DNA of 64,000 bases. Source: Hydrogenophaga sp. Lineage in GTDB: Bacteria > Pseudomonadota > Gammaproteobacteria > Burkholderiales > Burkholderiaceae_C. Positions 1-64,000 of this stretch are shown here, one piece after another; position 1 is the first letter of the stretch; each line of letters begins with the position of its first letter. The stretch spans positions 186,001-250,000 of the forward strand of contig NZ_JAHCKL010000004.1 in the NCBI RefSeq assembly GCF_026125785.1, given 5' to 3'. The notes below the pieces were generated by a model that was not told the origin of the DNA, ran no database searches, and was given only the letters and a program-made list of their open reading frames with translations. Both the position numbers and the translations under genes were made by a program.

Positions 1-639
1 GTGAAGAAGGACATGCAGCCGGTGGCGCGCCTGGTCAACTTCTACACCTGCCTGGCGGTACCCGCGTCGTCGACGGTCAAGGACCTCGCCGGCTTCGTCG
101 AGGCGGCGCGCAAGACGCCGGACCAGGGCAACGTAGCCATTCCCGCGCCAGGCTCACAGCCCCACTTCCTCACCTACGTGCTGCAGCAGAAGTACGGCGT
201 CGATCTGCGCGCGGTGCCCTACCGGGGTGCCGCGCCGGCCATCGTCGATCTGGTGGGCGGCCAGATCGCCTCGGCCATCGTGCCCTGCGACGCGCTCGTG
301 CAATACCGCCAGGGCGGCAAAGTGCGCATCCTCGCGGTGGCCTCCGAGAAGCGCTACAAGCCCATGGCCGACGTACCAACCTTCGGCGAGCTCGGTTTCA
401 AGATGCCCGCGGACAGCTTCCTGGGTGTCTACGCGGCGGCGAGCATGAAGCCCGAACTGGTGCGCCAGATCTCCGGGGCGACCCGCCGCATGTTCGATTC
501 CCCCAAGGTAGTGGAGAAGTTCGCCAGCACGCTCATGGAACCGGCCTACGCCGGGCCCGACGAGCTGCGCAGCATCGTCGAGAAGAACACCGAGTTCTGG
601 GGCGAGCAGGTCCGCAAATCCAACTTCCAGGCCCAGTAA
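1..639 (+). CDS. Bug-family (TTT) substrate-binding protein, 5' truncated by window edge
   Basis: Periplasmic receptor of the Bug/TctC family, which binds carboxylates for tripartite tricarboxylate transporters. Only the C-terminal 212 residues are present. The family usually has about 320 residues, so the signal peptide and first lobe lie outside the window, and the GTG at position 1 is probably an internal Val codon. Family features seen are the GS(Q)PHFL segment, VPYRG followed by a DLVGGQI stretch, and the RILAVASEKR...VPTFGELG block. It ends 28 bases before the enolase-superfamily gene, so the two are probably co-transcribed and the receptor may capture that pathway's substrate. The ligand cannot be read from sequence. 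Confidence 0.9.
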   Translation: MKKDMQPVARLVNFYTCLAVPASSTVKDLAGFVEAARKTPDQGNVAIPAPGSQPHFLTYVLQQKYGVDLRAVPYRGAAPAIVDLVGGQIASAIVPCDALVQYRQGGKVRILAVASEKRYKPMADVPTFGELGFKMPADSFLGVYAAASMKPELVRQISGATRRMFDSPKVVEKFASTLMEPAYAGPDELRSIVEKNTEFWGEQVRKSNFQAQ

Positions 640-667
640 CACCCCTTCACGTCTGCTCCACGACCCC

Positions 668-1843
668 ATGACCAAGATCGTCCAAGTCGAATGCATCCCG
701 GTATCGACGCCGCTGAAAAAGCCGGTGATCATGCCCAACACGCGCATCACCTCCATCGACAGCGTCGTGCTCAAACTCACTTGCGAGGACGGCACCGTCG
801 GCTTCAGCGACTCTGGAGACACCTCGTCCTGGTACCGGGGCGAACTGCAAGAGTCCATCATCGGCATGATCGCCAACGTGATCGCGCCGCGCATCCTGCT
901 GGGCGAGGATCCGCGCAAGATCGAAAAGATCGTCGGCAAGATGGACCTGCTGGTGCGCGACAACAACCAGGCCAAGGCCACGGTGGACTTCGCGCTGCAC
1001 GACCTCAAGGGCAAGTTGCTGGGCGTGCCCGTCTACGAGTTGCTGGGCGGCCGCACGATCGAGGCAGCGCGCCAGGGCTGGGTGCTCTCGGCCGGCAAGC
1101 CCGAAGACGTGGCGGCCGAAGCCCGCAAGGCCAAGGACACGGGCTTTGCCCTGTTCAAGATGAAGATCGGCTACGGCTCGCTGCAGGACGACATCGACAT
1201 GGTCCATGCGGTGCGCGACACCGTGGGCTCCGATGCCTATCTGACCATCGACGCCAACGGCTTCTGGAGCTACGAGAAAGCCCTGCACATCATCCGCAGG
1301 ATCGACTCGGCCGGCCTCGACCTCATCGAGCAGCCGCTGCCGCACTGGGACATCGAGGGCATGGCCCGCCTGCGGGCCGCGGTGCGCACGCCCATCTACG
1401 CGGACGAATCTGCCCAGGAACTGCACAACCTCAAGGAAATCATCGACCGCCGCGCCGCCGACGGCCTGTTCATCAAGCTCCAGAAAGCCGGCGGCATCCT
1501 CAAGTCGCAGCGCTGGCTCACCCTGGCACGCCTGGCGGGCCTGCCCGTGCATTGCGGCTGCATGATCGGCTCGGGTCTGGAACACAGCCCCTCGGCCCAC
1601 CTGTGGACCGCCAACGACTGGGCCACGCAAGGCCTCAACGAATCGATCGGGCCGCTGATGATCCACGGCACCATGGAAAGCCACCACATCGAACCCGGCA
1701 CAGACATCGCCTTGAACATTCCCCGGTTCGAAGGCGGCCTGTGCTATCCCAATGAAGGTCCGGGTTTCGGCATCGAACTCAACGACGACTTCATCACCCG
1801 CAACCAGACGCCGGGGAAGTCGGGCTGCCTGGTCAAAGCATGA
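668..1843 (+). CDS. Mandelate racemase/muconate lactonizing enzyme family protein (enolase superfamily)
   Basis: Enolase-superfamily enzyme of 391 residues that should abstract a proton alpha to a carboxylate, using a divalent metal. The N-terminal capping domain is followed by a barrel with a complete catalytic set: KMK (K164, K166) on strand 2, metal ligands D195 (TIDANG), E221 (IEQPLP) and D246 (ADES), and K270 on strand 6. KxK plus a second lysine is the pattern of the muconate-lactonizing subgroup. The substrate is unknown, because the subgroup includes cycloisomerases, epimerases and racemases. The stop overlaps the start of the next gene by 4 bases (ATGA), so translation is coupled to the racemase-like protein. 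It is probably cytoplasmic, since no signal peptide is seen. Confidence 0.9.
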   Translation: MTKIVQVECIPVSTPLKKPVIMPNTRITSIDSVVLKLTCEDGTVGFSDSGDTSSWYRGELQESIIGMIANVIAPRILLGEDPRKIEKIVGKMDLLVRDNNQAKATVDFALHDLKGKLLGVPVYELLGGRTIEAARQGWVLSAGKPEDVAAEARKAKDTGFALFKMKIGYGSLQDDIDMVHAVRDTVGSDAYLTIDANGFWSYEKALHIIRRIDSAGLDLIEQPLPHWDIEGMARLRAAVRTPIYADESAQELHNLKEIIDRRAADGLFIKLQKAGGILKSQRWLTLARLAGLPVHCGCMIGSGLEHSPSAHLWTANDWATQGLNESIGPLMIHGTMESHHIEPGTDIALNIPRFEGGLCYPNEGPGFGIELNDDFITRNQTPGKSGCLVKA

Positions 1844-3003
1844 CGGCACGCCAGGGCCCACTGAGCCACCTCACGGTGGTGGAGTTCGCCGGCCTGGGCC
1901 CTTGCCCCTTCGCCGGCATGATGCTGGCAGACCAGGGCGCGCGCGTCATCCGCATCGATCGCCCGCCCCGCCCCGGCAAACCGGACGGGATGGCCGCCCT
2001 GACAGCGAGATCCAGCGACGTGCTGTCCCGCGGCAGGGAGTCGATCGCGCTGGACCTGAAGACGCCGCAGGCACGAGAGATCGCCCTGCGGCTCATTGCC
2101 CGGGCCGACATCCTGATCGAAGGCTTTCGCCCCGGGGTGATGGAATCGCTCGGACTGGGGCCCGAGGTGTGCCTGCGGGCACGCCCCGATCTGGTCTACG
2201 GGCGTGTGACCGGCTGGGGGCAAAACGGCCCTCTCGCCCAGGCCGCCGGACACGATATCAACTACATCGCACTGACCGGCGCACTGCATTCAACCGCTCG
2301 CAAAGCCCAGCCCCCAACCCCGACGCCAGGGCTTATCGGCGACTTCGGCGGCGGTGGCATGTTGCTGGCCTTTGGCGTCCTGGCCGCGCTGTCGAATGCC
2401 CAGCGCACAGGAAAAGGTCAGGTGGTGGACGCAGCCATCACCGACGGCTCGGCGCTGCTGACCGCCTTGATCCAGGGCTGGCATTCGGCCAGCCTCTGGC
2501 ATGGACAGGCCGGCACCAACAACGGCGACGGCGGCGCGCATTTCTACGACGTCTACACCTGCGCCGATGGCAAGTACATTTCCATCGGTGCCATGGAGCC
2601 CCCGTTCTATGCGCTCCTGCGCAAGCATTGCGGCCTGCAGGATCCAGCCTTCGACGCCCAGTGGGATCCCAAAACCTGGCCGGACCTCAAGGAGCGGCTG
2701 GCGCTCGTCTTCCGGCAGAAAAGCCGTGACCAGTGGTGCGCCTTGCTGGAAGGCACGGACGCCTGTTTTGCCCCAGTGCTTGATCTCGCGGAAGCGCCCC
2801 GACATCCCCACAACGCATCCAGGCAAACCTTCGTGACGGTCGACGGCATCACCCAGCCCAGCCCGGCCCCTCGGTTCAGCCAGACCCCGCAGGGCCCATG
2901 CGGGCGGGTCGGCCCAGTGGCCTCTCACACCGACGCCCTGCTCGCAGAGCTGGGCTACGACCAGGATGAAATGGCGGCCCTGCGCCGGTCAGCAGCCCCC
3001 TGA
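1840..3003 (+). CDS. Alpha-methylacyl-CoA racemase-type family III CoA-transferase fold protein
   Basis: A CaiB/BaiF-fold protein of 387 residues that resembles alpha-methylacyl-CoA racemase (AMACR/MCR) rather than a CoA-transferase. It carries the AMACR-specific GHDINY motif (H138), the GDFGGG motif (D168) and GAMEPPFY (E253). Their spacing of 30 and 85 residues equals that of H126, D156 and E241 in the mycobacterial enzyme. It should therefore epimerise a 2-methylacyl-CoA thioester. It is translationally coupled to the upstream enolase-superfamily gene, so the operon appears to process a branched or cyclic carboxylate whose stereocentre must be inverted. A transferase activity is less likely because the motif set matches racemases. 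Confidence 0.88.
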   Translation: MTARQGPLSHLTVVEFAGLGPCPFAGMMLADQGARVIRIDRPPRPGKPDGMAALTARSSDVLSRGRESIALDLKTPQAREIALRLIARADILIEGFRPGVMESLGLGPEVCLRARPDLVYGRVTGWGQNGPLAQAAGHDINYIALTGALHSTARKAQPPTPTPGLIGDFGGGGMLLAFGVLAALSNAQRTGKGQVVDAAITDGSALLTALIQGWHSASLWHGQAGTNNGDGGAHFYDVYTCADGKYISIGAMEPPFYALLRKHCGLQDPAFDAQWDPKTWPDLKERLALVFRQKSRDQWCALLEGTDACFAPVLDLAEAPRHPHNASRQTFVTVDGITQPSPAPRFSQTPQGPCGRVGPVASHTDALLAELGYDQDEMAALRRSAAP

Positions 3004-3117
3004 CGAAAAAAACCTTTGTAAATCAAACATTTACACAATAACCACACGCACCCTCCTCACGCCAACCCCCACGACAAAAGTGCCCTCGCCGACCTCATGG
3101 CCAATGGAACTTTCGCC

Positions 3118-3144
3118 TTAGCACTCACTCAGAGAGAGTGCTAA
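3118..3144. promoter_or_regulatory. CIRCE element (HrcA operator) upstream of rpoH
   Basis: A perfect inverted repeat, TTAGCACTC-N9-GAGTGCTAA, matches the CIRCE consensus bound by the heat-shock repressor HrcA. A -10-like TAATAT (3142-3147) overlaps the right arm, so bound HrcA would block the promoter. The rpoH start codon lies 33 bases downstream. In many bacteria CIRCE controls groESL or dnaK; here it should place the heat-shock sigma factor itself under HrcA control. Confidence 0.93.
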
Positions 3145-3176
3145 TATCTTTGGCACATCACCTGAGGAGGGTTCAC

Positions 3177-4124
3177 ATGTCCCATTCGCTTGCCCCCGTT
3201 GCCGCCACCGCCAGCCACTCGCTTGCGGTGACCAACCCTTGGGCGCTGGTGCCGCCGCTGGGTAACCTGGACGCCTACATCTCCGCCGTCAACCGGCTGC
3301 CGTTGCTCACCCTGGAGCAGGAGCAGCAGGCCGCCCGCCGCCTGCGTGACGACAACGACCTGGAAGCCGCCAGCCAACTGGTGCTGTCCCATCTCCGTCT
3401 GGTGGTGTCCATTTCGCGCCAGTACCTGGGTTACGGCCTGCCGCATGGCGACCTGATCCAGGAGGGCAACGTGGGCCTGATGAAGGCGGTCAAGCGTTTC
3501 GACCCTGACCAGGGCGTGCGCCTGGTCAGCTACGCCATGCACTGGATCAAGGCCGAGATCCACGAGTACGTGCTCAAGAACTGGCGCATGGTCAAACTGG
3601 CCACCACCAAAGCTCAGCGCAAGCTGTTCTTCAACCTGCGCTCGCGCAAGCAGGACTTCAAGGCCGACGCGTTGGAGGGGGATACCTATAGAGACGTCCT
3701 GTCCGACGGGCAGGTGAACCTCCTGGCCCACGAACTCCAGGTCAAGCCCGAGGAAGTGCGCGAGATGGAAACCCGCCTCTCCGGCGGTGATGTCGTGCTC
3801 GACCCTGGTCCGAGCGAGGACGGCGAGGAGGGTTTCGGCCCCATCGCTTACCTGGCGGACGCCTCGCACGAGCCCACGGCGGTGCTCGAGTCCGCGCAAC
3901 GCGACATGCTGGCCACGGAAGGCATCGCCCAGGCGATGAGCGAGCTGGATGACCGTTCCCGCCGCATCGTCAGCGAGCGCTGGCTCAAGGTGAACGACGA
4001 TGGATCGGGCGGCATGACGCTGCATGAACTGGCCGCCGAGTACGGGGTCAGCGCCGAGCGCGTGCGCCAGATCGAGGTCGCCGCCATGAAGAAAATGCGC
4101 AAGGCGCTCGCGGCCTACGCCTGA
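3177..4124 (+). CDS. rpoH: RNA polymerase heat-shock sigma factor RpoH (sigma-32)
   Basis: Alternative sigma factor of 315 residues directing transcription of heat-shock genes. It carries the diagnostic RpoH box QRKLFFNLR, region 2 with DLIQEGNVGLMKAVKRFDP, and a region 4.2 helix-turn-helix near the C-terminus (ELAAEYGVSAERVRQIE). The ATG at 3177 was chosen because it follows an excellent ribosome binding site (AGGAGG at 3165-3170); the frame is open further upstream but that part lies in the CIRCE element. The gene stands alone and converges on lysS. The CIRCE repeat directly upstream points to HrcA repression. Confidence 0.97.
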   Translation: MSHSLAPVAATASHSLAVTNPWALVPPLGNLDAYISAVNRLPLLTLEQEQQAARRLRDDNDLEAASQLVLSHLRLVVSISRQYLGYGLPHGDLIQEGNVGLMKAVKRFDPDQGVRLVSYAMHWIKAEIHEYVLKNWRMVKLATTKAQRKLFFNLRSRKQDFKADALEGDTYRDVLSDGQVNLLAHELQVKPEEVREMETRLSGGDVVLDPGPSEDGEEGFGPIAYLADASHEPTAVLESAQRDMLATEGIAQAMSELDDRSRRIVSERWLKVNDDGSGGMTLHELAAEYGVSAERVRQIEVAAMKKMRKALAAYA

Positions 4125-4133
4125 TCCTGCGTC

Positions 4134-4162
4134 TCGCGGAACCGGCTTCACCGGTCCCGCGA
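4134..4162. terminator. Stem-loop between convergent rpoH and lysS
   Basis: TCGCGGAACCGG (4134-4145), a five-base loop and CCGGTCCCGCGA (4151-4162) form a 12-pair stem with one mismatch. It begins 10 bases after the rpoH stop and ends 9 bases before the lysS stop. There is no clear T-run, so it is either a weak bidirectional terminator or an mRNA 3'-end stabiliser. Confidence 0.6.
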
Positions 4163-4170
4163 AGCTGCGC

Positions 4171-5709
4171 TCAACTCTCGCGGCGAAGCGCGGGGAACAG
4201 AATCACGTCGCGGATGCTGGGGCTGTCGGTGAGCAGCATCATGAGGCGGTCGATCCCGATGCCACAACCGCCCGCCGGCGGCATGCCGTACTCCAGTGCC
4301 CGAATGTAGTCGGCGTCGTAGTACATGGCCTCCTCGTCGCCTCCGTCCTTGGCCGACGCCTGGGCCTGGAAGCGCGCGGCCTGGTCTTCCGCGTCGTTGA
4401 GCTCCGAGAAGGCATTGCCGAATTCACGGCCGGTGATGTAAAGCTCAAAGCGCTCGGTCACTTCCGGGTGGCTGTCGTTGGCCCGGGCCAGCGGGGAAAT
4501 CTCCGTGGGGTGGTCCATGATGAAGGTCGGGTTCCAGAGCTTGTCCTCCACCTTCTCTTCGAAATAGAGCACCTGCAGCCCCGGCAGGCTGCGACCCGCC
4601 AGTTGGTGCTTCTCTTCAGTAAGCCCCAGCTTTCTCAACTGGCCCACCAGCCACGCCGGATCATCGACCTGATCACCTGCATCGGTGTACTTGCGGATAG
4701 CGTCCCGGATGGTGAGGCGCTCGAAGGGCGACTGCACGTCCACCGCCTGCCCCTGGTAGGTCAGCGGCCCATCGCCCCGGACCTGCCGCACCACGTGGCG
4801 GATGAGCTGCTCGTTGAAGTCCATCAGGTCCTGGTAATTCCAGTACGCCGCGTAGAACTCCATCATCGTGAACTCGGGGTTGTGGCGTACGCTGATGCCC
4901 TCGTTGCGGAAATTGCGGTTGATCTCGAACACACGGTCAAACCCGCCCACCAGCAACCGCTTGAGATACAACTCGGGGGCGATGCGCAGGAACATTTCCT
5001 GGTCCAGCGCGTTGTGGTGGGTCTTGAACGGCCGGGCGTTGGCCCCTCCCGGGATGGGATGGAGCATCGGCGTCTCCACTTCCAGGAAACCATGCCCGAC
5101 CATGAAGTCCCGAATCGACGCCAGGGCCTTGCTGCGGATCACGAAGCGCTTGCGCGTCGCCTCGTCGGTGATGAGGTCCACATAGCGCTGACGGTACTTG
5201 AGCTCCTGGTCGTGAATGCCGTGGAACTTGTCTGGCAATGGCCGCAGGCTCTTGGTGATCAAGCGGATACGGCTGGCCTGGATGGTCAGTTCACCCGTGC
5301 GGGTCCGCATCAGTGTGCCCTCGACCCCCAGAATGTCGCCCAGGTCCCAGTGCTTGAAGGCCCCATACACGTCTTCGCCCACCGCATCCCGACTGATGTA
5401 GACCTGAATGCGACCCGATGCGTCCTGCAGGGTGGCGAAACTGGCCTTGCCCATGACGCGCTTGAGCATCATGCGGCCGCCGATGCTGGTGCGAACCGGT
5501 TGCGCCTCCAGCGCCTCACCAGTGGTCTCGCCATAGCGCATCAGCAGATCTTCCGCCTTGTCCGCCGGCTTGAAGTCGTTGGGAAATGCCACCCCCTCAC
5601 CTCGCTGCTGGGCCTCGCGCAGCGCCTTGAGCTTCTCGCGCCGTTCGGCAATAAGCTGGTTGTCGTCTTGCGCGGGTGCGCTGGTCTCGGGGTGTTGGGC
5701 TTGGCTCAT
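4171..5709 (-). CDS. lysS: Lysyl-tRNA synthetase, class II
   Basis: Charges tRNA-Lys with lysine in the cytoplasm. The 512-residue protein has the N-terminal OB-fold anticodon-binding domain ([19 protein letters not shown] region) and the class II catalytic core, ending in motif 3 ([14 protein letters not shown]). The start was placed at the ATG beginning MSQAQHPE, because the reading frame upstream runs through a stem-loop. That start has no recognisable Shine-Dalgarno sequence: the bases before it are TTTTTCATTC, the tail of the hairpin. Length and motifs are normal. It lies downstream of livF on the same strand, but a terminator-like hairpin separates them. Confidence 0.96.
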
Positions 5710-5713
5710 GAAT

Positions 5714-5748
5714 GAAAAATGGGTTGGGCACCGAGGTGCGCAACCCAT
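5714..5748 (-). terminator. Intrinsic-terminator-like hairpin between livF and lysS
   Basis: On the minus strand ATGGGTTG and CAACCCAT pair (plus coordinates 5741-5748 and 5719-5726), with an inner GCAC/GTGC extension, followed directly by TTTTT. It looks like a Rho-independent terminator for the liv operon, whose last stop codon is about 50 bases upstream. The run of T ends only a few bases before the lysS start. A -10-like TACAAT (5750-5755, minus strand) sits just upstream, so transcripts started there would lack most of the first stem arm. Confidence 0.7.
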
Positions 5749-5800
5749 CATTGTAGTTTTTGGGGCGGACACCCCTTCCCAAGGCCTCGGCGCCGACGCC

Positions 5801-6517
5801 TTACTCGCCGAGATAGGCGGCACGCACCTTGGGATCGTCCAGCATGTCACGGCCCATGCCGGTCATGATGATCTCGCCGGAATCCATGACATAGCCACGG
5901 TCGGCGATCTGCAAAGCGCGCCGGGCGTTCTGCTCCACCAGCAGGATGGTCACACCTTGCGAAGACACGTCGCGCACGACTTCGAAAATCTTGTCCACCA
6001 TGATGGGCGACAGGCCCATGGACGGCTCGTCGAGCAGCAAGACCTTGGGCTGGCTCATCAAGGCCCTCGCCATGGCCAGCATTTGCTGTTCGCCACCGCT
6101 CATGGTGCCGGCAAGCTGGTCCTTGCGTTCGCGCAAGCGGGGAAAGATGCCGAACATGCGTTCGATGTCCTGCGCGATGCCCGCCTTGTCGCGCCGGATG
6201 TAGGCACCCATCTGGAGGTTTTCGGTGATGGTCATGCGGGTGAACACGCCACGGCCTTCCGGCACCATGGCCAGCCCCTGCTTGACCAGGTCCCAGGCCC
6301 CCTTGCCTTTGATGCTCTGCCCCAGGTACTCGATGTCACCGGCCTCGTACGCCAGGGAGCCGGTGATGGCTTTCATGGTCGTGGTCTTGCCTGCGCCGTT
6401 GGAGCCGATCAGGGAGATCAGTTCGCCCTCGCGCACTTCCAGGTCGACGCCTTTGACGGCCTTGATGCCGCCATAGGACACCTTGAGGCCACTGACTTTG
6501 AGGAGTGTGTTTGCCAT
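5801..6517 (-). CDS. livF: Branched-chain amino acid ABC transporter ATP-binding protein LivF
   Basis: Second ATPase of a LIV-type importer, about 238 residues. Walker A is GSNGAGKTT, the ABC signature is MSGGEQQ, and Walker B is [11 protein letters not shown]. The start at the second ATG (MANTLLKV) is preferred because AAGGA lies 9 bases upstream; an ATG six bases earlier (6523) would leave only 3 bases of spacing. It is the last gene of livHMGF, and a terminator-like hairpin follows. The substrate may be a branched-chain amino acid or a related amide or carboxylate, because binding proteins set specificity and none is encoded here. Confidence 0.93.
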
Positions 6518-6533
6518 TTGCATGAATCCTTGT

Positions 6534-7304
<771 letters not shown>

Positions 7305-7318
7305 GTGTTCTTCTCCGC

Positions 7319-8404
7319 TCACTTGCTCAAGGACTTGCCGTGTTCAGGCGCAGGCCACAAGCCCTTCGGCCGGATGAGCATGATGACGACCATGGCCAGG
7401 GCGATCAGCAACTGGCGCAGTATCTCGGGCGCGAGACGCCCGTCGGTCATGGCGGTCAGCGGATGCGCGACATGCCGCAGCAGTTCCGGCAACCCTGCCA
7501 ACAGCAGCGCCCCCAGGATCACGCCGGGAATGTGCCCGATACCGCCAAGCACCACCATGGCCACGACCATCACCGACTCCATGAGGGAGAAGGACTCGGG
7601 CGAAACGAAGCGCTGGAAGGACGCAAACAAGACGCCGGAAATGCCACCGAAGGAGGCCCCCATGCCAAAGGCCAGCAGCTTGAGGTTGCGGGTATTCAGG
7701 CCCATGGCCTTGGCAGCGATCTCATCCTCGCGAATCGCCATCCAGGCGCGGCCGATGCGCGAGTCCTGCAGGCGGTAGGAGATGATCACCGAGAGGACCA
7801 CGAAAAACAGGAAGAGGTAGTAGTACAGCGTGACCGGCTGGAACGTGAAGTCCCCGATGGTCAGGCGCTTGCCCAGATCGAGGCCGAATACCGAGATGGT
7901 GTCGATCTGGCTGATGCCCTTGGGACCGTTGGTGATGTTCAACGGACGGTCCATGTTCAGCAGGAAGATGCGGATGATTTCGCCAAAGCCCAGCGTGATG
8001 ATCGCCAGGTAGTCGCCGCGCAGCTTGAGCGTCGGTGCGCCCAGGATCATGCCGACCACGCCAGCGACGACGGCCGCGAGGATCATCACCCACCAGATGC
8101 TGTAGTGGAGCCCTTCCGGGAACATCGCCTGGATGGCCGGGAAAGTGTTGGCCAGGTGAGGCGACCCCAGCAGGGCGAAGATGTAGGCCCCGACAGCGAA
8201 GAAGGCGATGTAGCCCAGATCCAGCAGGCCGGCGTAGCCCACCACGATGTTCAGCCCCAGAGCGAGCAGCACATAGAGCAGGGCGATGTCGACGATGCGC
8301 ACCCAGGAGTTGCTCCCGGTGGATTGCAGGACGATGGGCAGCAGCAGCAAGGCAGCGGCCGCGATCAGGAAGGTGATGAGCTTGCCGGTTTTCGTGTTCA
8401 GCAT
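7319..8404 (-). CDS. livM: Branched-chain amino acid ABC transporter permease LivM
   Basis: Inner-membrane permease of 361 residues with about ten hydrophobic segments. The LivM-type motifs GLNIVVGYAGLLDLGYIAFF and GRAWMAIREDEIAAKAMG, the latter a cytoplasmic loop that contacts the ATPase, are present. The C-terminal half carries GGIGHIPGVILGA. It lies between livH (18-base gap) and livG, so it is co-transcribed. The length is normal for LivM. Nothing is unusual apart from the lack of a binding-protein gene in the operon. Confidence 0.93.
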   Translation of the reverse strand: MLNTKTGKLITFLIAAAALLLLPIVLQSTGSNSWVRIVDIALLYVLLALGLNIVVGYAGLLDLGYIAFFAVGAYIFALLGSPHLANTFPAIQAMFPEGLHYSIWWVMILAAVVAGVVGMILGAPTLKLRGDYLAIITLGFGEIIRIFLLNMDRPLNITNGPKGISQIDTISVFGLDLGKRLTIGDFTFQPVTLYYYLFLFFVVLSVIISYRLQDSRIGRAWMAIREDEIAAKAMGLNTRNLKLLAFGMGASFGGISGVLFASFQRFVSPESFSLMESVMVVAMVVLGGIGHIPGVILGALLLAGLPELLRHVAHPLTAMTDGRLAPEILRQLLIALAMVVIMLIRPKGLWPAPEHGKSLSK

Positions 8405-8422
8405 GGTGCTTCTCCCTTGCGG

Positions 8423-9352
8423 TCAGGCGCGATCCGCCACACGTTCACCCAGCAGGCCCGAAGGACGCAGCGTGAGCACGATGGCCAGCACGATGAAAGC
8501 AAAGATGTCGGTGTACTGGCTGCCCAGAACGCCGCCGGTGAGCTTGCCCAGGTAGCCGGCACCGAGCGACTCGATCAGGCCCAGAGCGATGCCTCCCACC
8601 ACGGCGCCAGCCAGGTTGCCGATGCCGCCCATGACCGCCGCCACGAAGGCCTTGAGGCCCGGCATGAAACCCATGGCGTGCTGGACCGTGCCGTAGTTGG
8701 ACGCCCACATGATGCCGGCAATGGCAGCCAGCATGGCGCCGATGATGAAGGTGGCGGAAATCACCACGTCGGGCTTGATGCCCATCAGCGCCGCGACGCG
8801 CGGGTTCTCCGCCGTGGCCCGCATGGCGCGGCCCAGGTTGGTGCGGTTGACCAGCCACATCAGGAAAGCCAGCGTGATCGCGGTGGTGGCCAGGATGACG
8901 ACCTGCGTCACCGAGACCACCGCGCCGGCGAACTCGATGGGCTCGCGCGACAGCATGGAGGGGTAGGACTTCGGGTTCGGCGCCCAGATGATCATCGCGA
9001 AGGTCTGCAACAGCAGCGACATGCCGATGGCCGTGATGAGGGGTGCCAGCCGGTTCGAGTTCCGCAGGGGGCGGTAGGCCAGTTTCTCGATGGAGAAGTT
9101 CAGGATGGCGCAAACGACCATCGCAATCATGGTCGCGAACAACAGGACCAGCCATGTCGGAAGCCCTGTGGAGGCCTCCATCATCCAGCCGATGACGGTC
9201 CAGCTGGTGAGTGCCCCGACCATGAGCACGTCGCCGTGGGCGAAGTTGATCAGCCCGATGATGCCGTAGACCATGGTGTATCCCAGGGCCACGAGCGCAT
9301 ACATGCTGCCCAGCACCAGACCATTGATGATCTGCTGTAGCAAGACTTCCAT
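8423..9352 (-). CDS. livH: Branched-chain amino acid ABC transporter permease LivH
   Basis: Inner-membrane permease of 309 residues and first gene of livHMGF. It begins with the usual LivH pattern QQIINGLVLGSMYALVALG and continues with VYGIIGLINFAHGDVLM and the coupling-loop motif GRAMRATAENPRVAALMG. About eight membrane segments are visible. The operon has no adjacent livJ/livK binding protein, so that must be encoded elsewhere. A terminator-like hairpin and a -10-like TACAAT lie in the leader upstream. Confidence 0.93.
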   Translation of the reverse strand: MEVLLQQIINGLVLGSMYALVALGYTMVYGIIGLINFAHGDVLMVGALTSWTVIGWMMEASTGLPTWLVLLFATMIAMVVCAILNFSIEKLAYRPLRNSNRLAPLITAIGMSLLLQTFAMIIWAPNPKSYPSMLSREPIEFAGAVVSVTQVVILATTAITLAFLMWLVNRTNLGRAMRATAENPRVAALMGIKPDVVISATFIIGAMLAAIAGIMWASNYGTVQHAMGFMPGLKAFVAAVMGGIGNLAGAVVGGIALGLIESLGAGYLGKLTGGVLGSQYTDIFAFIVLAIVLTLRPSGLLGERVADRA

Positions 9353-9415
9353 AGAGGTTTCTCCGTGTGTGTGAACAGCCAGAGACGCTTGTGACGCTGG
9401 CCTGCTTCAACCTAG

Positions 9416-9462
9416 CAAAAAACCCGCCAGACCTGACCCTTATAGAGGGCAGCCTGCGGGTT
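9416..9462 (-). terminator. Terminator-like hairpin between rarA and livH (rarA terminator or liv attenuator)
   Basis: On the minus strand AACCCGC (9456-9462) pairs with GCGGGTT (9421-9427), with an inner CCC/GGG pairing around CTCTATAA, and TTTTTT follows. This is a classic intrinsic terminator for rarA, about 120 bases upstream. A TACAAT -10-like box lies at 9472-9477 on the minus strand, so a liv transcript started there would begin with this hairpin. An attenuator role is therefore possible. Confidence 0.75.
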
Positions 9463-9582
9463 GGTGGGCGGATTGTAGCGACGGGCTTTGGGGGTCCCCA
9501 TGCGTGTAAGCCCTTAGCGGACGCGGGTTTACCCTGAAATCACCCACCCGGGCAGGGCTGCATCAATGTGTTTGGCGATTCA

Positions 9583-10881
9583 TTAGGAATTTTGATTATT
9601 GCGGGCTCTGAGCTCGCGCAACTTATCCGCGATGCGGATTTCCAGGCCACGGTCCACAGGTTCGTAGAAGCCCGGGTCGCCCATGCCGTCCGGGAGGTAC
9701 CGCTCACCTGCGGCGAAGCCGCCAGCTTCGTCGTGCGCGTACCGATACCCTTTGCCGTAGTCGAGCGACTTCATCAACTGGGTCGGGGCATTGCGCAGGT
9801 GCATGGGCACGGGTCGGGTGCCGTCCTTCTTCACGAAGGCCTTGGCCGCGTTGAAAGCCTTGTAGACCGCGTTGGATTTGGGTGCGACCGCCAGGTAGAC
9901 GGTGCATTGCGCCAACGCGAGTTCGCCCTCGGGGCTCCCTAATCGCTCGTAGGTCTCGGCTGCGTCGAGCGCCAGTCGAAGGGCCCGTGGATCGGCGAGC
10001 CCGATGTCCTCGCTGGCCATCCGAATCAGGCGCCGGGCCATGTAGCGAGGGTCCGCGCCACCATCGAGCATGCGCACCAGCCAGTAGAGTGCCGCGTCCG
10101 GGTCCGAGCCGCGCACGCTCTTGTGCAAGGCACTGATGGTGTCGTAGAACTGTTCTCCCCCCTTGTCGTAGCGACGCATGCGCTCGCCCAGCACCTTGAG
10201 CAACCAGGCATCGCTGACGCGTTCCAGCTTCTCGCGGGAGGCGGAGACCGCCAGCGTTTCCAGCGTATTGAGCAGGCGGCGTGCGTCTCCATCGGCGTAG
10301 GCGATCAGGCGGTCGATCGCGACGTCCTCCATCTCGGGCACCGCGTCGATAGCGCGAGCCTTGGCCACGATCTGCCGCAGATCGTCTTCGTTCAGCGGCT
10401 GAAGCACGTAGACCACGGCACGTGACAGCAATGCGGAGTTCACCTCGAACGAGGGGTTTTCGGTGGTGGCGCCGATGAAGGTGAACAGCCCGCTTTCCAC
10501 GTGGGGCAGAAACGCATCCTGCTGGCTTTTGTTGAAGCGGTGCACCTCGTCCACGAACAGAATGGTGCGCTGGGGCGCGAGGCCGTTGCGCGCCGCTTCG
10601 GCACGCTCCACGGCCTCCCGTATGTCCTTCACCCCTCCGAGCACGGCGCTGATGGTGATGAACTGGGCGTCAAAGGCATCGGCCATCAACCGGGCGATGG
10701 TGGTTTTCCCCACACCGGGTGGTCCCCAGAGAATGCAGCTGTGCGGCTGCCCGGACTCGAACGCCAGGCGCAACGCCATGCCTTCGCCCAACATGTGCCG
10801 CTGGCCGATCACGTCGCCCAATGTGCGTGGCCGCAGGCGTTCAGCCAGGGGGATATGGGTCCCGGGGGAGGGCGCTGGCAT
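9583..10881 (-). CDS. rarA: Replication-associated recombination protein A (RarA/MgsA AAA+ ATPase)
   Basis: AAA+ ATPase of 432 residues related to clamp loaders; it acts at stalled replication forks with SSB. Walker A is GPPGVGKTT, Walker B is LFVDEVHRFNKSQQDAFLP, and sensor 1 is FIGATTENPSFEVNSALLSR. The C-terminal tetramerisation region includes MARRLIRMASEDIGLADPRAL. It follows lolA on the same strand with a 21-base gap; lolA-rarA adjacency is common in proteobacteria. Length and motifs are normal. The start is the ATG at 10881. Confidence 0.96.
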   Translation of the reverse strand: MPAPSPGTHIPLAERLRPRTLGDVIGQRHMLGEGMALRLAFESGQPHSCILWGPPGVGKTTIARLMADAFDAQFITISAVLGGVKDIREAVERAEAARNGLAPQRTILFVDEVHRFNKSQQDAFLPHVESGLFTFIGATTENPSFEVNSALLSRAVVYVLQPLNEDDLRQIVAKARAIDAVPEMEDVAIDRLIAYADGDARRLLNTLETLAVSASREKLERVSDAWLLKVLGERMRRYDKGGEQFYDTISALHKSVRGSDPDAALYWLVRMLDGGADPRYMARRLIRMASEDIGLADPRALRLALDAAETYERLGSPEGELALAQCTVYLAVAPKSNAVYKAFNAAKAFVKKDGTRPVPMHLRNAPTQLMKSLDYGKGYRYAHDEAGGFAAGERYLPDGMGDPGFYEPVDRGLEIRIADKLRELRARNNQNS

Positions 10882-10902
10882 GCCGTCAGAACCGATGGTG
10901 GG

Positions 10903-11541
10903 TCAAGGCTTGAGCACCGAGGCGCCGGGCGGCGGCTGGAAGCGGAAATCCCCCGTCTTCAGGGGCGCGTTGTCCTGCCAGTCGCTGAACGTGAGGACCG
11001 AGCGTTGACCCAGGCTGTCTTCGATATCCAGCACCGACAGCTTGCCCTGCCGAAAACCGACGCGCACCACCTGCAGTTGTCCGTTGCGGTCCTTGGGCCG
11101 CGCCTCCAGCCACTCAAGCCCCTCCCGGGCTGGCGCCGCCTTGAGGTCAAAGGACTCGGAAAGACCTTTGAGGTCGGTGCCTGCGGCAATCAGAGCGGCT
11201 GGCGTGCTTCCCAGCGCTTCCTTCTGCGAACGCGAAGTGACCTGGTTCAGGTCCACATCGTGGAGCCAGAGTGTCTGACCGTCGGCCACGATGGTCTGCT
11301 CGAACGGCCGGGCGTACTCGAAGCGAAAGAGGTTGGGTCGCAGGAACTGAAAGCGGCCGCTGGACGTCTTGGTGCGCGCCACGGTTTCACCAGACCGCTT
11401 GGGCGAGGTCACGACCTGCGTGAAGCTGGCCTTGGCACTGTTGACGTCGCGGAGGAACTTGTCCAGATCCTGCAACCCATCGGCACGAGCCTGAAAAGCG
11501 GCGAGAGCCAGGGCCCCCATCAGAAGCAAGGTGGTTTTCAT
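10903..11541 (-). CDS. lolA: Outer-membrane lipoprotein carrier protein LolA
   Basis: Periplasmic chaperone of 212 residues that carries lipoproteins from the LolCDE complex to LolB. A signal peptide (KTTLLLMGALALAAFQARA) is followed by the mature start DGLQDLDKFL. The middle carries family patterns such as GRFQFLRPNLFRFEY and the conserved TLWLHDVDLNQVT. It lies 50 bases after ftsK and 21 bases before rarA, in the conserved ftsK-lolA-rarA order. The lipoproteins it carries cannot be inferred from the sequence. Confidence 0.95.
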   Translation of the reverse strand: MKTTLLLMGALALAAFQARADGLQDLDKFLRDVNSAKASFTQVVTSPKRSGETVARTKTSSGRFQFLRPNLFRFEYARPFEQTIVADGQTLWLHDVDLNQVTSRSQKEALGSTPAALIAAGTDLKGLSESFDLKAAPAREGLEWLEARPKDRNGQLQVVRVGFRQGKLSVLDIEDSLGQRSVLTFSDWQDNAPLKTGDFRFQPPPGASVLKP

Positions 11542-11591
11542 GGTGTATCCGATCCGCGAAACGCCGCAGGGTTTCCTGGTACAGGGAGCCG

Positions 11592-13940
11592 TCAGTCGCC
11601 GCGCGACGGAACCAGGATGTCGCGCTGTCCGCTGGAGGTGAGCGCACTCACCAGACCCGCCTTCTCCATGTCTTCCAGCAGCCGCGCAGCACGGTTGTAG
11701 CCAATCTTGAGCTTGCGCTGCACGTAGGAAATGCTGGCCTTGCGGTCCTTCAGCACGATCTCAACCGCCTGGTCGTACAACGCGTCTTTCTCCCCATTGC
11801 CCTCGCCACCTTCGCCGAACAGGTCACCCCCCTCGCCATCACCGGTACCGCCTTCGAGCACGCCATCGATGTAGTTGGGTTCGCCCCCTTGCTCCTTGAG
11901 GTAGGCCACCACACGGTGTACCTCGTCGTCGCTCACGAAGGCACCATGGACCCGGGTGGGGAAGCCGGTACCCGAGGGCAGGTAGAGCATGTCACCCATG
12001 CCCAGCAGGCTCTCTGCACCCATCTGGTCCAGGATGGTGCGGCTGTCGATCTTGCTGCTGACCTGGAACGACAACCGGGTGGGGATGTTGGCCTTGATGA
12101 GCCCCGTGATCACATCCACGCTGGGCCGCTGCGTGGCCAGGATAAGGTGGATGCCGGCCGCGCGCGCTTTCTGGGCCAGGCGTGCGATGAGTTCCTCTAT
12201 CTTCTTGCCGACCACCATCATGAGGTCGGCCAGCTCGTCGATCACCACCACGATGTAGGGCAGCCGCTCCAGCGGCTCCGGCTGCTCCGGCGTCAAGCTG
12301 AACGGGTTGCCGATGGACTCACCGCGCGCAGCGGCTTCGTCGATCTTGCTGTTGAAGCCCGCAAGATTGCGCACCCCCATCTTGCTCATGAGCTTGTAGC
12401 GTTTCTCCATCTCGGCAACGCACCAATTCAGGCCATTGGCGGCATGCTTCATGTCGGTCACGACCGGCGCCAGCAGGTGCGGGATGCCTTCGTAGACGCT
12501 CATCTCCAGCATCTTGGGATCGATCAGCAGCAGCCTCACGTCACGCGCATCGGCCTTGTACAACAGCGACAGAATCATCGCGTTGATACCCACCGACTTG
12601 CCCGAACCGGTGGTACCGGCCACCAGGCAATGCGGCATCTTGGCCAAGTCGGCCACCACGGGCTGCCCGCCGATGTCCTTGCCCAGCCCCATGGTGAGCA
12701 GCGACTTGGCGTCGTTGTACACCTGCGACCCCAGGATCTCGCTCAGGCGGATCATCTGCCGCTTCGCGTTCGGCAACTCCAGCGCCATCAGGTTCTTGCC
12801 AGGAATGGTCTCGATCACCCGGATGGACACCAGCGACAGGGAGCGGGCCAGGTCACGGCTGAGGTTGACAATCTGCGACCCCTTCACCCCGGTGGCCGGC
12901 TCGATCTCGTAGCGCGTGATCACCGGCCCCGGCGCAGCCGCCACCACGCGGACCTCCACGCCGAAGTCTTTGAGCTTCTTCTCGATCAACCGGCTGGTCA
13001 TCTCCAGGGTCTGACTGTCCACCCCCAATTGGTGCGTGGGAGCACCATCCAGCAGGTCCACCTGCGGCAGCTTGCTGTCCGGCAACTCGGAGAACAAGGG
13101 CTTCTGGCGCTCCTTGGCCACCCGCTCGCTCTTGGGCACATCCACCAGCGTGGGCTCGATCACCACCGGCGTGGGATGAAGCTCCTCGATTTCCACGCGT
13201 TCGACCTTGACGACCTCTTCTCGCTCACGCGCCGCCCGCTCGCCGATGCGCTGATCCTCCACCGCCTCGCGCTTTTCCCTGCGTGCCTCGAACCAACCAT
13301 CCAAAGTCTGTCCAACCACCTCGGCCCAATGCCCCCAGGAAAAACGGAAAACCAGAGGCAGGCTGGCCAGCAACAGCGCCAGCATCGCCAGTGCCGCGCC
13401 ATTGAATCCCAACCAGCGCACAGCAATCGGCCCCAACGCCTGACCGAGAACACCGCCCGCGTGGTCCGGCAACAGCGCCTCCAGGCGGTACAGGCGACTC
13501 CACTCCAGCACCGTGCTGGCCGACAGGAGCAACAGCAAGGCCACCACGTAGAGCAGACGGCGTGGTCCGGGTCTCTGCCAGGGTTTGAGTTCTGCAAGCT
13601 CCTGTGCCGATGGGCCAGGCGTGCCACGGATCCAGCGTGCCAGCGCCGACAGCCAGGCACGCACACCCGCAAGAAAGCACCACCACACCGAAAAGCCCAG
13701 CAGGTAGTAACTCCAGTCCGACAGCAACGCGCCCAGGCGGCCACCCCAGTTGCCGACGTCCGAGCCCGTGCCCGTGGTGCTCCATGCCGGGTCGGCAAGC
13801 GAATGGCTGAGCAGCGCCAAGGACCAGAAGATCAGCGCTGCAGCGCCCAGCACCAGGACAATCTCCTGAGCGAAACGGGACACACCAGCGACAGGCGCCG
13901 AGTTTCTGTCGGCGTTCAAGGTGTTCAAGGAATAGGTCAT
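11592..13940 (-). CDS. ftsK: DNA translocase FtsK
   Basis: Septum-located DNA pump that segregates chromosome termini and activates XerCD. The 782-residue protein has an N-terminal membrane domain with about four hydrophobic segments (residues 25-200), a short charged linker, the motor domain with Walker [11 protein letters not shown] and Walker [13 protein letters not shown], and a C-terminal gamma winged helix ([23 protein letters not shown]) that reads KOPS sequences. The linker is short compared with the E. coli protein, as in many betaproteobacteria. It lies in tandem with the upstream Crp/Fnr gene and with downstream lolA. Confidence 0.96.
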
Positions 13941-14032
13941 GGGCCTCGCGGTTTTCCTGCCGCAAGCTTACCCCATGCACACCGGGAAAAAGTCATGGCG
14001 CCGACGGCGCGCCGGTCCCTCTTCCGTCTCTA

Positions 14033-14707
14033 TCAGCCCAGAGAGGTCAGGCGCTCCTTGATCACGGTGCTGCCGTTCTCCGCGAGCTCGATGAAACCAC
14101 GATCTTCCAGGTCCTTCATGACCCGGCTCACCATTTCACGCGAGGCACCGATCATCTTGGCCACATCCTGACGCGAAACACGGTCCTTGATGACCAATTG
14201 GCCATCCTTGTCCGGACGCGCAAACTCCAGCAGGGCTCGGGCCACACGCCCGTAGACGTCCATCAGCGCCAGGGACTCGATCTTGCGATCGGCATGGCGC
14301 AGACGCTGCACCAGTCCCTTCATCACCGCATAGGCCATCGAGGTGTTCTCGGGCAGGCAGCGGGCAAACTCCGTGCGCCCCAGAATGAGCACGTCCGTCT
14401 GCACCTCCGCCTTGACGGTGGCCGAGTGCGGCTGGTTGTCGATAAGGCTCATCTCGCCCACGTAGTCGCCTGGGTTCATGGTCGCCAGGATCACCTCCCG
14501 GCCACGAGAGTCGGTCGTCACCACACGCGCACGCCCGGTGAGCACGATGGCCAGGCAGTTGGACTTCTTGCCTTGTTCCACGATGCACTCACCCCGCTTG
14601 AAGCGGCGCTTGACCACCGAGTCAGCCACCGCCTCGGCCTGCGCTTGTGTGAGAGTGGAAAAGAGCGGAACCCGGCGGATCAGGTCGAGATTGGACAGAA
14701 GCGACAT
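14033..14707 (-). CDS. Crp/Fnr family transcriptional regulator
   Basis: Cytoplasmic DNA-binding regulator of 224 residues. The N-terminal cyclic-nucleotide-binding fold (residues 10-125) contains GDYVGEMSLIDNQPHSATV, in place of the GELGL...RSA motif of true cAMP receptors. The C-terminal winged helix (about 165-215) includes SRQDVAKMIGASREMVSRVM. There are no Fnr-type N-terminal cysteines, so it is unlikely to be an iron-sulfur oxygen sensor. The ligand is unknown. The ATG beginning MSLLSNLD was chosen because residues further upstream do not fit the family. It is divergent from trxB and upstream of ftsK. Confidence 0.9.
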   Translation of the reverse strand: MSLLSNLDLIRRVPLFSTLTQAQAEAVADSVVKRRFKRGECIVEQGKKSNCLAIVLTGRARVVTTDSRGREVILATMNPGDYVGEMSLIDNQPHSATVKAEVQTDVLILGRTEFARCLPENTSMAYAVMKGLVQRLRHADRKIESLALMDVYGRVARALLEFARPDKDGQLVIKDRVSRQDVAKMIGASREMVSRVMKDLEDRGFIELAENGSTVIKERLTSLG

Positions 14708-14860
14708 GCGTGTATTCCTTGGTTCAACCAGCGCCCACGGCGCTCTTTCATACAATGACTTGCACACACAGGGCCCGCTTCGGTGCTGGATTTTCAGCTG
14801 CCTGAGCCCACATAACACCGTCTACTCTAAACCACTTGGCTCCCGAACCGGGCTGCTTGA

Positions 14861-15811
<951 letters not shown>

Positions 15812-15852
15812 CGAACGGCTCACCGAAAATTCGCTCCCGGGAATCGATAGGC

Positions 15853-15858
15853 TATAAT
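15853..15858 (+). promoter_or_regulatory. Candidate rpmB-rpmG promoter (-10 TATAAT) with long leader
   Basis: A consensus TATAAT lies 40 bases after the trxB stop and 160 bases before the rpmB start. The -35 candidate (TTCGCT, 15830-15835, 17-base spacer) is weak. The leader of roughly 150 bases contains short self-complementary segments (for example CGCCA/TGGCG and GGCTGTCGAGCC) and could hold autoregulatory structure. This is inference from sequence pattern only. Confidence 0.55.
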
Positions 15859-16017
15859 CGACGGCTTTGCTGAGTTTGCCTGGCAGTCTTGCGGGCGCAA
15901 AGAAGCAGATCGGGGTTACCGCCACCCTCAACTGGCGAGGTGAGGCTGTCGAGCCGCCATGGAGACCATCACCATGGCCCAGGCCGGCGGCTGTTTGAAA
16001 TAGATCGGAGTGTCCTC

Positions 16018-16251
16018 ATGGCACGCGTCTGCGACGTCACGGGCAAGAAGCCCATGGTCGGGAACAACGTTTCCCACGCCAACAACAAAACCAAGCGCCG
16101 GTTCCTGCCGAACCTGCAATACCGCCGTTTCTGGGTCGAAAGCGAAAACCGCTGGGTGCGCCTGCGCGTTTCCGGCGCAGCCCTGCGCCTGATCGACAAG
16201 AATGGCATTGACGCCGTGCTCGCCGACCTGCGTGCACGCGGCCAGGCTTAA
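16018..16251 (+). CDS. rpmB: 50S ribosomal protein L28
   Basis: Large-subunit ribosomal protein of 77 residues. It begins [20 protein letters not shown], the hallmark of L28, and contains the basic core [13 protein letters not shown]. The frame is open about 130 bases further upstream, but homology and the GGAG at 16006-16009 fix the start at 16018. It is followed by rpmG after 12 bases, the usual bacterial pairing. Confidence 0.98.
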
Positions 16252-16263
16252 GGAGTCAAGAAC

Positions 16264-16434
16264 ATGGCAACCAAAGGCGCACGCGAGAAGATCAAGCTGG
16301 AATCCACGGCGGGTACCGGTCACTTCTACACCACCACCAAGAACAAGAAGACCACGCCGGACAAGATGCTGATCAAGAAGTTTGATCCCAAGGCCCGCAA
16401 GCATGTGGACTACAAGGAAATCAAGCTGAAGTAA
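16264..16434 (+). CDS. rpmG: 50S ribosomal protein L33
   Basis: Large-subunit ribosomal protein of 56 residues, found by reading downstream of rpmB. It begins [20 protein letters not shown] and ends with [16 protein letters not shown]. It belongs to the cysteine-free form of L33, which does not need zinc. The ribosome binding site AAGGAG lies 9 bases upstream, in the tail of rpmB. A strong terminator follows about 50 bases after the stop. Confidence 0.97.
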
Positions 16435-16481
16435 GCCCACCCCGCGCCGCGCCTGCGGCGCATCACCCCCTCAAGGGGAAC

Positions 16482-16514
16482 AAAAAAGCCCGCTGTTTGC
16501 ACAGCGGGCTTTTT
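16482..16514. terminator. Bidirectional intrinsic terminator after rpmG
   Basis: GCCCGCTGT (16488-16496), loop TTGC, ACAGCGGGC (16501-16509), flanked by AAAAAA on the left and TTTTT on the right. It has a perfect nine-pair stem and T-runs on both strands. It ends the plus-strand rpmB-rpmG transcript and the minus-strand desaturase transcript, whose stop codon is at 16567. Confidence 0.95.
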
Positions 16515-16566
16515 GCATTGGATCCCAGGTCGTAGCGGCGCCGGCCTTGCCGGACGACCGCCCCTT

Positions 16567-17793
16567 TCAAGCGTGCGCAGAGCGCAAGCGAATCGAGAAA
16601 TCGCGCAATGCGGCAATGCCGCTTTCCTCGGCGCGGCGGCACCAAGCCTGCAGATCGCTGGCCAGTTGCTCGCGGGTCGCGTTGGTGCTGGACCACAAGG
16701 CACGCAACTCCTCCCGCATGGTGACCATCTTGTCCAACACGGGGTGTTCTGCCCGAACCTGGGCCAGTTGCGGTCGCACGGCAACAGGCACCTTGTCGTC
16801 GTCACGGTGCAGCCAGCGCTTGGCCGCCTTGAGGACCGAAGCGTCGGCCTGCTTGGCCTTGAGGGTCGCAATTTCGGTCTTGCAGGCTTCCCGCAATTCG
16901 CGGGCGTAGCCAGCCATCACCTCATAGCGGTTGGCGATGATGGCCTCCAGCGTCTTCTCGTCTGCGACAGGCCGCACTGCTCCAAAAGCCATCTTGGGCG
17001 GCACCTTCTTCACTTTGGCCAGACCGACCGCTTGCAGGATGCTGATGTACATCCAGCCGATGTCGAACTCATAAGGCTTGACCGACAGCTTGGCCGAAGT
17101 CGGGTAGGTGTGGTGGTTGTTGTGCAGTTCCTCGCCGCCGATGATGATCCCCCACGGAGAGATGTTGGTGCTGGCGTCTGCGGCTTCAAAATTGCGGTAA
17201 CCCCACCAGTGGCCGATCCCGTTGATGATGCCGGCGGCCGTCACCGGAATCCATGCCATCTGGATGGCCCAGACCATAAGACCCAGGGCCCCGAAAAGAA
17301 CCACGTCGATGATGAGCATGAGGCTCACACCCAGGGCCGAGAAGCGCGAATAGACATTGCGCTCCATCCAGTCGTCCGGCGTGTTGTGGCCGTAGCGCTC
17401 CATGGTCTCGCTGTTCTTGGCTTCGGTGCGGTAGAGCTCGGCGCCCTCCCAGAACACCTTCTTGATGCCGAAGATTTGCGGGCTGTGCGGGTCACCCTCG
17501 TGCTCGCACTTGGCGTGGTGCTTGCGGTGGATGGCCGTCCACTCCTTGGTGACCATGCCGGTGGTCATCCAGAGCCAGAAGCGGAAAAAGTGCGAGGCCA
17601 GCGGATGAAGGTCCAAGGCGCGGTGCGCCGAATGGCGGTGCAGATAGATGGTAACGCTGGCGATGGTGATATGCGTCATCACAAGCGCCAGCAACAACAC
17701 CTGCCACCAGGAAGCCCCTGTCAGGCCTTGGCTCAGGAGCTGAACCAGCCCATCCCACAAGGACAGAAACGTATCGGAAACGGAAGAAGCCAT
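16567..17793 (-). CDS. Fatty-acid desaturase (delta-9 acyl-CoA/acyl-lipid type)
   Basis: Membrane di-iron enzyme of 408 residues that introduces a double bond into acyl chains. The three histidine boxes are present: HRHSAH (52-57), HRKHH (89-93) and HNNHH (224-228). Hydrophobic segments lie around 30-50, 70-85, 155-180 and 182-195. About 100 residues follow the last membrane-proximal region and form a mostly helical, charged tail without a cytochrome b5 domain. The ATG beginning MASSVSDT was chosen; upstream codons do not resemble the family. It is a single gene converging on the rpmG terminator. Exact regiospecificity cannot be read from sequence. Confidence 0.92.
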   Translation of the reverse strand: MASSVSDTFLSLWDGLVQLLSQGLTGASWWQVLLLALVMTHITIASVTIYLHRHSAHRALDLHPLASHFFRFWLWMTTGMVTKEWTAIHRKHHAKCEHEGDPHSPQIFGIKKVFWEGAELYRTEAKNSETMERYGHNTPDDWMERNVYSRFSALGVSLMLIIDVVLFGALGLMVWAIQMAWIPVTAAGIINGIGHWWGYRNFEAADASTNISPWGIIIGGEELHNNHHTYPTSAKLSVKPYEFDIGWMYISILQAVGLAKVKKVPPKMAFGAVRPVADEKTLEAIIANRYEVMAGYARELREACKTEIATLKAKQADASVLKAAKRWLHRDDDKVPVAVRPQLAQVRAEHPVLDKMVTMREELRALWSSTNATREQLASDLQAWCRRAEESGIAALRDFSIRLRSAHA

Positions 17794-17956
17794 TGAATTC
17801 CTAAAGGACCGCCCGAAAACGTCCAGAGCGAAAAGCCAGCCTCGGGCGTGGAGCTGGCTGAGTTGTTCCAATTTTAAGGTCTGGGGTGCAATTCACCAAC
17901 CCGGAAAGCGCACCATGTGGAAAACACGGATGCAGATCGGGCTGCAGCACCCGATT

Positions 17957-19225
17957 TCAAGCTTTTTTCCGCCAGATAGCCGCAAAAAAGCCATCAGTTG
18001 CATGCCGATGAGGCCATAAACGCAGCCATTGACCCGCGTTTCCAGAGCAAAGCGCGTCGGCACCCGGTACACGAAGATCACTCAGGAGGCCGAGAGCCGG
18101 AACGGGTTCGAGGTCTGGGCGGCTGAGTGAAAAAGCGTCGGCCACGGCCTCATTCTCGACCTGGAGCAGACTGCAGGTGGCATACACCAACCTGCCGCCC
18201 GGCTTGAGCAGCCGTACCGCGCTGTCCAGAATGGCCCGCTGCAGCAACGCTTTGGCGGCCACGGTATCGGGCGTCTCGCGCCACTTCAGGTCGGGGTTGC
18301 GGCGCAGCGTGCCCAATCCCGAACACGGGGCATCGACCAGCACCCGGTCGATCTTGCCGGCCAGCCGCTTGATGCGGTCGTCGCGCTCGTGTGCGATCGC
18401 CACCGGGTGTACGTTGGACAGGCCGCTGCGCGCGAGACGGGGTTTGAGGGCATCCAGCCGGTGACCGGAGGTGTCGAAGGCGTAAAGGCGGCCACTGTTG
18501 CGCATGGCAGCGCCGATGGCCAAGGTCTTGCCTCCCGCGCCGGCGCAGAAATCCACCACCATCTCGCCGCGCCTGGCATCGAGCAACAGGGCCAACAGCT
18601 GGGAACCCTCGTCCTGAACCTCCACCTCACCCTGCACGAAGGCGGGCACCTTGGCCAGGGACGGTTTGCCTTGCAACCGAATGCCCAGCGGGGCGTAAGG
18701 CGTAGGTTCTGCTGACAGTCCCGCCTGACGAAGCGAAGCGAGCACCGGCTCACGTTTGGATTTGAGCGCATTCACGCGCAAGTCCAAGGGGGCGGGCTGG
18801 TTCAGACTGGCGGCCAGGCTGTCGAACTCGTCACCCACCTGCTCGCGCAGCGCCTGGGCCAACCAGTCCGGCAGGTTGTGCCGGTGTTGCGGCAACAGGT
18901 CGGCGGCGGCCACCTTGTCGCAGTGGTCGAGCCAGGTTTTTTCAGCTTCGGTCAGAGCGCTCTTGAGAAAGTCGCGATCACCCGGGAAAGCCAGGATGGC
19001 GAGCCTGCGCCACTTCGAGCCACTGCCCGAGCGGGCCAGCCACTCAAGCTTCAGGCGCTCGCGCAGGATGGCGTAGACAGCGTCGGACAGTGTGGCGCGT
19101 TCGCGCGGCCCCAGCGACCGGTTCTCGCGGAAATGGCGGGCCACGACGGCGTCCGCCGGGTGTTCGAAGCGAAACACCTGTTCGATCAGGCGGGCGCTTT
19201 CGTCCAGAAGGGCTTTGGGATGCAT
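17957..19225 (-). CDS. RsmB/NOP family RNA m5C methyltransferase
   Basis: S-adenosylmethionine-dependent enzyme of 422 residues that methylates C5 of cytidine, probably in 16S rRNA. The methyltransferase core holds the SAM site DFCAGAGGKTLAIGA and two active-site cysteines, in VDAPCSGLGTLRRNP and YATCSLLQVENE. The N-terminal 130 residues are helical but are not an obvious NusB domain as in E. coli RsmB, so the precise target base is uncertain. The ATG at 19225 fits the family start. It is divergent from prfC with only 34 bases between starts, so the promoters must overlap. Confidence 0.88.
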   Translation of the reverse strand: MHPKALLDESARLIEQVFRFEHPADAVVARHFRENRSLGPRERATLSDAVYAILRERLKLEWLARSGSGSKWRRLAILAFPGDRDFLKSALTEAEKTWLDHCDKVAAADLLPQHRHNLPDWLAQALREQVGDEFDSLAASLNQPAPLDLRVNALKSKREPVLASLRQAGLSAEPTPYAPLGIRLQGKPSLAKVPAFVQGEVEVQDEGSQLLALLLDARRGEMVVDFCAGAGGKTLAIGAAMRNSGRLYAFDTSGHRLDALKPRLARSGLSNVHPVAIAHERDDRIKRLAGKIDRVLVDAPCSGLGTLRRNPDLKWRETPDTVAAKALLQRAILDSAVRLLKPGGRLVYATCSLLQVENEAVADAFSLSRPDLEPVPALGLLSDLRVPGADALCSGNAGQWLRLWPHRHATDGFFAAIWRKKA

Positions 19226-19259
19226 GGGGCGTATTGTCCACCGGGGATAATCGTGGGCT

Positions 19260-20879
19260 ATGTCCGAAATCTCCGAACAGGTGCGTCGGCGCCGCACCTT
19301 CGCCATCATTTCCCACCCCGACGCGGGCAAGACCACCCTCACCGAAAAGCTGCTGCTGTTTTCTGGTGCGATCAACATCGCCGGCAGCGTGAAGGCCCGC
19401 AAGGCCGCGCGCCATGCCACCAGCGACTGGATGGAAATCGAGAAGCAGCGCGGCATCTCGGTGGCCTCGTCGGTCATGCAGATGGAGTACCGGGACTGCG
19501 TGATCAACCTGCTGGACACGCCGGGCCACCAGGACTTTTCGGAAGACACCTACCGCGTGCTCACGGCAGTGGATGCAGCGCTGATGGTGATCGACGCGGG
19601 CAATGGCGTGGAGCCGCAGACGCGGCGCCTGCTGCAGGTCTGCCGCGCGCGCAACACCCCCATCCTGACCTTCGTGAACAAGATGGACCGCGAAGTCCAG
19701 GCGCCACTGGACCTCATGGACGAGATCGAGCGTGAGCTGGGCATGACTGTGGTGCCTTTCACCTGGCCAGTGGGCATGGGCAAGACCTTCCGCGGCGTGT
19801 TCGACCGCCGGACCGATCAGATGCGCGTGTTCGCCGCCGGCGAGGATCGCCGCGGCGGCGACGAGGAGGTTCTGGTGGGTCTGGACAACCCGGAAAGCCT
19901 CAAGCGATTTGGTGCCGAGTTCGAACAGGCCCGCGACGAACTGGAACTGGTGGCGGGCGCTTCACCGGCGTTTGAAGAGGCCCAGTTCCTGGCAGGACAA
20001 CAAACGCCCATGCTGTTTGGCTCCGCCGTGAACAACTTCGGCGTGCGCGAGGTGCTCGATGCCTTGGTGGATCTGGCACCGCCGCCGGGCGAACGACCCG
20101 CCCTTCAACGCACGGTCAAACCCGAGGAGCCGAAGTTCACCGGCGTGGTGTTCAAGATCCAGGCCAACATGGACCCCGCGCACCGCGACCGCATTGCCTT
20201 CGTGCGCATGGCCAGCGGCCACTTCGAACGCGGCATGAAATTGCGCGTGGTGCGTTCCGGCAAGGACCTGCGGCCCAACACCGTGGTGAGTTTTCTGTCG
20301 CAACGGCGCGAACTTCTCGACGAGGCCTTTGCCGGCGACATCATCGGGATCCCCAACCATGGCGTGCTGCAGTTGGGGGACACCCTCACCGAGGGAGAGA
20401 ACCTCCAGTTCACCGGCCTGCCTTTCTTCGCACCCGAGATCATCCGCAGCGTGGAGGTCGCCGATCCGCTGCGCAGCAAGCAACTGCGCGCCGGCTTGAC
20501 CCAGTTGGGCGAAGAGGGCGCGATCCAGGTGTTCCGTCCCGTGGCTGGCTCGGTGCTGCTGCTGGGCGCCGTCGGTCAACTGCAGTTCGAAGTGGTTGCC
20601 CACCGGCTGGAACACGAATACGGCGTCAAGGCCCGCATCATGAACAGCCCCTACCAGGTGGCGCGCTGGGTGACCTGCGCCCCGGAGGATGGCGGTGAGA
20701 TCGAACTCAAGCGCTTCATCGACGCCAACAGCCACCGCGTGGCCCTGGACGCCGTGGACGCGCCCACGCTGCTCGTCGATCACGCGGCCACGCTGCGCGC
20801 GGTGGAGGCGAACTGGCCAAAGATCAAGTTCCACGCCATGCGGGAGCACGCAGGGCTGGTGTTTGCGAAATCGATGTGA
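19260..20879 (+). CDS. prfC: Peptide chain release factor 3 (RF3)
   Basis: GTPase of 539 residues that ejects RF1/RF2 from the ribosome after peptide release. G1 is SHPDAGKTTLTEK, G2 lies around EKQRGISVASSVM, G3 is DTPGHQDFSEDTYR and G4 is FVNKMDRE. Domains II and III follow, with the C-terminal region ending KFHAMREHAGLVFAKSM. The length is close to E. coli RF3. It converges on purN with 24 bases between the two stops. Confidence 0.97.
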   Translation: MSEISEQVRRRRTFAIISHPDAGKTTLTEKLLLFSGAINIAGSVKARKAARHATSDWMEIEKQRGISVASSVMQMEYRDCVINLLDTPGHQDFSEDTYRVLTAVDAALMVIDAGNGVEPQTRRLLQVCRARNTPILTFVNKMDREVQAPLDLMDEIERELGMTVVPFTWPVGMGKTFRGVFDRRTDQMRVFAAGEDRRGGDEEVLVGLDNPESLKRFGAEFEQARDELELVAGASPAFEEAQFLAGQQTPMLFGSAVNNFGVREVLDALVDLAPPPGERPALQRTVKPEEPKFTGVVFKIQANMDPAHRDRIAFVRMASGHFERGMKLRVVRSGKDLRPNTVVSFLSQRRELLDEAFAGDIIGIPNHGVLQLGDTLTEGENLQFTGLPFFAPEIIRSVEVADPLRSKQLRAGLTQLGEEGAIQVFRPVAGSVLLLGAVGQLQFEVVAHRLEHEYGVKARIMNSPYQVARWVTCAPEDGGEIELKRFIDANSHRVALDAVDAPTLLVDHAATLRAVEANWPKIKFHAMREHAGLVFAKSM

Positions 20880-20903
20880 CCGCGCCCGGAGGGCTCGCAG
20901 GGA

Positions 20904-21497
20904 TCAGGCCGTCTGCAGCAACGCTTCAATGGCCCGAGGGTAGATGACGTGCTCCTGCGTGAGCACGCGCGCCGCCAGCGTCTCGGCGGTATCGCCGCGC
21001 AACACCGGCACCACCGCCTGCTCCAGGATTTCCCCATGGTCCAGTTCGTCGGTGACGCGGTGCACCGTGGCGCCAGCGAAGCGGCACCCCATATCGATGG
21101 CGCGCTGGTGCGTTTTCAGGCCCGTAAAGGCGGGCAACAGGCTCGGATGGATGTTGACGATGCGGCCCGCATAGTGCCTGACGAAGCCGGGCGTGAGGAT
21201 GCGCATGAAACCGGCCAAAACCACGAGCGTCGGCGTGAAACGGTCGATCTCGACCATCAGGGCGGCATCGAAAGCTTCGCGGCTGCCATAGGCCGCATGG
21301 TCCAGCACGGCGGTGTCGACGCCCTGCTCTCTCGCCCAGGCCAGGCCGGGGGCTGCGGCCTTGTTGCTCACCACGGCCGCGATGCGCGCACCAAACCGGG
21401 CCTGCCAGCGGCGTACCCTGGCCGCCTCGACGATGGCAGCCATGTTGGAACCGCTGCCAGAGATCAGAATCACGATGTTTTTGTTCACGCCAGACAT
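20904..21497 (-). CDS. purN: Phosphoribosylglycinamide formyltransferase
   Basis: Third step of purine synthesis: transfers the formyl group of 10-formyl-tetrahydrofolate to GAR. The 197-residue protein has the phosphate-binding ISGSGSNM segment, the catalytic [12 protein letters not shown] (Asn and His) and the catalytic Asp in TDELDHGEI. The length is normal. Its start is only 14 bases from the start of the divergent yceH gene, so their promoters must lie partly within each other's coding region. Confidence 0.96.
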
Positions 21498-21511
21498 GGC
21501 CGGGAAGTGTA

Positions 21512-22230
21512 ATGACCTCAGACCTGCAGACCCCCTCCGCCGCCGGCCGCCCCCGCGGCCACGACTTCAGCCAGCGCCCGCTCACCCTGGTGGAGGCACG
21601 GGTGCTCGGCACCCTCATGGAAAAAGCCCGAACCGTTCCCGACAGCTACCCGATGTCGCTCAATGCGCTGGTCACCGGCTGCAACCAGAAGTCCAGTCGG
21701 GAGCCGGTCATGAACCTGGCCGAGGCGCAAGTCCTGGACGCACTGGATACCCTGCTGCGCAGCATCTGGTGCTGGAGAGCAGCGGCAACCGCGTGACCCG
21801 TTTCGAGCACAACCTCCTGCGCGCCGTGGGCGTGCCGGAGCAATCCGCCGTGCTGCTGGGCATGCTCATGCTGCGCGGTCCGCAGACCGCCGGTGAGCTG
21901 CGACTGAACACCGAACGCTGGTACCGCTTCCTCGACATCGCCTCGGTCGATGGTTTCCTGGAGGAAATGCAGGAGCGCAGTGAGGACAAGGGCGGGCCCT
22001 TGGTGGTCAAGCTGCCGCGCGCGCCCGGCGCGCGCGAGCAGCGCTGGGCGCACTTGCTCACAGGCCCCGTGGACATGGAGGCCACCGCCCCGCCGACCGC
22101 CCGCGCCAGCGCGACCGACGATGAGTTGATCGCCCTCACACGCCGGGTCGCGGCGCTGGAGGACACGGTCGCCACGCTGCAGGCGCAATGTCGGAGCCTG
22201 CACGAACAACTCGGCTTGTCGCAGCCCTGA
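21512..22230 (+). pseudogene. yceH: YceH/DUF480 family protein interrupted by a single-base deletion
   Basis: Residues 1-84 ([20 protein letters not shown] and [16 protein letters not shown]) match the first winged helix of YceH proteins, and the second half ([18 protein letters not shown] onwards, with a C-terminal coiled coil [16 protein letters not shown]) continues in another frame from 21766. The switch falls in AGCATCTGGTGCTGG (21761-21775). Adding one base there restores the family sequence [16 protein letters not shown]. The intact product would have about 239 residues. This is a frameshift mutation or a sequencing error. YceH function is poorly known. Confidence 0.85.
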
Positions 22231-22240
22231 CAGACTGAAA

Positions 22241-22252
22241 ACGAACGGTCGT
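22241..22252. promoter_or_regulatory. Candidate TetR-type operator upstream of the acyl-CoA dehydrogenase pair
   Basis: ACGAACGGTCGT is a near-palindrome of the kind often bound by TetR-family regulators of fatty-acid or branched-chain acyl-CoA catabolism. It lies 69 bases before the first dehydrogenase gene. It has one mismatched pair and no second copy was found in the window, so the call is tentative. Confidence 0.4.
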
Positions 22253-22320
22253 GCGAAACTAAGCCCATCATTGCAGTTCAACCGCCGCGTCTCCGCGATG
22301 CGGCCCTCAGGAGACATCCC

Positions 22321-23502
22321 ATGGACCTGGCTTTCACGCCTGAAGAACAGGCGTTCCGTGAAGACATCCGCACCTGGGTCAAAGCGCATCTGCCGCCCGA
22401 GATATCGCACAAGGTCCACAACGCCCTGCGCCTCACCCGCGACGACATGCAGCGCTGGGCCAAGATACTGGGCAAGCAGGGCTGGCTGGGCTGGGGCTGG
22501 CCCAAGGCCTTCGGTGGCCCCGGATGGAACGCGGTGCAGAAGCACCTGTTCGAAGAAGAATGCGCGCTGGCAGGTGCGCCGCGCGTGGTGCCTTTCGGCC
22601 CGGTGATGGTCGCACCGGTGATCATGGCCTTCGGCAACAAGGCACAACAGGAGCGCTTTCTCCCGGGTATTGCCAGCGGCGAGGTGTGGTGGAGCCAGGG
22701 CTACAGCGAACCGGGTTCCGGCTCGGATCTGGCGTCGGTCAAGACCCGGGCCGAACGCCAGGGCGACAAGTACATCGTCAATGGCCAGAAGACCTGGACC
22801 ACACTGGGCCAGTACGGCGAGTGGATCTTCTGCCTCGTGCGCACCAGCAACGAAGGCAAGCCGCAGACCGGCATCTCTTTCCTCCTGATCGACATGAAGT
22901 CGCCCGGGGTCACGGTGCGCCCCATCAAGCTGCTGGACGGTGAATGCGAAGTCAACGAGGTCTGGTTCGACAACGTCGAGGTGCCTGCCGAGAATCTGAT
23001 CGGCGAGGAAAACAAGGGCTGGACCTATGCCAAGCACCTGCTCAGCCATGAGCGCACCAACATAGCTGACGTGAACCGCGCCAAGCGCGAGCTGGAGCGG
23101 CTCAAGCGCATCGCCAAGACCGAAGGCGTGTGGGACGACCTGCGCTTTCGCGACCAGATCGCGCTGCTGGAGGTGGACGTGGTGGCGCTGGAAATGCTGG
23201 TGCTGCGTGTGCTCTCGGCCGAGAAGTCCGGCAAGAACCCCCTGGACATCGCCGGCCTGCTCAAGATCCGCGGCAGTGAAATCCAGCAGCGCTACAGCGA
23301 GCTGATGATGCTGGCCGCCGGTCCCTACAGCCTGCCCTTCATCGAAGAGGCCATGGAAGCCGGCTGGCAGGGCAACTTCCCCGGCGGTGTGGCGGCCAAT
23401 GCGCCGCTGGCTTCCACCTACTTCAACATGCGCAAGACCACCATCTACGGTGGCAGCAACGAAGTGCAACGCAATATCGTCGCGCAGACGGTGCTCGGCT
23501 GA
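22321..23502 (+). CDS. Acyl-CoA dehydrogenase family protein (large partner of a tandem pair)
   Basis: FAD enzyme of 393 residues that oxidises an acyl-CoA to its 2-enoyl form. Family features are the helical N-domain (FTPEEQAFREDIRTWVKAHLP), the FAD/substrate segment QGYSEPGSGSDLASVKTRA, GQKTWTT in the beta domain, and the C-terminal TIYGGSNEVQRNIVAQTVLG. It is followed by a second dehydrogenase after 10 bases, which suggests a heteromeric enzyme of the kind used for steroid-ring, bile-acid or other bulky acyl-CoA substrates. The substrate is unknown. The ATG at 22321 is the natural start. Confidence 0.92.
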   Translation: MDLAFTPEEQAFREDIRTWVKAHLPPEISHKVHNALRLTRDDMQRWAKILGKQGWLGWGWPKAFGGPGWNAVQKHLFEEECALAGAPRVVPFGPVMVAPVIMAFGNKAQQERFLPGIASGEVWWSQGYSEPGSGSDLASVKTRAERQGDKYIVNGQKTWTTLGQYGEWIFCLVRTSNEGKPQTGISFLLIDMKSPGVTVRPIKLLDGECEVNEVWFDNVEVPAENLIGEENKGWTYAKHLLSHERTNIADVNRAKRELERLKRIAKTEGVWDDLRFRDQIALLEVDVVALEMLVLRVLSAEKSGKNPLDIAGLLKIRGSEIQQRYSELMMLAAGPYSLPFIEEAMEAGWQGNFPGGVAANAPLASTYFNMRKTTIYGGSNEVQRNIVAQTVLG

Positions 23503-23512
23503 GGAGACACAG

Positions 23513-24631
23513 ATGGACTTCGACTTTTCCGATGACCAGGTTGCCCTGCGCGACGCGGTCCAGAAATGGGTGGAAAAAGGCTACGGCTTCGAGCGTCGGC
23601 GCGCCATCGTGGCGGCAGGCGGCTTCGACCGCGCGGCCTACGGTGAACTCGCTGAACTTGGGCTGACGGGTCTCTATGTGAGCGAGGCGCATGGAGGATT
23701 GGGCATGGGCCCGGTGGAAGGCATGGTGGTGCTGGAAGAACTGGGCCAAGGCATCGTGCTCGAACCCCTGGCGCAGACATTGCTGACCTCCGCGCTGCTT
23801 GGCGCGTGGGCGCCCGCAGAACTGCAGAAGGACTGGCTGCCGCGCATGGCATCAGGACAGGCGGTGGTGGTGCTTGCCCACCAGGAACGTGGCGCCCGCT
23901 ACCGGCTGGACGCCTGCAGCGCCACCGCAACGCCTTCCGCCAACGGCGGCTGGCACCTGTCCGGCACCAAGAACCTCGTCCCCGTGGCCGATCAGGCCGA
24001 CGCCTTCGTCGTGCCCGCCCAGGCCGATGGCCGGCTGGCGCTGTTTCTCGTGGAGCGTGGTGCGCGCGGCGTTGCCACCACCGGGCACCTGACGCAGGAC
24101 GGTAGCCGGGCCGGCGATGTGGTGCTCAAGGACGCGCCCGCCCGGCTCATCACCACCGACGGCCTGGCGGCGCTGGAGCACGGCGCTGACATCGGCGTGG
24201 CCGCCGCCTGCGCCGAAGCGGTAGGCGCCATGGACAGGACCCTGGCCGTGACCGTGGAGTACATGAACACGCGCAAGCAATTCGGCGTGGCGATTGCCAG
24301 CTTCCAGGCGCTTCGCCACCGCGTGGCCGACATGAAGATGCAGCTGGAACTGGCGCGCTCCATGAGCTACTACGCCAGCCTCAAGCTCAACAGCCCGGCG
24401 CCCGAGCGCCGCGCCGCCATGGCGCGCGCCAAAGTGCAACTCGGCCAGTCCATGCGCTTCGTGGGGCAGCAGGCGGTTCAACTGCACGGCGGCATCGGCG
24501 TGACGGACGAATACATCGTCAGCCACTACTTCAAGCGCCTCACCCAGCTGGAAATGGGCTTTGGAGACACGCTTCACCACCTGGGCGAAGTGTCCGCAAG
24601 GATGCAGGACACCGCGGGCGTTTTCTCCTGA
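23513..24631 (+). CDS. Acyl-CoA dehydrogenase family protein (second partner)
   Basis: 372-residue paralogue of the preceding gene, starting at ATG 23513 just after a GAGGAGA ribosome binding site. It has the family fold but diverges at key points: the QGYSEPGSGSDL segment is replaced by HQERGARYRLD, and the C-terminus lacks the IYGGSNEVQRN motif (it has LHGGIGVTDEYIVSHYFKRL). Such divergence is typical of the partner subunit in alpha2beta2 acyl-CoA dehydrogenases, in which each subunit contributes part of the FAD site. It converges on the HNH gene, with 22 bases between stops. Confidence 0.88.
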   Translation: MDFDFSDDQVALRDAVQKWVEKGYGFERRRAIVAAGGFDRAAYGELAELGLTGLYVSEAHGGLGMGPVEGMVVLEELGQGIVLEPLAQTLLTSALLGAWAPAELQKDWLPRMASGQAVVVLAHQERGARYRLDACSATATPSANGGWHLSGTKNLVPVADQADAFVVPAQADGRLALFLVERGARGVATTGHLTQDGSRAGDVVLKDAPARLITTDGLAALEHGADIGVAAACAEAVGAMDRTLAVTVEYMNTRKQFGVAIASFQALRHRVADMKMQLELARSMSYYASLKLNSPAPERRAAMARAKVQLGQSMRFVGQQAVQLHGGIGVTDEYIVSHYFKRLTQLEMGFGDTLHHLGEVSARMQDTAGVFS

Positions 24632-24653
24632 AGCCCCGCCCGGCCTGGACCTC

Positions 24654-25226
24654 TCAGGCGTGCAGGCGGGAGGTCTTGGGCAGGTGGGACATCAGGAACT
24701 CCATCTGGTCCGCCAGGATGCGGCGGTTGCGCAGGATGAAGTCTTCCCACAGGCTGGGCACGTAGGGGGCATAGAGCAGGTCCATGTGCGCCTGCTCAGG
24801 CGTGCGGTTGCCCTTGCGGTGGTTGCAGGACCGGCAGGCCGTCACCACGTTCATCCACATGTCGCGCCCGTTCTGCCCGAGCGGCACGATGTGCTCACGG
24901 GTGAGCTCGTCCTCGTGGAAGTGGTCACCACAGTAGGCGCACACGTTGCGATCGCGAGCAAACAGCTTGCTGTTGGTCAGCGTGGGCCGCAGATCGAAGG
25001 GGTTGATGCGTGGCACACCCTGGGTGCCGATGATGGAATTGACCGTGATGATGGACTGGCGCCCGGTGATTGCGTTGTGCCCCCCGTGGAACACCGCGAT
25101 CTCGGCACCCATCTCCCAGCGCACCTCGTCGGCCGCGTAGTGCAGCACGGCTTCCTCGAGGCTGATCCAGGACTGCGGCAGACCCTGGGCGGAGAGCTTC
25201 AAGACCTTCAAGACGGGCTCCTTCAC
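24654..25226 (-). CDS. HNH endonuclease family protein
   Basis: 190-residue protein with an HNH nuclease core: zinc pair CAYC, then REHIVPL (first His), and a second cluster CRSCNHRKGNRTP. The N-terminal 90 residues (SWISLEEAVLHYAADEVRWEMG) form a conserved extension seen in stand-alone betaproteobacterial HNH proteins. There is no restriction, toxin or phage gene beside it, so a general DNA-processing role is more likely than defence, but the function is unknown. The start at 25226 is the only plausible one. It is divergent from ribF. Confidence 0.85.
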   Translation of the reverse strand: MKEPVLKVLKLSAQGLPQSWISLEEAVLHYAADEVRWEMGAEIAVFHGGHNAITGRQSIITVNSIIGTQGVPRINPFDLRPTLTNSKLFARDRNVCAYCGDHFHEDELTREHIVPLGQNGRDMWMNVVTACRSCNHRKGNRTPEQAHMDLLYAPYVPSLWEDFILRNRRILADQMEFLMSHLPKTSRLHA

Positions 25227-25357
25227 GTGAACAAGTCAGCAGGAAGGGCGGCTCCGGAGAGCCGTCCGGCGCCAGCAGGCGAGGCCGGCGGCGCATATGA
25301 TCGTGTGCCAATATAGCAAGCTTTCAAGAAACGGCCGTGAGGCCATGAATTCCCGGC

Positions 25358-26437
25358 ATGAAGATCTTTCGCGGCCTGCACAGCCTCCCTGATGGCGCCG
25401 AAGCCTTTCCCACCCGGGGCTGTGCGCTGACCATCGGCAACTTCGACGGCGTGCACCGTGGCCACCAGGCCATGCTGGCCCTGCTCAACAACGAAGCCCA
25501 CCACCGCGGTCTGCCCAGCTGCGTGATGACCTTCGAGCCACATCCGCGCGACTACTTCGCCGCCCTGCACCAGAAACCCGAACTGGCGCCGGCACGCGTG
25601 GCCACCCTGCGTGACAAGCTCGAAGAGCTGGCGCGCTGCGGTGTGGACCACTGCGTGGTGATGCCGTTCAACGCCCGTCTGGCCAATCTCGCGCCGGAGG
25701 CCTTCATCCAGGACATCCTTCAGCGCAAGCTGGGCGTCAGGTACGTGCTCGTCGGCGACGACTTCCGCTTCGGCGCCCGGCGCGCGGGCGACTACGCCAT
25801 GCTCGACGAGGCCGGCGCCCGCCTGGGCTTCGACGTGGCCCGCATGCAGAGCTATGAGGTGCATGGCCTGCGGGTATCCAGTTCGGCGGTGCGCGAGGCC
25901 CTGGGCGCGGGCCGCATGGACGACGTCAAGGCGCTGCTGGGGCGCCCCTACAGCATCAGCGGCCACGTGGTGCACGGGCGCAAGCTGGGTCGCCAACTGG
26001 CCGAGAGCAGCCCGGGCAAGGGCGACGGTTTTCGCACCATCAACCTGCGGTTTTCCCATTGGAAGCCGGCGGCCAGCGGCATCTTCGCCGTCCAGGTGCA
26101 TGGCCTGGGCCCGCAGGCGGACTCGCCACCCCTGCCTGGCGTGGCCAACCTGGGCGTGCGGCCTTCGCTGGATCCGAACGACGTCAACGGCGGACGGGTG
26201 CTGCTGGAGACCCATTGCCTGGAGTGGCCGGCAGAACTGGCCGCCAGCCTGCCTGGCGGGGAGGCCTACGGTAAAATCGTGCGCGTGGAACTCCTGCACA
26301 AACTGCACGACGAGCTCAAGTACGACAGTCTCGATGCCCTGACCCGTGGCATCGCCAAGGACTGCGACGACGCGCGTGCGTTCTTCGCCTCGCTGCACAC
26401 CCAGACCCACCGGCAGACCACGCGCGACCGAATTTAA
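25358..26437 (+). CDS. ribF: Bifunctional riboflavin kinase/FAD synthetase
   Basis: Makes FMN from riboflavin and then FAD from FMN. The 359-residue protein begins with the nucleotidyltransferase domain (GNFDGVHRGHQAML) and has SSSAVREALGAGRM at the domain boundary. In the kinase domain, the usual LGFPTAN motif is altered to LGRQLAESSPGKGDGFRTIN: about ten residues are inserted and Pro and Ala are replaced, while Thr and Asn are kept. Downstream ANLGVRPSL and the end of the domain are normal. The gene starts the conserved ribF-ileS-lspA block. No FMN riboswitch is visible upstream. Confidence 0.95.
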   Translation: MKIFRGLHSLPDGAEAFPTRGCALTIGNFDGVHRGHQAMLALLNNEAHHRGLPSCVMTFEPHPRDYFAALHQKPELAPARVATLRDKLEELARCGVDHCVVMPFNARLANLAPEAFIQDILQRKLGVRYVLVGDDFRFGARRAGDYAMLDEAGARLGFDVARMQSYEVHGLRVSSSAVREALGAGRMDDVKALLGRPYSISGHVVHGRKLGRQLAESSPGKGDGFRTINLRFSHWKPAASGIFAVQVHGLGPQADSPPLPGVANLGVRPSLDPNDVNGGRVLLETHCLEWPAELAASLPGGEAYGKIVRVELLHKLHDELKYDSLDALTRGIAKDCDDARAFFASLHTQTHRQTTRDRI

Positions 26438-26462
26438 CGGTGCTCGCGTCCGGTCGCCGCCC

Positions 26463-26534
26463 CTCGACAGGCTCAGGGCGAACGGGTTTCATTCTTCCTT
26501 CCCGCCTTGCCCGTCCGGGCTGAGCTTGTCGAAG
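26463..26534. repeat. REP-type inverted repeat pair between ribF and ileS
   Basis: CTCGACAGGCTCAGGGCGAA (26463-26482) and, inverted, the segment ending GGGCTGAGCTTGTCGAAG (26517-26534) are imperfect complements that form a long hairpin. Both match the TTCGACAGGCTCAG / CTGAGCTTGTCGAA core of dispersed extragenic palindromes common in Comamonadaceae and pseudomonads. The element fills most of the 117-base ribF-ileS gap and ends 20 bases before the ileS start. Confidence 0.8.
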
Positions 26535-26554
26535 ACACATCGGAAACACCCCCA

Positions 26555-29422
26555 ATGTCCGACGATACGACCACCGACTACCGCAGCACCCTCAACCTGC
26601 CCGACACGCCCTTCCCCATGCGCGGCGACCTGCCCAAGCGCGAGCCGGGCTGGGTGGCGGCCTGGAACGGCGAGGGCCTGTACCAGCGCCTGCGCGTGGC
26701 ACGTGCCGGCGCCCCGCTGTTCGTGCTGCACGACGGCCCGCCGTACGCCAATGGCCAGATCCACATGGGCCATGCGGTCAACAAGGTGCTCAAGGACATG
26801 ATCGTCAAGAGCCGCCAACTGGCCGGCTTCGACGCCCAGTACATCCCCGGCTGGGACTGCCATGGCCTGCCGATCGAGAACGCGATCGAGAAGAAGCACG
26901 GCCGCAATCTCAGCCGCGACGACATGCAGGCCAGGAGCCGCGCCTATGCGACGGAACAGATCGGCCTGCAGCGCGAGGACTTCAAGCGCCTGGGCATTCT
27001 GGGTGACTGGGAGCGCCCCTACCGCACGATGGATTTCGCCAACGAGGCGGGCGAAATACGCGCCTTCAAGCGCGTGATCGAGCGCGGCTTCGTCTACCGC
27101 GGCCTCAAGCCGGTCTATTGGTGTTTCGACTGCGGCTCCTCGCTGGCCGAATTCGAGATCGAGTACGCGGACAAGAAGAGCGACACACTGGACGTGGCAT
27201 TCGAAACCGACGACGGCGCCCGGCTGGCCGCCGCCTTCGGCCTGCAGGGCTTGCCCGAAGGGCGCAGCGCCTTCGCCGTGATCTGGACCACCACGGCCTG
27301 GACCATCCCGGCCAACCAGGCGCTCAACGCCCACCCGGAGCTGTCCTACGCATTGGTGGACACGCCGCGGGGCGTGCTGCTGCTGGCCGAGTCGCTGGTG
27401 GACAAATGCCTGGAGCGCTTCCAGCTCGAAGGCCGCGTCCTGGCCACCGCCAAGGGCGAAGTGCTGCGCGGCCTGAACTTCCGCCACCCGCTGTACGACG
27501 CCGATGCCGGCTACCGGCGCCTGTCACCGATGTACCTGGCCGACTACGTGAGCGACAGCGACGGCACCGGCATCGTGCATTCCGCGCCGGCCTATGGCCT
27601 GGACGACTTCAACTCCTGCGTGGCCAATGGTCTGGCCTACGACCAGATCCTCAACCCGGTGCAGGGCAATGGCACCTATGCGGCCGACTTCCCGCTGTTC
27701 GGCGGGCTGCACATCTGGAAAGCCGTGCCCACCATCCTGGCCGCGCTCAAGGCCGCCGGCCGCCTGCTGGCCACCCAGGGCATCACCCACAGCTACCCGC
27801 ACTGCTGGCGCCACAAGACGCCGGTGATCTACCGCGCGGCCGCGCAGTGGTTCATCCGCATGGACGAAGGCGAAGGTGTCTTCACCAAGGACAAGGCGCC
27901 GCGCACGCTGCGCCAGACCGCGCTGGAGGCGATCGAGCACACCCACTTCTTCCCCGAGAACGGCAAGGCGCGCCTGCACGACATGATCGCCAACCGCCCC
28001 GACTGGTGCATCTCGCGCCAGCGCAGCTGGGGCGTGCCCATCCCCTTCTTCCTGCACAAGGACAGCGGCGAACTGCACCCGCGCACCATGGAGATCCTCG
28101 ACCAGGCGGCCGACATCGTGGAGAAGGGCGGCATCGAGGCCTGGAGCCGCGTGACCGCCGAGGAGATTCTCGGCCCGCAGGATGCACCCAGCTACACCAA
28201 GAGCCAGGACATACTGGAGGTCTGGTTCGACTCGGGCTCGACCTTCGAGCATGTGCTGCGCGGCAGCCACGCCACGGCCTATGCCAACGGCGCTTTCCAC
28301 CAGGAGGGCCCGGAGGCCGACCTGTACCTCGAAGGCCACGACCAGCACCGCGGCTGGTTCCACTCCTCGCTGCTCCTGGGCTGCGCGCTGCACGACCGCG
28401 CGCCCTACCGCGGCCTGCTCACGCACGGCTTCACCGTGGACAGCCAGGGCCGCAAGATGAGCAAGTCCCTGGGCAACGGCATCGACCCGCAGGACGTGAC
28501 GAAGAAGCTCGGCGCCGAGATCATCCGCCTGTGGGTGGCCGCCAGCGACTACTCGGGCGACATCGCCGGTGACGACAAGATCCTCGCGCGCGTGGTCGAT
28601 GCCTACCGGCGCATCCGCAACACGCTGCGCTTCCTGCTGGCCAACATCAGCGACTTCGATGCCGAGAAAGATGCGGTTCCGCACGACCAGATGCTGGAGA
28701 TCGACCGCTACGCCCTGGCGCGCGCCGCCGAGTTCCAGGCCGAGATCCTGGCCCACTACAAGGTCTACGAGTTCCACCCGGTGGTGGCCAAGCTGCAGGT
28801 GTACTGCTCGGAGGACCTGGGCGCGTTCTACCTCGACGTGCTCAAGGACCGGCTCTACACCACGGCCCCCGGCAGCCTGGCACGGCGCAGCGCGCAGACC
28901 GCGCTGCACCAGATCACCCATGCCATGCTACGCTGGATGGCGCCCTTCCTGAGCTTCACCGCCGAGGAAGCCTGGCCGGTCATCGCGGGTGCGCGCAACC
29001 AGGGCTCGATCTTCTTCGAGACCTTCGCCGAACTGCCCAGTCCCAACGAGGCTCTGCTGGCGAAATGGGCGCGCATCTGCGAGGTCCGCGAGCTGGTCAA
29101 CAAGGAAATCGAGACGGTGCGCGGCACGGGCCAGGTGGGTTCATCCCTGCAGGCCACGGTGCGACTGAGCGCGCCACCGGAAGACCATGCGCTGCTGGCC
29201 AGCCTGGGCGAGGACCTCAAGTTCGTGCTCATCGTCTCCGCCGTGGAGCTGCAGGCGGGCGGCGATACGCTGGCCGTGCAGGTCACTCCTGCCACCGCCC
29301 CCAAGTGCGAGCGCTGCTGGCACTACCGCGAAGAGGTGGGCCAGGACGCGGCGCATCCGACGCTGTGCGGCCGCTGCACCAGCAACCTGTTTGGCGCGGG
29401 TGAAACCCGTGCCGTGGCCTGA
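26555..29422 (+). CDS. ileS: Isoleucyl-tRNA synthetase
   Basis: Class I synthetase of 955 residues that charges tRNA-Ile. It has the [15 protein letters not shown] (HIGH) motif near residue 60, a large editing domain ([13 protein letters not shown]), [15 protein letters not shown] (KMSKS) near residue 635, and a C-terminal zinc module CERCWHY...CGRCTSNL. The length is normal for the bacterial zinc-containing form. The ATG beginning MSDDTTTD was preferred; the frame upstream runs into the REP element. It precedes lspA by 2 bases and is probably co-transcribed with it. Confidence 0.96.
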
Positions 29423-29424
29423 GC

Positions 29425-29940
29425 ATGGACGGCACCGCCAACTCCGGACGCCTCTGGCCCTGGCTCGCCCTGGCGGCGCTGGTGCTGCTGGCCGACCAGC
29501 TCAGCAAGCAGATCATCCTGGCCACCTACCAGCTCGGCGACAGCACCTACGTCACCGGCTTCTTCAACGTCGTGCGCGTGCACAACACCGGCGCGGCTTT
29601 CTCCTTCCTGGCCGGGGCCGGGGGCTGGCAACGCTGGTTCTTCACCGCCGTGGGCGTGGGGGCTGCGGTCTTCATCGTCTGGATGCTGCGCTCACACTCA
29701 GGGCAGAAGCTGTTTGGCTTCGCACTCGCCTGCATCCTGGGCGGTGCGCTGGGCAACGTGATCGACCGCCTCTGGCACGGCTACGTGGTGGACTGGCTGG
29801 ACTTCCACTGGCCATTCCTGGCCGGCATGTTCCCCGGCGGGCACTTTCCGTCGTTCAACCTCGCGGACGTGGGCATCTCCGTTGGCGCGGCGGCGTTGAT
29901 CCTGGACGAGATCCTGCGCGTGCGCCGCAACCGCCGCTGA
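29425..29940 (+). CDS. lspA: Lipoprotein signal peptidase (signal peptidase II)
   Basis: Inner-membrane aspartyl protease of 171 residues that cleaves prolipoprotein signal peptides. It has four hydrophobic segments and both catalytic aspartates in conserved blocks: [15 protein letters not shown] and [15 protein letters not shown]. The conserved DQLSKQ near the N-terminus and [10 protein letters not shown] are present. It starts 2 bases after the ileS stop. A GC-rich stem-loop follows the gene. Confidence 0.96.
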
Positions 29941-29947
29941 AACCCTG

Positions 29948-29966
29948 GCGGACCCCGTGGGTCCGC
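29948..29966. terminator. GC-rich stem-loop after lspA
   Basis: GCGGACCC, loop CGT, GGGTCCGC form a perfect eight-pair hairpin 8 bases after the lspA stop. No T-run follows, so it may slow polymerase or protect the 3' end rather than terminate strongly. A TATAGT -10-like box (29995-30000) for the next gene follows. Confidence 0.5.
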
Positions 29967-30010
29967 GAGGCCTGCGAGGCCCACGCGCCGCGCGTATAGT
30001 TTCGAGGCTC

Positions 30011-31681
30011 ATGAAGCATCTTCTGGATCTCCTGGCCGCCGTGGCCTTGCTGGTGTGGGGCACGCATCTGGTGCGAACCGGCGTGCTGCGCGTCTTCGGC
30101 AGCAACCTGCGCCAGATCCTGGCCACCAGCACGGGCAACCGGTTCGCCGCCGCCCTCTCGGGCCTGGGCGTGACCGCCCTGGTGCAGTCCAGCACCGCCA
30201 CCGCGCTGATCACGGGCTCGTTCGTCGGCCGCGGCCTGATCGCCCTGCCGGCAGCCCTCGCGGTGATGCTGGGGGCGGACATAGGCACCAGCTTGATGGC
30301 GGTGGTCTTCCATTTCGACCTCTCCTGGCTCTCACCGCTGTTCATCTTCATCGGTGTCACGCTCTTCATCTCGCGCCAGGGCACGCAGGTGGGCGATGTC
30401 GGCCGCGTGCTGATCGGCCTGGGGTTGATGCTGCTGGCGCTGCGCCTGGTCTCGGTGTCCACCAGTGTGCTGACGCAGAACCCCGCGGTGCAATTCATGC
30501 TGGAGTCGCTCGGCAGCGATCTGCTGCTGGAAATCCTGGTGGGCGCCACGCTGGCGGTGCTGTCCTACTCAAGCCTGGCGGTGGTGCTGTTGTCGGCCAC
30601 GCTGGCGCTGCAGGTGGTGGGGCTGGACGTGGCGCTGGGTCTGGTGCTCGGCGCCAACCTGGGCAGCGGCATGCTCGCGGTCATCACCACCGCGCGCTCG
30701 GGCCTGGCCACGCGGCAGGTGCCACTGGGCAACCTGCTGTTCAAGTTGCTGGGCGTGCTCGTCGCGCCGCTGCTGATCCCGTTCTGGCTGCGGCTGGTGC
30801 AGCCCCTCATACAGGACCCGGCCACGCTCACGGTGCTGTTCCACCTGAGCTTCAACCTGATGGTGGGCCTGGTGTTCATCGGCCTGACCCGCCCCGTGGC
30901 GGCGCTGGTGAACCGCCTCCTGCCGTTGCAGCCGGGTGGCGGCCCGCTGGACCGGCCCAACCACCTCGACCCCTCCGCGCTGGCCACGCCTTCTCTGGCC
31001 ATCTCCTGCGCGGCGCGCGAGGCCATGCACCAGGCCGACGTGGTGGAGACCATGCTGCGTGGCGTGGTCACGGTGATCCGCAACAACGACGCCAAGCTCT
31101 CGCAGGACCTGCGCAAGCTCGACGACACGGTCGACGGCCTGTACTCGTCGATCAAGTACTACCTCACCAAGATCTCGCGCCAGCAGCTCAGCGAAGAAGA
31201 GAGCCGGCGCTGGACGGACATCATCAGCTTCACCATCAACATGGAGCAGATCGGCGACACCGTCGAGCGCGTGCTGCTGGACATCGAGGACAAGAAGATC
31301 CGCAAAGGCCGGGATTTTTCCGAGGCCGGCATGGCCGAGATCACCGAGCTGCACACACGCCTGATCGACAACCTGCGCCTGGGCATGAGCGTCTTCCTCA
31401 ACGGCAACGTGCGCGACGCTCAGCGGCTTCTGGAGGAAAAGGTGCGGTTCCGGGACATGGAGCGCGAGTACGCGGCCACCCACCTGGACCGTCTTTCGGA
31501 CAAGAGTCCGCAGAGCATAGACACGAGCGCGCTGCACCTGGACCTGATCAGCGACCTCAAGCGGATCAACTCGCACATCTGCTCCATCGCCTACCCCATC
31601 CTGGACTCCGCCGGCGTGCTGGCGCCCAGCCGGCTGCGTGCCCAGGCCGCAGGTCCGGTGGCGGGCGGCGATCACCCCTGA
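30011..31681 (+). CDS. Na/Pi-cotransporter family protein with PhoU-like C-terminal domain
   Basis: Inner-membrane protein of 556 residues resembling NptA/YjbB-type sodium-phosphate cotransporters. It has two inverted repeats of the Na/Pi-cotransport domain with the QSSTATALITGSF motif in the first (near residue 60) and a degenerate YSSLAVVLLSATLAL in the second, with about nine membrane segments to residue 320. A cytoplasmic helical region from 340 onwards (MHQADVVETMLRGVV...EQIGDTVERVLLDIEDKK) resembles PhoU. Phosphate export or import is likely but not proven. The ATG was chosen at MKHLLDLL, with GAGG just upstream. Confidence 0.85.
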   Translation: MKHLLDLLAAVALLVWGTHLVRTGVLRVFGSNLRQILATSTGNRFAAALSGLGVTALVQSSTATALITGSFVGRGLIALPAALAVMLGADIGTSLMAVVFHFDLSWLSPLFIFIGVTLFISRQGTQVGDVGRVLIGLGLMLLALRLVSVSTSVLTQNPAVQFMLESLGSDLLLEILVGATLAVLSYSSLAVVLLSATLALQVVGLDVALGLVLGANLGSGMLAVITTARSGLATRQVPLGNLLFKLLGVLVAPLLIPFWLRLVQPLIQDPATLTVLFHLSFNLMVGLVFIGLTRPVAALVNRLLPLQPGGGPLDRPNHLDPSALATPSLAISCAAREAMHQADVVETMLRGVVTVIRNNDAKLSQDLRKLDDTVDGLYSSIKYYLTKISRQQLSEEESRRWTDIISFTINMEQIGDTVERVLLDIEDKKIRKGRDFSEAGMAEITELHTRLIDNLRLGMSVFLNGNVRDAQRLLEEKVRFRDMEREYAATHLDRLSDKSPQSIDTSALHLDLISDLKRINSHICSIAYPILDSAGVLAPSRLRAQAAGPVAGGDHP

Positions 31682-31756
31682 GCGGGACCGCGGCACAGCC
31701 CCTGTGCTACCCTGGCGGGCCGTCCCGAGGGACGCGCCAAGCCACAGGAGACCACC

Positions 31757-32905
31757 ATGCCCGGACTGCTGCCCCACGTCGATCCCGACGGCCTGCTCGA
31801 ATTCTCGGTCGTCTACACCGACCGCGCACTCAACCACATGTCGCGCCGCTTTCAAGGCGTGATGACCGACATCTCCACCATGCTCAAGCGCGTCTACGGC
31901 GCGCGCTCGGCCGTGCTGGTACCCGGCAGCGGCACTTTCGGCATGGAGTCGGTGGCGCGCCAGTTCGCCCACGGCAAGCACGTGCTGGTGATCCGCAACG
32001 GCTGGTTCAGCTACCGCTGGACGCAGATCTTCGACATGGGCGCCATACCCTCCAGCCACACCGTCATGAAGGCGCGCCGCGCGGGCACATCCGCCCAGGC
32101 CCCATGGACGCCCGCTCCCATCGCGGAGGTGGTGGAAACCATCGCCCGTGAAAAACCTGCGCTGGTGTTCGCGCCGCACGTGGAGACCGCTGCCGGCATG
32201 ATGCTGCCTGACGACTACCTGCGTGCCGTGGCCGATGCCGTGCATGCGGTCGGCGGACTCTTCGTGCTGGACTGCATCGCATCCGGCGCCATGTGGGTGG
32301 ACATGCAGGCCACCGGTGTGGACATTCTCATCAGCGCACCGCAGAAGGGCTGGAGCAGCTCGCCGTGCTGCGCCATGGTCATGCTCAGCGAACGCGCCCG
32401 CGCCGCCATCGACGCCACCCAGAGCACCACCTTCGCCATGGACCTGAAGAAGTGGCTGCAGATCATGGAGACCTACGAAGGTGGCGGCCATGCCTACCAC
32501 AGCACCCTGCCCACCGATGCCCTGCAGCGGCTGCGCGACACCATGAAGGAAACCGAGGCCTATGGCTTCGAACGGGTGCGCCAGGAGCAGATCGCCCTGG
32601 GAGGCCAGGTCCGCGCGCTGCTGGAACGCCACGGTTTTCCCAGCGTGGCCGCCAAAGGCTTCCAGGCCCCGGGTGTGGTGGTGAGCTACACCACGGATGC
32701 GGACATCCAGTCCAGCAAGAAGTTTCTCGCCGCCGGCTTGCAGACGGCCGCCGGCGTGCCGCTGCAGTGCGACGAGGGTGCGGACTTCAAGACCTTCCGC
32801 ATCGGGCTGTTCGGGCTGGACAAGTGGCACGACGTGCCCGGCACGCTGCGGCACCTGGAGCGCGCACTGGCCGAGGTCGCGCCCGGGGTGGCACAGCCAG
32901 CCTGA
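31757..32905 (+). CDS. Class V aminotransferase (alanine-glyoxylate/serine-glyoxylate type)
   Basis: PLP-dependent enzyme of 382 residues. The cofactor lysine is K197 in SAPQKGWSSSPCC, preceded by the PLP-binding DCIASGAMWVDM. The N-terminal GSGTFGMESVARQF is the phosphate-binding loop of the family. Members transfer amino groups from alanine, serine or related donors to glyoxylate or other oxoacids; the donor here is unknown. It stands alone, ahead of the catabolic region, with an AGGAGA ribosome binding site 7 bases upstream. It converges on the SnoaL-like gene with 12 bases between stops. Confidence 0.9.
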   Translation: MPGLLPHVDPDGLLEFSVVYTDRALNHMSRRFQGVMTDISTMLKRVYGARSAVLVPGSGTFGMESVARQFAHGKHVLVIRNGWFSYRWTQIFDMGAIPSSHTVMKARRAGTSAQAPWTPAPIAEVVETIAREKPALVFAPHVETAAGMMLPDDYLRAVADAVHAVGGLFVLDCIASGAMWVDMQATGVDILISAPQKGWSSSPCCAMVMLSERARAAIDATQSTTFAMDLKKWLQIMETYEGGGHAYHSTLPTDALQRLRDTMKETEAYGFERVRQEQIALGGQVRALLERHGFPSVAAKGFQAPGVVVSYTTDADIQSSKKFLAAGLQTAAGVPLQCDEGADFKTFRIGLFGLDKWHDVPGTLRHLERALAEVAPGVAQPA

Positions 32906-32917
32906 ACGCCGTAGGCC

Positions 32918-33487
32918 TCAGGCCAGGCCCAGCGCCTTGCGCTCCCGGAACACGAAGTCTTCCTGGTTGCGCTGCCCGGACTCCCAGCCCGGCACCGGCT
33001 TGGGCGCGTCGGGCGGCACCGGCACCACCTGCTTCCAGTCGGCCACCAGGGTGCGTTTGAGAATGCGCCACTCGCCGTTGCGCCGCTCGAAGCGGTCCAC
33101 GTAGCGCGAGCTGGTCAGCAGGTCCATGGCGCCGTCGGGCGCTTTGCCTCCCGCGAGCTGGGCCAGCGCCTGCGCGGCCTCTTTCGGGTACCGCTGCGTG
33201 GTGCGCACATAGCTCTCGACCAGCGCCAGATCGGGGCCGGCGAATTCGATCAGCATGTTGCTCACGGCGTGCATGGAGAACGGGATGTCACGGTGCCGGT
33301 TGCGGATCCAGTCCATCAGGCCGTCCACGCCGCCGTTGTAGGCGCCGTGGATGTCCACCGCATCCGGGTGGAACGCGGTCTTCATCAGCTCGAAGTCCAG
33401 CCGGTCCACGCTGCGGCACCAGCGGTACATGCAGTCCTGGATCTGCATCCGGTCCGCGATGCGTTCAGGTGAGTAATCGTTGTTCAT
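32918..33487 (-). CDS. SnoaL-like/NTF2-fold protein (first of two)
   Basis: 189-residue protein of the NTF2-like superfamily, which includes dehydratases, isomerases and ring-hydroxylating dioxygenase small subunits. The N-terminal IQDCMYRWCRSVDRLDFELM followed by FHPDAVDIHGAY is the SnoaL-type start, and RYVDRFERRNGEWRILKRTL is the typical last strand pair. No dioxygenase alpha subunit is nearby, so a lyase or isomerase is more likely. It is the last gene of the minus-strand nitroreductase/thiolase-like/DUF35/Bug unit. A similar protein is encoded at 40388, in the opposite direction, under the same type of operator. Confidence 0.8.
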   Translation of the reverse strand: MNNDYSPERIADRMQIQDCMYRWCRSVDRLDFELMKTAFHPDAVDIHGAYNGGVDGLMDWIRNRHRDIPFSMHAVSNMLIEFAGPDLALVESYVRTTQRYPKEAAQALAQLAGGKAPDGAMDLLTSSRYVDRFERRNGEWRILKRTLVADWKQVVPVPPDAPKPVPGWESGQRNQEDFVFRERKALGLA

Positions 33488-33536
33488 TGAGAAGCTTCTT
33501 GGTCCATGCGTGCGCCCATGGGGCGCGAGAAGTGGC

Positions 33537-34505
33537 TCACTCCGGTTGCAGGTTGGCCTGCTGCATCACCTTCGTCCAGATCGTCTGGTCGTTGGCCCAC
33601 ATGTCGGCAAACGCCTTCGCTGGGCTGGGCTTGGGCGTCATTCCCAGGCCGGCCAGCTTGGTCTGCAAGGCTGGTTCGGACACGGCCTGGTTCACCGCGC
33701 CATTGAGGCGTGCCAGCACGTCGGCCGGTGTACCGGCCGGTGCGGCCAGGCCAAACCAGGCCAGCACGTTGAAACCCGGCAGCGTTTCCGCGATGGCGGG
33801 GATATTGGGCAGCAGCGGGCTGCGCTGCGGAGAGGTCACGCCCAGCATCTTCAGGCGACCGGTGGCCACCAGCCCGTTGATGGCGTCGGATGGCGTGGTG
33901 ATGACCATCTTCACCTCGCCGGTCAGCGCGGCATTGGTGGCCTGAGACGAGCCCTGGTAGGGCACGTAGACCATCTCCAGGCCGGCCATCTGGTTGAACA
34001 GTTCGTTGGTGAGGTGGCCCAGCGAGCCGCGACCGGCCGAGGCGTATTCCAGACCGCGCGGGCGTGCCTTGGCGTAGGCGATCAGTTCGGCCACGTTGTT
34101 GGCGGGGATGACCGGGTTGGTGAGCAGCACCATGGGCGTGGTGGCGACCAGGGCCACCGAGGCGAAGTCCTTGATCGGGTCGTAGCCGGCGTTCTTGCGC
34201 ATGAGCGCGGTGGTCACCGTGGAGTTGCCGACCTGCAGCAGCGTATGGCCGTCGGGTGCGGCGTTCTTGACGTACTGGGTCCCCACGGTACCGCCCGCGC
34301 CCAGGCGGTTCTCCACCACGATGGGCTGGCCCAGGAGCCGCTGCAGCGGCTCCTGGAGGTTGCGGCAAAGCACGTCACCGGTGCCGCCTGCGGCGAAGGG
34401 CACGACCAGATGGACCTGCTTGCTGGGAAAGCCCTGCCCCCAGGCGGCACCCAGAGGCAGGGTCGAAAGGGCGGATGCGCCCAGCAGATGGCGTCGGGAA
34501 ATCAT
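33537..34505 (-). CDS. Bug-family (TTT) substrate-binding protein
   Basis: Periplasmic carboxylate receptor of 322 residues with an N-terminal RR-containing signal (SRRHLLGASALSTLPLGAAWG) of Tat or Sec type. Family features are VVPFAAGGTGDVLCR (first ligand loop), VVENRLGAGGTVGTQYV, the VYVPYQGSSQA loop and the VTSPQRSPLLPNIPAIAE block. It sits in the operon with the thiolase-like protein and DUF35 protein, suggesting capture of that pathway's substrate. The transporter subunits TctA/TctB are not nearby. Confidence 0.92.
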   Translation of the reverse strand: MISRRHLLGASALSTLPLGAAWGQGFPSKQVHLVVPFAAGGTGDVLCRNLQEPLQRLLGQPIVVENRLGAGGTVGTQYVKNAAPDGHTLLQVGNSTVTTALMRKNAGYDPIKDFASVALVATTPMVLLTNPVIPANNVAELIAYAKARPRGLEYASAGRGSLGHLTNELFNQMAGLEMVYVPYQGSSQATNAALTGEVKMVITTPSDAINGLVATGRLKMLGVTSPQRSPLLPNIPAIAETLPGFNVLAWFGLAAPAGTPADVLARLNGAVNQAVSEPALQTKLAGLGMTPKPSPAKAFADMWANDQTIWTKVMQQANLQPE

Positions 34506-34532
34506 GCTTGTCTCCTGTGTTTGACTTGAGCT

Positions 34533-34943
34533 TCAAAGTGGGCCGGCGCTGCCGCCGACTGGTCGGAATGCGGGAAAGGACAGCGCCTGGCCGTCCTCCT
34601 CCCAGGTGATCTCCACCGCCTGGCCGATGGCCAGTTGTTCGCAAGGCGCGAGCACACGCGCCAGCATGCGCGGCCCCTCCTCCAGTTGCACCAGCGCCAG
34701 CGCGTACGGCACCCGCTCGGCCAGCGCGGGCGGTGCCACGCGGCTTTGGGTGAGCGCCAGAATGCTGCCGCGCCCGCTGGCCTGGCGCCATTGCACGCCG
34801 GCCTCGCTGTAGAGGCTCAGCGGGCGGGGGTAGAACTGTGCGCGGCCGCTCGCGGCGTCCACTTGCAGCATCAGGCGGCGCTCGCGCACGCCTTGCCAGA
34901 ACGGTTCGGCCACGTCGCTGGTGTCGATGTGCTGCGGGTTCAA
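34533..34943 (-). CDS. DUF35 OB-fold protein, zinc-ribbon cysteines lost
   Basis: 136-residue partner-type protein of the DUF35 family, which usually pairs an N-terminal zinc ribbon with an OB fold and binds thiolase-like enzymes. The OB part is clear (GRGSILALTQSRVAPPALAE, VLAPCEQLAIGQAVEITWEED). The ribbon segment LMLQVDAASGRAQFYPRPLS has no cysteine where the family has C-x2-C...C-x2-C, so zinc binding is unlikely. The start is a TTG that overlaps the TGA of the thiolase-like gene (TTGA), implying tight translational coupling and equal amounts of the two proteins. No other start fits. Confidence 0.85.
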   Translation of the reverse strand: MNPQHIDTSDVAEPFWQGVRERRLMLQVDAASGRAQFYPRPLSLYSEAGVQWRQASGRGSILALTQSRVAPPALAERVPYALALVQLEEGPRMLARVLAPCEQLAIGQAVEITWEEDGQALSFPAFRPVGGSAGPL

Positions 34944-36124
34944 GATCCACGCTCCAGCAGCATCACGCTGCTCGTGCCCCAGTTGCGGGCGTAGGGAATC
35001 ACGCCAATGCCGCTGAGCATGGCGTTGCCGTGGCGCTTCACCTGGCGCGCGCCGGCCTCGCCGAACATCTGGCGCAGGCATTCCACCAGGTTCACGCCGC
35101 CACCGGCCAGGCCGGGCTGGCCGGCGGATATCTGGCCGCCTCCGGTGTTCAGTGGCAGTTCGCCGTCGTAGGCCATGTCGTGCGAGAGCACGAAGTCGCC
35201 GCCCTCGCCCGGCCCGCAGAAACCGGTCTGCTCCAGTTGCAGGATGAGCGCGATGAGAAAGTCGTCGTACCAGTGCAGCATGTGCACGTCGCGCGGCGTC
35301 ATGCCGGCGGCCTTGAAAGCACGTGGGCCGACCTCGTTGAAGCCGCTGCGCAAGAGGTCCGCGCCCTGCTCTTCCCGGGGGTCGAAGTTGATGCGCTCGG
35401 CATACGCGATGGGGTGCACCATGTGCTCGAAGCCCAGTTCACGTGCCTTGCGCGTGGACATCACCAGCACCGCGCTGGCGCCGTCGCAGCGCATCACGCA
35501 GTCCAGGATGCGCAGCGGGTCGGAGACGATCTTCGATTCCAGGTAGTCGCGTTCGGTCAGCGGTTTGCGCAGCACTTCGCAGGCGTTGTCGTTGAGCAGC
35601 GCGCCACGCCGCTGCGTCACGGCCAGCCGCGCCAGAGCCTCGTGCGGCAGGCCATGGCGCTGGTCGTACACCGAACTCAGCAGCGCGAACGCGCTCAGCG
35701 GCCCCGCGTAACCGGCGGGATCGCAGAACTCGGTGCGATGGCCCGACTGCACGGTGCGGTCCTGGGTGGACACGGCGTCGGCCGCCAGGCAGAGCACGAT
35801 CTCGCACTGCCCGGCCTCGATGGCCATGCCCGCGCGAATGAGGTTGCCCCCCGAGGAAGCACCGCCGATGTCGGTGGACTGGCACCAGGACACCGACAGG
35901 CCCAGGCCTTCGGCCAGCAGGTTGCTGTAGAAAGGATTGCCCGCTTCCGACATCGCCAGCGTGGTGGCGAAGCCGTCGATCTGGTGGCGTTCGATGCCGG
36001 TTTTCGCCAGCAGCGCGGCCACCGCCTCACCGGCCAGCGAGAGCGCGCTGCGGCCGCTGTGGCGCACCAGCTTGGTCTCGGCGTACCCGACGATGGCCAG
36101 CTCGCGCCGCTGCAGGAAGTTCAT
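34940..36124 (-). CDS. Thiolase-like (SCP2-type) protein lacking thiolase catalytic residues
   Basis: 394-residue thiolase-fold protein. The nucleophile motif CASG is replaced by GGASSG (residues 87-92), and the GHP histidine motif by GQP in NTGGGQISAGQPGLAGG. It should therefore not catalyse a normal thiolase reaction. This pattern, together with an adjoining DUF35 gene, matches Ltp2-type enzymes that act as retro-aldolases on beta-hydroxyacyl-CoA in steroid side-chain breakdown. A similar C-C cleaving role is inferred here; the substrate is unknown. It lies 10 bases after the nitroreductase gene and is translationally coupled to DUF35. Confidence 0.85.
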   Translation of the reverse strand: MNFLQRRELAIVGYAETKLVRHSGRSALSLAGEAVAALLAKTGIERHQIDGFATTLAMSEAGNPFYSNLLAEGLGLSVSWCQSTDIGGASSGGNLIRAGMAIEAGQCEIVLCLAADAVSTQDRTVQSGHRTEFCDPAGYAGPLSAFALLSSVYDQRHGLPHEALARLAVTQRRGALLNDNACEVLRKPLTERDYLESKIVSDPLRILDCVMRCDGASAVLVMSTRKARELGFEHMVHPIAYAERINFDPREEQGADLLRSGFNEVGPRAFKAAGMTPRDVHMLHWYDDFLIALILQLEQTGFCGPGEGGDFVLSHDMAYDGELPLNTGGGQISAGQPGLAGGGVNLVECLRQMFGEAGARQVKRHGNAMLSGIGVIPYARNWGTSSVMLLERGS

Positions 36125-36134
36125 CGCCGGAACC

Positions 36135-36836
36135 TCAGTCGTTGACCCAGGTCACCACCTCGTCCAGGCCTGCACGGCTGGTGCGGTAGCTGTTGGCCGG
36201 GTGGCTGGTGTCCTCGTAGCCGAAGGAGATGCCGCAGACCACCTTGCGCGCGGGGTCTATGCCCAGCAGCGACTTGGCCAGTGCGCTGTGCGAGGCCAGC
36301 GCGGCCTGTGGAATGGCGGCGACGCCATGCGCCTGCATGGCCAGCAGCAGCACCTGCACGTAGCCACCCACGTCGACGGCACCGTACACATCCAGCCCCG
36401 GATCGCTGGTCAGGATGGCCACGTGCGGCGCACCGAACAGGCGGAAGTTCTCCAAGGCTTGGCGAGCGCCACCGGCCTTGTCACCGCGCTCCACGCCCAC
36501 CGCGTTGTAAAGCTGGAAGCCGCATTCGCGGCGGCGAGCGAGATAAGGCCCGGTGTATTCCTTGGGAAAGGGGAAGTCGGCACCGCGTTGCGTGCCGTCG
36601 CGCGCGGCGTTGTACATCGCTTCGCGGAAACGCTCCACCGCCGCGCCTGAGGCAATGGCGACCTGCCAGGCCTGTGAATTGCACCAGGACGAGGCTTTCT
36701 GCGCCATCGCCAGAAAGCTCTTCTGCACGGCCACATCCACGGCCTGCGGGAGGAAGGCGCGGCAACTGTGCCGTTCGGACAGGAGCTTGTCGAGCGCGGC
36801 GGCTTCGCCAGTGGCGGAGGGGTTCATGCGATCCAT
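36135..36836 (-). CDS. Nitroreductase family protein
   Basis: FMN-dependent oxidoreductase of 233 residues. SERHSCRAFLPQAV is the typical N-terminal FMN-phosphate contact region, SSWCNSQAWQVAIASG the second, and HGVAAIPQAALASHSALAK with VVCGISFGYEDTSHPANSYRTSR the C-terminal part of the fold. It may reduce a nitro group, a quinone or an enone; the operon suggests an enone-type substrate, which is inference. It is the first gene of the minus-strand unit. A strong promoter (TTGACA-N17-TATATT, 36873-36901) lies upstream. The start could be 9 bases further in (MNPSATG). Confidence 0.88.
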   Translation of the reverse strand: MDRMNPSATGEAAALDKLLSERHSCRAFLPQAVDVAVQKSFLAMAQKASSWCNSQAWQVAIASGAAVERFREAMYNAARDGTQRGADFPFPKEYTGPYLARRRECGFQLYNAVGVERGDKAGGARQALENFRLFGAPHVAILTSDPGLDVYGAVDVGGYVQVLLLAMQAHGVAAIPQAALASHSALAKSLLGIDPARKVVCGISFGYEDTSHPANSYRTSRAGLDEVVTWVND

Positions 36837-36851
36837 GCGAAGGTGGGTCTC

Positions 36852-36901
36852 TTGATGTCTAATGGTTAGACCAATATAATGCACCCTCCAATCTCTGTCA
36901 A
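36852..36901. promoter_or_regulatory. Overlapping divergent promoters with TGGTNNNACCA operator (site 1)
   Basis: Plus-strand promoter: TTGATG (36852-36857), 17 bases, TATAAT (36875-36880). Minus-strand promoter: TTGACA (36896-36901), 17 bases, TATATT (36873-36878). The two -10 elements overlap. The palindrome TGGTTAGACCA (36863-36873) lies in the plus spacer and at the minus transcription start. TNGTNNNACNA is the usual site of FadR-type (FCD) GntR regulators. It controls the nitroreductase operon and the NIPSNAP-Bug operon. Confidence 0.8.
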
Positions 36902-36942
36902 TCTGCACCTGCCGCCGTACGGGGCCATCGAAAGGCACAGCC

Positions 36943-37260
36943 ATGATCGTCGAAGAACGCTGCTACCTGCTGCGCATGCCCTGGGGACCGCAGGAGTACC
37001 TGGCGCTCTATGAGGCAGAAGGCCTGGCGGTGCAGCGCGACACGCTGGGCCGCCTGCTGGGTTACTTCCACACCGAAGTCGGCGGCCTCAACAGCATGGT
37101 CCACCTGTGGGGCTACGACAGCTTCGAGGACCGCATGCGCCGCCGCGCGGCACTGGCGGCGGACCCTCGCTGGCAGAGCTACCTGACGCGCATCCGGCCC
37201 ATGATCGAGTCGATGAGCAACCGCCTGCTGGTGCCGACATCGTTTTCCCCCATTCGGTAA
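36943..37260 (+). CDS. NIPSNAP family protein
   Basis: 105-residue single-domain protein of the NIPSNAP (dimeric alpha-beta barrel) family. The family core is seen in YFHTEVGGLNSMVHLWGYDSFEDRMRRRAAL. Small bacterial NIPSNAP proteins are often encoded in catabolic operons, but their biochemical role is not established. It follows the operator-promoter region at 36852-36901 and precedes a Bug receptor by 49 bases, so both are probably co-expressed. Confidence 0.85.
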   Translation: MIVEERCYLLRMPWGPQEYLALYEAEGLAVQRDTLGRLLGYFHTEVGGLNSMVHLWGYDSFEDRMRRRAALAADPRWQSYLTRIRPMIESMSNRLLVPTSFSPIR

Positions 37261-37309
37261 CGGCCCGGCCGTTCCCGATCCTTCATCACCACCCACACTG
37301 GAGACACGC

Positions 37310-38305
37310 ATGACACGACAAGACCCCAAGACCACACCGAACCGCCGCATGGTGCTGGCCGCGGGCCTGGGCGCCGCCGCGCTGGGCATGGCCCCCGCGC
37401 TGCGCGCGCAGGAGGTGTTCCCCAACAAACCCATCCGCATCCTGGTGGGCGCGGGAGCCGGCGGCTCGACCGACATCACTGCGCGCCTGGTGGGCACGGA
37501 ACTGGCCAAGGTGCTTGGGCAGCCGGTGGTGATCGAGAACCGCCCCGGGGCCTCGGGCACGATCTCGGTGCAGCAGACTGTGCGCTCGCCGGCCGACGGC
37601 CACACGCTGGTGTGGGTGGGCAACAGCGTGATGGCGATCTCGCCCTTCCTGTACAAGGAGCCCGGCTACGACGTGAAGACGCTGATCCCGGTGAGCCTGG
37701 CCACGACCTCGTCCTTCGTGCTGATGGCATCGCCCGACTTCAAGGACCTCAAGCAGCTCATCGCCTATGGCAAGGCCAACCCGGGCAAACTGAGCTTCGG
37801 CTCCAACGGCGTGAACGGCAGCCTGCACCTGCTGGCCGAGCTGCTCAAGACCGAAGCAGGCTTCGACGCCCTGCACGTGCCGTACAAGGGCGGTGCCGAG
37901 TCGGCCAGCGCCGTCATGGGTGGACAGATCAACTTTTTCTTCGATGCCCTGTCCTCCAACCTGGCGCTGGCGCGCTCAGGCAAGCTCAATGCGTTGGCCG
38001 TGACCGGTTCGCGCCGCGAGAAGTCCCTGCCGGACACGCCCACCATGGCCGAGCTGGGCCTGCCGTCCATGACCACCGATGTCTTCTTCGGTCTGGTAGC
38101 GCCGCCCGGCACGCCGAGCCCTGTGGTCAACAAACTGGCCGATGCCATGAAAACCGTGCTGGCCATGCCGGCGCTGCGCGAAGCCCTCTCGGCCACGGGC
38201 AACGAGCCGCAGAGCAGCACGCCGGCGGAGTTCCGCGCCCTGGTGGACAAAGAGGCCGCACGCTTCCAGGCGCTGATCAAGGCCAAGGGCATCCAGCCGC
38301 AGTAA
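37310..38305 (+). CDS. Bug-family (TTT) substrate-binding protein
   Basis: 331-residue periplasmic receptor. The leader NRRMVLAAGLGAAALGMAP is twin-arginine-like, ending at RAQ, and the mature protein starts at EVFPNKPIRILVGAGAGGST. Further family features are VVIENRPGASGTISVQQ, DALHVPYKGGAES and the VTGSRREKSLPDTPTMAELG block. It is co-transcribed with the NIPSNAP gene under site 1. The ligand is unknown. It converges on the DUF2889 gene, and a strong stem-loop separates them. Confidence 0.92.
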   Translation: MTRQDPKTTPNRRMVLAAGLGAAALGMAPALRAQEVFPNKPIRILVGAGAGGSTDITARLVGTELAKVLGQPVVIENRPGASGTISVQQTVRSPADGHTLVWVGNSVMAISPFLYKEPGYDVKTLIPVSLATTSSFVLMASPDFKDLKQLIAYGKANPGKLSFGSNGVNGSLHLLAELLKTEAGFDALHVPYKGGAESASAVMGGQINFFFDALSSNLALARSGKLNALAVTGSRREKSLPDTPTMAELGLPSMTTDVFFGLVAPPGTPSPVVNKLADAMKTVLAMPALREALSATGNEPQSSTPAEFRALVDKEAARFQALIKAKGIQPQ

Positions 38306-38317
38306 GAAGCGACCAGA

Positions 38318-38348
38318 CAGATCGCCAGCCGGCGGGCTGGCAGATCTG
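38318..38348. terminator. Stem-loop between convergent Bug and DUF2889 genes
   Basis: CAGATC-GCCAGCC (38318-38330), loop GGCG, GGCTGGC-A-GATCTG (38335-38348) form a 13-pair stem with a one-base bulge. It fills the gap between the two converging genes. There is no T-run, so bidirectional termination or 3'-end protection is inferred. Confidence 0.65.
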
Positions 38349-38349
38349 C

Positions 38350-38946
38350 TCAGCGTTCTTCCGGTGGAACCTCGGCGCCGACCTGGGCGCCCCAGCGCAT
38401 GATGGCGGGTTCACCGCCCCGGCGCAGGCCATGGCAGCTGTTGAGCAGCGCCGGACGCGGACCGTCGTCTCTCGGCGGCAAGCCCTGCAAATGGCGCTGC
38501 CGCTCCATGGCGGGCCGTATCGACTGCAGCGCCGTCGTGGCCATGGGGCCGAGCAGTTCGGTCAGGTGGGTGCAGCCCAGCACACCCCGGAAACGCGTCT
38601 TCACCGCCTGTGAGAAGCCGGCCTCGATGCGCAGGCCGACGAGTTGTTCATAGGTGGCGTTGATTTCCATGCAGTCCGCGTAGGGTGTCTGGTGCGACAC
38701 CGCCAGCGCTTCCACGATGGTGAAGCTGTCGTCCAGCGCGATCCGCAGCGACATCAGGTGAATGGGGTCGCCGGACTTGCGCATGACCGCGTTGCCACGC
38801 ACGAACGCGGGATCCATGTCGTAGGCACGCACATCGGACAGGCGCCCCTCCACTTCCCAAAGTCCGTCCTCGCGCAGCCAACCGGTGCAGGTCACCTGCC
38901 GCGTGTGCAGCGGCGCACGCGGCTTGGGAGGCGGCAGTTCGCGCAT
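38350..38946 (-). CDS. DUF2889 domain protein
   Basis: 198-residue cytoplasmic protein matching DUF2889: LHTRQVTCTGWLREDGLWEVEGRLSD at the N-terminus and CTHLTELLGPMATTALQS in the C-terminal half, with MHLMSLRIALDDSFTI-like strands between. Family function is unknown, but members occur beside aromatic, steroid or acyl-CoA catabolism genes. It follows the CoA-transferase gene with a one-base overlap (TGATG) and is therefore translationally coupled. The conserved Cys and His in the CTHLTELLG motif are intact. Confidence 0.85.
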   Translation of the reverse strand: MRELPPPKPRAPLHTRQVTCTGWLREDGLWEVEGRLSDVRAYDMDPAFVRGNAVMRKSGDPIHLMSLRIALDDSFTIVEALAVSHQTPYADCMEINATYEQLVGLRIEAGFSQAVKTRFRGVLGCTHLTELLGPMATTALQSIRPAMERQRHLQGLPPRDDGPRPALLNSCHGLRRGGEPAIMRWGAQVGAEVPPEER

Positions 38947-40259
38947 CAGGCTTCGGCTTCGGCCTTCTTCGCGGCGGGCGCGCGCGCGCCGGAAGGCGCC
39001 GCCGCGCTCAGCGCGCCGGCAGCCCGCAGCGCGGCAATGCGCTCATCGCTGTAGCCCAGGGTGCCACGCAACACCTCTTCGGTGTGCTGACCCACCGAAG
39101 GCGCGGGCTGTGGATCGACCACGGGCGTGCCGGAGTAACGGATGGGCAGCGCCACGTTCGGCACCCAGCCGATGGTGGGATGCTCGATACGGGTGACCAG
39201 CTTGCGCGCGCGCGCCTCGGGCGAACGCAGCGCATCGCCCACGTTGCGCACCTCGCCGCAGGGGATGGAAGCGGCGCGCATGCGCGGTTGCCAGTAAGAC
39301 CAGGGTTGTTTGGCGAAGATCTCGTCGAGCATCTCGAAGATTTCCTTGCGCTTGCCCATGCGGCCGTTGCGGTCGGCAAGCACGGGATCGTTGGCCAGGT
39401 CGGGCCGTTCGATCACCTGCGCCATGAGACGGTGGAAGATTTTGTCGTTGCCGCAGTTGATGTAGAAGGGCTTGTCCGCCGACTGGAACACGCCCGAGGG
39501 GCAGGTGTCCGGGCTGGTGTTGCCATGCCGCTGAGGGACCGCGCCGGTGAAGATGTGCTGCAAGGCGGCGTAACCCGTCATGAGCACGGCATCGTCGAAC
39601 AGCGCGATCTCAATCGACTGGCCTTCGCCGGTGCGGTGGCGCGCCAGCAGGGCGCCCAGGATGGCGTTGCAGGCCATCATGGCGGTGCTGATGTCCACCA
39701 CGGGCGAGAGGGTCCGGACCCCCTGACGATCACCGTAGCCGTTCATGGAGATGAAACCGCTTTCCGCCTGGGCAATGGGGTCGAAGCCCAGGCGATCGGC
39801 GAACTCTCCTTCGCGGCCGTAGGCGGACACCGAGCAGTAGATCAGCTTGGGATTGAGCTTGCGGCAGCTCTCGTAGTCCAGGCCGAAACGTTCCATCACG
39901 CCCGTGGAGAAGTTCTCCACCACCACGTCGGCCGTTGCCACCAGCTCGCGCACGATGGCCAGGCCTTCCGGCGACTTCATGTTGATCGCGGCACTGCGCT
40001 TGTTGCGGTTGCTCCAGAGGTAGGGAGCCCCCTGGGCCGGCAGTTCGGGGTGCACCGGCGGATAGTGGCGAAACTCGTCTCCCCGGCCCGGCGTTTCCAC
40101 CTTGATCACGTCCGCCCCCATGTCCGCCATCACCATGGTGGCGAAGGGGCCGGCGATGAAGTGCGTGAAGTCCACCACACGCACGCCCTCCAGCGCCTTG
40201 GGCGCATTGGCGGGACGAGGCGTGTACGGAGGGAAGTCGGCTTCCAGGTTGTCAAGCAT
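38946..40259 (-). CDS. Family III CoA transferase (CaiB/BaiF type)
   Basis: 437-residue CoA-transferase. Family features are VVDFTHFIAGPFATMVMADMGADVIKVE at the N-terminus, SNRNKRSAAINMKSPEG, and GFDPIAQAESG carrying the predicted catalytic Asp (D160). It differs from the racemase-like paralogue at 1840 because it lacks the GHDINY/DFGGG/E set. It probably moves CoA from an acyl-CoA such as succinyl-CoA to the pathway acid. The start at MLDNLEAD is preferred (AGGA 5 bases upstream); an ATG four codons earlier is possible. It is transcribed from the minus promoter at 40313-40342. Confidence 0.9.
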   Translation of the reverse strand: MLDNLEADFPPYTPRPANAPKALEGVRVVDFTHFIAGPFATMVMADMGADVIKVETPGRGDEFRHYPPVHPELPAQGAPYLWSNRNKRSAAINMKSPEGLAIVRELVATADVVVENFSTGVMERFGLDYESCRKLNPKLIYCSVSAYGREGEFADRLGFDPIAQAESGFISMNGYGDRQGVRTLSPVVDISTAMMACNAILGALLARHRTGEGQSIEIALFDDAVLMTGYAALQHIFTGAVPQRHGNTSPDTCPSGVFQSADKPFYINCGNDKIFHRLMAQVIERPDLANDPVLADRNGRMGKRKEIFEMLDEIFAKQPWSYWQPRMRAASIPCGEVRNVGDALRSPEARARKLVTRIEHPTIGWVPNVALPIRYSGTPVVDPQPAPSVGQHTEEVLRGTLGYSDERIAALRAAGALSAAAPSGARAPAAKKAEAEA

Positions 40260-40291
40260 GTTTATCCTCATACGGCCGTCGCAATTGGGCC

Positions 40292-40342
40292 TTGCATTCC
40301 ATTGGTATGACCATTATACTGACAAGATCAACAAGCGGTCAA
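40292..40342. promoter_or_regulatory. Overlapping divergent promoters with TGGTNNNACCA operator (site 2)
   Basis: Plus-strand promoter: TTGCAT (40292-40297), 17 bases, TATACT (40315-40320). Minus-strand promoter: TTGACC (40337-40342), 18 bases, TATAAT (40313-40318). The palindrome TGGTATGACCA (40303-40313) lies one base from the plus -10, exactly as at site 1. It controls the CaiB/DUF2889 unit and the SnoaL-like/Bug/FAH unit. A shared FadR-type GntR regulator is inferred. Confidence 0.8.
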
Positions 40343-40387
40343 AGCTTTTCGCTGTTCTGACCGAAATCACCGGCACTGGAGACACAT

Positions 40388-40912
40388 TTGCCCCACAACG
40401 ACAAGGCCACCAGCGAGCTGGATTACCTGCTCAGCGTCGACGCGATCCGCCAGACCAAGGCGAAGTACTGCCGCTACATCGACACCAAGCAATGGGACCG
40501 GCTGGGCTCCATCTTCACGACGGACTGCCGCTTTGAAGGCCTGGGTTCGGCGCCACCGGGAGCCGACGTGGCGGCTTTCGTGCAAGGGGTCTCCAGCCGC
40601 CTGGCCAACACGATCTCCGTACACCACTGCCACATGCAGGAAACCGAGATGACCGGGCCGGACAGCGCACGCGTGATCTGGGCCATGGAAGACTTCGTCG
40701 AGTGGACCGATGGCGGCACCGTGAAGGAAACCCCGGGCAGCAAGGGTTTCTTTGGTTACGGCCACTACGAGGAAGAGTACCGCCGCGTGAATGGTGAGTG
40801 GAAGATTGCGTTCCTTCGCCTGACGCGCCTGCGCCTGGACCCGGTGCCAGCGGACGCGCCCGCGCCGCGCATGGGCCAACGGCAGGCCACGCCCGACTGG
40901 CTGGACGTCTGA
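40388..40912 (+). CDS. SnoaL-like/NTF2-fold protein (second of two)
   Basis: 174-residue NTF2-fold protein similar in layout to the one at 32918: IRQTKAKYCRYIDTKQWDRL, then FTTDCRFEG, and RRVNGEWKIAFLRLTRLRL at the C-terminus. It may act as a dehydratase, isomerase or aldolase on a pathway intermediate. The start is a TTG, supported by GGAGA five bases upstream and by the absence of an in-frame ATG at a suitable place. It is the first gene of the long plus-strand unit and is expressed from site 2. Confidence 0.8.
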   Translation: MPHNDKATSELDYLLSVDAIRQTKAKYCRYIDTKQWDRLGSIFTTDCRFEGLGSAPPGADVAAFVQGVSSRLANTISVHHCHMQETEMTGPDSARVIWAMEDFVEWTDGGTVKETPGSKGFFGYGHYEEEYRRVNGEWKIAFLRLTRLRLDPVPADAPAPRMGQRQATPDWLDV

Positions 40913-40940
40913 GCACGCGCCTCGCGCAGGAGAGGTACCG

Positions 40941-41912
40941 GTGCCCCACGTCTTTCGCCTCCTGCTCACCGGTCTGCTGTGCACCCTGGGCGCGCTGACG
41001 CCAGCCTGGGCGACCTACCCCGAGCGCCCGATCACCCTGGTCGTGCCCTACCCCCCTGGCAGCATGGGCACGGCCTTCGGCAACCTGGTGAGCGAGACCA
41101 TCGCGCCGGCCCTGGGTCAGCGCATGGTGGTGGAATACAAGCCAGGGGCCAACGGCACGCTGGGCGCGGCCTATGTGGCCAAGACACCGGCGGACGGCTA
41201 CACGCTGCTGATGGCAGTGAACAGCACCATGACCATCAACCCCAGTCTGTACGGCCAGTTGCCGTTCGACCCGCTGAAGGATTTCGCCCCGATCTCCATG
41301 GTGTTCACCTCGGCCAACCTGCTGGTCGTCAACGCGAGCAGCCCGGTGAAGACGGTGCAGCAACTGATCGAGCTGGCGCGCAAGCGGCCAGGCAAGGTGT
41401 TCTACGGTTCGGCGGGCAACGGCTCGACCACCCACCTCTCGGGCGAGATGTTCCGCCAGATCTCGGGCGCGCCCCTGGCGCACGTGCCCTACCGCGGCAG
41501 CGGCCCCGCCATCAGCGACCTGCTGGGTGGCCAGCTCGACTTCATATTCGTGGACACCTCGGCGCTCGCCCACGTGGCGGCGGGACGCCTGCGCGCTCTG
41601 GCCGTGACCGGCAAGACCCGACTGGCCGCCGCACCCGAGGTGCCCACCATGGAGGAAGCCGGCATCAAGGGCTTCTACGTCGACACCTGGTACAGCCTGG
41701 CCGCTCCGGCGGGAACGCCGCCCGAAGTGGTGCAGCGCCTGAGCGCCGAAGTGGCCAGGATGGTCGCATCGCCCACGGTACGCGAACGCATGCGCCACAT
41801 GGGCACCGATCCCGCCGTGGACACCCGCCCGGCACACCTGGGCGAAGTCATGCGCGCGGACACCGCACGCTGGAAAAAATTTCTCGATGGCACCCGCATC
41901 CGGCTCGACTGA
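40941..41912 (+). CDS. Bug-family (TTT) substrate-binding protein
   Basis: 323-residue periplasmic receptor starting at GTG 40941 after AGGAGAGG. A Sec-type signal (FRLLLTGLLCTLGALTPAWA) precedes TYPERPITLVVPYPPGS. The family loops MVVEYKPGANGTLGAAYVA, AHVPYRGSGPA and VTGKTRLAAAPEVPTMEEAG are intact. It is the second gene of the SnoaL-like unit, 28 bases downstream. The ligand is unknown but probably acidic. Confidence 0.92.
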   Translation: MPHVFRLLLTGLLCTLGALTPAWATYPERPITLVVPYPPGSMGTAFGNLVSETIAPALGQRMVVEYKPGANGTLGAAYVAKTPADGYTLLMAVNSTMTINPSLYGQLPFDPLKDFAPISMVFTSANLLVVNASSPVKTVQQLIELARKRPGKVFYGSAGNGSTTHLSGEMFRQISGAPLAHVPYRGSGPAISDLLGGQLDFIFVDTSALAHVAAGRLRALAVTGKTRLAAAPEVPTMEEAGIKGFYVDTWYSLAAPAGTPPEVVQRLSAEVARMVASPTVRERMRHMGTDPAVDTRPAHLGEVMRADTARWKKFLDGTRIRLD

Positions 41913-41945
41913 CACCAGACACCTTACCGACCCTTGTACCTTCCC

Positions 41946-42857
41946 ATGAAGTTCCTCACCTACACACACGCCGGAGAAAACCACCTGGGCGCCGCCACCG
42001 AGGCGGGCACCATCGTCAACCTGGGCGCGCTGCTGCGCCAGGCCCTTGGGGCGCAAGCGCCCATCCCCAGCGACGTGGCCGGCCTCATCGAGGCCGGTCC
42101 GGCGCTGCTGGAGCCAGCCCGGCGCTGCCTGGAGGATGTGGCCAGCCACGCGGCCCACCGGGCACCGGCCGATGCGCGCGTGATCGCTCCCATCCCGCGC
42201 CCGCACAAGAACGTCTTCTGCGTCGGCCGCAACTACCGCCTGCACATCATCGAGGGCAACCTCGCGGCCAAGCGCGACCCCAACGATTTCCCCAAGGCGG
42301 CCGAGTTCTTCTCCAAACCGTGGACCACCGTGATCGGCACCGGCGAAGCCATCCGCCGGCACGCAAAGCACACCCGTCTGCTGGACTACGAGATCGAACT
42401 GGGCATCGTGATCGGCAAAGGCGGCACGGACATCCCGCGCGAGACCGCACTGGACCACGTGTTCGGCTACACCATCATCAACGACGTCACGGCCCGCGAC
42501 CTGCAGAAGCGCCATGGCCAGTGGTTCAAGGGCAAGGGCCTGGACACCACCTGCCCCATGGGGCCCTGGGTGGTGCACCGCAGCGCGGTGCCCGACGCAC
42601 AGGCACTGAACATGGAACTCGACGTCAACGGCGAGGTGCGCCAGCGCGCGAACACACAGGACATGCTGTTCGACGTGCCCGCCATCATCGAACAGCTCTC
42701 CGCCGGCCTCACCCTGCACCCCGGTGACGTGATCGCCACAGGCACGCCCTCCGGTGTGGGCTTCGCCATGACACCCATGCGCTGCCTCGAACCCGGCGAC
42801 GTGGTGCGAGCCCGCATCGATGGCCTGGGCGAGCTGGTCAACCACGTCGTGGACTGA
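41946..42857 (+). CDS. Fumarylacetoacetate hydrolase family protein
   Basis: 303-residue metal-dependent enzyme of the FAH superfamily, which cleaves or decarboxylates 1,3-diketo acids and hydrates related dienoates. The N-terminal half has PHKNVFCVGRNYRLHI. The metal-binding DYEIELGIVIGKGG supplies two Glu ligands and the downstream TIINDVTARDLQ the Asp. GTPSGVGFAMTPMRCLEPGDVV closes the site. The ATG beginning MKFLTYTH was preferred over a TTG 12 bases upstream. The neighbours suggest a role in ring-cleavage or dienoate metabolism, which is inference. Confidence 0.9.
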   Translation: MKFLTYTHAGENHLGAATEAGTIVNLGALLRQALGAQAPIPSDVAGLIEAGPALLEPARRCLEDVASHAAHRAPADARVIAPIPRPHKNVFCVGRNYRLHIIEGNLAAKRDPNDFPKAAEFFSKPWTTVIGTGEAIRRHAKHTRLLDYEIELGIVIGKGGTDIPRETALDHVFGYTIINDVTARDLQKRHGQWFKGKGLDTTCPMGPWVVHRSAVPDAQALNMELDVNGEVRQRANTQDMLFDVPAIIEQLSAGLTLHPGDVIATGTPSGVGFAMTPMRCLEPGDVVRARIDGLGELVNHVVD

Positions 42858-42952
42858 GCAACCGTTCACCTCGCCCCTGAACGCTTTACCCGTCTTACTC
42901 CCCCATCCCCCACCGGCGCCATCCGGCGTCCCCATCTCGAAGGAGCCTCCCC

Positions 42953-43957
42953 ATGAACGACCCACGCAACATCACTCGCCGCGCAGCCGCCCTGCGCCTG
43001 GCCGCCATGGCCGGCGGCGCCGCCGGCATCGGCGCCTTCCCCTCCATCGTCAGCGCCCAGGCCAACTGGCCCGAGCGCCCGATCACGCTGATCGCCCCGT
43101 TCGGCGGCGCGGTGGACTTCCTGGCGCGCCAGATCGCCTTGCACATGGCCAAGACGCTCAATGGCAGCATGATCGTCGACGTCAAGCTGGGTGGTTCGGG
43201 CACCATCGGCCTGTCCGCGGTGGCGCGCGCCCAACCCGACGGCTACACCATCGGCATGGGCACCAGCACGGCCATGACCTCGGCGCCCCACCTGATCAAG
43301 AACCCGGGCTACGACGTGACCAAGTCCTTCACCTACCTGGGCCTGATCCAGACCACGCGCCAGGTGCTGGTGGTCTCGCCGGCCATGGGCGTGAACACCG
43401 TGGCCGAGTTCATCGCACTGGCCAAGTCCAAGCCCGGCAAGCTGAACTTCGGGTCGTCCGGCATCGGCAACAGCATCCACCTGGCCGCCGAGCAGTTCAA
43501 CGCGGACGTCGGCATCCAGGCGGTGCACGTGCCCTACAAGACCGGTCCGGAGACGGACGCGGCCATCATGGCGGGCGACGTGCACTACGCCTGGCAATCG
43601 GTGCCCAGCTCGATCGCGCTCATCAACAGCGGCCGCATCAAGGCGCTGGCAGTCACCGGCGACACCCGCGATGCCGCGCTGCCCAACGTGCCCTCGATCA
43701 AGGAAGCCGGCATCAACACCACGCTGCCCGACCAGCTCTTTGGCATGGTCGCCCCGGCGAACCTGCCGCCGGCGGTGCTGGCCAAGCTGAACCAAGCGGT
43801 GCAGACCATGACGGCAGACCCCGAGTTCCAGGCCATCGTGCGCAAGGGCGGCGGCACACCTTCCCAAGTGGGCGGCGAAGACTTCGCCAAGATCGTCCAG
43901 CGCGACAGCAAGCTCTGGGGCGACCTGATCAAGCGCCTGGGCATCACGCCGAACTGA
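42953..43957 (+). CDS. Bug-family (TTT) substrate-binding protein
   Basis: 334-residue periplasmic receptor with a twin-arginine-like leader (NITRRAAALRLAAMAGGAAG) ending at SAQ. The first ligand loop is divergent: APFGGAVDFLARQI lacks the usual GGxxD spacing, which could reflect a different ligand. VHVPYKTGPETDA and VTGDTRDAALPNVPSIKEAG are present. It follows the FAH gene by about 95 bases and is separated from hyuA by a repeat element, so it may belong to either unit. Confidence 0.9.
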   Translation: MNDPRNITRRAAALRLAAMAGGAAGIGAFPSIVSAQANWPERPITLIAPFGGAVDFLARQIALHMAKTLNGSMIVDVKLGGSGTIGLSAVARAQPDGYTIGMGTSTAMTSAPHLIKNPGYDVTKSFTYLGLIQTTRQVLVVSPAMGVNTVAEFIALAKSKPGKLNFGSSGIGNSIHLAAEQFNADVGIQAVHVPYKTGPETDAAIMAGDVHYAWQSVPSSIALINSGRIKALAVTGDTRDAALPNVPSIKEAGINTTLPDQLFGMVAPANLPPAVLAKLNQAVQTMTADPEFQAIVRKGGGTPSQVGGEDFAKIVQRDSKLWGDLIKRLGITPN

Positions 43958-43967
43958 AGAGGCTCCC

Positions 43968-44070
43968 CCCTGCGCCGCTGCGCGGCTTCCCCCCTCCGTG
44001 GCGCGCCTTCGGCGCTTCGAGGGGGGACGGCACCTTGGGCCGGCGGAGCCGGACCCTTGCCGCCTCTGGA
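43968..44070. repeat. Comamonadaceae-type intergenic inverted repeat upstream of hyuA
   Basis: CCCCCCTC (43989-43996) and GAGGGGGG (44019-44026) pair around an inner GCGC/GCGC hairpin, flanked by GC-rich segments (CCGCTGCGCGG on the left, GGCCGGCGGAGCCGG on the right). This layout recurs between genes in Comamonadaceae genomes. It could act as a transcription pause or partial terminator between the Bug gene and hyuA. Copy number could not be checked. Confidence 0.65.
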
Positions 44071-44100
44071 TCGCGTCGTCTCCCTCAACAACCCAACACC

Positions 44101-46197
44101 ATGAGCAACACGAACCTCACCCCCCATGACGCGCGCCTGCGCGTGGCCGTCGACATCGGCGGCACCTTCACCGACATGGCCGCCTTCGACGAAGTCACCG
44201 GCCAGCTGCTGTTCGGCAAGGCCTTGTCCACCCACGGCCAGCTGGTCGACGGCATCCAGGCCACGCTGGACAGCGCCGACATCGATCTGCGCGACGGCCA
44301 CCTGTTTCTGCACGGCTCCACCATCGCCATCAACACCCTGCTGGAGCGCAACGGCGCCAAGACCGCGCTGCTGATCACCGAGGGCTTTCGCGATATCTAT
44401 GAGATCGGCCGCGTCAACCGGCCCGATGCCTACAACCTCTTCTTCAACAAGCACGAGCCGCTGGTCAAGCGATCGCTGCGCTACGAGGTGGCCGAGCGCC
44501 TGCGCGCCGACGGCAGCACGCACAAGGCGCTGGACGAGGCCGCCGTGCGCGAGCTGGCGCGCGAACTCGGCGGCAAGAACATCGAGGCCGTGGCCGTGCT
44601 GCTGCTGCACTCCTACCGCAACCCGGCGCACGAACAGCGCGTGAAACAGATCCTGCAGGAAGAACTGCCCGGTGCCTTTGTCTGCGCCTCGCACGAACTC
44701 AGCCAGGAATACCGCGAGTTCGAGCGCGTCTCCACCGCCGTGGCCAACGCCTACGTGGGCCCGCGCGTCTCGGCCTACCTGGGCCAGCTCGAAGAGCACC
44801 TGAGCCACAAGGGCTTCGAGGGCGACTTCTACGTGGTGCAGTCCACCGGCGGCCTGTTCCCCAGCGAACACGCACGGCGCGACTGCGTGCGCATGCTCGA
44901 ATCCGGCCCTGCGGCCGGCGTGATCGGCGCGCAGGCCATCTGCGCCCAGCTCGGCATGGGCGACGCCATCGCCTTCGACATGGGCGGCACCACCGCCAAG
45001 GCCGGCGTCATCAGCGAAGGCCGGCCGCTGACCACCGGCAGCGCGCTCATCGGCGGCTACGAGCGCGCCCTGCCGATCCAGATCCCCATGATGGACATCC
45101 ACGAAGTCGGCACCGGCGGCGGCTCCATCGCCCGCGTGGAAACCGGCAACGCCCTGCGCGTGGGCCCGCAGAGCGCGGGCTCCATCCCCGGCCCCGTGGC
45201 CTACGGCCGCGGCGGCACCGAACCCACCGTGACCGACGCCAACCTCGTGCTCGGCCGCCTCGACGCCGACCACTTCCTCGGCGGCGAGCTCAAGCTCGAT
45301 CTCGCCGGCACGCAGCGCCAGATGGAAGAGCGCGTGGCCAAGCCCCTGGGGCTGGACGCCACCGCCGCCGCCGACGGCATCCTGCGCATCGCGGTCACGC
45401 AGATGTCGCACGCCGTGAAGGCCGTCACCACCGAGCGCGGCCTGGACGCGGGCAGCTTCACCATGGTGGTCTACGGCGGCGCCGGCCCGCTGCACGCCTC
45501 GGCCATCGCGCGCGAGATCGGCATCCGCAAGGTGCTCATCCCGTACGCGCCGGGCTATTTCTCGGCCTACGGCATGCTGTTCTCCGACCTGCGCTACGAC
45601 TACGTGCGCTCGGTGTTCCGCAAGCTCAACGACGTCTCCTTCGACGAGATCGAGGCGCTCTACAAAGGCATGGAAGACGAAGGCCGTGCCGCGCTCGCCG
45701 CCTCGGGCATCACGCCCGACGGCATCGTCATCGAGCGCGCGGCCGACATGCGCTACGTCGGCCAGGAACACGCCGTCACGGTCGACCTGCCCGGCGCCTT
45801 CTTCGTCGACAAGGACCGCTCGGCCATCAAGAACCACTTCGACCAGGTGCACAAGGTGCGCTACGGCACCTCCGCGCCCAAGGAGGCGGCCGACCTCGTG
45901 AGCCTGCGCGTGACCGTGCTCGGCACCATGAAGAAGCCGCCGCGCCACCACGTGGACGAAGGCGCGGCGCAGCCCGAAGCCGCCGCCCTGCGCGGCACCA
46001 AGCCGGTGTACTTCCGCGCCGGTGGCTGGGCCGACACGCCGGTCTACAAGCGCGACGCGCTGCGCGCCGGCAACGTCATCGCCGGCCCGGCCCTGATCGA
46101 AGAACACGCCTCCACCACCGTGGTCCAGCCCGGCGACGAACTGCGCGTCGACGGCCTGGGCAACCTGCAAATCGCCATCGGGAGCGACCGCTCATGA
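44101..46197 (+). CDS. Hydantoinase/oxoprolinase family protein, subunit A (HyuA type)
   Basis: 698-residue ATP-dependent subunit of the N-methylhydantoinase/acetone carboxylase superfamily. It begins with the actin-like phosphate loop RVAVDIGGTFTDMAAFDE; a second nucleotide-binding motif is FDMGGTTAKAGVISEG; and EVGTGGGSIARVETGNALRVGPQSAG is family-typical. It should phosphorylate or open a cyclic amide or carboxylate with HyuB. The ATG at 44101 begins the family sequence. The frame is open far upstream, but that is a shadow of the preceding gene. The stop overlaps hyuB by four bases. Confidence 0.92.
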   Translation: MSNTNLTPHDARLRVAVDIGGTFTDMAAFDEVTGQLLFGKALSTHGQLVDGIQATLDSADIDLRDGHLFLHGSTIAINTLLERNGAKTALLITEGFRDIYEIGRVNRPDAYNLFFNKHEPLVKRSLRYEVAERLRADGSTHKALDEAAVRELARELGGKNIEAVAVLLLHSYRNPAHEQRVKQILQEELPGAFVCASHELSQEYREFERVSTAVANAYVGPRVSAYLGQLEEHLSHKGFEGDFYVVQSTGGLFPSEHARRDCVRMLESGPAAGVIGAQAICAQLGMGDAIAFDMGGTTAKAGVISEGRPLTTGSALIGGYERALPIQIPMMDIHEVGTGGGSIARVETGNALRVGPQSAGSIPGPVAYGRGGTEPTVTDANLVLGRLDADHFLGGELKLDLAGTQRQMEERVAKPLGLDATAAADGILRIAVTQMSHAVKAVTTERGLDAGSFTMVVYGGAGPLHASAIAREIGIRKVLIPYAPGYFSAYGMLFSDLRYDYVRSVFRKLNDVSFDEIEALYKGMEDEGRAALAASGITPDGIVIERAADMRYVGQEHAVTVDLPGAFFVDKDRSAIKNHFDQVHKVRYGTSAPKEAADLVSLRVTVLGTMKKPPRHHVDEGAAQPEAAALRGTKPVYFRAGGWADTPVYKRDALRAGNVIAGPALIEEHASTTVVQPGDELRVDGLGNLQIAIGSDRS

Positions 46198-47951
46198 ACG
46201 CACGAGACCTGCCCACCACGACGGTCGACCCCGTCACCGTCGAAATCATCCGCAACGGCCTCTTTGCCGTGACGGAGGAGATGAAGACCAACCTCACCCG
46301 CACCGCCTACAACCTCATCATCTATGAGGCGCTGGACTTCACGGTCGGCCTGTTCACGAAAGAGGGCGACACCGTCTCCATCGGCCTGGGCCTGCCCATG
46401 TTCATCCGCGGCATGGCCGAGACGGTGAAGGCCAAGATCAAGCACTTCGGCGTGGAGAACATCAAGCCCGGCGACATCCTCGTCACCAACGACGCCTACA
46501 CCACCGGCAGCCACCTCAACCACTTCACCTTCACCATGCCGGTGTTCCACGAAGGCCAGCTCGAAGGCTTCACCTGCTGCATGGCGCACTGGCTCGACGT
46601 GGGCGGCACCCTGGGCAACGTGACCACCGACATCTTCAGCGAAGGCATCCAGATCCCGATCGTGAAGTACCAGCGCGAAGGCGTGGTCAACCAGGACCTG
46701 ATCGACATCATCGCCATGAACGTGCGCATGCCCGAGCGCGCGCTGGGCGACCTGCGCGCGCAGATCACCGCCATCACCACCGGCGAGCGCCGCTACGTGG
46801 AGCTGCTGCAGCGCTACGGCGCCGACGCGGTCAACGGCTCGATCCGCCAGATCATGGACTCCAGCGAAGCCGTGGCGCGCAAGAACACGCTCTCCATCCC
46901 CGACGGCGTGTACGAAGCCGAGTCCTACATGGACGACGACGGCCTGGAGATCGGCAAGCGCATCCCCATCCGCGTGAAGGTCACCGTGCAGGGCGACGAG
47001 ATGACGGTGGACCTCTCCGACGTGAGCAAGCAGGTGCGCGGCTTCTACAACTCGGGCTTCACCACCGGCATCGCCTGCGCGCAGGTGGCCTACAAGTGCC
47101 TCACCACGCCCACCGATTATCCCGTGAACGACGGCAGCTTCCGCTCGCTCAAGGTCATCATGCCCATGGGCACCGTCATCAGCGCCGAGCGCCCCTACCC
47201 GATGCGCGTGTGGATGACCTTCCCCATGACGGTGATCGACACCATCTTCAAGGCGCTCGCGCCCGCCATTCCCGACCGCGCCATCGCCGGCCACCACGCC
47301 GACCTGGTGTTCCCCAACATCCACGGCATCTCGCCCGAAGACGGCCGCCTGTTCATCGTCGGCATCGGCCCGCTGGGCGGCGGCTGGGGTGCCAAGAGCA
47401 CCGAAGACGGCGTGTCCGTCACCGTCTGCATCAACGACGGCGACACCCACAACAGCCCGACCGAGCAGCTCGAAGCCAAGTACCCCGTGCTGGTCGAGAA
47501 ATACGAGATCCGCCAGGACAGCGCGGGCGCCGGCAAGTACCGCGGCGGCCTGGGGGCCGAGATGGTGGTGCAGGCGCTCTCGCCCTTCACCGTCACCACC
47601 CGCATCGACCGCGTGCACTGCAAACCCTGGGGCCTGGAAGGCGGCGGCGACGCCATGGGCAACGGCCTGGCCGTGCGCCACAAGGGCGAGTGGAAGAGCG
47701 ACCACCTCAACGCCAAGATCTTCAACGTGCGCCTGGAACGCGGCGACGCCTACAAGATGCTCTCGGGTGGCGGCGGGGGCTTTGGAAGCCCGCTGGAGCG
47801 CGAGGCCGAGAAGGTGGCCGAAGACGTGCGCGAAGGCTACGTGAGCGCCGAGGTGGCGCGCGAGGTCTACCGCGTGGCGCTGGACGACCAGCAGCAACTC
47901 GACGCCGCCGCCACGCTCAAGCTGCGCGCCGCTGCCGCCGCGCAGGCCTGA
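46194..47951 (+). CDS. Hydantoinase B/oxoprolinase family protein (HyuB type)
   Basis: 585-residue partner of HyuA. It opens with DPVTVEIIRNGLFAVTEEMKT, the family hallmark, followed by GDILVTNDAYTTGSHLNHFT and HWLDVGGTLGNVTTD; the histidines and acidic residues in these segments are probable metal ligands. The C-terminal part holds GGGGGFGSPLEREAEKV. With HyuA it forms an ATP-driven amidohydrolase or carboxylase. The reaction may be hydantoin, oxoproline or carboxylation-type; no gamma subunit of acetone carboxylase is present. It is translationally coupled to HyuA and 1 base from the next start. Confidence 0.92.
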   Translation: MNARDLPTTTVDPVTVEIIRNGLFAVTEEMKTNLTRTAYNLIIYEALDFTVGLFTKEGDTVSIGLGLPMFIRGMAETVKAKIKHFGVENIKPGDILVTNDAYTTGSHLNHFTFTMPVFHEGQLEGFTCCMAHWLDVGGTLGNVTTDIFSEGIQIPIVKYQREGVVNQDLIDIIAMNVRMPERALGDLRAQITAITTGERRYVELLQRYGADAVNGSIRQIMDSSEAVARKNTLSIPDGVYEAESYMDDDGLEIGKRIPIRVKVTVQGDEMTVDLSDVSKQVRGFYNSGFTTGIACAQVAYKCLTTPTDYPVNDGSFRSLKVIMPMGTVISAERPYPMRVWMTFPMTVIDTIFKALAPAIPDRAIAGHHADLVFPNIHGISPEDGRLFIVGIGPLGGGWGAKSTEDGVSVTVCINDGDTHNSPTEQLEAKYPVLVEKYEIRQDSAGAGKYRGGLGAEMVVQALSPFTVTTRIDRVHCKPWGLEGGGDAMGNGLAVRHKGEWKSDHLNAKIFNVRLERGDAYKMLSGGGGGFGSPLEREAEKVAEDVREGYVSAEVAREVYRVALDDQQQLDAAATLKLRAAAAAQA

Positions 47952-47952
47952 G

Positions 47953-48336
47953 ATGGACGCCGCCACCGTGGCAGCCGCCGACCCACGCGCCGCCCACCTG
48001 CTCGGCCTGTGGAGCCGCCTGAGCGCCCAGCACGTCACGCTGGGCTCGGGTTGCGGCTGCGGCGTGGGCGGGGTCAGCGTCTCGCTGCAGGACTTCGAGC
48101 TCGACATCGCCGACTACCTCTGGGCCGAAAGCGAGCGCCTGGGCGTGCACAGCGTGGAAGCCTTCCTGCTGCAGCCCGGGCCGATCCATGAACAGCCCCA
48201 GCCGGTGATGAACCTGCTCACGCGCCTGGAGGCGGGCGAGGCCGACGAGGCCGACGCCGACTGGCTGCTCACGCGGCTGGCGCGCACGCTCGAATCCTTT
48301 GCCAAGCTGCACGGCCCGGCGGCCTCCAACGGATAG
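47953..48336 (+). CDS. Uncharacterised small protein with GSGCGCG motif, in a hydantoinase-CobW cassette
   Basis: 127-residue protein that I do not recognise. It starts one base after the hyuB stop and ends 7 bases before the GTPase gene, so it is part of the operon. Visible features are an N-terminal helix, the motif [10 protein letters not shown] (C34 and C36, the only cysteines), a [17 protein letters not shown] segment, and an acidic/leucine-rich C-terminal helix. There is no signal peptide. A closely spaced Cys pair next to a CobW-type GTPase suggests a metal-binding or metal-accepting partner of the HyuAB enzyme, which is inference only. Confidence 0.75.
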
Positions 48337-48343
48337 CCCGGCC

Positions 48344-49455
<1,112 letters not shown>

Positions 49456-49459
<4 letters not shown>

Positions 49460-50442
49460 CGGCCAAACACTGGATCACCACCCTGGTGATCGCCGCGAGC
49501 AGCATCGCGCTGCTGCCCGCTGCCCACGGGCAGAGCGCGTCCGGCAAATTTCCCGACAACATGATCAAGCTCATCGTGCCCTTCGCGGCCGGTGGTGGCG
49601 TGGACGGCGCGGCGCGCCTGCTCGCCAGACAGCTGCAGACCGACCTGGGCGTGACCGTGGTGGTGGACAACCGCGCCGGTGGCAGCGGCACCATCGGTGG
49701 CAAGGCCGTGCAGACCGCGCACGCCGACGGCTACACCCTGCTGTTCTCCGCCGCCACACACGTGCTCGCCAGCCACGTGATGGCCACACCGCCCTACGAC
49801 CCGGTGACCGACTTCACCCCCGTGGCCCGCACCGGCGAGGCGCCGCTGCTCATCGTCATTCCGCCCACCGCGCCGCAGAAGAACCTGCGCGAGGTGATCG
49901 ACGCGGCCGGCAAATCCGGCAACAACTGGAACGCCGCCATCCCCGCGCTCGGCGCGCCCAGCCACCTGGCCACGTTGCTCCTGGCCAAGCAGGGCAAGGT
50001 CAACTTCACCATGACGCCCTACCGAGGCACCGCGCCCGCCGCCACCGACGTGGCCGGCGGCCACGTGCAGGTGCTGGTGGACTCCATCATCTCCCTGCAA
50101 CCCATGGCCAAGGGCGGGCGCGTGAAACCCATCGCCCAGACCGGCGCCAAGCGCAGCAGCGTCGCCCCCGACGTGCCCACGGCGGCCGAAAGCGGCTACC
50201 CGGGCCTGGTGTACGTGTCGTGGTACGGCGTGTGGGCGCCCAAGGGCACGCCAGACGACCGCGTGCAATTCCTCAACAAAGCCATCAACAAGGCCACGGA
50301 AGAACTCGCCAAGGCCGGCTCGCTCGCCTCGCTGGGCGTGGAGCCGGTGGTGGAGTCGGTCGACAGCTTCCGCAAATACATCGCGACCGATGTCGCGCAG
50401 AGCGCGGGCCTGCTGAAAGAGGCGGGGTTCAAGCCGGAGTGA
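49456..50442 (+). CDS. Bug-family (TTT) substrate-binding protein
   Basis: 328-residue periplasmic receptor coupled to the CobW gene by an ATGA overlap, so it is the last gene of the hydantoinase unit. The signal peptide ([20 protein letters not shown]) ends before [43 protein letters not shown] and [19 protein letters not shown] are the family loops. Its position suggests it captures the HyuAB substrate. The partner membrane subunits are absent here. Confidence 0.92.
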
Positions 50443-50452
50443 GGCGGCGCCC

Positions 50453-51364
50453 TCAGAACACCGAGAGCCCGGTGCGCGCGGCGAACAGCTCCAGCGCCTG
50501 CATGCCCAGCAGCGAGTTGCCCGTGGCGTCCAGCGCGGGGGACCACACGCACAGGCTCAGGTGGTCGGGCACCACCGCCACAATGCCACCGCCCACGCCG
50601 CTCTTGCAGGGCAGGCCGATGCGAAAGGCGAACTCACCGGCCGCGTCGTAGGTGCCGCAGGTCAGCATCAGCGCGTTGATCCGGCGCGTCTGGCGTTCGG
50701 TCAGCAGCGGCTCGCCGCTGAACGGGTGCCGGCCGTCGCGGCACAGGAAACCCGTGGCGCGCGCCAGCTGCAGGCAGCTCATGCGCACCGCGCAGTGGTG
50801 GAAATAGGCATCGAGCACGGTGGCGACATCGTTGTCGATCTTGCCGAAGCTCTTCATGAAGTTGCCCAGCGCGATGTTGCGAAAGCCGGTGGCGGCCTCC
50901 GATGCCGCCACCTCCTCGTCGAAGTGCACGGGCTCGCCGCACAGGCTCGACACCAGCTCCAGCATGGCCGCCTTCGGATCGCCCTGGCTCACCAGCCGGT
51001 CCGTGACGGCGATCGCACCGGCGTTGATGAACGGGTTGCGCGGCGTCCCTTGCTCGGCCTCCAGCTGCACCAGCGAGTTGAAAGGGTTGCCCGAGGGTTC
51101 CCGCCCGATGCGCGCCCACAGGCCCTCGCCCATGGCGCGCATGCCCATGGTCAGGGCAAAGAGTTTGGAGATGCTCTGGATCGAGAAGGGCGTGTCGCTG
51201 TCGCCGGCCTGCGCCTCCTGGCCGTCGCAGGTGCGCAAGGCGATGCCGAACTGCGCCGCCGGCACGCGCGCCAGCGCAGGGATGTAATCTGCCACCTGCC
51301 CTTGCTCGCCCAGCCGGGGCCGCAGGGTGGTGACGATCTCTTCGAGGATGGACTGGAACCGCAT
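50453..51364 (-). CDS. glsA: Glutaminase
   Basis: 303-residue beta-lactamase-fold amidase hydrolysing glutamine to glutamate and ammonia. The SxxK motif is in FSIQSISKLFALT; further family blocks are GREPSGNPFNSLVQLE, NPFINAGAIAVTD, and KSGVGGGIVAVVPDHLS. The length equals the E. coli enzymes. The ATG at 51364 follows the uvrA-like gene by 14 bases on the same strand, so it may be co-transcribed. It converges on the Bug gene with 10 bases between stops. Confidence 0.96.
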   Translation of the reverse strand: MRFQSILEEIVTTLRPRLGEQGQVADYIPALARVPAAQFGIALRTCDGQEAQAGDSDTPFSIQSISKLFALTMGMRAMGEGLWARIGREPSGNPFNSLVQLEAEQGTPRNPFINAGAIAVTDRLVSQGDPKAAMLELVSSLCGEPVHFDEEVAASEAATGFRNIALGNFMKSFGKIDNDVATVLDAYFHHCAVRMSCLQLARATGFLCRDGRHPFSGEPLLTERQTRRINALMLTCGTYDAAGEFAFRIGLPCKSGVGGGIVAVVPDHLSLCVWSPALDATGNSLLGMQALELFAARTGLSVF

Positions 51365-51378
51365 CGCGCGATTGTCGG

Positions 51379-53970
51379 TCAGCGTGCACCGAGCGCGGCC
51401 GCCAGGTGGGGCGCCGTCGGGCTCGCGTGGCAGGCCGCCACCGCCTCGGGCGTGCCCGCAGCCACGATGCGCCCGCCCTCGTGGCCCGGGCCCGGGCCCA
51501 CGTCCAGCACCCAGTCGCAGGCGGCCACCACGCGCATGTCGTGCTCCACCATCACCACCGTGTTGCCGGCGTCCACCAGCGCATTGAGCTGCGCCATCAG
51601 CCGGTCCACATCGGCGGCGTGCAGGCCGGTGGTGGGCTCGTCCAGCACATAGAGCGTGTCGCCGCGCTGGGGCCGTTGCAGTTCCGTGGCCAGCTTGATG
51701 CGCTGCGCCTCGCCGCCCGAGAGCTCGGTGGCCGGCTGGCCCAGCCGCAGGTAGCCCAGGCCGATGTCCTGCAGCAGCTTCAGCGGCCGGTGGATCGCCG
51801 GGACATCGTGGAAAAACGCCACGCCTTCCTCCACCGTCATGGCCAGCACCTCGGCGATGTTCTTGCCGGCATGGGTGATCTGCAAGGTCTTCGCGTTGTA
51901 GCGCTGGCCGCCGCAGGTGGCGCACGGCGCGTACACGCTGGGCATGAAAAGCAGCTCCACCTGCACAAAGCCCTCGCCTTCGCAGGTCTCGCATCGGCCG
52001 CCCGGCACGTTGAACGAGAAGCGGCCTGCGCCCCATCGCCGCGCCCGCGCCGCCGGCTCCGCCGCGAAGCGCGCCCGCACCGCGTCGAACAGCCCGGTGT
52101 AAGTCGCGAGGTTCGAGCGTGGCGTGCGGCCGATCGGCTTCTGATCGACCCGCACCAGGCGGCCAAACGCGTCGGCACCGGCCTCGATCCGGCCGCCGGC
52201 CACCACCGCGCCGCCGACCGCGCTGGCCTCGGCGGTCTCGGGGCCGCCCGCGTCGTGCCGGGCCGGCTCGTGGCCCAGGTGGTCGGCCATGAGGTCCACC
52301 AGCGCATGGCCCACCAGGCTGGACTTGCCCGAACCCGACACGCCGGTCACGGCGCTCAGCACGCCGATCGGAAAAGCCGCGTCGAGCTGGTGCAGGTTGT
52401 TGCAGGTCACGCCGGCCAGCTTCAGCCAGCCCTGCGGTGGGCGCACCGCCCGCCTGCGCGGCTTCGCCGCCGCGAAGAGGTGGCGCGCGGTGTGGGAGCC
52501 TTTCACGTGGCGCAGGCCCGCCGGCGGGCCGCTGTAGAGCACGCGCCCGCCGTTCTCGCCCGCTTCGGGCCCCACGTCCACGATCCAGTCCGCGTGCTTC
52601 ATCACCGCGAGATCGTGCTCCACCACGAAGAGCGAATTGCCCGCGCGCTTGAGCCGGTCCAGCGCCGCCAGCAGCGCCACGCCGTCGGCCGGGTGCAGGC
52701 CTGCCGAGGGTTCGTCCAGCACGTAGAGCACGCCAAAAAGGTTGGCGTGGATCTGCGTGGCCAGCCGCACGCGCTGCAGCTCGCCGGACGACAGGGTGGG
52801 CGTCTGCCGGTCGAGCGACAGATAGCCCAGGCCGATGTCCTCCAGCGTTTTGACGCGCTCCAGCACGTTCTGGGCGATCCGTTGCGCGGCGATGCGTTTC
52901 TCTTGCGAGAGGTGCGGCGTTCGCAGCACGTCCGCAGCGCCCTCGTGGCCCTGGCGCGGGGCACTGGCCCGGCGCCCGCGGCCTGCGGGGGCCGCCGCCA
53001 GCCGGCCTGCGGCCGCCGGTTCGAGCACCTGCGCCAGCCGGGCCAGCGGCAGGCGGGCCAGTTCGCCGATGTCCAGGCCGGCGAAGGTCACCGAGAGCGC
53101 CTCGGCCTTGAGGCGCTTGCCCTGGCACGAAGGACACACCGTGCCCGACATGAAGCGCGCCACGCGGCGCTTCATCAGCTCGCTGGAAGTCGTCGCGAAA
53201 GTCTGCAGCACATACTTGCGCACGCCGGTGAAGGTGCCCTGGTAACTCGGCTCCATCTTGCGGCGCAGCGCGGCGCGCGTCTGGGCCGGGGAGAAGCCGG
53301 CATACACCGGCACGGTGGGCTGCTCATCGGTGAACAGAATCCAGTGCCGGTCCTTCTGGGGCAAATCGCGCCATGGCGTGTCCACGTCGTAGCCCAGCGT
53401 CACCAGAATGTCGCGCAGGTTCTGCCCGTGCCAGGCGGGCGGCCACGCTGCGATGGCGCGCTCGCGGATGGTCAGCGTGTCGTCCGGCACCATGGCCTTC
53501 TCGGTCACGTCGTACACAAACCCCAGCCCCTGGCAGACCGGGCAGGCGCCCTGGGGGGTGTGGGGCGAAAAGTCTTCGGCGAACAGCATGGTCTGCCCGC
53601 GCGGATACAGGCCGGCACGCGAGTACAGCATGCGCAGCAGGTTGGAGATCATCGAAACCGAACCCAGCGTGGAGCGCGAGCCGGCCGAGCCCCTGGGCTG
53701 CTGCAGCGCCACGGCCGGCGGCAGCCCTTCGATGCTGTCCACATCGGGTGTGCCGACCTGATCGATCAGCCGCCGGGCATACGGCGAGACCGAGTCGAAG
53801 TAACGCCGCTGCGCCTCCGCGTAGATGGTGCCGAAGGCCAGCGAGGACTTGCCGGAGCCGGAGATGCCGGTGAAGACGACCAGCGCGTTGCGCGGCGCGT
53901 CCACATCCACGTTTTTGAGGTTGTGCTCCCGTGCGCCGCGCACGCTCACGAACTCGAAGGTTTTTTTCAC
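51379..53970 (-). CDS. UvrA-like ATPase lacking the UvrB-binding module (class II UvrA)
   Basis: 863-residue tandem ABC ATPase. Both halves have Walker A ([18 protein letters not shown]), signatures ([24 protein letters not shown]) and Walker B ([22 protein letters not shown]). The zinc finger CETC...CATC is present. After RAGLYP the protein passes directly to CPVCQGLG, so the UvrB-interacting domain is missing. Class II UvrA proteins are linked to drug tolerance or auxiliary DNA damage recognition rather than nucleotide excision. The start is uncertain: GTG at 53970 begins family sequence (KKTFEF), and a start at 54066 is possible. Confidence 0.88.
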
Positions 53971-54111
53971 AGGCGCACTTTGTTCAATGCCCGGGGCCGA
54001 CAGGGCCACCGGTTGCCTTGAAGCTTGGCACGCGCCCAGGCCCGACGGCAGCGGCGCATGGCCCACGTGGCTGTCGGACGCGTCCGACGCGCGCGCCGCT
54101 CGTCGCCCCCG

Positions 54112-55014
54112 TCAAGTGGCCGCTCGTGCCGCGCACACCGCCAGCACGAGGCCGCGCAACCACTGGTGCGCCGGATCGGCCTGCAACCGGGGGTGCCATA
54201 GCAAGGACACACGGATCTCGGGCAGGGCGAACGGCAGCACAAAGCTGTGCATTCCCTCGCGCAGGACACCCGTGTGCCGCTCCGGAACACTGGCGATGAG
54301 ATCGGAAGCCCGCGCCAGCGCCACGGCCGTCGAGAACCCGCCCACGATGGTGACGATTTCGCGCTCCAGGCCCAGTGCGCTCAGGGCTTCGTCGATGGGG
54401 CCCTTGTCCCGCCCGCGCCGCGAGACCCCGATGTGCTGCCCCGCTGCGTAGCGCTCGGGCGTGAGCTTGCGCCGGGTCAGCGGGTGGCCGGCCCTCACCA
54501 CGCCAATGAAACGGTCGCGGAACAAAGCCTGCGCCCGCACCTCGGGGCCCATCGCCTCGCCGATCACGCCGGTCTCCAGATCGACGTCGCCCTCGCGCAG
54601 CGGCGCGCTGCCCTTGTCCGGCTTCTGAACGAAACACAGCCGCACGCCGGGGGCCTGTCGCCGCACGCGCTCCAGCAGCGCTGGCCCGAAGTTCTCCACA
54701 AAGCCTTCGCTGCTGCGCACCGTGAACGTGCGCTCCAGTTGCCGGAGATCGGGCGCCTGGCTGGGACGAAGCGCGGCCTGGGCATCCTGCACGAGCTGGG
54801 GCAGCTTCTCGCGAAGCTCGATCGCCCGTGGCGTGGGCACCAGACCCCGGCCCGCCCTCACCAGCAACGGATCGCCCACCACCTCGCGCAACCTCGCCAG
54901 GGTTCGGCTCATGGCCGAGGGGCTGAGCCTGAGCCGCTGCGCAGCGCGCGCCACGCTGCCCTCGGCGAGCAACACATCCAGCGCGACGAGCAGGTTGAGA
55001 TCGGGCATGGCCAT
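54112..55014 (-). CDS. LysR-family transcriptional regulator
   Basis: 300-residue DNA-binding regulator. The N-terminal winged helix (residues 5-60) has [23 protein letters not shown] and [23 protein letters not shown]. The effector domain follows. It is divergent from the MFS transporter at 55150 and probably controls it. A palindrome with LysR-type symmetry (55055-55071) lies between them. The ATG beginning MAMPDLN was chosen; the effector ligand is unknown. Confidence 0.92.
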
Positions 55015-55054
55015 CGCCAAACCATAGCAGAGGCGGGGCCGACATGGCGTTCGA

Positions 55055-55071
55055 TGCACTTGCAAAGTGCA
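55055..55071. promoter_or_regulatory. Candidate LysR operator (TGCACTT-N3-AAGTGCA)
   Basis: A perfect seven-base inverted repeat with a three-base centre (GCA), between the divergent LysR and MFS genes. It lies 40 bases from the LysR start and 78 bases from the transporter start. The overlapping TTGCA/TGCAA halves also fit a T-N11-A layout. It is the obvious candidate for binding by the adjacent regulator. Confidence 0.65.
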
Positions 55072-55149
55072 AACCGTGCGCCTTCCGCCAGGCCAGAGGA
55101 ATCCCTACGCTGGAGGCAACCGAATCTCATCACGCCCAAGGACATCCCC

Positions 55150-56592
55150 ATGCGCCACCTGGCCCCCTCTCCCCTTGCCCCGGCGCCAGCCCTCCCCCGC
55201 TCGAGGTGGGCCCTGGCCAGCCTGTCACTGTCCATGCTGCTGTCCGCGCTGGGCACGAGCATCGCCAACGTCGGCCTGCCCACGCTGGCCGAAGCCTTTG
55301 GCGCGAGCTTCCAGCAGGTGCAATGGGTGGTGCTGGCCTATCTGCTGGCCATCACCACCCTGATCGTGAGCGCGGGGCGGCTGGGCGACCTGGTCGGCCG
55401 CAAGCGCCTGCTGCTCGCCGGCATCGCCCTCTTCACCCTGGCCTCGGCGCTGTGCAGCCTCGCGCCCACGCTGGGGCTGCTGGTCGCCGCCCGCGCGGCG
55501 CAAGGCCTGGGGGCCGCGCTCATGATGGCCCTCACGATGGCGTCCGTCGCCGACGCCGTGCCCAAGGCCCGCGCGGGCAGCGGCATGGGCCTGCTGGGCA
55601 CCATGTCCGCGGTCGGGACGGCGCTGGGCCCCACGTTGGGCGGCATCCTCATTGCCGGGCACGGCTGGCAGCTGATGTTCCTGGTCAACGTGCCCCTGGG
55701 CGCCTTGGCCCTGCTGCTGGTGCACCGCTTCGTGCCCGCAGAACCCCTGCGGCCGGACCAGGGCGAGCGACTTCGATTCGATCACCTGGGCACCGTGCTG
55801 CTGGCCGGCACCCTCGCGAGCTACGCGCTGGCCATGACCCTGGGGCGTGGCCGTTTCGGCCCGCTCAATGTCGCGCTGCTGCTCGTGGCGCTGCTGGGCA
55901 CCGGCCTGTTCCTGCGGGTCGAGTCGAAGGCGGCCTCCCCCCTGATCCGGCTGGCCATGTTTCGCCACCCCGCCCTGGGGAGCGGCTTTGCGGCCAGCGC
56001 CCTGGTTTCCTCCGTCGTGATGGCCACGCTGGTGGTGGGGCCGTTCTACCTGTCGGGAGCGCTCGCCCTTGACGCGGTCGCCATCGGGCTCGTCATGTCC
56101 ACCGGGCCGCTCGTCGCTGCCCTTGTCGGCGTGCCGGCGGGGCGCGCCGTGGACCGCTTCGGCCCTCACCGGGTCGGCGTGTCGGGACTCGTGGCCATGG
56201 CCGCAGGCGCGGCCGTCCTGCCCTTTCTGGCGACAGCCTCTGGCGTGCCCGGCTACGTCGCCTCGCTCGCCACCCTCACAGCCGGCTACGGGTTGTTCCA
56301 GGCCGCCAACAACACCGCCATCATGCAAAACGTGCACGCCAGCCAGCGTGGCGTCGCGGGCGCTCTCGTCAACCTCTCGCGCAACCTCGGTCTCATCACC
56401 GGTGCCTCCTTCATGGGCGGCGTGTTCGCCTGGGGTGCCGGGGCGACCGACCTGGCCACCACCCGCCCCGGCGCCCTGGCAACCGGCTTGCACTGGACCT
56501 TCGCGGTGGCACTTGCGCTGGTCTTGATCGCGCTCGCCCTGGGCTGGGTGGCGCGGCGCCGGGCCGCTGCTGCCCTGCGCCCTGTCGCCTGA
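55150..56592 (+). CDS. MFS transporter, DHA2 (drug:H+ antiporter) type
   Basis: 480-residue inner-membrane exporter with about 14 hydrophobic segments. Motif A is GRLGDLVGRKRLLLAG near residue 75, and a motif-C-like GTALGPTLGGILIAG is near residue 155. These place it in the DHA2 family of multidrug or organic-compound efflux pumps. The ATG at 55150 begins family sequence; the open frame reaching upstream is a shadow of the LysR gene. It is divergent from its likely LysR regulator. The substrate is unknown. Confidence 0.92.
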   Translation: MRHLAPSPLAPAPALPRSRWALASLSLSMLLSALGTSIANVGLPTLAEAFGASFQQVQWVVLAYLLAITTLIVSAGRLGDLVGRKRLLLAGIALFTLASALCSLAPTLGLLVAARAAQGLGAALMMALTMASVADAVPKARAGSGMGLLGTMSAVGTALGPTLGGILIAGHGWQLMFLVNVPLGALALLLVHRFVPAEPLRPDQGERLRFDHLGTVLLAGTLASYALAMTLGRGRFGPLNVALLLVALLGTGLFLRVESKAASPLIRLAMFRHPALGSGFAASALVSSVVMATLVVGPFYLSGALALDAVAIGLVMSTGPLVAALVGVPAGRAVDRFGPHRVGVSGLVAMAAGAAVLPFLATASGVPGYVASLATLTAGYGLFQAANNTAIMQNVHASQRGVAGALVNLSRNLGLITGASFMGGVFAWGAGATDLATTRPGALATGLHWTFAVALALVLIALALGWVARRRAAAALRPVA

Positions 56593-56724
56593 GCCGCCGC
56601 CGCTCACCCAGCCCGGCAAGCGTTTCGCACCACCGACACGCGGTTTCGTCGCAACCCGCTCGCCCAGCGCCACCGCGCGCTGCACAGTGCGGTCTCCCTC
56701 AACCCCTCGCTCCTGGAGCCCACC

Positions 56725-57285
56725 ATGCTGCTGCAACTCCTCGCCGACCACCCGCAAGCCGTGGTGCCCGTTCTGCGCCAGACACCCGTGTGGGTGTGGG
56801 GCCTGCTCGCCGCGTTCCTCGCGTTGGGCCTGAGCCAGCTGCGCGAGCGCACCGCCAGCCTGGCCCGCGTGTCGCTCATGCCGTTGGCGATGACGCTCTT
56901 CTCGGTGTCGGGCACGTACTCGGCGTTCGGTGCCACACCTCACCGGGGCCTGGCCATCACGGCCTGGCTCATCGCCGCCGTGTTCGCCTTCGCCCTCGTT
57001 GCGCGCGGCCGCGCCCATGGGGTGCAGTACGACCCGGCGCGGCGGCTGTATCGCCTGCCCGGCAGCGTCGTCCCGTTGTTGCTGGTCGTGGGCATCTTTC
57101 TGGTGAAGTACGTCGTCGGCGTGGATCTCACCATGGCACCGCAGCTGGTGCAGGACACGCAGTACGTGCTGTGCGTCGCCGCCCTGTACGGCGCTTTCAC
57201 GGGTTTCTTCGTTGGCCGCGCCTCGCGCCTGTGGCGCCTGGCGATCCGGCCTGCCAAAGCTCATTATTCACTTAATGGTGAATAA
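56725..57285 (+). CDS. DUF6622-like integral membrane protein
   Basis: 186-residue protein with about five hydrophobic segments (residues 20-40, 50-66, 75-94, 112-130, 145-165) and a basic C-terminus. The pattern TPVWVWGLLAAFLALGLSQLRER resembles the DUF6622 family, whose function is unknown. The ribosome binding site GGAG lies about 8 bases upstream. The final codons overlap the TetR-type operator at 57266-57283, so operator and coding sequence are shared. Confidence 0.75.
   Translation: MLLQLLADHPQAVVPVLRQTPVWVWGLLAAFLALGLSQLRERTASLARVSLMPLAMTLFSVSGTYSAFGATPHRGLAITAWLIAAVFAFALVARGRAHGVQYDPARRLYRLPGSVVPLLLVVGIFLVKYVVGVDLTMAPQLVQDTQYVLCVAALYGAFTGFFVGRASRLWRLAIRPAKAHYSLNGE
57266..57283. promoter_or_regulatory. 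TetR-type operator copy 1 (ATTCAC-N6-GTGAAT)
   Basis: ATTCACTTAATGGTGAAT is an 18-base inverted repeat 79 bases before the TetR gene. Its right half is identical to that of the copy at 58067. It probably mediates autoregulation of the TetR gene. It lies inside the last codons of the preceding membrane-protein gene. Confidence 0.75.
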
Positions 57286-57361
57286 AGGGTGATCCGAGGG
57301 AGTTCGGGTACGCTCTGGCGGCATTGCCCGCCGCCGTTTTCCCCGCAGAAGGACCCCCGCC

Positions 57362-58006
57362 GTGACCGCCAAGAAGGCCCCCTCCGAGCCCAAGATCCGC
57401 GACGCCGAGCGCTCCAAGGCCGCCATCCTCCTGGCCGCGCGCGAGGAGTTCGCCCGCACCGGCCTGGGGGGCGCGCGGGTGGAGCGCATCGCCGAGAAGG
57501 CGGCGGTGGACAAGAAGCTCGTCTACTACTACTTCAAGGACAAGGACGGCCTCTTCGCCGCCGCGCTGGAAAGCGTCTACGCCGAGATCCGCAACGCCCA
57601 GCTCTACCTCGACCTCCAGGGCATGCCCCCGCTCATCGCGCTGCGCCGGCTGGTGGAGTTCACCTGGGACTACTACATCGCCCACCCCGAATTCATCACC
57701 CTGCTCAACAGCGAAAACCTGCACCTGGCGCGCCACCTGCACGGCTCGCAGCGCATCCGCGAACTCAACTCGCCGCTGGTGCAGTCGCTCGGCGACATCC
57801 TGGAGCGCGGCCAGAAAGCCGGCCTGTTCCGCGCCGGCATCGACCCCGTGCAGCTCTACATCACCATCGCCGGCTGTTCCTACTTCTACCTCTCCAACAT
57901 CCACACCCTCTCGGCCGGCTTCAACCGCGATTTCAAATCGCCCAAGCAACTCACGCAGCGCCTGGCCCACATCACGGAAGTGGTCTCGGCCTTCGTGCTC
58001 GCCTAG
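57362..58006 (+). CDS. TetR-family transcriptional regulator
   Basis: 214-residue repressor starting at GTG 57362. The helix-turn-helix region (about 20-65) includes RSKAAILLAAREEFARTGLG and VERIAEKAAVDKKLVYYYF, typical of TetR. The C-terminal ligand domain is variable. It is flanked by two copies of the same inverted repeat (57266 and 58067), so it probably represses itself and the amidohydrolase-Bug unit that follows. The inducer is presumably the substrate of that unit, which is inference. Confidence 0.92.
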   Translation: MTAKKAPSEPKIRDAERSKAAILLAAREEFARTGLGGARVERIAEKAAVDKKLVYYYFKDKDGLFAAALESVYAEIRNAQLYLDLQGMPPLIALRRLVEFTWDYYIAHPEFITLLNSENLHLARHLHGSQRIRELNSPLVQSLGDILERGQKAGLFRAGIDPVQLYITIAGCSYFYLSNIHTLSAGFNRDFKSPKQLTQRLAHITEVVSAFVLA

Positions 58007-58066
58007 CGCTTTTCTTCACCGATCAGGGAAAACCAGGGGCCTCGCGCCCCTTTTCTTGGCCCTACA

Positions 58067-58084
58067 ATTCTCCAATTGGTGAAT
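58067..58084. promoter_or_regulatory. TetR-type operator copy 2 with overlapping -10
   Basis: ATTCTCCAATTGGTGAAT shares its 3' half (GGTGAAT) and ATTC end with copy 1. A -10-like TACAAT (58063-58068) overlaps its left edge, so the transcription start falls within the repeat. It lies 18 bases before the amidohydrolase start codon. Bound repressor would directly block initiation. Confidence 0.75.
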
Positions 58085-58102
58085 AAAGAGCGAGAAAAGC
58101 CC

Positions 58103-59119
58103 ATGCGAAAGATCGACAGCTACGCCCACATCCTGCCGCGCAAGTACTTCGAGCGCATGGCCGAGCTGGCCAAGGACAAAGGCGCCATCAAGCGCTGGCT
58201 GACCATCCCGGTGCTGTACGACCTGGAGGCGCGCCTGAAGATGATGGAAGGCTTCCCCGGCTACCAGCAGATCCTCACGCTCTCCAACCCGCCCATCGAG
58301 CTGATCGCCGGGCCCGACGACTCGCCCGCGCTGGCCCGCCTGGCCAACGAAGAGATGGCCAGCATCCGCGACGCGCACCCCGACAAGTTCCCCGCCTTCG
58401 TGGCCTCCCTGCCCATGAACAACCCGGCCGCTTGCCTGGAAGAAATGGCCTACGCCATCGGCGTGCTGGGCGCGCGCGGCATCCAGGTGTTCACCAACGT
58501 GAACGGCCGCCCGCTGGACGAGCCCGAGTTCTGGCCGATCTTCGAGGCCGCGGTGAAGACCTACGACGTGCCGGTGTGGATGCACCCCGCGCGCGGCGCC
58601 AACATGGCCGACTACGCCTCCGAGACGAAATCCAAATTCGAGATCTGGTGGACCTTCGGCTGGCCCTACGAGACCAGCGCCGCCATGACGCGCATGGTGT
58701 TCTCCGGCTTTTTCGACAAGCTGCCCGAGCTCAAGGTCATCACCCACCACATGGGCGCCATGATCCCGTTCTTCGACGGCCGCGTCGGCCCCGGGCTGGA
58801 CCAGTTCGGCAGCCGCACCTCGGACGAAGACTACGAAGGCCTGCTCAAGCGCATGGCCAGGCGGCCCATCGACTACTTCCGCCTGTTCTACGCCGACACC
58901 GCGCTGGCCGGCGGGCGCTCGGGCCTGCGCTGCGGGCTGGACTTCTTCGGTGCGAAGCAGGTCGTGTTCGCCTCCGACTGCCCCTTCGACCCGGAAGGCG
59001 GCCCCATGTTCATCCGCACCATCCCCGAAGCCATCGACTCGCTCAACCTGCCCGAAGAAGAACGGGAAGGCATCTACTTCCGCAACGCGCTGCGCCTGCT
59101 GAAGATGCCCTGCTGCTAG
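58103..59119 (+). CDS. Amidohydrolase (ACMSD-like, amidohydrolase_2 family)
   Basis: 338-residue TIM-barrel metal enzyme of the amidohydrolase-2 family, related to ACMSD decarboxylases and hydrolases. The first metal motif is Y7-A-H9, not the usual HxH. Further ligands are H161 (WMHPARG), H215/H216 (THHMG) and D292 (ASDCPFDP). The reaction may be decarboxylation or hydrolysis of an aromatic or ring-derived acid. It is followed by a Bug gene after 34 bases and controlled by the TetR operator. The ATG beginning MRKIDSYAH was preferred over an upstream one. Confidence 0.9.
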   Translation: MRKIDSYAHILPRKYFERMAELAKDKGAIKRWLTIPVLYDLEARLKMMEGFPGYQQILTLSNPPIELIAGPDDSPALARLANEEMASIRDAHPDKFPAFVASLPMNNPAACLEEMAYAIGVLGARGIQVFTNVNGRPLDEPEFWPIFEAAVKTYDVPVWMHPARGANMADYASETKSKFEIWWTFGWPYETSAAMTRMVFSGFFDKLPELKVITHHMGAMIPFFDGRVGPGLDQFGSRTSDEDYEGLLKRMARRPIDYFRLFYADTALAGGRSGLRCGLDFFGAKQVVFASDCPFDPEGGPMFIRTIPEAIDSLNLPEEEREGIYFRNALRLLKMPCC

Positions 59120-59153
59120 TCGCCACAACCACCCGATTGAAGGAGACACGACG

Positions 59154-60128
59154 ATGAAGAACCCATGGATTCGGGCGCTGCTGGCGGGCCTGCTGGCCGC
59201 CACCGGCCTTGGCGCGCAGGCGCAGGCCCAGAACTACCCCAGCCGCCCCGTGCGCATCATCGTGCCCTATGTGCCCGGTGGCACGGTGGACCTGGTGGCG
59301 CGCGTGCTCGCGCAGCGCCTCACCGAGCAGATGGGCCAGCCCTTCGTGGTGGAAAACCGCGCAGGCGCCAGCGGTGTCATCGGCAGCGACCTTGTGGCCA
59401 AGGCCCCGGCCGATGGCTACACGCTGCTGGTGCAGTCGCCCACGCTCATCGCCAACCCGCTCATGGTGCGCAAAGTGCCCTACGACGTGGTCACCGACTT
59501 CACGCCGGTGTCGTTCCTCGGCTCCGTGCCCATGGTGGTGGCGGCCCACCCCAGCGTGCCCGCCGACAACCTCCAGCAGTTCCTGGAGGCCGCGCGCGCC
59601 AAGCCGCAGGGTTTCAGCCTGGGCACCTCGGCCATCGGCTCACCCATGCACGTCTCGCTCGAAGCCATCAAATTCGGCGGCAAGCTGGAAATGCCCATCG
59701 TGGCCTACCGTGGCACGGCCGCGGCCCTCAACGACCTGCTCGGCGGCCAGATCAGCGTGATCATCGACGCCCTGCCGTCCACCGCGCCGCACATCGCCAG
59801 CGGCAAGCTCAAGGCCCTGGCCGTCACCACCAGGGCGCGCATCCCGAGCATGCCCAACGTGCCCACCGTGGCCGAGTCCGGCATTCCCGGCTTCGAGATG
59901 GTGACTTGGTACGGCCTGTGGGCGCCGGGCAAGCTGCCCGAGGCCATCAGCAAGCGCCTCACCGAAGAAAGCGCCAAGGCCATGCGATCGGCGCTGGTGA
60001 CCGAGCGCCTGGGCGCGCAAGGCTTCATCGCCGCGCCCATGGGCCCCGCCCAGTTCGCGCCCTACATCACCAAGGAAATCGCGACCTACGCGCGCATCGT
60101 GCGCGACGCCAAGATCCAGATCGACTGA
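59154..60128 (+). CDS. Bug-family (TTT) substrate-binding protein
   Basis: 324-residue periplasmic receptor with a Sec-type signal (WIRALLAGLLAATGLGAQAQA). Family loops RIIVPYVPGGTVDLVAR, VVENRAGASGVIGSDLVA, IVAYRGTAAALND and VTTRARIPSMPNVPTVAESG are intact. It is in one unit with the amidohydrolase, controlled by the TetR operator. It probably captures the amidohydrolase substrate. It converges on the LysR gene with 17 bases between stops. Confidence 0.93.
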   Translation: MKNPWIRALLAGLLAATGLGAQAQAQNYPSRPVRIIVPYVPGGTVDLVARVLAQRLTEQMGQPFVVENRAGASGVIGSDLVAKAPADGYTLLVQSPTLIANPLMVRKVPYDVVTDFTPVSFLGSVPMVVAAHPSVPADNLQQFLEAARAKPQGFSLGTSAIGSPMHVSLEAIKFGGKLEMPIVAYRGTAAALNDLLGGQISVIIDALPSTAPHIASGKLKALAVTTRARIPSMPNVPTVAESGIPGFEMVTWYGLWAPGKLPEAISKRLTEESAKAMRSALVTERLGAQGFIAAPMGPAQFAPYITKEIATYARIVRDAKIQID

Positions 60129-60145
60129 GGCAGGCGCGCGGCCCC

Positions 60146-61042
60146 TCAGGCCGCCGCCCCGGTGTAGCGCCGCATGCCCTTCACCAGCGCGTCGAACACC
60201 ACGCGGCAGCGCGCGTTGTGGCGCAGGCCTTCGTGCATGGCCACCCAGGTGGGCAGCTTGAAGGCAAAGCGATCGGGCAGCACGCGCACCAGCTGCGGGT
60301 CGCGCCGAGCCAGCCCGACCTGGCAGGCACCGATGCCCGCGCCCGCGCGAACCAGGGCCAGCTGACCCAGGTCGCTGTCGCAGCGCAAGTGGAAAGCCTC
60401 GTGTGTCCAGGCCGGCAGCTTCGCGCGCGCCGCCCGCACGAAAGGCGTCTCCACGTCGTAGCCGATCACCGTGTGCCGCGAGAGCTCCGCCATCGAGGCG
60501 GGCTGGCCAAAGCGCGCAATGTACGAGCGGTGCGCATGCAGGCCCACCACCACCTCGCCCACCTGGGTGGCCACCAGCACGTCCTGGCTCGGTGGCGCCA
60601 TGCGCACCGCGATGTCCACCTCGCGCTGCACCAGGTCCTGCAGGCGGTTGCTCAGCACCAGCTCCACCTCCAGCAGCGGGTGCTGGCGCCGCAGCGCCGC
60701 CAGCAGGGGCGGCAGCACCTCCACGCCCACCACCTCGCTCGCGGAAACGCGCACCGCGCCGCGCACCCCATCGCCCAGGCCGCGCGCCGTGCGCTCCAGC
60801 GCGGCGGCCGTGTTGTGCATCGCCTCGGCATCGCCGCGCAGCGCCAGCGCCGCATCGGTCGGCAGCAGGCCGGTCTGTGAGCGGGTGAAAAGCGCCAGGC
60901 CCAGCCGCGCCTCCAGCGCGGCGATGTGGCGCCCCACCGTGGGCTGCGTGAGGCCGAGCGCGCGCGCCGCGCCCGACAGCGAGCCTTCCCGCAGCACCGC
61001 GAGAAAGCTGCGGTAGAGCTCCCATCCAATGTCGTTGGCCAT
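60146..61042 (-). CDS. LysR-family transcriptional regulator
   Basis: 298-residue regulator. The N-terminal helix-turn-helix region is ELYRSFLAVLREGSLSGAARAL with GLTQPTVGRHIAALEARLG. The effector domain follows, with the usual GVRVSASEVVGVE-type strand at about 95-105. It is divergent from the NAD(P)-binding protein gene at 61140, which it may control. A LysR-type dyad (ATAGC-N11-GCTAT, 61053-61073) lies just upstream of its start. Confidence 0.92.
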   Translation of the reverse strand: MANDIGWELYRSFLAVLREGSLSGAARALGLTQPTVGRHIAALEARLGLALFTRSQTGLLPTDAALALRGDAEAMHNTAAALERTARGLGDGVRGAVRVSASEVVGVEVLPPLLAALRRQHPLLEVELVLSNRLQDLVQREVDIAVRMAPPSQDVLVATQVGEVVVGLHAHRSYIARFGQPASMAELSRHTVIGYDVETPFVRAARAKLPAWTHEAFHLRCDSDLGQLALVRAGAGIGACQVGLARRDPQLVRVLPDRFAFKLPTWVAMHEGLRHNARCRVVFDALVKGMRRYTGAAA

Positions 61043-61052
61043 GCAGAAATGT

Positions 61053-61073
61053 ATAGCGGGTGTTCGGTGCTAT
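61053..61073. promoter_or_regulatory. Candidate LysR operator (ATAGC-N11-GCTAT)
   Basis: A five-base inverted repeat with an 11-base centre lies 10 bases upstream of the LysR start codon and 66 bases before the divergent gene. The spacing matches the T-N11-A class. It probably serves autorepression and activation of the neighbour. Confidence 0.6.
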
Positions 61074-61139
61074 GCAATTTTCTTTTGCCCGGCGCGGGCG
61101 AAAAATCCACCCATCGCAAACCCTTTTTGGAGCATCGAC

Positions 61140-62144
61140 ATGAATCCCCCCCACACCGCACTCGTGCTCGGCGCCACCGGCGGCATTGGTGGCGAGGTCG
61201 CCCACCAGCTGCGCCAGGCCGGCTGGCGGGTGCGCGCCATGAAGCGCGGCCTGCGCACGCCGCCCCCCGCCGACGGCCTCGACTGGGTGGCGGGCGACGC
61301 CATGAACGCCGCCGACGTCCTGGCCGCCGCTCAAGGCTGCTCGGTCATCGTGCACGCCGTCAACCCGCCGGGCTACCGCCGCTGGCACGAGCTGGTGCTG
61401 CCGATGATCGACCACACCATCGCAGCCGCCCGGGCCCATGGCGCCACCGTGGTGCTGCCAGGCACGGTCTACAACCACGGGCCCGACGCCTTCCCGCTGC
61501 TCACCGAAGACTCGCCCCAGCACCCCCCAACCCGCAAGGGCGCCATCCGCGTGGCGCTGGAGCGCCGCCTGCAGGACGCCGCCGAAGCCGGCCACATCCG
61601 CGTGCTCATCGTGCGCTCGGGGGACTTCTTCGGCCCGCGGGCCGGCAACAACTGGTTTTCGCAGGGCATGGTCAAGCCCGGGCGGCCCGTGACCCGCGTG
61701 CAGCTCCCCGCGCGCCCCGGCGTGGGCCACCAGTTCGCCTACCTGCCCGACGTGGCCCGCACCATGGTCGAGCTGCTGCAACGGCGCGAGCACCTGCCCG
61801 CCTTCGCGGCCTTCCACATGGCCGGGCACTGGGACGCCGACGGCCGCCAGTTCGGCCAGGCCATCCAGCGCGCCGTGGTGCGCCACGGCGGCCGCGCGCC
61901 CACGCTCCAGCCCTTCCCCTGGTGGCTCATCCGGCTGGCGTCGCCCTTGGTGACCACCCTGCGCGAGCTGCTCGAAATGCGCTACCTCTGGCAACGCGAA
62001 GTGCGCATGGACAACCGCCGCCTGCTCCAGGTGCTGGGCCGCGAGCCCCACACCCCGCTGGACGAGGCCATCGAGGCCACGCTCCAGGGCATCGGCTGCC
62101 TCGGCGGGCGCGACAACCCCACGCCCGTGGCAGGCCGTGCCTGA
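61140..62144 (+). CDS. NAD(P)-binding epimerase/reductase family protein
   Basis: 334-residue extended short-chain dehydrogenase-type protein. The nucleotide site is VLGATGGIGGEVAHQL at the N-terminus; RRWHELVLPMIDHTI and VLPGTVYNHGPDAFPLL follow. The usual YxxxK catalytic pair is not evident, so it may be a sugar epimerase-like or flavin-type reductase, or a non-catalytic member. The start ATG lies at 61140, after GGAG at 61131-61134. It is divergent from a LysR gene and followed by glutaredoxin 17 bases later. Confidence 0.85.
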   Translation: MNPPHTALVLGATGGIGGEVAHQLRQAGWRVRAMKRGLRTPPPADGLDWVAGDAMNAADVLAAAQGCSVIVHAVNPPGYRRWHELVLPMIDHTIAAARAHGATVVLPGTVYNHGPDAFPLLTEDSPQHPPTRKGAIRVALERRLQDAAEAGHIRVLIVRSGDFFGPRAGNNWFSQGMVKPGRPVTRVQLPARPGVGHQFAYLPDVARTMVELLQRREHLPAFAAFHMAGHWDADGRQFGQAIQRAVVRHGGRAPTLQPFPWWLIRLASPLVTTLRELLEMRYLWQREVRMDNRRLLQVLGREPHTPLDEAIEATLQGIGCLGGRDNPTPVAGRA

Positions 62145-62161
62145 CCCGTAAACTCCGGGCC

Positions 62162-62404
62162 ATGTCACTCAAAATCGTCGTCTATTCCAAGTCCGCCTGC
62201 CCGCAATGCGAGTCGGCCAAGATGCTGCTCAAGTCCCGCTCGCTCGGTTTCGAGGAAATCAAGATCGACGACGAAGCCGAGCGCATCGCCTTCTACGAAA
62301 AGTGCGGGCCTTCGGTGCGGCAGATGCCGCAGATCTTCATCAACGACCAGCGCGTGGGCGGCCTCCAGGGGCTGCAAGCCGCGCTGGCGCAGCTCAACCG
62401 CTGA
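62162..62404 (+). CDS. Glutaredoxin
   Basis: 80-residue thiol-disulfide oxidoreductase with dithiol site C13-P-Q-C16 (SKSACPQCESAKMLL). The cis-proline motif RQMPQIFIND and the C-terminal GGLQGLQAAL are the glutathione-binding parts. The ATG begins MSLKIVVYS. It follows the epimerase-like gene with 17 bases between. It may be a GrxC-type protein, though the extra acidic residues (DDEAERIAFY) differ from E. coli. Confidence 0.9.
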   Translation: MSLKIVVYSKSACPQCESAKMLLKSRSLGFEEIKIDDEAERIAFYEKCGPSVRQMPQIFINDQRVGGLQGLQAALAQLNR

Positions 62405-62504
62405 GGCTGGCCGCCGCCCGTCGTTGCAAGGCGTTGTCCGACAGCCTGCGGGGCGCCCGGCGCGCCCAATGGGAATCTCCCCACCTTTCAAGGAGATTCC
62501 AACC

Positions 62505-62855
62505 ATGAGCATCAGCCACACACCCACCCCGGCCATGGCCGCACCCGTGGTGGACCAGGATCTTGAAGAGCAGGCCAAGCCCGGTTACGGCATTCCGTCG
62601 CAAGACCCCAGGCCCGCGGCGCAGGCCAAGCTCAGTCCCGCAGAAGCCGAGCGCGAAGCCCATTCCGTTGCCATGGGCGGCGGCGTGATGGTGGGCGCTG
62701 CCGCCGGTGCCGCCGTGGGCGTGGCCGTGGCCGGCCCGGTGGGCGTCGTCGTGGGCGGCGCGGTCGGCGGCGTGGCGGGCGCGCTCGGCGGGGCGGCGGC
62801 CGGTCAGGCCGTCAAGCCGGAAGAACCGAAAGAGCTCCCCAGCAACCTGCCATGA
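62505..62855 (+). CDS. Glycine-zipper domain protein, small, hypothetical
   Basis: 116-residue protein without a signal peptide. A hydrophobic glycine-rich stretch (about 63-100, AMGGGVMVGAAAGAAVGVAV and VVGGAVGGVAGALGG) fits a glycine zipper of a membrane-inserted or oligomeric protein; the N-terminus is polar and the C-terminus acidic. AAGGAG lies 9 bases upstream of the ATG. It overlaps the next gene by four bases. Function unknown. Confidence 0.7.
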   Translation: MSISHTPTPAMAAPVVDQDLEEQAKPGYGIPSQDPRPAAQAKLSPAEAEREAHSVAMGGGVMVGAAAGAAVGVAVAGPVGVVVGGAVGGVAGALGGAAAGQAVKPEEPKELPSNLP

Positions 62856-63346
62856 AGCTCGAAGGCTCCTGCCACTGTGGCCGGGTGACGTTCTCGGTCG
62901 ACTCGGCCGAGCCCGTGCCCTTCATGCGCTGCTACTGCTCGATCTGCCGCAAGACAGCCGGCACCGGCGGCTACGCCATCAACCTGGGCGCCGACCACCG
63001 CACCCTGAAGGTCAAGGGCAAGCGCCACCTGCGCGTCTACCAGGCCACCCTCCGCGACGGCGACGAGGTGGTGCGCCACAGCACCGGCCAGCGGCACTTC
63101 TGCGGTGTCTGCGGCACCGCCCTCTGGCTGTACGACCCGAGCTGGCCCGACCTGGTGCACCCGCACGCGGGCGCCATCGACACGCCCCTGCCCGTGCCGC
63201 CCTCGAACGTGCACATCATGCTGGGCTCCAAGGCCCCATGGGTTCGCGTGGAGGGCCGCCGCGGCGACCCGCGTTTTGACGAATACCCCGACTTCTCGCT
63301 CAAGGACTGGCACCGCCAGCACGTGGGCAAAGCGCCGTCAGACTGA
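62852..63346 (+). CDS. GFA/CENP-V domain protein (glutathione-dependent formaldehyde-activating family)
   Basis: 164-residue zinc-binding protein. The cysteine pattern CHCGRVTF, CYCSICRKT, and CGVCGTALW is that of the GFA fold. Some members bind glutathione adducts of formaldehyde, but many do not, so the substrate is unknown. It overlaps the glycine-zipper gene (ATGA) and converges on a small membrane-protein gene with an overlap of about nine bases. Confidence 0.85.
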   Translation: MKLEGSCHCGRVTFSVDSAEPVPFMRCYCSICRKTAGTGGYAINLGADHRTLKVKGKRHLRVYQATLRDGDEVVRHSTGQRHFCGVCGTALWLYDPSWPDLVHPHAGAIDTPLPVPPSNVHIMLGSKAPWVRVEGRRGDPRFDEYPDFSLKDWHRQHVGKAPSD

Positions 63347-63556
63347 AGCCTCGGGGGCGTTGCTCATCTGCTGATCGAGGCGCTTCTCGGTGTCCAGCAG
63401 GCCCATCAGGCCCAGGGCCCCGGTGGACAGGCCGAGGTAGATCAGCGCGTCCCAGGGCGACTGGTTCTGCCCCAGCGCCACCGCCAGATGAAGGATGGAG
63501 GCGATGGCCGCCATGCCGGCGACAGTGATCACACACAGCTTGAAAAACTCTTTCAT
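63338..63556 (-). CDS. Small membrane protein, hypothetical
   Basis: 72-residue protein with two hydrophobic segments (about 3-30 and 38-55) and a charged C-terminus (DTEKRLDQQM). The ATG at 63556 was chosen because AAGGAG lies six bases upstream; an ATG six bases earlier directly abuts it. Its 3' end overlaps the GFA gene 3' end on the opposite strand. No family recognised. Confidence 0.65.
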   Translation of the reverse strand: MKEFFKLCVITVAGMAAIASILHLAVALGQNQSPWDALIYLGLSTGALGLMGLLDTEKRLDQQMSNAPEASV

Positions 63557-63714
63557 CACCATCTCCTTGAATCAACGGTAACGGGCCGTGACAGCAGGAA
63601 GCAAGTGTGAATTTGAAGTGGTTTGCGCCGTGTAGGAAGACCAAAAATGCGTGTGTAGGAGGCGTCCCACACAGGGGAAGCCCCGCTGGGCGCGGGGGCG
63701 GGCGGCCCGATGGC

Positions 63715-63960
63715 TCAGGCCGCGAGCATCCAGCGCGGCGGGCTCGAGGGCCTGGAGGCCAGCGGGGCGCTGTGCTCTTCGCTCGAAGCCAGCTGCACCA
63801 CGCGCAACCCCTCGGGCAGGCGGGAAGAAGAGCGGGGGTAGAGGTACGGGCACTCGTCGAGCCACAGGTCGGGCTGGTGCTGCAGGTTCTTCACGCAGCT
63901 GTTGAAGATCAGCCCTTCGGCAAAGCCAGGATGGTCACCAAAAATCTTGTAGGTAAACAC
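63715..63960 (-). CDS. Hypothetical small protein
   Basis: 81-residue protein that I do not recognise. It starts at GTG 63960 with GGGAG seven bases upstream. It contains IFGDHPGFAEGLIFNSC and LWLDECPYLYPR (two cysteines), and a Ser/Pro-rich C-terminus ending in WMLAA. There is no signal peptide or membrane segment. It is 153 bases from the small membrane-protein gene. Confidence 0.5.
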   Translation of the reverse strand: MFTYKIFGDHPGFAEGLIFNSCVKNLQHQPDLWLDECPYLYPRSSSRLPEGLRVVQLASSEEHSAPLASRPSSPPRWMLAA

Positions 63961-64000
63961 GAAAGCACTCCCAGAAGCAATTGAACGAGGGATGGATCGC

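Follow-up and report, generated by a model that had tools for sequence, protein, structure and literature searches.

In the window, a stretch of 64,000 nucleotides from a Hydrogenophaga sp. genome, two divergent intergenic regions carry the same palindrome, TGGTNNNACCA, at 36863-36873 and 40303-40313, and each copy overlaps two opposed promoters. Comparison of sequences makes it probable that an FCD-type GntR regulator encoded outside the window and this shared operator unite the four flanking operons (Table 1) and a wider catabolic island in one regulon.

Table 1. Genes, operators and promoters of the two divergent regions (window coordinates).
Feature	Position	Strand	Remarks
Nitroreductase-family protein, unit 1	36135..36836	-	Pfam PF00881
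Thiolase-like protein, unit 1	34940..36124	-	Pfam PF22691
DUF35/ChsH2 OB-fold protein next to thiolase, unit 1	34533..34943	-	Pfam PF01796
Bug-type (TctC) substrate-binding protein, unit 1	33537..34505	-	Pfam PF03401; 90% in IBVHS1
SnoaL_4 protein, unit 1	32918..33487	-	Pfam PF13577
NIPSNAP protein, unit 2	36943..37260	+	Pfam PF07978; no gene called there in IBVHS1
Bug-type (TctC) substrate-binding protein, unit 2	37310..38305	+	Pfam PF03401
CaiB-type family III CoA transferase, unit 3	38946..40259	-	Pfam PF02515
DUF2889 protein, unit 3	38350..38946	-	Pfam PF11136
SnoaL_4 protein, unit 4	40388..40912	+	Pfam PF13577
Bug-type (TctC) substrate-binding protein, unit 4	40941..41912	+	Pfam PF03401; 77% in IBVHS1
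Fumarylacetoacetate-hydrolase-family protein (FAH), unit 4	41946..42857	+	Pfam PF01557
Fourth Bug-type (TctC) gene, unit 4	42953..43957	+	Pfam PF03401; 89% at G029:C1:910346-911350 (IBVHS1)
Operator 1, between nitroreductase and NIPSNAP genes	36863..36873		TGGTTAGACCA (minus strand ATTGGTCTAACCATT); in 11/11 aligned, window included
Operator 2, between CaiB and SnoaL genes	40303..40313		TGGTATGACCA (minus strand TGGTCATACCA); in 14/14 aligned, window included
NIPSNAP/Bug promoter	36852..36880	+	TTGATG 36852-36857, N17, TATAAT 36875-36880
Nitroreductase operon promoter	36873..36901	-	TTGACA 36901-36896, N17, TATATT 36878-36873
SnoaL/Bug/FAH promoter, weak	40292..40320	+	TTGCAT 40292-40297, N17, TATACT 40315-40320
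CaiB/DUF2889 promoter	40313..40342	-	TTGACC 40342-40337, N18, TATAAT 40318-40313

Operators and promoters in the two divergent regions

A sequence-only reading had described a common promoter-operator architecture at 36852-36901 and 40292-40342. Every letter and spacing of it was borne out, including the end of the palindrome one base before the plus-strand -10 box at both regions and the overlap of the operator with both promoters. A single T closes the minus-strand -10 box and is also the palindrome's first T on that strand. The -10 boxes of opposite strands overlap by 4 bp at both regions, the arrangement that defines a bidirectional promoter, and both sites agree with the operator pattern TKGT-N3-ACMA given for FadR-subfamily GntR regulons (PMC4494728). 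A scan of positions 30000-48000 for consensus promoters returned three, all of them at the two regions (shuffles: mean 1.3, sd 1.2); TTGCAT-N17-TATACT is the fourth promoter and a weak one, with a -35 box matching at 3 of 6 positions.

By itself, the palindrome is weak evidence. The window contains three copies where 0.65 are expected, a number reached in 4 of 100 shuffles; the third copy, at 14720, was set aside as no promoter was found in register with it. Its neighbours, by Pfam, are genes for a Crp-type regulator and a thioredoxin-reductase-like protein. In the 4.17-Mb genome there are 49 copies versus about 42 extrapolated from the shuffle rate of the window, and the reversed pattern, with 167 copies, outnumbers it, so that the count was rejected as proof of a regulon. 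The genome scan proposed in the sequence-only reading does not predict a regulon from the palindrome alone, because 34 of the 49 copies are situated inside called genes and 15 between genes. Such near-chance numbers would suit a palindrome that serves no regulator and arises by accident or as a by-product of -10 symmetry, yet the centre drifts whereas the arms stay constant in all 25 aligned sequences, GGT-N3-ACC is no promoter element, and nine sites fall in one island of ~91 kb. We consider this explanation extremely improbable.

Conservation in relatives

Members of Hydrogenophaga, Variovorax and Xenophilus have both sites, each at the corresponding pair of divergent promoters. Among the compared genomes, which are related and not independent, all eight arm bases are invariant at the CaiB side (14 aligned sequences, window included) and at the nitroreductase side (11 aligned sequences, window included; L129, L131 and L135, without a nitroreductase or thiolase gene, stand outside this count), versus none and one of the three centre bases, respectively. 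It is this conservation that places the design beyond chance. Read in the caiB orientation, the centre of the CaiB site is CTT in 11 of 14 sequences, CAT in two and AAG in one, and that of the nitroreductase site is CTA, CAA or CCT. Gene calls in the compared stretches come from a codon-usage caller and not from annotation.

The promoters are retained to varying degrees. Towards NIPSNAP, the -10 box TATAAT is present in all 11 sequences, with TTGNNN at 17 bp in four and at 19 bp in seven; towards the nitroreductase, all 11 have TATATT, preceded by TTGAC at 16-17 bp in ten and by CTGACA in one. The CaiB direction shows TTGAC-N18-TATAAT in 13 of 14 sequences and an N17 spacer in the other. In the SnoaL direction the -10 box has at least five of six matches in 14/14, and a -35 box TTGNNT at 17 bp is seen in 6 of the 13 relatives, the other seven having no good -35 box. 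Upstream of 46 CaiB relatives, a site is present in 19 and absent in 27, none of them masked; a division into two types was made by eye from the list.

A dispersed catabolic island

In Hydrogenophaga sp. IBVHS1 the cluster is embedded in a ~91-kb catabolic island with nine exact sites, all between called genes. These are nine of the 51 sites of that genome (Poisson P 1.7e-6, for a region chosen after the fact), and seven of them match intergenic sites at orthologous promoters in the genome of the window (G000), where the island is dispersed. One island holds both regions in IBVHS1, and the same is true of three Variovorax/Xenophilus genomes; more operator copies lie there at orthologous promoters. 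The earlier grouping of the four units into one pathway is consistent with this organization except for its tentative inclusion of a hydantoinase: HyuAB (Pfam) does not lie next to the IBVHS1 cluster, and was therefore rejected as a member and placed outside the conserved unit. The last unit 4 gene conserved in IBVHS1 is the fourth Bug-type gene.

Island genes encode CoA ligase, CaiB, thiolase/DUF35, flavin monooxygenase, Rieske and KSTD-like proteins, a content from which the substrate is probably a cyclic carboxylic acid. NCBIfam matches to 3-ketosteroid-dehydrogenase-like and 4-oxocyclohex-2-ene-1-carboxylate-dehydrogenase-like proteins, pentalenolactone D synthase (a Baeyer-Villiger enzyme) and acyl-CoA ligases stay below the curated cut-offs, and only generic FabG-type SDR matches lie above. 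In the literature collection searched, no paper on the island was found; five name IBVHS1/2, among them a genome announcement and its erratum.

Candidate regulators

The prediction that a FadR-type (FCD) GntR regulator is encoded outside the window agrees with our search: there is no FCD gene within the window, the sole FCD match on its contig (C34:93351) lies outside it, and candidates are present elsewhere in the genome. The most likely regulator, judged by sequence, is C43:160091-160939, which combines a GntR HTH with an FCD domain. In IBVHS1 its ortholog is next to the cluster, and in G148, G150 and G154 a few genes separate the two. An ortholog of at least 74% is present in all 13 genomes with the CaiB-side site and in none of the 30 genomes whose CaiB relative lacks the site, where the best match is at most 56% or none at threshold (5/5 and 25/25, the latter being 26 searched genomes minus the site-bearing and already counted G154, with L151 left out); this comparison covered C43:160091-160939 alone of the three island FCD proteins, and the site-negative genomes, of unstated completeness, are on the whole more distant, yet include Variovorax and Hydrogenophaga. 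In the own promoters of 12 of the 13 orthologs (L210 has no called regulator gene), the palindrome is exact in eight, has one mismatch in three and is absent in one. The mismatched form occurs in the window's genome and in IBVHS1, and in L206 the 15 bases ATTGGTCTAACCATT of this promoter equal operator 1; the gene thus appears to be autoregulated.

One FCD protein cannot be chosen by co-occurrence, because C43:139164-140015 also accompanies the site and has operators beside it. It is found with the island in IBVHS1 and in 12 of 12 further stretches (the gene is not called in one, L238), an exact site separates its orthologs from the next gene, an amidohydrolase, in 12/12 stretches, and a one-mismatch site lies on the opposite side. 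The third protein, C43:133928-134671, is conserved at 78-90% in each of the 12 genomes examined (of 13), and an own-promoter site was found neither in G000 and IBVHS1 nor in 12 close orthologs. Several island regulators might thus read the same box in response to different ligands: all three accompany the island and carry Arg28 and Arg38, the exact site next to the C43:139164 orthologs points the same way, and the two sites differ in their sets of centres. Across genomes, however, these centre classes show no clean correspondence with the regulators, for which reason an assignment of operators 1 and 2 to separate regulators by their 3-bp centre was rejected, and no site of its own was found for C43:133928. 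We regard such a division of labour as a serious possibility, somewhat short of even; if true, different or overlapping regulators may control the two regions.

Of 19 aligned FCD proteins, 6, including the three C43 island proteins, have arginine at both HTH position 28 and HTH position 38, the residues that make contact with G in FadR (PMC4494728). The other three of the six are encoded outside these island genes, and the PdhR box is nearly the same, as would be expected if the box were used by a PdhR/LldR-type FCD protein that has no link to the island, or by a regulator that belongs to a different family. Against this, exact or one-mismatch copies of the box stand in the promoters of two island regulators, which also co-occur with it, and we consider this alternative highly improbable.

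Proposed mechanism and its implications

According to the one-regulon model that we prefer, each region would combine a bidirectional promoter and a single operator into one divergon. A dimeric FadR-subfamily (FCD) GntR protein would bind (A)TTGGTNNNACCA(W), overlapping the shared -10 region, and block polymerase both ways, until a pathway metabolite on the FCD domain releases it and induces all four operons together with the other operons of the dispersed island. The sequence-only reading had polymerase occupying one direction at a time. The geometry for this is sound, but for five E. coli bidirectional promoters basal activity is reported as too low for polymerase competition (PMC12825309), and shared repression therefore appears the better-supported function. 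Alternatively, the protein could be an activator, or activate one way and repress the other. Some FCD proteins are described as activators, e.g., CitO, and the site falls within the -35/-10 spacer of the plus-strand promoters; yet it also overlaps the last -10 base and the presumed start of the minus direction, where an activator would be unlikely to sit, and we judge this alternative improbable.

A flavin reductase that belongs to the predicted regulon has an FCD sensor domain without a DNA-binding domain. This FCD domain is most like those of the island regulators, with 41% identity to that of C43:139164-140015. In AbHpaC, as reported, a C-terminal MarR domain relieves self-inhibition upon substrate binding (PMC10816480). 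By analogy, we tentatively suggest that one metabolite might control the island twice, freeing the FCD repressors from the operator and activating the flavin reductase-FCD fusion, which would then be the FCD counterpart of AbHpaC.

The conserved design marks the genes of the four operons as a putative regulated set of a familiar kind. Uncharacterised CoA-transferase, thiolase, SnoaL, Bug and nitroreductase genes are brought together in a regulon that can be tested, since its operators are named and there are three candidates for the regulator; its conservation extends to at least three named genera. The inducer of the FCD protein would point to the island substrate.

Comparison with known systems

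The FadR-subfamily consensus is given as TKGT/ACMA, GT and AC being separated by 3 nt, and a single site between divergent operons is stated to regulate usually both (Suvorova et al. 2015, PMC4494728). Similar to the single-site divergons described there, each window region has one TKGT-N3-ACMA palindrome between two divergent operons. In contrast to them, operator and overlapping -10 boxes form one fused block here, and the regulator gene is in neither divergent operon. The E. coli PdhR box, reported as (A)ATTGGTnnnACCAAT(T) (PMC7660256), has the same arms and spacer length, and each window site is one base off this 15-mer. The likeness observed is that of the box; the predicted regulon is a catabolic island and not pyruvate metabolism.

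Like the bidirectional promoters with a shared -10 region described by Warman et al. (2026, PMC12825309), the window promoters are opposed with overlapping -10 boxes, and their starts, if placed 7 bases past each -10 box, would be separated by ~21 bp, close to the classes of 18 and 23 bp in that work. The regulators named there include AcrR, SoxS/MarA, CRP and SoxR, whereas the window promoters carry a recurrent GntR-type operator. The window pair thus offers natural cases of one repressor-type site over bidirectional promoters, a class which the same work calls hardly studied.

Results

Two divergent intergenic regions of the window, region 1 (between the nitroreductase and NIPSNAP genes) and region 2 (between the CaiB and SnoaL genes), are confirmed to share one promoter-operator design; the promoter letters, spacings and palindrome positions of the sequence-only reading match the sequence exactly. 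In both, the opposed -10 boxes overlap by 4 bp, the plus -10 begins one base past the end of the palindrome and, on the minus strand, -10 and palindrome share a base, the last T of the former being the first of the latter. A consensus scan of 18 kb returned three promoters, every one at these regions, the fourth (TTGCAT-N17-TATACT) scoring under the threshold.

Promoters, operators and the fusion gene in the Hydrogenophaga sp. genome (C, contig; L, fetched stretch)
Feature	Position	Strand	Remark
TTGATG-N17-TATAAT		+	Region 1, read from sequence
TTGACA-N17-TATATT		-	Region 1, read from sequence
TTGCAT-N17-TATACT		+	Region 2, read from sequence
TTGACC-N18-TATAAT		-	Region 2, read from sequence
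Palindrome TGGTTAGACCA	36863-36873		Region 1
Palindrome TGGTATGACCA	40303-40313		Region 2
Counterparts of IBVHS1 island sites	C2:63642, C2:32107, C23:338473, both window sites, C43:139026, C43:131741		
Flavin reductase-FCD fusion gene	C43:130684-131667 (L046:7685-8668)	-	

The palindrome by itself means little, since the 4.17-Mb genome holds 49 copies, 34 within called genes and 15 between genes; the window has three against 0.65 expected. The joint -10/operator pattern TAWAATGGTNNNACCA has 22 matches in 147 related genomes versus 6 for the reversed control, seven of the 22 coming from the window's genome (three) and one sister genome (four).

Among 46 loci (L125-L170) with a CaiB 59-93% identical to that of the window, an exact site with centre CTT, CAT or AAG lies at most 350 bp upstream of caiB in 13, namely all those whose CaiB reaches 78% and no others. 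A further six carry TGGTTGAACCA or TGGTTCAACCA upstream of caiB, and 27 have no site of these types within 350 bp. All eight arm bases are invariant in 14/14 aligned CaiB sites and 11/11 nitroreductase sites, window included (the latter alignment omits three of the 13 loci that have no nitroreductase or thiolase gene), and the three central bases vary at both. Toward caiB, TTGAC-N17/18-TATAAT is retained in 14/14; the opposite -10 matches at five or more of six positions in all 14, and the opposite -35 takes the form TTGNNT, spaced 17 bp, in six of the 13 relatives and is poor in the other seven. Both -10 boxes at the nitroreductase site are invariant (11/11). A CaiB relative (62-65%) in Acidovorax and Hydrogenophaga (L161, L162, L164, L167, L169) has TATAATGGTTGAACCATTGAT upstream (in L162, TTCAACC), repeating the -10/operator fusion around a different centre; a gene with an FCD domain, the ligand-sensing domain of FadR-type GntR regulators, lies nearby in L162 and L164.

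The sister genome, Hydrogenophaga sp. IBVHS1, has a DUF2889 ortholog (81%), and its four TAWAATGGTNNNACCA matches fall inside about 60 kb. Its C1:865001-965000 holds a catabolic island with nine of the genome's 51 exact sites, from 867141 to 950910 and all between called genes (Poisson P 1.7e-6, the region having been chosen afterwards). For seven of them the orthologous promoter in the window's genome also has an intergenic site (table); the other two, 869917 and 876275, showed no exact counterpart there. The proposal that regions 1 and 2 belong to one regulon gains from this island, which contains both together with further copies of the operator. More island sites, exact or with one mismatch, occur at orthologous promoters in two Variovorax genomes (G148, G154) and a Xenophilus genome (G150; 55-60 kb read each). 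The island, contiguous over ~91 kb in IBVHS1 (C1:865001-956388), is divided among at least four contigs (C2, C23, C34, C43) in the window's genome, with seven of nine operators exact. Operators are kept there although the window cluster no longer adjoins the candidate regulator gene.

The window cluster encodes nitroreductase, thiolase-like and DUF35, SnoaL_4, NIPSNAP, TctC/Bug, CaiB, DUF2889 and FAH proteins; the island adds amidohydrolases, flavin monooxygenases, FAD_binding_2 proteins, CoA ligases, a branched-chain-type ABC transporter and a Rieske protein with a LigXa-like C-terminal domain. Such a gene set would suit a pathway that degrades a cyclic acid step by step as its CoA ester. Hydantoinase (HyuAB), tentatively suggested earlier as a member of the SnoaL_4/Bug/FAH operon on the plus side of region 2, drops out: in IBVHS1 this unit stops after the fourth Bug gene, with HyuAB absent beside it. 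In the window, HyuAB hydantoinase/oxoprolinase genes (Pfam, 44101-47951) follow the conserved unit, likely a later junction.

An FCD GntR gene outside the window had been predicted, and the genome indeed has 20 FCD matches, none in the window and one a fusion without HTH. Six of the other 19, as aligned, combine Arg28 with Arg38 in the HTH, the residues that contact G in the FadR-DNA complex (PMC4494728); three of the six are encoded on C43 among island genes. We put C43:160091-160939 (GntR and FCD domains) first as the predicted binding regulator. Its ortholog adjoins the window's cluster in IBVHS1 and is present, 74-91% identical, in 13/13 site-bearing genomes. Where the CaiB relative lacks the site, the best match is at most 56% or absent (5/5 and 25/25 genomes, a 26th being a site-bearing genome already counted; six of these 30 carry the second site type), these genomes having been searched for this gene only. 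Among 12 called orthologs, the promoter palindrome is exact in eight, has one mismatch in three and is missing in one; it has one mismatch in the window's genome and IBVHS1. That several island FCD regulators share the operator is a real possibility, if the less probable one. In 12/12 stretches (gene uncalled in one) an exact site separates the C43:139164-140015 ortholog from its neighbouring gene, and one-mismatch sites flank the ortholog on its far side; orthologs of C43:133928-134671 go with the island in 12 of the 13 genomes, all 12 that were read.

The fusion protein joins a flavin reductase domain (residues 27-170) to an FCD domain (192-311) on its C-terminal side; no HTH was detected. 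Its gene is preceded by an exact palindrome and another with one mismatch, which are retained in IBVHS1, G148 and G150. The FCD part most resembles the Arg28-type regulators, foremost the island's own: C43:139164 (41%), then C43:160091, C43:133928 and C23:313759. Matches over both parts occur in 6 of 200 family genomes, its own included; the other five, putative fusions, are 46-50% identical, three with a stop reported inside the match. It is an interesting enzyme-sensor protein within the same island. AbHpaC is a MarR-domain fusion switched on by substrate (PMC10816480); the one paper that a literature search for flavin reductase together with FCD domain brought up concerns hypothetical proteins of Exiguobacterium.

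Elsewhere, two palindromes at C23:305447-305579 (L047:7448-7580) precede ferredoxin-reductase-type flavoprotein and P450 genes (Pfam), with ferredoxin and aldehyde dehydrogenase genes between and after (by eye) and an Arg28/Arg38 FCD regulator near (L047:15694-16452), possibly a separate regulon using the same box. At C12:343649 (L053:6650-6660), TGGTGACACCA lies ~230 bp ahead of an FCD-GntR gene without Arg28, and is likely unrelated or the site of another regulator.

Discussion

With these corrections, sequence comparison supports the reading of a common regulon. The promoters are of the bidirectional class. In one direction the site covers the presumed start as well as the final base of the -10, in the other it covers the -35/-10 spacer, so that a bound regulator would most likely shut off transcription both ways. 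Single sites in divergons of the FadR subfamily usually control both operons (PMC4494728). The earlier idea that polymerase serves one direction at a time holds for the overlapping -10 geometry, but competition was negligible at basal activity in five E. coli bidirectional promoters (PMC12825309), which makes joint repression the better account of the design. Binding, repression and a ligand at the window operators are predicted. The E. coli PdhR 15-mer ATTGGTnnnACCAAT (PMC7660256) is one base apart from each window box.
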